Origin: an uncultured Dorea sp.
Lineage (GTDB): Bacteria > Bacillota > Clostridia > Lachnospirales > Lachnospiraceae
DNA: 20,053 nucleotides
Assembly (NCBI GenBank): GCA_934307335.1
Contig: CAKRCL010000030.1
Coordinates: 1-20,053 of the forward strand
Direction: 5' to 3'
Shown here one piece after another: positions 1 to 20,053 of this stretch; position 1 is the stretch's first letter; every line of letters begins with the position of its first letter. The notes beneath the pieces are model-generated. The model searched no databases and was not told the DNA's origin. It was given only the letters and a program-made list of their open reading frames with translations. The position numbers were made by a program, and so were the translations under genes.

Positions 1-90
1 GCAGTTCCGAGTGGATACTGGACAATCAAGCTTTGGGGAACCAAGGTGAAATACGGAACTACAGGTACTCTGACAGTAAATGTATTCTAG
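1..90 (+). CDS. 3' end of an unidentified gene (partial)
   Basis: An open frame runs from the first base to a TAG at 88-90, giving 29 residues that end in GTLTVNVF. The alternating hydrophobic/polar pattern (YWTIKLWGTKVKYG, then TGTLTVNV) looks like closing beta strands of an extracellular or Ig-like domain. That would suit a surface protein upstream of an envelope gene set, but the fragment is too short to name a family. The start lies outside the window. A stem-loop at 137-171 follows, so this gene probably belongs to a separate transcript from the phosphoesterase downstream. Confidence 0.5.
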   Translation, partial: AVPSGYWTIKLWGTKVKYGTTGTLTVNVF

Positions 91-136
91 AAAGTAAATA
101 AAATGATCGGGGCAGAGACATTTGTCCTTTGAACGG

Positions 137-171
137 ATACCGTCATTCAGATAACAGCTGGATGGCGGTAT
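137..171 (+). terminator. Stem-loop after the upstream gene, probable terminator
   Basis: ATACCGTCAT (137-146) pairs with ATGGCGGTAT (162-171), 10 bp with one G-T pair and a 15-nt loop. It lies 47 bp past the stop of the partial gene. No clean T-run follows (TGCTATTGC), so it may be a weak terminator or a transcript-end stabiliser. Confidence 0.4.
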
Positions 172-236
172 TGCTATTGCAGGATGTTTTTGAATGCGCT
201 TGGGGGAATCTGGATATTATAGCGATAGAATGATTC

Positions 237-265
237 TTGTACATTTCCGGTGTATTTGGTATAGT
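237..265 (+). promoter_or_regulatory. Sigma-A type promoter for module A
   Basis: TTGTAC (237-242), a 17-nt spacer, then TATAGT (260-265). It places a transcription start about 25 nt before the start codon at 298. The genes from 298 to 4990 follow without another clear promoter, so this probably drives the whole first envelope module. Confidence 0.55.
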
Positions 266-297
266 AATAACGGGTTATTCTCTAAGGAGGATTCGTG

Positions 298-1236
298 ATG
301 AAGAAGACAGGAGAATCTAGATTAATAAAGCGCAAGGCAGCTATCGTATTTCTGGTTATTATCGTGATTCTGGTCTGGATAATCGGTGAGATGGTGGTTT
401 CTTACCACTGGATTAAGGTGGAAAAATATTCGGTGACGGTGAAGGGTTCGCCGGGAATGGATCTGGTTACAGATTCGGGATTTCGAATGGTAGCGATTTC
501 GGATCTTCATGACCATGAATTTGGCAGCAATAATGAACGGCTTGTTCAGGATATCAAAAAGCAGAAGCCGCAGATGATTATTCTGGACGGGGATATGTTG
601 AATGAAGATTCGAAGAGTGCGCAGGTGCCGGTCACATTGGTGAAGAGTCTTGCGAAGATCGCGCCGGTTTACTATGCGCTTGGAAATCATGAGCTTGATT
701 ATATCGGTAACACAGAGGGCAAGGAGATGAAGAATCATCCGCTGGAGTCTGAATTTGTAAGGAAACTTGCAGATGCGGATGTCTGTGTGCTGGAAAATGG
801 TTATCAGGATGTAGAGATCGACGGATGTAAGGTGCGTATCGGCGGCATGTACAGCTATGCATTTGCGCTGGACGGAGATAACAGTGCAGAGAATCTGACC
901 GGTGATGTGCGGGATTTTCTGGAGGATTTCCAGAATACGGATCGTTATAAGATCATGCTGTGTCACAGACCGGACAGCTTTGTATTCGGTGATGCATCGA
1001 ATTATTGGAATGTGGATCTGGTGATCAGTGGACATGACCACGGCGGACAGGTCGTGCTTCCATTTCTGGGAGGGCTTTATGGTGGAGACCAGGGCTGGTT
1101 TCCATCTTACGTACATGGAATCTATCAGGTCGGAAAGATGGAGATATTTGTGACAAGTGGATTAAGCAGTGAAAGACAGATGCTTCCAAGATGGAACAAC
1201 CGTCCGGAGATTGCAGTGCTTCAGGTGAAGAAGTAA
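298..1236 (+). CDS. Membrane-anchored calcineurin-like metallophosphoesterase
   Basis: A 312-residue protein with one N-terminal membrane segment (about residues 14-35, after a Lys/Arg-rich start) and an extracytoplasmic metallophosphoesterase domain. The metal-site motifs are all present in order: SDLHD near 68-72, DGDM near 97, GNHE near 128-131, CHRPD near 221, and GHDHGGQ near 243-249. This arrangement matches the YkuE/YaeI-like group of calcineurin-type phosphoesterases, which use two metal ions to cleave phosphate esters. The true substrate is unknown; a lipid-linked or glycopolymer intermediate would suit the neighbours. GTG at 295 is also in frame, but ATG 298 sits 7 nt from AGGAGG (285-290), a better distance. 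It heads a probable operon with the DUF5011-like gene 37 bp downstream. Confidence 0.9.
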   Translation: MKKTGESRLIKRKAAIVFLVIIVILVWIIGEMVVSYHWIKVEKYSVTVKGSPGMDLVTDSGFRMVAISDLHDHEFGSNNERLVQDIKKQKPQMIILDGDMLNEDSKSAQVPVTLVKSLAKIAPVYYALGNHELDYIGNTEGKEMKNHPLESEFVRKLADADVCVLENGYQDVEIDGCKVRIGGMYSYAFALDGDNSAENLTGDVRDFLEDFQNTDRYKIMLCHRPDSFVFGDASNYWNVDLVISGHDHGGQVVLPFLGGLYGGDQGWFPSYVHGIYQVGKMEIFVTSGLSSERQMLPRWNNRPEIAVLQVKK

Positions 1237-1273
1237 GAATGCAGATAGAAGAATAGATGAGAGGGATATACAG

Positions 1274-2071
1274 ATGAAGAGATTAAAGATATTCAGCATA
1301 ATCCTGCTGTTTGTATCAGTAAGTGCATTTGCAGCATTTCAGGGATATACGCGGATGATACGGGACAAAAAGCCGCCGGTCATTTCTTGTGACAGTTCGG
1401 AACTTACGGTGTCGGTCGGCGCAAAAGAGGAAGATCTGTTAAAAGGCGTTACCGCAAAAGACAATCGTTCCGGGGATGTGTCGGATACTCTTGTGGTTGA
1501 GAGTATGTCTGAATTTACGGATGAAGCGAAACGGACGATCACTTATGCGGCGGTTGACAAGAGCATGAATGTAGGAAGAGCGGAAAGAACAATTGTATAT
1601 GAAGATTATACGCCGCCTACATTTCATATGACAGGCTCTCTTTGCTTTGCGGCAGGGGAGAAAGTAGATGTGTCATCGAAGATATCTGCAGACAGTGTGC
1701 TGGATGGAGATCTGACATCGAATATCAAGTATACATTGGAAAATACGGTAAATACGCAGGTGGCCGGAGAGTATCCGATTGAGTTCCGTGTGATGGACAG
1801 TGCCGGAAATACGGTGTATCTGAAGACGCAGATCAGTATTTCCGATAAAAGCTATGCGGGAATTAACGTAAAGTTAAAGGATTATCTGATCTATCTTCCG
1901 GTTGGAGCGTCATTTGATCCGAATGAATATTATGATGGTGCGGATAGAGATGGTACACTGGCAATTCAGTCTAATGTAAATACTGCGGAGGCCGGATCTT
2001 ATTATGTGGATTATATTATGAATGCAAGTGCAGTCAGTGGAAAAAGCAGGCTGGTTGTAATTGTGCAGTAG
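1274..2071 (+). CDS. DUF5011/Ig-like anchored extracellular protein (module A)
   Basis: A 265-residue protein with an N-terminal hydrophobic segment (about residues 5-22) that is either a signal peptide or an uncleaved anchor; there is no lipobox Cys. Two bacterial Ig-like repeats of DUF5011 type follow, recognised by blocks such as KDNRSGDVSD, RTITYAAVDKSMNVG, DGDLTSNI and EYPIEFRVMDSAGN. Such domains are beta-sandwich modules on the outer face of the membrane. It is a paralogue of the protein at 12943-13827, and both sit directly before a pair of fused BY-kinases, so it is probably a partner of that complex, perhaps binding glycan. A GAGAGGG ribosome site precedes the ATG. The function is unproven. 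Confidence 0.8.
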   Translation: MKRLKIFSIILLFVSVSAFAAFQGYTRMIRDKKPPVISCDSSELTVSVGAKEEDLLKGVTAKDNRSGDVSDTLVVESMSEFTDEAKRTITYAAVDKSMNVGRAERTIVYEDYTPPTFHMTGSLCFAAGEKVDVSSKISADSVLDGDLTSNIKYTLENTVNTQVAGEYPIEFRVMDSAGNTVYLKTQISISDKSYAGINVKLKDYLIYLPVGASFDPNEYYDGADRDGTLAIQSNVNTAEAGSYYVDYIMNASAVSGKSRLVVIVQ

Positions 2072-2105
2072 AGAAAGCAGAGCGAAAGAAAGAGGATAAA
2101 ACGAG

Positions 2106-3608
2106 ATGGAAAAGGAAGTACAGAAAAAGCAGATCGAGGATATGTATAATGTGATCCGTGATGTGTTGAAAAACTGGTGGGTAATACTTTTTATCGCGAT
2201 ATCAGCGTCATTGCTTACTTATATTGCAGCAGCCTGGATGTATCATCCAACTTACACATCCAGCACGACATTTGTAGTATCAGCGAAGGGATCCAGTACG
2301 GGAGCGTATGCGAATAGAAGTCAGACGGAGAAGTTGACGGATACATTTCAGTCAGTCATGAACAGCCAGATCTTGAAAAAGAAAGTATCTGAAAGCCTGA
2401 AGATGGAGAGCTTTCCAGGAACGGTGACGATTGCAGTTGTGCCGGAGACGAATCTTTTGACGGTGTCTGTGACAAGTGATTCGCCGGAGATATCATTTAA
2501 ACTGTTGAAGAGTATGCTGGAGCATTACCAGGACGTATCGAAAAATGTGCTTGGTGAAGTGGTCATGGAAGTATTTGAGGAGCCCAATTTCCCGTCGGCA
2601 GCTGATGTTGCGTTCCGGGGCGGCAGTGTGATGAAGAAAGGGTTCCTGGCAGGAGCAGTCCTGATGATCGCGCTGCTGGCTCTTATGTCTTATCAGAAGG
2701 ATAATGTAAAGAGTGAGGAAGAAGTAACGGAGAAGTTGGATACAACGGTATTTGGTACATTGAATCATGAAGCGTCATACAGGAATTTAAAGGCCCGTCT
2801 AAAGAGGCAGAAGAAGAAAATACTGATTACAGAACCGGCGGTAAGTTTTGGGTTTGTCGAGACAATCAAGAAGATGCGTACCAAGCTTTTGTATTACCGG
2901 AGTAAGAATCAGGATAAGGTATTGCTTGTAACAAGTACGATGAAGAAGGAAGGCAAGACGATCGTAGCAGCCAATCTTGCGCTGGCTATGGCGCAGAGAG
3001 GCAAGAAGGTACTTTTGATCGAGGGAGATATGCGTAAGAGCGACCTTGCGTCTTTCTTAAATGTTGACGTACCGGAGGGGGCCGGTTTTTCGGAGCGGAT
3101 CGGGAATAATCTGGAGTCTCTGATATTCAAAATGCCGGACAAGTCGTTATATTTACTGCCGAATAATGTGATACATAAGCATTCAACGGAATTTCTGGGA
3201 TCGCAGAAATTTGACGAGTTCTTACAGAGGATGCGGGAGAAAATGGATTTTATCATTATCGACGGACCTGCGGCTAAGGGAAGAGCAGATGCGGAGGTTC
3301 TGGCGAGAAGAGCGGATTTTTCGCTTTTGGTCGTGAAGCAGAATTATACGAAAGTACCGTATATCAATGATACGATCGATATGCTGGATCGTTATGGACA
3401 CGGACTGGCAGGATGTGTATTTAACGATGTGCTCGTTGGCGGTGCGGTATTAAGTTCCGGCTACGGTTATGGATATGGCTACGGATATGGCTATGGAAAA
3501 TATCGCTATGGCAGATATCATGGCTATGGAAAGTATCATTCTTATTATTATAACCGGGCAGATGAGGAACAGGAAAAAGTATCACAGAAGGAAGAGGAGA
3601 CCAGATAA
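2106..3608 (+). CDS. Fused Wzz/BY-type tyrosine kinase with degenerate ATP site and long Tyr tail (A1)
   Basis: 500 residues. A Wzz-type chain-length region carries membrane segments near residues 23-45 and 175-195 and is followed by a cytoplasmic BY-kinase domain. The ATP motifs are off-consensus: Walker A is STMKKEGKTI (about 277-286), with KEGK in place of PGEGK and Ile after GKT; Walker A' is LLIEGDMRKSD (about 302-312), with Glu for the usual first Asp and no RxP; Walker B is FIIIDGPA. The C-terminal tail (about 451-484) has 14 tyrosines in GY repeats, the normal autophosphorylation cluster. The stop overlaps the next start by one base (TAATG), so A1 and A2 are translationally coupled. 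It may act more as a phosphorylated substrate or scaffold than as an efficient kinase; that part is inference. Confidence 0.88.
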   Translation: MEKEVQKKQIEDMYNVIRDVLKNWWVILFIAISASLLTYIAAAWMYHPTYTSSTTFVVSAKGSSTGAYANRSQTEKLTDTFQSVMNSQILKKKVSESLKMESFPGTVTIAVVPETNLLTVSVTSDSPEISFKLLKSMLEHYQDVSKNVLGEVVMEVFEEPNFPSAADVAFRGGSVMKKGFLAGAVLMIALLALMSYQKDNVKSEEEVTEKLDTTVFGTLNHEASYRNLKARLKRQKKKILITEPAVSFGFVETIKKMRTKLLYYRSKNQDKVLLVTSTMKKEGKTIVAANLALAMAQRGKKVLLIEGDMRKSDLASFLNVDVPEGAGFSERIGNNLESLIFKMPDKSLYLLPNNVIHKHSTEFLGSQKFDEFLQRMREKMDFIIIDGPAAKGRADAEVLARRADFSLLVVKQNYTKVPYINDTIDMLDRYGHGLAGCVFNDVLVGGAVLSSGYGYGYGYGYGYGKYRYGRYHGYGKYHSYYYNRADEEQEKVSQKEEETR

Positions 3609-4990
3609 TGGCAGATCAGGAAAAGGAAAAAAGCCAGGAAGCAGGGCTGATAGATATTACAGAAATCCTGTCGGATTATTTGCGCATTTTCCGCAGAATG
3701 TGGGCGTGGGTGCTGATTTTTACGATTCTCGGATCGGGATTCTTTTATATACGGGCGAGGGTTCAGTATCAGCCGGTCTATACGGCGTCGGCAACATTTA
3801 CAGTTAATATACAGAGAGAACAGCAGGGAATCACGGATACGGGTTCTACGTCGTTCTTTAATAACTCGGCAGCAGAGCAGATGGCGAAGACATTTCCATA
3901 TATCCTGACAAGCGGCGTGTTGAAAAGGAAGGTCGCGAAGGATATGGATGTTGCGGTCGTACCGGGAGTCATCAAGGCGACGGTTGCGGAGAATACGAAT
4001 CTTCTGACGATTTCGGTGACGGATCAGGATGCGGGAAGGGCGTATGCTACGTTAAAATCTGTTGAAGAAAATTATCCGGCGATCTCGGAAGTGATCGTTG
4101 GTAAGGTGAATATGGAAATGCTGGATGAGACGGGGATTCCGGCTCAGCCGGATAATCCGAAAGCGTTCAAGAAGAACGCGGTCAAAGGTGCGCTGGCAGG
4201 ATGTTTGCTCGTTATGCTCTGGACAGGGATTCTGGTAGTGACAAGGAGAACGATCCGAAAGGAATCGGATATCCATAGATGGATGAACACAAGATGTCTT
4301 GGAACGGTTCCGGAAGTGCATGAGAAGCGAAGATCAAAGTCAACGGCTATGCGTATGATCCTGACGGATCCGAAGATAGAGGAGAAGATGCAGGAGTCTT
4401 TCCGAATCATCCGAAATAAGATTGAGTACAATGCACAGGAATATCATATGAAGACATTTCTTGTCACAAGTGCGCTGGCAGGAGAAGGAAAAAGTACTGC
4501 GGCAGTGAATCTGGCACTCTCACTTGCGCAGGCTGGCCAGAGAGTCACGCTTGTAGACTGTGACTTGAGGCATCCGACGGACCGTCAGATACTCGGCGTG
4601 CAAGAGGATGGAGATGGACTTAGAGAGATATTGGAACGTAAGGCAAGGATGAAAGATTGTCTGATGGGAGCGAAGGAACTCGGACTTGAATCAACGATGC
4701 GTATCCGATTTCTTCCGGGAGGCAAGACGATCGGTGACGGTTCAGACCTTCTTGGAACAGAGTTGATGGGACGAATCATTAAGAGGCTGGAAGAGGTATC
4801 GGACTACGTGATCCTGGACAGTGCACCGGCCGGGCTTTTGACGGATGCAGTTGTGCTGGCACAATATGCAGACGGAGCAGTGTTCGTTGTCAGAAAGGAT
4901 TTTGCAAGAGTGGATTATATTATGGACGGAATGGAACATCTGGCAGAGAGTAATATACAGATCATCGGTGGAATCCTGAACGGAGTATAG
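3608..4990 (+). CDS. Fused Wzz/BY-type tyrosine kinase lacking a Tyr tail (A2)
   Basis: 460 residues with the same layout as its neighbour: a transmembrane segment near residues 34-52, a periplasm-like Wzz region, a second segment near 197-216, then a kinase domain. The ATP motifs are close to consensus: Walker A SALAGEGKSTAA (about 293-304), Walker A' TLVDCDLRHPT and Walker B YVILDSAP. The protein stops at GGILNGV, where relatives continue into a Tyr-rich tail, so it has no terminal tyrosine cluster. It starts inside the stop codon of A1. With A1 (poor ATP site, long tail) it forms a complementary pair. The missing tail could be natural or could reflect the repeat-rich element that begins 26 bp downstream. 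Confidence 0.88.
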   Translation: MADQEKEKSQEAGLIDITEILSDYLRIFRRMWAWVLIFTILGSGFFYIRARVQYQPVYTASATFTVNIQREQQGITDTGSTSFFNNSAAEQMAKTFPYILTSGVLKRKVAKDMDVAVVPGVIKATVAENTNLLTISVTDQDAGRAYATLKSVEENYPAISEVIVGKVNMEMLDETGIPAQPDNPKAFKKNAVKGALAGCLLVMLWTGILVVTRRTIRKESDIHRWMNTRCLGTVPEVHEKRRSKSTAMRMILTDPKIEEKMQESFRIIRNKIEYNAQEYHMKTFLVTSALAGEGKSTAAVNLALSLAQAGQRVTLVDCDLRHPTDRQILGVQEDGDGLREILERKARMKDCLMGAKELGLESTMRIRFLPGGKTIGDGSDLLGTELMGRIIKRLEEVSDYVILDSAPAGLLTDAVVLAQYADGAVFVVRKDFARVDYIMDGMEHLAESNIQIIGGILNGV

Positions 4991-5015
4991 AGAACCGGAA
5001 AGAGATAAAAAAATA

Positions 5016-5193
5016 AAAAGAGATAAAATGTAAGGGACCTTGATGGATCCCTTATATCAGCTGGGAGTCAATCCCCCAGCTGATATAGCCTCCGGCAGGA
5101 TTGCAGAGGTGCGCAGTAGAAGTATGTCATGCAATTGCATGACGCGCACCTCGCAGCAAGAATGCCGAGGCATTCTTGAATTTTATCTCTTTT
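5016..5193. repeat. Nested inverted-repeat element with four hairpins, bidirectional terminator or MITE-like
   Basis: The outer arms AAAAGAGATAAAA (5016-5028) and TTTTATCTCTTTT (5181-5193) are perfect 13-bp inverted repeats. Inside lie four more stems: TAAGGGA/TCCCTTA (5031-5054); a perfect 13-bp stem TATATCAGCTGGG/CCCAGCTGATATA (5053-5087); GAGGTGCGC/GCGCACCTC (5106-5152) enclosing the 18-bp palindrome GTCATGCAATTGCATGAC (5126-5143); and an 8-9 bp stem at 5158-5177. A hairpin followed by T-rich sequence occurs on each strand, so it can end transcription of both the kinase gene (+) and the LytTR gene (-), whose stop codon overlaps the right arm. The density and outer arms also suit a small non-autonomous mobile element. 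No obvious target duplication was seen. Confidence 0.7.
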
Positions 5194-5905
5194 AAGTTGA
5201 ACGTGATATCAGGAATTTGTTGAATAATTTGACAATGGAACTTCGCTTACGTAAGGTCAGAGGAATATTGTCATTGTTAGTCAGTTGGATCTCAGTGTCC
5301 CCGATATCCTGAATATAATTCATATTTACAAGATAGCTACGATAACAACGGATAAATGAAGTGTCATTTAACATGCTTTCGATGTGATTTAACGCCATGT
5401 TGGTTTCGAATGTTTTTGCAGCGGTATGTATCAAGCATTTTCTTCCGATACTTTCGATATAGAAAATCTCGGAAACCGGAATATGATACAACAGCCGGTT
5501 CGAATATACGTCCAGTGTAGGTGTTGAAGGAAAAATCGGAAGTACCAGTCTGGTAAAAACTTTTTCAAAGTGCTTTTCTGCGATGGGCTTCAAGAGGTAT
5601 CCTTCGACTCCCAGATTATAGCTTTCCAGACAATGTTCCGTACTTTTTGTAGTAAAGATGATTGTCGGAGGGGTCAGACCTTCTTTTAACTGTCTGGCAG
5701 TTTCAAGTCCATCGGTCCCCGGCATCAAAATCCCCAGAAAGATAAGCGAATAGCTTTTGGGAGATTTTAAAAGCGCATCTGTTGAAGTAAAGAAATCTAC
5801 ATTCAATAATGCGTGATTAAGCATGTACTTTTTAATATTGGCGTTCAAGAGTTCATTAATGTGTATTATGTCAGTATCATATCTATCGCAGATCGCTACA
5901 TTCAT
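5192..5905 (-). CDS. LytTR-family response regulator without the phospho-acceptor Asp
   Basis: 237 residues: a receiver-like domain (about 1-120) and a LytTR DNA-binding domain (about 140-235, with EIFYIESIGRKCLIH and FIRCYRSYLVNM). Such proteins are transcription regulators of the AgrA/ComE type. Where receivers carry the phosphorylated Asp (LIFLDI.MP), this one reads LIFLGILMPGTDG, with Gly58 encoded by GGG on the minus strand at 5732-5734. The acidic pair is also reduced (ICDR), while Thr85 and Lys106 are kept. It may therefore work without phosphorylation. No histidine kinase is adjacent. ATG at 5905 was chosen because AGGAGGG lies 5 nt upstream; the longer frame to 6148 is not needed. 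It diverges from the peptide cassette and is a candidate regulator of it. Confidence 0.88.
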   Translation of the reverse strand: MNVAICDRYDTDIIHINELLNANIKKYMLNHALLNVDFFTSTDALLKSPKSYSLIFLGILMPGTDGLETARQLKEGLTPPTIIFTTKSTEHCLESYNLGVEGYLLKPIAEKHFEKVFTRLVLPIFPSTPTLDVYSNRLLYHIPVSEIFYIESIGRKCLIHTAAKTFETNMALNHIESMLNDTSFIRCYRSYLVNMNYIQDIGDTEIQLTNNDNIPLTLRKRSSIVKLFNKFLISRST

Positions 5906-5973
5906 ATATACCCTCCTTCCCGAACAGATAAAACTCATTCCAATGCGTGTATGGGATATATCCATATATTTAT

Positions 5974-6001
5974 AATATAGCATAAAATAAGAGCGAATCA
6001 A
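5974..6001 (-). promoter_or_regulatory. Promoter of the LytTR gene
   Basis: Read on the minus strand: TTGATT (5996-6001), a 16-nt spacer, then TATATT (5974-5979). It gives a 5' leader of about 60 nt before the start at 5905. Confidence 0.5.
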
Positions 6002-6017
6002 AGTAATCTTTTGATTC
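5995..6017. promoter_or_regulatory. Perfect dyad in the divergent control region
   Basis: GAATCAAA (5995-6002) and TTTGATTC (6010-6017) are perfect 8-bp inverted repeats with a 7-nt centre. The left arm overlaps the -35 box of the LytTR promoter, and the dyad sits just upstream of the proposed promoter for the protease gene. This is a typical place for an operator acting on both divergent units; the binding protein is unknown. Confidence 0.45.
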
Positions 6018-6020
6018 ATA

Positions 6021-6049
6021 TTGCAGGAAGAAAAATGCAATGTTATGAT
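6021..6049 (+). promoter_or_regulatory. Possible promoter of the protease gene
   Basis: TTGCAG (6021-6026), 17 nt, TATGAT (6044-6049). The -10 is good and the -35 weak. If used, transcription begins near 6056, which rules out the in-frame starts at 6021 and 6045 for the next gene. Confidence 0.35.
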
Positions 6050-6098
6050 AAAAAAAGAATTTGTGGCACTATATGCAGAACAGATAAAGAAAAGCGGG

Positions 6099-6548
6099 AT
6101 GAGGAAGATGAAGGTTGTAAATACAAGAGAATATGTCGGCATGCTCAAGGAACTGACAGAAGAAGGAAAAGAAGTCAGTATGATGATATTTGGAAGCAGT
6201 ATGGCACCATTTTTGATTCATGCAAGGGATATGATATATTTTAAAAAGCCGGACAGAAAACTAAAAAAAGGCGATATGGTATTTTTCCAGAGGGAAACAG
6301 GACAGTATGTCATGCACCGGATTTGGAAGATCCGCCCGGAAGGTTATTATATTGTAGGGGATGCGCAGACTCAGATAGAAGGTCCGGTGAAAAGAGAGCA
6401 GATCTTCGCGCTGATTACGAAAGTCCGGAGAAAAGAAAGATGGATGAAACCGGGAGATTTCTGGTGGGAATTTTTTGAACATGTATGGCTGCATATGATT
6501 CCGATCCGGCGGGCGGTTATGTGGTGTTATGGGAAGCTGGTAAAATGA
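6099..6548 (+). CDS. Soluble S24/S26-type peptidase (signal-peptidase-like), probable leader protease
   Basis: About 149 residues from ATG 6099 (MRKMKVVNTREYVGML). The start is uncertain: 6108 and 6045 are in frame and none has an ideal ribosome site. The catalytic serine block is VSMMIFGSSMAPF, matching GxSMxP of S24/S26 peptidases. The second block is QYVMHRIWKI, with His where bacterial type I signal peptidases use Lys, as in the SipW/eukaryotic-type branch, followed by YYIVGDAQTQ. There is no N-terminal membrane segment; the C-terminus (WWEFFEHVWLHMIPIRR) is aromatic and amphipathic and could touch the membrane. It precedes PqqD-like, kinase-like and exporter genes, so it plausibly trims the precursors at 9790 and 10506. 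A role as a SipW-like or LexA-like protease is the alternative. Confidence 0.78.
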   Translation: MRKMKVVNTREYVGMLKELTEEGKEVSMMIFGSSMAPFLIHARDMIYFKKPDRKLKKGDMVFFQRETGQYVMHRIWKIRPEGYYIVGDAQTQIEGPVKREQIFALITKVRRKERWMKPGDFWWEFFEHVWLHMIPIRRAVMWCYGKLVK

Positions 6549-6559
6549 AAAGTGGATAG

Positions 6560-6588
6560 TTGCGCATAGATACTAGCAATGCTATGAT
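6560..6588 (+). promoter_or_regulatory. Promoter before the PqqD-like gene
   Basis: TTGCGC (6560-6565), 17 nt, TATGAT (6583-6588), placing a start near 6595. The gene start at 6618 has AAGGAG (6603-6608) at 9 nt. Confidence 0.45.
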
Positions 6589-6617
6589 GGAACAATAAAA
6601 TCAAGGAGAAAAGTTAT

Positions 6618-6905
6618 ATGAAGATAGTTAAAGAATTTATATTGAGGGAAATCGCGGGTGAATGTGTACTGGTGCCGACAGGTGCAACTTCGCAGGAATT
6701 TAATGGAATGATCACGATCAGTGATACAGCCAAATTTATCTGGGAGAATATTGAAAAGGTGGATGGCCTGGAAGAGATGATCCAGATGGTGCTGGATACA
6801 TATGAGATTGATGAAGAGACTGCAAGAAGGGATACGATTGCTTTTGTCGGTGCTCTTGTGGAGAATGGCTTTATCGAGTGTACGAAGGAAGATGGGACAT
6901 GGTAG
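6618..6905 (+). CDS. PqqD-family peptide-recognition (RRE) protein
   Basis: 95 residues, the usual size for a stand-alone PqqD-type protein. Recognisable blocks are FILREIAGECVLVPTG (about 7-22), MITISDTAKFIWENIE (about 31-46) and a helical C-terminal half with ARRDTIAFVGALVENGFI. PqqD-type winged-helix domains are RiPP recognition elements: they bind the leader of a precursor peptide and present it to the modifying enzyme, here most likely the radical SAM protein at 10975. It has its own promoter and ribosome site. Its last codons overlap the start of the next gene by 7 nt, coupling it to the HPr-kinase-like protein. The same trio (S24/S26 protease, PqqD, HPrK-like) argues for a peptide maturation cassette rather than PQQ synthesis. 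Confidence 0.9.
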   Translation: MKIVKEFILREIAGECVLVPTGATSQEFNGMITISDTAKFIWENIEKVDGLEEMIQMVLDTYEIDEETARRDTIAFVGALVENGFIECTKEDGTW

Positions 6906-7816
6906 AACAACAAAATGAGGCAATCACCCGCCTGTACAGGATCGGACATACGGAGATTGAGATTACGGCTCCGTTATCTATGAAAAGTCCGCGGAATCTG
7001 GAAAAATTCCGGACCGGGCAGGCGAAGAGGCCGGATGAGGAAGTTATTCATTATCAGGTGGAGATGTCAGAAAGTATTGACGAGATTAAGGAAGCCCTTT
7101 TGGAGAGAAAGACGGGAAGGGTGATCTATCGGGATAATCTTATGGTGTTTCAGACAGCCGAAGGAGAATGTCGTTTTATTAATTTCCTTGGGATGGACTG
7201 GCACTATGCAGTCAGCAGTCAGGAGGGTGTGAATCAGTATCGTGTCTGGTTTTCCTCGGAAGTGGCAGAGATGCTTGATCAGGATACGGTGTATCTGGCA
7301 GCATTTTCATTGGAGAAGCAGGCGATGAAGGATCATGCGATGATTCTGCATTCTGCGTATATGTGTTATAAAGATACGGCTGTACTTTTTTCTGCGCCGT
7401 CAGAGACGGGAAAATCTACGCAGGCTGACTTGTGGGAAAAGTACCGTGGAACATGGACGGTGAATGGGGATCGTTCTCTTTTGATCCGTGAAGAAGATGG
7501 ATGGTATGCGAATGGATGGCCGGTGTGCGGAAGTTCAGAGATTTGTAATAATAAGTCTTATCCGATCAGAGCTATTGTTATGCTGTCGCAGGCGGAAGAG
7601 AATCGTATCAGCCGCCTGAAAGGGTTTGAGGCTTTGCGGAAAGTAATGGAACAGATTACGATCAATGGCTGGAACAGTGAGTTCCAGATACAGGCGATGG
7701 ATGAGCTGGAAATCTTGCTGCGGGAGATCCCGGTATATCATCTGGAATGTAACATTTCCGAAGATGCGGTCAGATGCCTGGAAAATGTACTTGCCGATGG
7801 ACGAGGAGAAGAATAG
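6899..7816 (+). CDS. HPr kinase/PEP carboxykinase-like P-loop protein
   Basis: 305 residues from ATG 6899, which has AAGGA upstream and overlaps the PqqD gene; the in-frame ATG at 6878 is less likely. The C-terminal half resembles HPr kinase: a His in ILHSAYM (about 150), a P-loop APSETGKSTQADLW (about 165-178) and an acidic block NGDRSLL (about 188-194), with NGWPVCGSSEI after it. The N-terminal 130 residues are not recognised. Relatives occur in RiPP loci; in some lasso peptide clusters an HPrK-like enzyme phosphorylates the peptide, and SynChlorMet cassettes pair a PqqD-like and an HPrK-like protein with radical SAM enzymes. A role as kinase or ATP-driven helper acting on the precursors is therefore plausible but unproven. 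Stop and next start are adjacent (TAGATG). Confidence 0.82.
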   Translation: MVEQQNEAITRLYRIGHTEIEITAPLSMKSPRNLEKFRTGQAKRPDEEVIHYQVEMSESIDEIKEALLERKTGRVIYRDNLMVFQTAEGECRFINFLGMDWHYAVSSQEGVNQYRVWFSSEVAEMLDQDTVYLAAFSLEKQAMKDHAMILHSAYMCYKDTAVLFSAPSETGKSTQADLWEKYRGTWTVNGDRSLLIREEDGWYANGWPVCGSSEICNNKSYPIRAIVMLSQAEENRISRLKGFEALRKVMEQITINGWNSEFQIQAMDELEILLREIPVYHLECNISEDAVRCLENVLADGRGEE

Positions 7817-9613
7817 ATGCAAGAAAGTAATGATAAAAATCAAGGGAAGAACGGACTGTCTTTTGAGTCTTTGGACATTCTGATCGGCAGGTGGAAAGAT
7901 GGAACATTTTCAGAGATCATTGATGACTGGAAATGGATATTCAGCTATAGTATCCGTTATAAATGGGCCATTGTATTCTATACATTTTTGGGTATCTTCA
8001 GTACATCTATGGGGCTGGTCAGCAGTGTGGCGGGTAAATATCTGATTGATATTATCACCGGATATAAGACGAACAAATTGGTGATCCTGATTGTTGTTAT
8101 GGTAGGAAGTTCGTTGTTTAGTCTTCTGTTTAGCAGTATTATCAGTCGAATCTCGACAAAATTAAGCATTTATATCAATAATGATATTCAGGCGGATATA
8201 TTTGACAAGATCGTGGATGCCGACTGGCTGGAAATTAATAAGTATTCTAACGGAGATGTGTTGAACCGATTCAATGGAGATATCGGAACGGTCAGTAGTA
8301 ATGCAATCAGCTGGCTTCCGACAATCGTAATCGCAATCTATAATTTCATAGCAACATTTCTTGTTATTTTTCATTATAATGCGATCATGGCAGTTCTGGC
8401 GCTGGCAAGTGCACCGTTCATGCTTCTGATGTCGAGATTTATGATTAAGAAGCAGCGGGAATATAGTCAGAAGACCAGAGAAATGAGCAGTAAGCTGATG
8501 ACATTTGAGGTGGAAGCCTTTTACAATTTTGATACCATCAAATCATTTGGTATTGCGCCGCATTACAGCCGTAAGATGCGCTGGTGGCAGAGCCAGTTCA
8601 AAGATGTCAGTCTGGAATACAATATGTTCTCTATTAAGACGAATATTCTGTTGTCGGTTATGGGATCCGCTGTGGAATTTATTGCATTTGGATATTGTCT
8701 GTTCCTGTTGTGGACACATGCGATCACTTATGGAACGATGACATTGTTCCTGCAACAGAGGAGTAACCTGTCTGGGGCGTTCAATAATGTGGTATCGATC
8801 ATTCCGTCATTTTTGAATAGTTCGGTGTCAGCACACAGAATCCGTGAGCTGGTAGAGCTTCCGAAAGAGGTACATATCAGTGAGAGTGAGGAACTTGATC
8901 CATATGCAGAGGATGGATTTAAGGTGTTGATGAAAGATGTGAATTTCTCTTATATAGAAGGAACAAGAGTGATTACAGATTCGTATTTTAAAGCCTGCCC
9001 GGGTGAAATCGTGGCACTTGTGGGACCTTCGGGAGAAGGAAAGACGACGATGATCCGTCTGATTCTGGGACTGATCCGTCCGCAGGAAGGAGAGGCTGTG
9101 ATCGTTGCATCCAATGGAAGAGAGATCATCCTGAATGCGGAGACGAGACATTTCTTCGCCTACGTACCTCAGGGAAATACGATCCTTTCCGGTACAATTG
9201 CGGAGAATATGCGGATGGTCAAAGAGGATGCTACGGATGAAGAGATTATCGAGGCTTTAAAAATCGCATGCGCATGGGATTTTGTGGAAAAACTGCCGGG
9301 TACGATCAACAGAGCGCTTGGAGAGCGTGGACAAGGACTTTCGGAAGGACAGGCACAGCGTATCTCTATCGCGCGAGCGGTTCTTCGTAATGCGCCGATT
9401 CTTCTGTTGGACGAGGCGACATCGGCACTGGATGTAACGACGGAACGCAAGGTGCTGCGTAATATTATCGAGCAGAAGCCGAACAAGACTTGTATTGTGA
9501 CAACACACAGACCAAGTGTGTTGAATATGTGCCAGAGGGTGTACCGTGTTATGGAGACGAAGGTTACGGAATTGGACGAGGAAGAATCAAGCCGGATGGC
9601 GATGGATTTCTAA
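7817..9613 (+). CDS. ABC exporter (fused membrane and ATPase domains)
   Basis: 598 residues: an ABC exporter transmembrane domain (about 45-335) and an ATPase domain with Walker A GPSGEGKTT (about 402-410), Q-loop AYVPQGN, signature LSEGQAQR (about 507-514; LSEGQ for the common LSGGQ), Walker B ILLLDEATSALD and switch His in TTHRPS. It lacks an N-terminal C39 peptidase domain, so any leader cleavage must come from another protein, most simply the S24/S26-type peptidase at 6099. The start directly follows the stop of the kinase-like gene. It is the likely exporter of the products encoded at 9790 and 10506. About 50 N-terminal residues (LSFESLDILIGRWKDGTF) precede the first membrane helix and might contact the precursor. 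Confidence 0.92.
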   Translation: MQESNDKNQGKNGLSFESLDILIGRWKDGTFSEIIDDWKWIFSYSIRYKWAIVFYTFLGIFSTSMGLVSSVAGKYLIDIITGYKTNKLVILIVVMVGSSLFSLLFSSIISRISTKLSIYINNDIQADIFDKIVDADWLEINKYSNGDVLNRFNGDIGTVSSNAISWLPTIVIAIYNFIATFLVIFHYNAIMAVLALASAPFMLLMSRFMIKKQREYSQKTREMSSKLMTFEVEAFYNFDTIKSFGIAPHYSRKMRWWQSQFKDVSLEYNMFSIKTNILLSVMGSAVEFIAFGYCLFLLWTHAITYGTMTLFLQQRSNLSGAFNNVVSIIPSFLNSSVSAHRIRELVELPKEVHISESEELDPYAEDGFKVLMKDVNFSYIEGTRVITDSYFKACPGEIVALVGPSGEGKTTMIRLILGLIRPQEGEAVIVASNGREIILNAETRHFFAYVPQGNTILSGTIAENMRMVKEDATDEEIIEALKIACAWDFVEKLPGTINRALGERGQGLSEGQAQRISIARAVLRNAPILLLDEATSALDVTTERKVLRNIIEQKPNKTCIVTTHRPSVLNMCQRVYRVMETKVTELDEEESSRMAMDF

Positions 9614-9660
9614 TTAGAACGAGTAATTATTAGTAGAATGTGCATAATCACGCATAAAAG

Positions 9661-9703
9661 TGTAATAAAACGACGTGAAATGACAGGAAAAAAGGATTGA
9701 AAA
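9661..9703 (+). promoter_or_regulatory. Conserved upstream element, copy A
   Basis: A 43-bp stretch ending in the -35 box; 36 of 43 positions match 10308-10350. It contains two GAC-containing half-sites 10 bp apart (GACGTGAAAT then GACAGGAAAA). This looks like an activator or repressor site shared by the two precursor genes. Confidence 0.6.
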
Positions 9704-9725
9704 CGCTGAGAGATGAGATTATACT
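9697..9725 (+). promoter_or_regulatory. Promoter of precursor A
   Basis: TTGAAA (9697-9702), 17 nt, TATACT (9720-9725); the predicted leader is about 58 nt. AAGGAG (9775-9780) lies 9 nt before ATG 9790. Confidence 0.65.
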
Positions 9726-9789
9726 AGAAAGTAATAGGACAACTAGGAATATGTAAAAGTATACATAGAGGACGAAGGAGTGCGTGAAT

Positions 9790-10194
9790 ATGAAAAAAGA
9801 ATATGTAACACCTACAATGACGGGAGAGAGATTTAGTGCGGATGAGTATGTAGCAGCCTGTGTTACAGGAATAATCCAGTGTGCTTACCCTGGAGATTCA
9901 CCGAATGCACAAGATGATGGAACCAAGACATATATTGATGCGGCTGGAATGTGGCATGGATCATGCGGAGAAGATGCATCGATTTCGTTTAATGATGGTA
10001 CAGGAAAAGGTTATGAAATGCGAAATGGGAAAATAGATTATAATCGTCCGATTTCTCACATAACAGGATATACATTGGAACCAGGTACATACACAAATGT
10101 TTCATGGGAAAGTACGGATGGAGCAGGCACTTATCAGCACAAAGGACGTCTCAAAATTACGAATATTGACAACAATCGTCCAAACCACTCATAA
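9790..10194 (+). CDS. Large RiPP-like precursor protein A (EYVAAC leader family)
   Basis: 134 residues from ATG 9790 (the GTG at 9784 is only 3 nt from the ribosome site). The first 24 residues share 18 identities with the gene at 10506, in blocks MKKEYV, PTM, GERF and EYVAAC; beyond residue 24 the two diverge strongly, a leader/core pattern. The rest is polar and rich in Gly, Asp, Asn and Thr, with three cysteines (24, 31, 59) and local matches to precursor B around WHGSCGEDAS and GKIDYNR. There is no signal peptide or membrane segment, so export would need the ABC exporter just upstream. VAAC resembles a signal-peptidase AXA site. It is unusually long for a RiPP precursor; a small exported protein with a short targeting sequence is an alternative. 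I do not recognise a named family. Confidence 0.75.
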   Translation: MKKEYVTPTMTGERFSADEYVAACVTGIIQCAYPGDSPNAQDDGTKTYIDAAGMWHGSCGEDASISFNDGTGKGYEMRNGKIDYNRPISHITGYTLEPGTYTNVSWESTDGAGTYQHKGRLKITNIDNNRPNHS

Positions 10195-10212
10195 AATAGG
10201 CGAAGAGTTACA

Positions 10213-10242
10213 CGGTCAGCTAAATATAGTTGGCCGCTTTTT
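10213..10242 (+). terminator. Rho-independent terminator after precursor A
   Basis: CGGTCAGCTA (10213-10222) pairs with TAGTTGGCCG (10227-10236), with two G-T pairs and an AATA loop, followed by CTTTTT. It isolates precursor A from precursor B. Confidence 0.75.
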
Positions 10243-10307
10243 CTATGAAAAAATGCTCCACGAGCTTTGTGTTTTTTAATTGAAATATTGGCAGAAGTAT
10301 ACAATGA

Positions 10308-10350
10308 TGTAATAAAAGGACATCAAATGACAAGTAAACAGTATTGAAAA
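10308..10350 (+). promoter_or_regulatory. Conserved upstream element, copy B
   Basis: Matches 9661-9703 at 36 of 43 positions with no gaps, and lies at the same offset from TTGAAA. Half-sites GACATCAAAT and GACAAGTAAA are again 10 bp apart. The flanking sequences are otherwise dissimilar, which points to functional conservation. Confidence 0.6.
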
Positions 10351-10372
10351 TATTAAAAAATATAGTTATAAT
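10344..10372 (+). promoter_or_regulatory. Promoter P1 of precursor B
   Basis: TTGAAA (10344-10349), 17 nt, TATAAT (10367-10372), a near-consensus sigma-A promoter joined to copy B of the shared element. Confidence 0.65.
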
Positions 10373-10414
10373 TATAAATAATAAGAATTATCTATAACAA
10401 TAAGGATTTTAGTA

Positions 10415-10443
10415 TTGAATTTAGCATTAGACTTTTATATAAT
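10415..10443 (+). promoter_or_regulatory. Possible promoter P2 of precursor B
   Basis: TTGAAT (10415-10420), 17 nt, TATAAT (10438-10443), 71 bp below P1 and without the shared element. In such AT-rich sequence a chance match is possible. Confidence 0.4.
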
Positions 10444-10505
10444 AGAGTAATATAGACAGAGGGTTATGGATAACAAGAGTAAAATAATAAAAGGAGTGTA
10501 TAAGT

Positions 10506-10895
10506 ATGAAGAGGGCGTATGTTAGACCTACTATGGTAGGCGAAAGATTTGTAGCTAATGAGTATGTGGCAGCTTGTGGCGAAGAGAATAAAGTGTTTAA
10601 GTTTAAGTGTGATGCTCCACGCGGACAGTTATACTATTACCCATCATTTGATGGAACAATTGATGGAGTACATACAGAAACTGACAGAGCACGTTGGATA
10701 GGTAGTTATCATCCATGTAATGAAAAGCATGAGGCAAGTACTACAAGTGATTTCTATGATGGATTTGTAGATTATAACCGTAATGGAAGACAGGATGCGG
10801 GAGAAGGAGTTATTGTCTGGCGTGGAAAGTGGAACAATAATGGTCATGCAACTACAAACCTTAAGATGGACACCTGGGAGACTGCAAAATCATAA
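10506..10895 (+). CDS. Large RiPP-like precursor protein B with EF-hand-like loop
   Basis: 129 residues; ATG 10506 lies 9 nt after AAGGAG, the same spacing as precursor A. The N-terminal block is MKRAYV, PTM, GERF, ANEYVAAC. The remainder differs from precursor A but keeps three cysteines (24, 35, 71), an aromatic-rich stretch (QLYYYPSF), SYHPCNEKHEAS and a DYNR motif. Residues 89-100 read DYNRNGRQDAGE, which places D, N, N, G, D and E at loop positions 1, 3, 5, 6, 9 and 12 of an EF-hand/dockerin-type calcium site; only the hydrophobic position 8 is off. There is no signal peptide or membrane segment. It lies between precursor A and the radical SAM gene and ends at a strong terminator. Function is unknown; a modified or calcium-bound secreted product is inferred. 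Confidence 0.75.
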   Translation: MKRAYVRPTMVGERFVANEYVAACGEENKVFKFKCDAPRGQLYYYPSFDGTIDGVHTETDRARWIGSYHPCNEKHEASTTSDFYDGFVDYNRNGRQDAGEGVIVWRGKWNNNGHATTNLKMDTWETAKS

Positions 10896-10917
10896 AACAA
10901 ACATATATACATATAAA

Positions 10918-10944
10918 AAAGAACCGGATTTCCGGTTCTTTTTT
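10918..10944 (+). terminator. Rho-independent terminator between precursor B and the radical SAM gene
   Basis: GAACCGG (10921-10927) and CCGGTTC (10932-10938) form a GC-rich stem extended by A-T pairs, followed by a T-run to 10944. Only 30 bp separate it from the radical SAM start and no clear promoter is visible there. Partial read-through would give abundant precursor and little enzyme. Confidence 0.85.
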
Positions 10945-10974
10945 AAAATCTACAGGAATTGTTGAGGGTGTAAT

Positions 10975-12081
10975 ATGGAATTAATGGAAGATGGAACGAC
11001 AATAGAGCAACAGATGTTTGCAATGGCGACAGAGAAGAAAGTGCCGCTATATGGAGTGTTGGAGTTGCTGCCTCTTTGTAATCTGAACTGTGATATGTGT
11101 TATGTGCGTATGAGCAGAGAAGAGATGGAACAGGTGGGAAGGCTGCGCACGATGGAAGAATGGACGAAAACGGTAGAAGATATGATGAGAGCCGGGACGC
11201 TGTTTGTTCTTTTGACAGGTGGAGAGCCGCTGCTGTATCCACATTTCCGCGAGTTATATCAAAAACTCCGTGAACTGGGGATGATTATTACGATTAACAC
11301 GAATGGAACGCTGATCGATGAGGCGTGGGCAGATTTTTTTGCGGAAAATAAACCAAGAAGAATCAATATTACATTATATGGTGCAAGCAATGAGACCTAT
11401 GAGCGTTTGTGCCATTATCCGGGAGGATTCGATAAGGCGGTGAACGGCATCCGGCTTTTGCGGGAGAGGAACATTGATGTGAAAGTGAATGGAAGTCTTG
11501 CAAAGGCGAATGTGGAGGACAGGATGAAGATCATAGAGCTTGGTGAATCTCTGGATGCTCCGGTGAGGATTGATACTTATATGTATCCGTCTGTGAGAGA
11601 ACGAAATCATGCGTATAATAATCAGGCCAGACTGGATCCGGAGATGGCGGCAAAAGCAAGAGTGGAAATTTTGCAAAGAGAGATGGGAGAAGAAGTATTT
11701 GCCCAATACCGCAAGATCCGATTAGACGAAGCAGAGAATACTCCGGAAGGAGAGGCAGTTCCGGGACAGATGGCATGTCGTGCCGGTAAGAGTTCTTTTG
11801 TGGTGAACTGGCAGGGCGAGATGCGCTCCTGTGTGGTACTGGATAAGCCAAGTATACCGCTTCGGGATGTGGAGTTTGAGGAAGCGTGGGAGCTTACGAA
11901 AAAAGAAACGGAGAGTCTTAGAATTTCGGCCAGATGCAGTAGCTGTAAGCTTAGAAAGGTATGTAACACTTGTGTGGCAGCGGCAATTGCGGAGACCGGA
12001 AAGGCAGACGGCGTACCGGAATATTTGTGCAGATACACAGAAGCAACGGTCAGATATCTGAAGGAGACAATGGAAGAATAG
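10975..12081 (+). CDS. Radical SAM/SPASM peptide-modifying enzyme
   Basis: 368 residues. The radical SAM iron-sulfur site is C35-x3-C39-x2-C42 (CNLNCDMC), followed by TGGEPLLYP and NTNGTLID, typical of S-adenosylmethionine binding. The C-terminal SPASM-type region has cysteines at 268, 286, 321, 324, 330, 333 and about 352 (CRAG, RSC, CSSCKLRKVCNTC, LC), expected to hold auxiliary iron-sulfur clusters. Enzymes of this group modify ribosomal peptides by radical chemistry such as thioether or C-C crosslinks or epimerisation. With the PqqD-like protein at 6618 it is probably the maturase for the precursors at 9790 and 10506. The start at 10975 has GAGGG upstream. The exact chemistry cannot be read from sequence, and an alternative substrate outside the window is possible. 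Confidence 0.9.
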   Translation: MELMEDGTTIEQQMFAMATEKKVPLYGVLELLPLCNLNCDMCYVRMSREEMEQVGRLRTMEEWTKTVEDMMRAGTLFVLLTGGEPLLYPHFRELYQKLRELGMIITINTNGTLIDEAWADFFAENKPRRINITLYGASNETYERLCHYPGGFDKAVNGIRLLRERNIDVKVNGSLAKANVEDRMKIIELGESLDAPVRIDTYMYPSVRERNHAYNNQARLDPEMAAKARVEILQREMGEEVFAQYRKIRLDEAENTPEGEAVPGQMACRAGKSSFVVNWQGEMRSCVVLDKPSIPLRDVEFEEAWELTKKETESLRISARCSSCKLRKVCNTCVAAAIAETGKADGVPEYLCRYTEATVRYLKETMEE

Positions 12082-12095
12082 GGCATATCGTTTTC

Positions 12096-12124
12096 TTTAC
12101 TTCATAATTTGAAAATGCTATAAT
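12096..12124 (+). promoter_or_regulatory. Promoter of module B
   Basis: TTTACT (12096-12101), 17 nt, TATAAT (12119-12124), upstream of the PHP phosphatase at 12157. The five genes to 17790 are closely spaced and probably share it. Confidence 0.6.
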
Positions 12125-12156
12125 AAAAACGATTATGAGCTACAAAGGATGATGAG

Positions 12157-12912
12157 ATGATAGATATACATGCACATATACTTCCGGGGATTGATGACGG
12201 GGCTGAAGATCTGTATGATACGCTGGAGATGGCACAGATGGCTGTAGACAGTGGAGTGGACAAGATTATAGCGACCCCGCATTGCAATATTCCGGGAATG
12301 TATGGGAATTATTTTGGAAAAGAATACATTGACAAGTATGAAAGCGTAGTCAGAGCGATAAGAGAAGAGAATATTCCAATCGAGATACTTCCGGGAATGG
12401 AAGTATTTTCAACAGAAGATCTGCCGGATCTGATCGTGGATCACAAGATCATGCCGCTGAATCAGAGCAGATATATATTGATGGAATTTTCGTTTGACGA
12501 GGATCCGGAATTTGCAGATCTTATTTTGAAGAGAGTGGCAGCGGTCGGCGCGAAGCCGGTAATCGCACATGCGGAGAGATATGAATTTATACAGGATTAT
12601 CCGCAGATTGCATATCGCTGGTATAAGAGAGGATATGTGATCCAGGCGAATAAGGGAAGCTTTCTTGGAAGGTTTGGGAGTATGGCAAAGCGTACGGCAG
12701 ACAGTCTGCTTCGCCATAATCTGATCATGGCGATCGCAAGTGATGCGCACAGTCCGCTTCAGAGAACTCCCTATATGTTGGATACGTATGATGAGCTGAG
12801 CCGGGAATATTCAGAGAAGCATCTGGATGTGTTGTTTCAATATAATCCGGCAAGGATTTGTGATAACAGAGAGATCTTGAGATTAGAACCGGTTCCGTAT
12901 TCTGGACGGTAA
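12157..12912 (+). CDS. CpsB/YwqE-like PHP-domain protein tyrosine phosphatase
   Basis: 251 residues, the family's usual size. Metal ligands of the PHP fold are visible: HAH (H5, H7) in MIDIHAHILPGIDDGA, H42 in ATPH, Glu in LPGMEVF, H in IAHAERY and D196/H198 in ASDAHS. CpsB/CapC/YwqE enzymes are manganese-dependent phosphatases that remove phosphate from the Tyr tail of BY-kinases and so set the phosphorylation cycle controlling capsule or exopolysaccharide assembly. It heads the second module, where the kinases B1 and B2 are its expected substrates; A1 at 2106 could be another, since module A lacks a phosphatase of this type. The ribosome site is AAAGGA. Confidence 0.93.
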   Translation: MIDIHAHILPGIDDGAEDLYDTLEMAQMAVDSGVDKIIATPHCNIPGMYGNYFGKEYIDKYESVVRAIREENIPIEILPGMEVFSTEDLPDLIVDHKIMPLNQSRYILMEFSFDEDPEFADLILKRVAAVGAKPVIAHAERYEFIQDYPQIAYRWYKRGYVIQANKGSFLGRFGSMAKRTADSLLRHNLIMAIASDAHSPLQRTPYMLDTYDELSREYSEKHLDVLFQYNPARICDNREILRLEPVPYSGR

Positions 12913-12942
12913 CAGCTATATTAACGATAAAGGAGAAGAACT

Positions 12943-13827
12943 ATGAGGAGACTAAAGATAGCAGTATGCCTGATATTCGTAGTATCTTGTGCTATATTTG
13001 CCGGATATACTGTGAAGTCTAAAATGTTGGAAGATCATACACCACCGGTGATTACTTGTAAGGAAGATTCGGTAACGTTGAGTGTGCAGACGGATCAACA
13101 AGAGCAAAAAGAAGCACTTTTAAAAGGAGTAAAGGCAAAAGATAACCGAGATGGTAATCTGACATCGTCTATCCGTATCGCTTCTATGTCACATTTTATT
13201 GCACCGGGTAAACGAACGATCACATATGTCGTATTTGATAAGGCAAATCAAGTAGGAACACTGGAAAGAACGGTGCAGTATAGTGACTATACGTCACCAA
13301 AGATTCATTTGACGGAACCGCTTCGATATTCGATGACAGAAGTGGCGAAGACAAAATTAACGGAGAATATGACAGCGGAAGATTGTCTGGATGGCGATCT
13401 GACAAGCCAGATCCGGACAAGTCTTACGGATAGTGTATATAATATGGCAGCAGGTAACTATGGTGTGACTGTGCAGGTGAGCAATAGCGCAGGTGACGTG
13501 TGTGCGATACCGATGGAGCTTACGATAACAGACTCCAGTGACAGACAGGAACAGGCAAAGCAGTACCCGCTGTTGTCTGAGTATATTGTATATACAACCG
13601 TTGGAAATGCAATCGATCCGATGGCTTATATAAAAGGTCTGGAGAGAAATGGCACAGAATATACGTATGAAAATGATGGACAGCTGCTGGAAGGAACGAT
13701 GGAAGGTATCGGTGTCGCTTCAGCGGTAGATTATTCACAGGCAGGTGTTTATACGATCGAGTACTCTTATACAGCTGAGGGAGCTCCGACTGCTGTGACG
13801 AAGTTATATGTTGTAGTACAGAACTAG
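12943..13827 (+). CDS. DUF5011/Ig-like anchored extracellular protein (module B)
   Basis: 294 residues, paralogous to the protein at 1274-2071. It has an N-terminal hydrophobic segment (about 5-22), then Ig-like repeats: PPVITCKEDSVTLSV, KAKDNRDGNLTSSI, KRTITYVVFDKANQVG, and DCLDGDLTSQI with NYGVTVQVSNSAGD. The C-terminal third (LSEYIVYTTVGNAIDPMAYI onward) also matches its paralogue (LKDYLIYLPVGASFDPNEYY). It carries a longer first-domain linker (QTDQQEQKEALLKG) than the A copy. The position between the phosphatase and the kinase pair implies an extracellular partner of the polysaccharide assembly complex. AAAGGAG precedes the ATG. A biochemical function is not known to me. Confidence 0.8.
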   Translation: MRRLKIAVCLIFVVSCAIFAGYTVKSKMLEDHTPPVITCKEDSVTLSVQTDQQEQKEALLKGVKAKDNRDGNLTSSIRIASMSHFIAPGKRTITYVVFDKANQVGTLERTVQYSDYTSPKIHLTEPLRYSMTEVAKTKLTENMTAEDCLDGDLTSQIRTSLTDSVYNMAAGNYGVTVQVSNSAGDVCAIPMELTITDSSDRQEQAKQYPLLSEYIVYTTVGNAIDPMAYIKGLERNGTEYTYENDGQLLEGTMEGIGVASAVDYSQAGVYTIEYSYTAEGAPTAVTKLYVVVQN

Positions 13828-13839
13828 GGGGAGTACAGG

Positions 13840-15288
13840 ATGGAAATGAACAATAAAAATGATATGCCGGTATTTATAGATAATGACCTGGAACCGTATA
13901 CCCTCCTGCATGATATCATTTGTAATTGGTGGGTGATCGTTCTGGGGGCAATTGCAGGTGCTCTTTTGACTTATGTAGTTGTGAGCAGCCGATATGTTCC
14001 GGAATATACAACACAGGCGACATTTGTGGTAGCGTCCAAAGATGATGCGAATGCATACAGCAATCTTAATTCGGCTAATGAGATGGCGAAAAGATTTGAA
14101 AAGATTTTAAAGAGTAATATTATGGAGAAAAAGATCTGTGAGGAGTTGAAGGTAGAAGAACTTAATGCAGATATTCATGCGAAGGTATTGGAAGGTACCA
14201 ATATGCTGGTGCTGAATGTGACGACAGATACTCCGAAGAATTCGATTGATATTATCCGCACGATTATGGATAACTATAGCAGTGTATCGTTATATACGGT
14301 CGGAAGTGCAGTTATGGATGTACTGGAGGAACCGAAGGTTCCTTATATGCCGGATAATGCGCTGAATGCCGGTGAAGAGGCAAAGAAAGGCGGGCTTGCA
14401 GCGGGAGCGCTTATTATCCTGCTGTTGGGACTTATTTCTTATACACGGGATACTATTAAACAGGAGAATGAGGTTGAGAAGAAACTCGACGCAAAAAGTC
14501 TTGGAGCTATCAGCTATGAGTGGAAATATAAGACGGTTCGAGAGCTGCTCCAGCATAAGAATAGAGCAATTCTGGTGGATGACCCGGTAGCGAGCTTCCG
14601 ATTTGTGGAAAGCTATAAGAAGCTGGCGGCGAAAGTAGACTACCGAATGGCCAAAGAGGATCGAAAAGTTCTGGTGATCACCAGTGTGTCGGAGAATGAA
14701 GGTAAATCAACAGTAGCAGCCAACCTTGCGATTACATTGGCAGAGCAGTCAAAAAAAGTACTTTTGATAGACGGAGATATCCGAAGACCTTCACAATTCT
14801 TGATCCTTGGGATGGAGCCTAAGGATGAAAATGAACTGGGAGAGTATCTGAAGGGAAATGGAACGTTCAAAGATATTATTATGACATGTCCTAGAAAGCA
14901 TATGCTGTTCATAGGAGGAAAGAACTGTTATTCTACATCGACAGAATTGCTGAGTTCAGATTCATTTTCAAAATTGGTGAAGACATGCAGAAAAATGGTG
15001 GATTATATAATTATTGATACACCACCGATAGGATTAATCGGAGACGCACAGTTATTTGCACATTATGCAGATGCCGTTATGATCATTGCAAGACAGAATT
15101 ATATGCTTGCTGAGGATATCAATGAAGCAATAGATGATTTCCGCGATGATGGTAGTAAAGTTCTTGGAGTTGCACTTAACGGAGTAAGGACATTTTCAGG
15201 GCTGGCGGACAGTCCGGTAGGTCATTACTATGGAAAATACAACAAATATGGTCGCTATGGCAATTATGGAAAGAGTAAAGGAATGTAA
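13840..15288 (+). CDS. Fused Wzz/BY-type tyrosine kinase (B1)
   Basis: 482 residues: a membrane segment near 28-48, a short Wzz-type region, a second segment near 182-202 (GGLAAGALIILLLGLISY), then a BY-kinase domain. The ATP motifs are canonical: SVSENEGKSTVAANLA (Walker A), LLIDGDIRRPS (Walker A') and YIIIDTPP (Walker B). The C-terminal tail HYYGKYNKYGRYGNYG has six tyrosines. It is the counterpart of A1, which shares the MKKG/AKKGG lead into the second membrane segment but has a degenerate ATP site and a longer tail. BY-kinases control polymer length and export through cycles of Tyr-tail phosphorylation. It begins 13 bp after the DUF5011-like gene with GGGGGAG as ribosome site. Confidence 0.9.
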   Translation: MEMNNKNDMPVFIDNDLEPYTLLHDIICNWWVIVLGAIAGALLTYVVVSSRYVPEYTTQATFVVASKDDANAYSNLNSANEMAKRFEKILKSNIMEKKICEELKVEELNADIHAKVLEGTNMLVLNVTTDTPKNSIDIIRTIMDNYSSVSLYTVGSAVMDVLEEPKVPYMPDNALNAGEEAKKGGLAAGALIILLLGLISYTRDTIKQENEVEKKLDAKSLGAISYEWKYKTVRELLQHKNRAILVDDPVASFRFVESYKKLAAKVDYRMAKEDRKVLVITSVSENEGKSTVAANLAITLAEQSKKVLLIDGDIRRPSQFLILGMEPKDENELGEYLKGNGTFKDIIMTCPRKHMLFIGGKNCYSTSTELLSSDSFSKLVKTCRKMVDYIIIDTPPIGLIGDAQLFAHYADAVMIIARQNYMLAEDINEAIDDFRDDGSKVLGVALNGVRTFSGLADSPVGHYYGKYNKYGRYGNYGKSKGM

Positions 15289-15293
15289 GGTAT

Positions 15294-16835
15294 ATGGGTG
15301 ATTATAGAGACAAATCAGGAAGAGAACATGTGGATGCGCCCGAGAAGATTGATCTGACCAATATTATGTTGGATGTGTATCATGGAGTGAAGAAACTGTG
15401 GTGGTTGATCATCGGGCTTATCGTTTTTTGTGCAGTGCAGTCTTATTTCTCGGTCAGTACCAGTTATCAGTCAAACTATGTAGCTTCAGCCACGGTTTCT
15501 GTGACATCGGTTGGAGGAATGGATTACGTGAATGCACAGTCTGCGCAGCAGATGGCAGAAGTATTTCCATATATTCTTACAAGTGGTGTACTAAAGGATG
15601 TGGTTGCGGAAGATATGGGACTGGATTCCATGCCGGGCAATATCACTGTTGAAGCGGATGAAGGGACGAATCTTCTGACGATATCGGTGTCCGGAAATGA
15701 TCCGCAGATGGCATATGAAACATTGAAATCTGTAATAGAAAATTATCCAAAGGTTGCAGAATTTGTTTTTGGTGAAACGAAACTTACTATTTTAGATGAA
15801 ACAGGAATCCCGACAGATACAAAGCGTGCAGAAGTCATTCGTGGTTCTTACAAGCGAGGAGCTCTGAAAGGGGCGATCATAGGTTGTGTGATCTTGCTCA
15901 TTTATGTATTGTCAAGAAGAACTGTAAAATCGAAAAAAGAGTTAAAGAAAAATATTAATTTGCCGGATCTTGGAAGTATTCCGCATATCCGCACAAAGAA
16001 GCGTAAAAAAGAGACATTTCATAATTCGGTCAGTTTGTTAAATGAACGAATTCCGATGAGTTATCTGGAAGCGGTGAGAAAGCTTAGGATCCGTATCATG
16101 AAGGAGATGGAGACGAAGGGATATCATACATTACTTGTTACCAGTTCCATTCCGGGAGAAGGAAAGACGACGCTTTCAGCAAATTTGGCAATTGCCATTG
16201 CACAGCAGGGCAAGAAAGTACTTTTGATTGATTGTGACTTAAGAAATCCTTCTGTTGCAGGGGTAATGAACGAGCAGGAAGAGCATCCGGGACTTGGAGC
16301 AGTTCTGAAAAAAGAAGTCCCTTTATTAAAAGCGCTGAAGAATGTAGAACTTCCAAAGGAACGGACCAACGAAAAAGGAAAGCTGCATGTTATGTTTGGC
16401 GGACCGGCAGATGGAGACGGTGCCATGATGATCGGAAGCAAACGAATGCAGGCATTGATCCGTGCTTTGAATTCTAAATATGATATTATTATCCTGGATA
16501 CAGCGCCATCAGAACTTCTGGCAGATGCGCCGTTGCTGGCAAAGTATGTGGATGCGGCTTTATATGTTATTCGCAATGATTATACAAAGCTTCGAGAAAT
16601 CCGTGAAGGTGTGGAAAGCCTGGCATTAAGTGGTGTTCATATGATGGGATTTGTATTTAATGGAGATAATTCATCCAGTAAACATGGTTATGGTTACGGA
16701 TATGGCTATAAGCGTTATGGAAGTTATGGCGGTTATGGTTATGGCAAGCATTATGGAAAATATGGTTCTTATGGACATTATGGGACAGCGGAAAAAGGGT
16801 CGACAGACAATAGTGGCCGTGTGATTAAGGAATAA
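15294..16835 (+). CDS. Fused Wzz/BY-type tyrosine kinase with long Tyr tail (B2)
   Basis: 513 residues: a membrane segment near 36-54, a Wzz-like region resembling A2 (AEVFPYILTSGVLKDVV, EGTNLLTISV), a second segment near 190-206 and a kinase domain with Walker A SSIPGEGKTTLSANLA, Walker A' LLIDCDLRNPS and Walker B IIILDTAP, all canonical. The tail (about 463-497) has 12 tyrosines in GY repeats and then a charged end. It is the module B counterpart of A2, which lacks the tail. B1 and B2 are 5 bp apart with UAAGG near the start. Two different fused kinases per module suggest hetero-oligomers with shared phosphorylation, which is inference. Confidence 0.9.
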   Translation: MGDYRDKSGREHVDAPEKIDLTNIMLDVYHGVKKLWWLIIGLIVFCAVQSYFSVSTSYQSNYVASATVSVTSVGGMDYVNAQSAQQMAEVFPYILTSGVLKDVVAEDMGLDSMPGNITVEADEGTNLLTISVSGNDPQMAYETLKSVIENYPKVAEFVFGETKLTILDETGIPTDTKRAEVIRGSYKRGALKGAIIGCVILLIYVLSRRTVKSKKELKKNINLPDLGSIPHIRTKKRKKETFHNSVSLLNERIPMSYLEAVRKLRIRIMKEMETKGYHTLLVTSSIPGEGKTTLSANLAIAIAQQGKKVLLIDCDLRNPSVAGVMNEQEEHPGLGAVLKKEVPLLKALKNVELPKERTNEKGKLHVMFGGPADGDGAMMIGSKRMQALIRALNSKYDIIILDTAPSELLADAPLLAKYVDAALYVIRNDYTKLREIREGVESLALSGVHMMGFVFNGDNSSSKHGYGYGYGYKRYGSYGGYGYGKHYGKYGSYGHYGTAEKGSTDNSGRVIKE

Positions 16836-16848
16836 GGGGGACAGAGGG

Positions 16849-17790
16849 ATGAAGAAATTATTTCGAAAACACAAGAAACGGAAGATCATTGCAATTGTAG
16901 TACTGTTGGTAGTATTGCTTATCGGAGGAATCTATGGCTCGATTCTTTGGAAATTTTACGGAGGATCTGTAGGGGTTGTTTCAAAAGACAAGGTAGATAC
17001 AAAATCTAAAAAGGTTAAAATTGCAAAAGAAGAAAGAAAAGATGAAGATGTTTTCAATGTTTTGTTAGTAGGTACGGATTCCCGAGATCCAGATGCGGAT
17101 CGCGGACGTTCAGATAGTATGATGATGGTATCTTTTAATAAAAAAGAAGGAAAATCAACAGTTATTTCTTTCTTACGAGATTCCCTGGTCAATATTGATG
17201 GACATGGACAGAGCCGTCTTGGTCATACGTATGCGTATGGTGGAGTAGGACTTACGATCAATACATTGAATGAGACTTACGATCTGGATATTCAGAATTA
17301 TATTACAATTAGTTTTGATGATCTGGTAAATGTAATTGATGAAATCGGCGGTGTAACGATATATATCAGTGAAGAAGAGGCTGAATATTACAGACAGAAT
17401 GGTATGCCGGATATTCAGGCAGGAGATGTGACCTTGACGGGTTCACAGGCACTTGCACATGCAAGAAACCGTACATTGGGAAGCGATTTTGAAAGAACAA
17501 GACGTCAGAGAAGTGTTATGTATGGAATCTATCGTAAGATTATTGAGAATAAGGATCCGGCTGCATTACTGCCGCTGATCAATTATGCCGTAAATCATGT
17601 GAAAACGAACATGAGTGTAACGGAAATGTACTCTATGGCGAAGGAAGTGCTGGCTATAGATAATTTGAAAATGCAACAGGCATGTATTCCGCAGGACGGA
17701 ACCTATACCAATGTTGTATATGAGAACATGCAAGTATTAGAGATTGATTTTGACGCAAACAAACAAAAAATCAAGGAACTGTTGTACTAA
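16849..17790 (+). CDS. LytR-CpsA-Psr (LCP) family glycopolymer transferase
   Basis: 313 residues: a basic N-terminus, one membrane segment (about 13-33), and an extracellular LCP domain from about residue 66 with VLLVGTDSRD, RGRSDSMMMVS, ISFLRDSLV, GHTYAYGGV and ALAHARNR...DFERTRRQR. These Arg/Asp-rich blocks bind the pyrophosphate of polyprenyl-linked glycans. LCP enzymes transfer capsule or teichoic-acid type polymers from the lipid carrier to peptidoglycan. As last gene of module B, 13 bp after B2, it would perform surface attachment of the polymer whose length the kinases control. It ends before a strong terminator. Confidence 0.94.
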   Translation: MKKLFRKHKKRKIIAIVVLLVVLLIGGIYGSILWKFYGGSVGVVSKDKVDTKSKKVKIAKEERKDEDVFNVLLVGTDSRDPDADRGRSDSMMMVSFNKKEGKSTVISFLRDSLVNIDGHGQSRLGHTYAYGGVGLTINTLNETYDLDIQNYITISFDDLVNVIDEIGGVTIYISEEEAEYYRQNGMPDIQAGDVTLTGSQALAHARNRTLGSDFERTRRQRSVMYGIYRKIIENKDPAALLPLINYAVNHVKTNMSVTEMYSMAKEVLAIDNLKMQQACIPQDGTYTNVVYENMQVLEIDFDANKQKIKELLY

Positions 17791-17810
17791 GATATAAGTG
17801 TTAAGATATA

Positions 17811-17863
17811 AAAAGCGTTCGATTTTGTCGGTGAGATGAGCCGGTGATTAATCGAACGCTTTT
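17811..17863. terminator. Strong bidirectional terminator
   Basis: AAAAGCGTTCGATT (17811-17824) and AATCGAACGCTTTT (17850-17863) are perfect 14-bp inverted repeats, with a smaller CGG/CCG stem in the loop. A T-rich run follows on each strand. It separates the LCP gene (+) from the convergent regulator remnant (-). Confidence 0.85.
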
Positions 17864-17876
17864 ATTTCATATTATT

Positions 17877-18527
17877 TTATTCCATATTATCTACTAAAAG
17901 CATGTTAAGCTGCTCCAGACGTTTCAGATCTTTTTTTGTAAAAAGTAACTGGTGGCGGAAGTTTTCGGTATGTTCCTGTGGCTTTAGTGTGATCACGCAT
18001 TTGAAAGCGCAGGGCATGAGATCTGCACTGGAAATTCCGCATAAAAGTCCCATTGTAAAATCTCTAAGCTCCAGCGGATTAAAAATGTACAGGAGATCTT
18101 CTTCTAGAGGGTTGTATTGATTTGCGAAAGAAAAACGGATCAGCATGTCGCTGTAAAGTACTCTTCCGGTGTAAAAAATCTCACTGCTTCGTCCATTTGC
18201 AGAAACAGAACAGATTGTCAGTGTTGCTTCGTATGTTCCGGGTTCGCCTTTTTTTTCGTAAATGTCGATGACGCCATCTTTTGTGCGTTGATATCGTCCG
18301 TCGTAAAAGTAAAAATATAATCTGCGCGCCTGGAAGAAAGGGCTTTTTTTGATTCTGCCCGGAGCACTGGACGGTTCGTCTGCAGTTTCCGGAAGATAGG
18401 CAGTGAGCTGGGAAATAGATACTTGAAGAACCTGGCTGATCTCGTATAGTGTTTCAATATCAACGGAAATCTCGCCATTTTCATATTTACAAATGGTTGC
18501 TCTGCTCTTGTGGATGGCATCTGCCAG
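17877..18527 (-). pseudogene. XRE-family regulator, 5' end lost
   Basis: An open frame of 217 codons on the minus strand ends at 17877. Its upstream end reads LADAIHKSRATICKYENGE, the core of an XRE helix-turn-helix, continuing ISVDIETLYEISQVLQVSISQL and then about 170 residues of an unrecognised sensory domain (RRLYFYFYDGRYQRTKDG through LLVDNME). The first helix of the HTH, normally 12-20 residues before LA, is absent. The frame continues upstream only into sequence antisense to the NSS transporter, with a TAA at 18606-18608 and no ATG/GTG/TTG start between. So the gene was cut at about 18527. The internal ATG at 18146 would give only 89 residues without DNA-binding domain. Confidence 0.75.
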
Positions 18528-18528
18528 A

Positions 18529-19869
18529 AGTGCCGTAGGTGTTGGAAATATCTGGAGATTTCCATATCTTTGTGCGAAAGATGGGGGCGGTCTGTTTCTT
18601 TTAGTTTATCTGGTACTTGTATTGACTTTTGGATTTGTATTGTTGACAACGGATGTTGCAATCGGACGAAAAACAAAGAAAAATGCGCTGAGGGCTTTTG
18701 AAGAGCTTAATCCAAAATGGAAGTTTTTGGGGCATTTAACATTTCTTGTTCCAACATTGATCATGACATATTATTCTGTCATCGGTGGCTGGATCGCAAA
18801 GTACTTTTTTACCTATATTGTTTCTGATGGAACGGAGGCTGCGGCAGATGGATATTTTACATCCTTTATTACATCTGATATCGCACCAATCGTCTTTATG
18901 CTGATTTTTCTTGCACTGACTGCCTGGATCGTATTTCGCGGTGTAGAAAAAGGAATTGAAAAATTCTCCAAGATCATTATGCCGGGACTGATCCTTCTGA
19001 TCGTGGTTATTGCGATCTTTTGCCTGACCTTGTCTCATACAGAGGCAGACGGCACGGTCCGTACCGGTCTGCAAGGTCTGTCCGTTTATATAAAACCGGA
19101 TTTTCACGGATTAACCGTAAAACGCTTTTTGGAAATTCTTCTGGATGCGATGAGTCAGCTGTTCTTTTCCTTAAGTGTATCTATGGGAATTATGATTACA
19201 TACGGTTCTTATGTAAAAAATGATGTGAATTTGAATAAAGCGACGAATCAGATTGAGATTTTTGACACAGGTGTTGCATTTCTTGCAGGAATGATGATCA
19301 TACCGGCAGTCTATGTATTTCTTGGGAATGAAGGAATGGCTTCCGGACCGAGCCTGATTTTTATCTCATTGCCAAAAGTTTTCGATGCCATGGGTGTGTT
19401 TGGACGCCCGGCAGCAATCGCTTTCTTTTTGATGATGGGATTTGCAGCGCTGACATCTTGCGTGTCCGTTATGGAAACGCTTGTTGCAAACTGCATGGAG
19501 TTGTACCACAAACCGCGTAAAAAGATGTGCGCGGCAGTTGGTATCTATTCTCTTATCACAGCGGTGCTGATTTGTCTTGGATATAATAAACTTTACTTTG
19601 AGTTGAAGCTTCCGAATGGATCCGTTGGACAGCTGCTAGATGTCATGGATTATATCAGTAACAGCTTCCTGATGCCGTTCATTTCCCTTCTGACCAGTAT
19701 TTTGATCGGCTGGGTGATCGGACCTGACTGGATTATCGGGGAAGTGGAGCGAAACGGAGAACAATTCAAGCGCGCCGGCATGTATCGTTTTATGATACGT
19801 TATGTGGTGCCGGTTGTAATGCTCGTATTGTTCCTGGTGTCTACGGGATTTGCAGATTTGATTTCATAA
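18529..19869 (+). pseudogene. Sodium-dependent NSS (SNF) family transporter, 5' end lost
   Basis: 447 codons beginning SAVGVGNIWRFPYLCAKDGGG, the second half of transmembrane helix 1 of neurotransmitter:sodium symporters, which import amino acids or related solutes with Na+. The rest looks complete, with many membrane helices to the final STGFADLIS. Family members start about 15-25 residues earlier (WGSRLGFILA.AGSAVGLGN). Here the sequence before SAVG is antisense to the regulator gene. The first usable ATG (18493) gives MVALLLWMASAR, has no ribosome site, and places Arg at the position of the conserved Gly of the Na2 sodium site (LeuT Gly20). Probably inactive, unless this start is used by chance. 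Confidence 0.75.
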
Positions 19870-19879
19870 GAAGATTTTT

Positions 19880-20053
19880 CTATTTTCTTAAAATCTCATG
19901 TGGAGCTTCTATTTCATTTGCCAAGGTATGCTCTGTTAATTCTGACATCAATTTTAATTTTTGGTTAATCAACGGTCGCATACAGTTAGGAACATGTTCC
20001 TGATGCGCTCTGTGGATTGCTACACATTCCTTACAGTTTCCATGGTAGCGACA
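19880..20053 (-). CDS. C-terminal part of a small Cys-rich protein (partial)
   Basis: A minus-strand frame is open from the window edge to a TAG at 19880-19882, 57 residues. It begins CRYHGNCKECVAIHRAHQEH and has four cysteines with two histidines (C1, H4, C7, C10, H15), then a charged helical tail (LINQKLKLMSELTEHTLANEIE). The CxxHxxCxxC spacing suggests metal binding. I do not recognise a named family. Its 5' end lies outside the window. It converges with the transporter remnant, the two stops being about 10 bp apart. Confidence 0.5.
   Translation of the reverse strand, partial: CRYHGNCKECVAIHRAHQEHVPNCMRPLINQKLKLMSELTEHTLANEIEAPHEILRK

Follow-up and report, generated by a model that had tools for sequence, protein, structure and literature searches.

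Seven genes on the + strand of the window (the whole 20,053-nt stretch analysed), between positions 6099 and 12081, make up what we read, with somewhat more confidence than doubt and from comparison of sequences, as a RiPP-type cassette whose chassis resembles that of phosphorylated Firmicutes lasso peptides and whose core chemistry would be another. The features by which a RiPP locus is recognised are present, namely a short gene with a conserved leader and a variable body, lying beside an RRE and a modifying enzyme. An earlier note on this DNA had described the seven-gene set on one strand and had fitted it to no RiPP class that could be named; the set is present as described, and we likewise found no named class with such genes in the literature. 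Neither the cassette nor a group of gut-bacterial peptide systems with protein-sized cores, such as it would represent, was found described, which is weak evidence of absence, since most subscription papers and bioRxiv were outside our reach. Our reading predicts that a soluble signal-peptidase-like enzyme removes RiPP leaders, that a C-terminal Ser is the target of an HPrK-like enzyme in peptides other than lassos, and that RiPPs are linked to exopolysaccharide operons.

The first gene (6099..6548, + strand) encodes a soluble S26-type (signal-peptidase-like) Ser-His protease, the proposed leader peptidase. It had been assigned to S24/S26, and the match to NCBIfam TIGR02228 (signal peptidase I; E 5.7e-7; 29.5 bits, the cut-off being 51.85) places it in S26 rather than S24; there was no Pfam match. 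Residues Ser60, Met61, Pro63, His99, Arg100 and Asp114 (numbering from TTG 6021) are found in all 17 relatives that score 215 bits or more. The SxMxP, HR and GD motifs, which hold the catalytic Ser, His and Asp, and the Ser-His type are shared with SipW/Sec11-type signal peptidases; unlike SipW/Sec11, the cassette protease has no transmembrane segment (no membrane anchor, with a highest 19-residue hydropathy of 1.02) and its gene lies within a RiPP-like cassette.

The other enzyme and transport assignments of the earlier note are also borne out. The PqqD-family RRE protein (6618..6905, + strand; PF05402, E 1.4e-15), the proposed leader binder, has a sub-cutoff match to lasso_PqqD_Bac NF033536 (E 6.2e-7). 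The MsbA-like ABC exporter (7817..9613, + strand) combines PF00664 and PF00005, lacks the C39 peptidase domain and matches TIGR02204 at E 6.3e-71, below the cut-off of that model. The radical SAM/SPASM enzyme (10975..12081, + strand; PF04055, E 1.7e-27), proposed to modify the precursor body, shows a weak SPASM match (PF13186, 16.5 of 21.5 bits), and its CX3CX2C motif and seven SPASM Cys residues are kept in every one of the 20 aligned relatives with scores of 500 bits or more; its matches to the 25 best listed NCBIfam models all stay below the respective cut-offs.

Precursor 1 (9790..10194, + strand) has 134 aa from its ATG (136 from GTG 9784), a leader ending in SADEYVAA before Cys and the C-terminus PNHS, and precursor 2 (10506..10895, + strand) has 129 aa, a leader ending in VANEYVAA before Cys and the C-terminus TAKS. 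The common N-terminus claimed for these paralogs is evident, the leaders being 79% identical over 19 residues and the bodies 25%. Across 253 pairs from 23 precursors, leader identity is 0.52 (shuffled 0.18) versus a body identity of 0.24 (shuffled 0.12). The leader carries a [YW]xxPx(hydrophobic) motif, resembling lasso leaders, and ends with EYVAA before Cys. Bodies have 80-140 residues; in the precursor-2 family they contain Cys, His, Trp and Gly positions that do not vary, and conserved bodies could be functional unmodified. We found 31 homologs of precursor 1 and 742 of precursor 2, and neither precursor belongs to a family in Pfam, NCBIfam or PHROGs. Relatives of the precursors gave two Pfam matches only, both at chance level, and the precursor profile matched saxiphilin in the PDB (E 0.012), which was dismissed as chance. 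Carriage by phages or plasmids was likewise set aside, as precursor 2 had no tblastn match in phage or plasmid collections and none was confirmed in viral contigs.

Chance assembly of these genes is ruled out by recurrence of the set in other genomes. Searching 299 genomes of one family with the precursor profile yielded 13 distinct loci (14 matches, two in one gene merged), and PqqD and/or radical SAM genes adjoin 11 of them, the other two being L023, an orphan, and L020, a fragment of 52 aa. The precursor family is therefore not widely encoded without such neighbours, and this recurrence gives comparative support to the earlier proposal that large ribosomal products are matured and exported by the encoded system. 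An orthologous HPrK-like gene is present in 9/9 genomes with a precursor match versus 1/290 others (Fisher 2e-16), a test that is unbiased because both searches drew on 299 genomes of the one family, the same genomes as far as listed; counts of HPrK adjacency, in contrast, are biased, as most loci were chosen by an HPrK search. Within 6 kb of precursors of the window's type, S26 genes occur in 15 of 23 cases and ABC genes in 17 of 23 (some contigs are cut). Two loci (L017 and L127) carry two precursors each, differing in body type; a separate PqqD gene and a separate radical SAM gene accompany every precursor, and a single HPrK, ABC and S26 gene is common to both.

The HPrK/ScmC-related P-loop protein (6899..7816, + strand, from an ATG; GTG 6878 in the ORF list) is proposed to phosphorylate the Ser at the C-terminus of the precursors. 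Its identification as HPrK-like agrees with TIGR04249 (ScmC, from SynChlorMet), its best NCBIfam model, which matches at E 1.5e-6 with 27.8 of 125 bits, far below cut-off, and also matches 8/8 orthologs (best E 9.4e-11). The protein has no Pfam and no PDB match, PF07475 (HPr kinase) is absent in 8/8 orthologs, and hhalign shows weak kinship with true HPrK (probability 16.9%, E 0.0015). A His-Lys-Asp-Asp set is reported as essential in lasso tailoring kinases (ThcoK/PadeK type). The His, the P-loop Lys and one Asp are kept in 73/73 HPrK-like proteins, and the position next to this Asp is Gly in 65, Asp in seven and Asn in one, with Gly in 21/21 members of the window's clade; the set is incomplete here, the Gly site being matched to the published Asp by alignment. 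Both Asp residues (NDD) occur in seven HPrK-like proteins (L132, L137, L141 and L143-L146), whose loci show seven candidate precursors, one of them Ser-ended.

Of 45 precursors with the leader pattern, 42 have Ser as their final residue, compared with 48 of 761 control ORFs; the three exceptions end in Trp (L025), Thr (L099) and Val (L130). These 45 are what remained of 53 leader-pattern matches after eight antisense or unrelated ORFs, one of them ending in Ser, were removed by hand (L018 1886, L025 1426, L089 2076, L094 9012, L121 11069, L122 3393, L125 98 and L136 518); they include the Ser-ended 52-aa fragment, without which the count is 41/44. A final Ser is also found in 118/120 of the precursor-2 homologs listed, in 27/31 precursor-1 homologs and in 118/120 listed members of another, 85-aa precursor family. 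Next to more distant HPrK-like genes, twelve candidates were chosen by eye outside the leader-pattern set, among them all seven from the NDD loci; four end in Ser and eight otherwise (L101 S, L118 L, L133 A, L137 N and D, L140 S, L142 S, L143 S, L145 F, L146 V, K and K), which brings the pooled count to 46/57 and weakens the tie of HPrK-like genes to a final Ser. Small ORFs without a YxxP leader near HPrK-like genes (L119-L125, L135 and L136), likewise chosen by eye, are Ser-ended in 0/9 cases, and their HPrK clade is separate in the tree from the loci with Ser-ended precursors.

The constant C-terminal Ser next to an HPrK-like gene, which, like the exopolysaccharide neighbourhood, the earlier note had not remarked on, points towards the phosphorylated lasso peptides. 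HPr-kinase homologs are reported to transfer phosphate to the C-terminal Ser of lasso precursors and to be hardly selective otherwise, and PsmN to attach a hexose to the C-terminal phosphate (PMC8498205, PMC9266682). The HPrK-like RiPP kinase BsfK is described as targeting Ser3 in a precursor that ends in Asp, and the BsfA core as having 21 residues. The phosphorylated Firmicutes lasso peptides paeninodin and pseudomycoidin share with the cassette a YxxP-type leader motif, a stand-alone PqqD-like RRE, an HPrK homolog, a C-terminal Ser, an ABC exporter and, often, a nucleotidyltransferase; the cassette differs in having an S26 protease and a radical SAM enzyme instead of the B2 protease and cyclase, a core of 80-140 residues, and Gly in place of one catalytic Asp. 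Lasso cores have about 20 residues. The SynChlorMet cassette (ScmC/D/E/F) likewise has HPrK-like (TIGR04249), PqqD-like and radical SAM/SPASM proteins, but all model matches fall far below cut-offs (82.2 of 400 bits for TIGR04250, besides TIGR04249), and it is not known to contain an S26 protease or the present precursor family. Sactipeptides and further RiPPs made by SPASM radical SAM enzymes (Ruminococcin C among them) also combine radical SAM and SPASM domains with conserved precursor Cys in gut Clostridia, whereas the cassette has a much larger core, an HPrK-like protein, a separate S26 protease and the C-terminal Ser.

We infer each reaction of the cassette, and the order of the reactions, as follows. 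The PqqD protein would recognise the [YW]xxPx(hydrophobic) motif and so bind the leader, as judged from lasso B1 proteins, and the radical SAM/SPASM enzyme would modify the large body containing Cys, His and Trp, with cross-links at the conserved Cys as a guess. The HPrK-like protein would phosphorylate the C-terminal Ser, and the phosphate may be further decorated where a PF14907 nucleotidyltransferase is present, which is not the case in the window. The soluble S26-type protease would cleave between EYVAA and Cys, and the ABC exporter would release the product, some 106-111 residues long with Cys first.

An exopolysaccharide operon flanks the cassette on its downstream side. A CpsB/CapC-type phosphatase (12157..12912, + strand; PF19567, E 4.3e-58) is followed by an Ig-like protein (PF16403, E 1.7e-14), a Wzz/BY-kinase-like pair and an LCP transferase (PF03816, E 4.5e-34), together at 12943..17790 on the + strand; the pair is a reading from the sequence, with PF02706 matches at the same position in relatives. 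Upstream, a putative second Ig-like protein and Wzz/BY-kinase-like pair (1274..4990, + strand) resemble the downstream set, their matches being to profiles which these proteins themselves seeded. Exopolysaccharide genes lie near 10/20 orthologs, where 1.2% is expected, a context that suggests a cell-surface role. It is unlikely, albeit conceivable, that the products are coupled to exopolysaccharide, the HPrK-like protein placing a phosphate on the C-terminal Ser and the PF14907 nucleotidyltransferase or the LCP transferase of the neighbouring operon then joining this residue to glycan; this would mean a surface coat with modified peptides and a phosphodiester route attaching protein to glycopolymer.

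The same neighbourhood, together with the size of the bodies and the invariant residues of the precursor-2 family, would also suit a system dedicated to the secretion of small folded proteins, either of the surface or associated with exopolysaccharide, using the leader, PqqD, S26 and ABC export, with the radical SAM enzyme adding a redox or metal feature and the C-terminal Ser as an unphosphorylated recognition tag. The missing residue of the kinase set agrees with this, as does the fact that proteins keeping the full set mostly go with precursors not ending in Ser. Nevertheless, among the markers tested none co-occurs more closely than the kinase-like gene, and one HPrK-like clade goes with the non-Ser ORFs, and we give this explanation perhaps one chance for every three against it.

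That the cassette makes a large bacteriocin of radical-SAM type (sactipeptide- or ranthipeptide-like) under LytTR regulation, with self-protection or activation as the task of the HPrK-like protein, appears improbable. The SPASM radical SAM enzyme, the conserved Cys and the exchange of precursors would be in keeping with it, as would an adjoining LytTR-type response regulator, divergent from the cassette (5192..5905, - strand; PF04397, E 3.7e-19; PF00072, E 1.2e-10), which has close homologs in L107, L108 and L087 and weak ones in L122 and L136. Among the scanned genes, however, none was recognised as an immunity gene, the radical SAM enzyme reaches no cut-off in the 25 best listed NCBIfam models and the precursors match none, and bacteriocin cores of this class are far smaller than the present bodies. 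A true lasso peptide cluster with an unrecognised protease and cyclase, to which the leader motif and the RRE, kinase-like, nucleotidyltransferase and exporter types would be similar, is very improbable and already disfavoured, as none of the seven cassette proteins matches a B2 transglutaminase-like protease or an asparagine-synthetase-like cyclase (Pfam, listed NCBIfam matches) and the core begins with Cys and exceeds 100 residues.

The LytTR-type response regulator is probably the regulator of the cassette. A 79-nt direct repeat is found in two copies on the + strand, at 9661..9739, with a promoter-like TTGAAA, 17 nt, TATACT, and at 10308..10386, with TTGAAA, 17 nt, TATAAT, the second copy being 71% identical to the first; a terminator-like hairpin follows precursor 1 (10213..10236, + strand).

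We confirmed the seven genes recognized in the earlier note, all on the forward strand between positions 6099 and 12081: an S26-type protease (6099–6548), PqqD, an HPrK-related P-loop protein (HPrK-like; 6899–7816), an ABC exporter without C39 domain, two precursors (9790–10194, 134 aa, and 10506–10895, 129 aa) and a radical SAM/SPASM enzyme (10975–12081). Its reading of these genes as a maturation and export system for large ribosomal products stands, since PqqD and/or radical SAM genes adjoin 11 of the 13 distinct loci found via the precursor. On sequence grounds, we somewhat favour a RiPP-type system on a chassis like that of phosphorylated Firmicutes lasso peptides (HPrK homolog, C-terminal Ser), in which radical SAM and S26 enzymes would replace the lasso enzymes and the cores would be protein-sized. 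No description of such a cassette was found in the literature searched, whose coverage was partial.

Of 299 genomes from the family to which genome G001 belongs, 9 matched the precursor 2 profile. The HPrK-like profile, run on 299 genomes of that family, gave 11 matches with E below 1e-100, spread over 10 genomes, and nothing else better than 2e-62. The HPrK-like gene was present in 9/9 precursor-positive genomes versus 1/290 precursor-negative ones (G210; Fisher 2e-16). Across the class (391 genomes drawn), G001 alone reached an E below 1e-100, and looser relatives (E up to 1e-15) occurred in 109; within genera, the 1e-100 threshold was passed in 1/1, 1/3, 3/7 and 3/3 genomes, and a larger family draw gave matches with E up to 1e-80 in 13/397. 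We annotated 73 loci (the window, L016–L027, L086–L105 and L107–L146). In a further locus, L001 (6576–7435), the cassette is decayed, with what is left of a PqqD gene lying beside an in-frame fusion of a precursor with the C-terminal portion of a radical SAM enzyme.

Leader and body of the precursors are separate modules, as judged from 23 window-type precursors of 18 loci (253 pairs): identity was 52% in the leader (shuffled 18%) versus 24% in the body (shuffled 12%), and in 105 pairs with body identity below 20% the leader identity was still 49%. The leader contains [YW]xxPx(hydrophobic) and ends in [ND][EQ][YF][VI][AS]x|C, in the form YVAA|C in 14 of 23 precursors (a set with fragment L020 and without window precursor 1) and also in window precursor 1. 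In lasso leaders, YxxPxL is the RRE-binding motif. One lasso study discusses the conserved motif and describes that double and triple changes left phosphorylation unaffected, leader cleavage being hindered by the triple change only (PMC10368454).

The last residue is serine in 42 of 45 precursors found by the leader pattern (exceptions: L025, Trp; L099, Thr; L130 15977, Val), versus 48 of the 761 complete ORFs in these loci that are 150 aa or longer (binomial 5e-47, treating related sequences as independent). Among listed homologs, 118/120 of precursor 2 and 27/31 of precursor 1 end in Ser, as do 118/120 of a distinct 85-aa family, where this Ser is conspicuous beside an average column conservation of 0.65. 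Beside distant HPrK-like genes, 4 of 12 candidates picked by eye end in Ser (46/57 together with the 45), and at loci whose HPrK-like protein carries an NDD motif (L132, L137, L141, L143–L146) only one of seven visible candidate precursors does; the final Ser is therefore characteristic of the window's clade and of its closer relatives rather than of HPrK-like genes in general. A family of shorter Ser- or Thr-ended precursors was also noticed (L092, L093, L094, L095, L099, L100 and L102), following large secreted-looking proteins (1,178–2,680 aa where the ORF is listed) with C termini such as SLFGRWFK, KIFGWLFR, SLFGRR and NKWFASR.

Kinship of the HPrK-like proteins with HPrK is suggested by weak matches. 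Sub-cutoff NCBIfam matches of HPrK-like orthologs were to TIGR04249 (8/8) and TIGR04352 (3/8), and one member matched PEPCK weakly; PEPCK and HPrK are related. Alignment by hhalign with eight true HPrK proteins was weak (E 0.0015), with P-loops aligned, versus 0.096 or worse for five unrelated control families. A PF14907 nucleotidyltransferase, assigned by Pfam for two and by our own profile for the remainder, lies within 6 kb of 13 of the 23 window-type precursors; none lies in the window. In Firmicutes lasso systems, HPr kinase homologs are reported to phosphorylate the last Ser of the precursor with little further specificity, and PsmN to attach hexose to the phosphate (PMC8498205, PMC9266682). 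Several observations speak against such phosphorylation here. BsfK, a published kinase of HPrK-like sort, modifies Ser3 rather than the last residue (PMC10368454), and lasso kinases are reported to require His-Lys-Asp-Asp (PMC9266682). All 73 HPrK-like proteins keep the His, the Lys and one Asp; the residue next to this Asp, at what by alignment would be the place of the other catalytic Asp, is Gly in 65 of them, Asp in 7 and Asn in one, with NGD in 21/21 members of the window's clade. The HPrK-like enzyme may have another chemistry or be inactive. NDD proteins adjoin very short YxxP-led ORFs in L137, L143, L145 and L146, possibly another peptide class. In a midpoint-rooted tree of the 73 proteins, with several low supports, L119–L125, L135, L136 and others form a separate clade, and the small ORFs of these nine loci are without YxxP leader and never Ser-ended (0/9). 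Most of these ORFs have GFTGQGW-like segments; PqqD and radical SAM genes accompany the ORFs of this clade and, in most cases, exopolysaccharide genes adjoin.

Exopolysaccharide-like gene sets flank the window cassette: the upstream set has Ig-like and Wzz/BY-kinase-like genes, and the downstream one has such genes together with CpsB and LCP genes. Wzz matches (8/44 below the family's cut-off) lie within 10 kb of 10 of 20 HPrK orthologs (17 genomes), where Wzz footprints would predict 1.2% (binomial 1e-14); for two of the remaining ten the distance to a Wzz match is 11 and 16 kb, and several of the ten sit on short contigs. Of the 73 loci, 27 have Wzz/BY-kinase-like genes, and a published rumen survey describes Butyrivibrio lasso clusters with HPr kinase, nucleotidyltransferase, glycosyltransferase and EpsH (PMC7533575). 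These surroundings suggest a possible surface role. The Ig-like and Wzz/BY-kinase-like genes at 1274–4990 and 12943–16835 are laid out likewise in L026, and a 458-aa membrane protein (18493–19869) looks by its sequence like a sodium-dependent transporter.

L017 and L127 each encode two precursors whose bodies differ. Every precursor there has a PqqD and a radical SAM gene of its own, and a single HPrK, ABC and S26 gene serves both, which is consistent with radical SAM working on the body and the shared enzymes on the common ends; the window has one radical SAM gene for two precursors. SxMxP, HR and GD are kept in 17/17 S26 proteins and no membrane segment was found in that of the window, so that an intracellular cut, preceding or accompanying export, seems likelier than one made by a membrane signal peptidase.

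A 79-nt direct repeat precedes each window precursor; the two copies, spaced 647 nt apart, are 71% identical, and both contain a promoter-like hexamer pair (13 promoter-like sites in the region versus 6.5 expected). L107, which is 83–89% identical to the window over matched cassette stretches, has one precursor, and its upstream DNA resembles copy 1 on the left (97.6%, 85 nt) and copy 2 on the right (97.3%, 183 nt), as though a crossover between the repeats had removed or added a precursor. Precursor 1's leader also stands on other bodies in database proteins P0146, P0149, P0150 and P0151, which could reflect precursor exchange or be assembly errors. Neither a tRNA nor an Rfam family scoring above its gathering threshold was found in the window. 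A LytTR response regulator (5192–5905, opposite strand) points away from the cassette and has close homologs in L107, L108 and L087. Proteins of about 800 aa near the cassette (L017 14886–17360, L021 1938–4289, L104 4237–6729 and L127 16608–18965) may end in a LuxR-type DNA-binding domain, judging by their C-terminal sequence.
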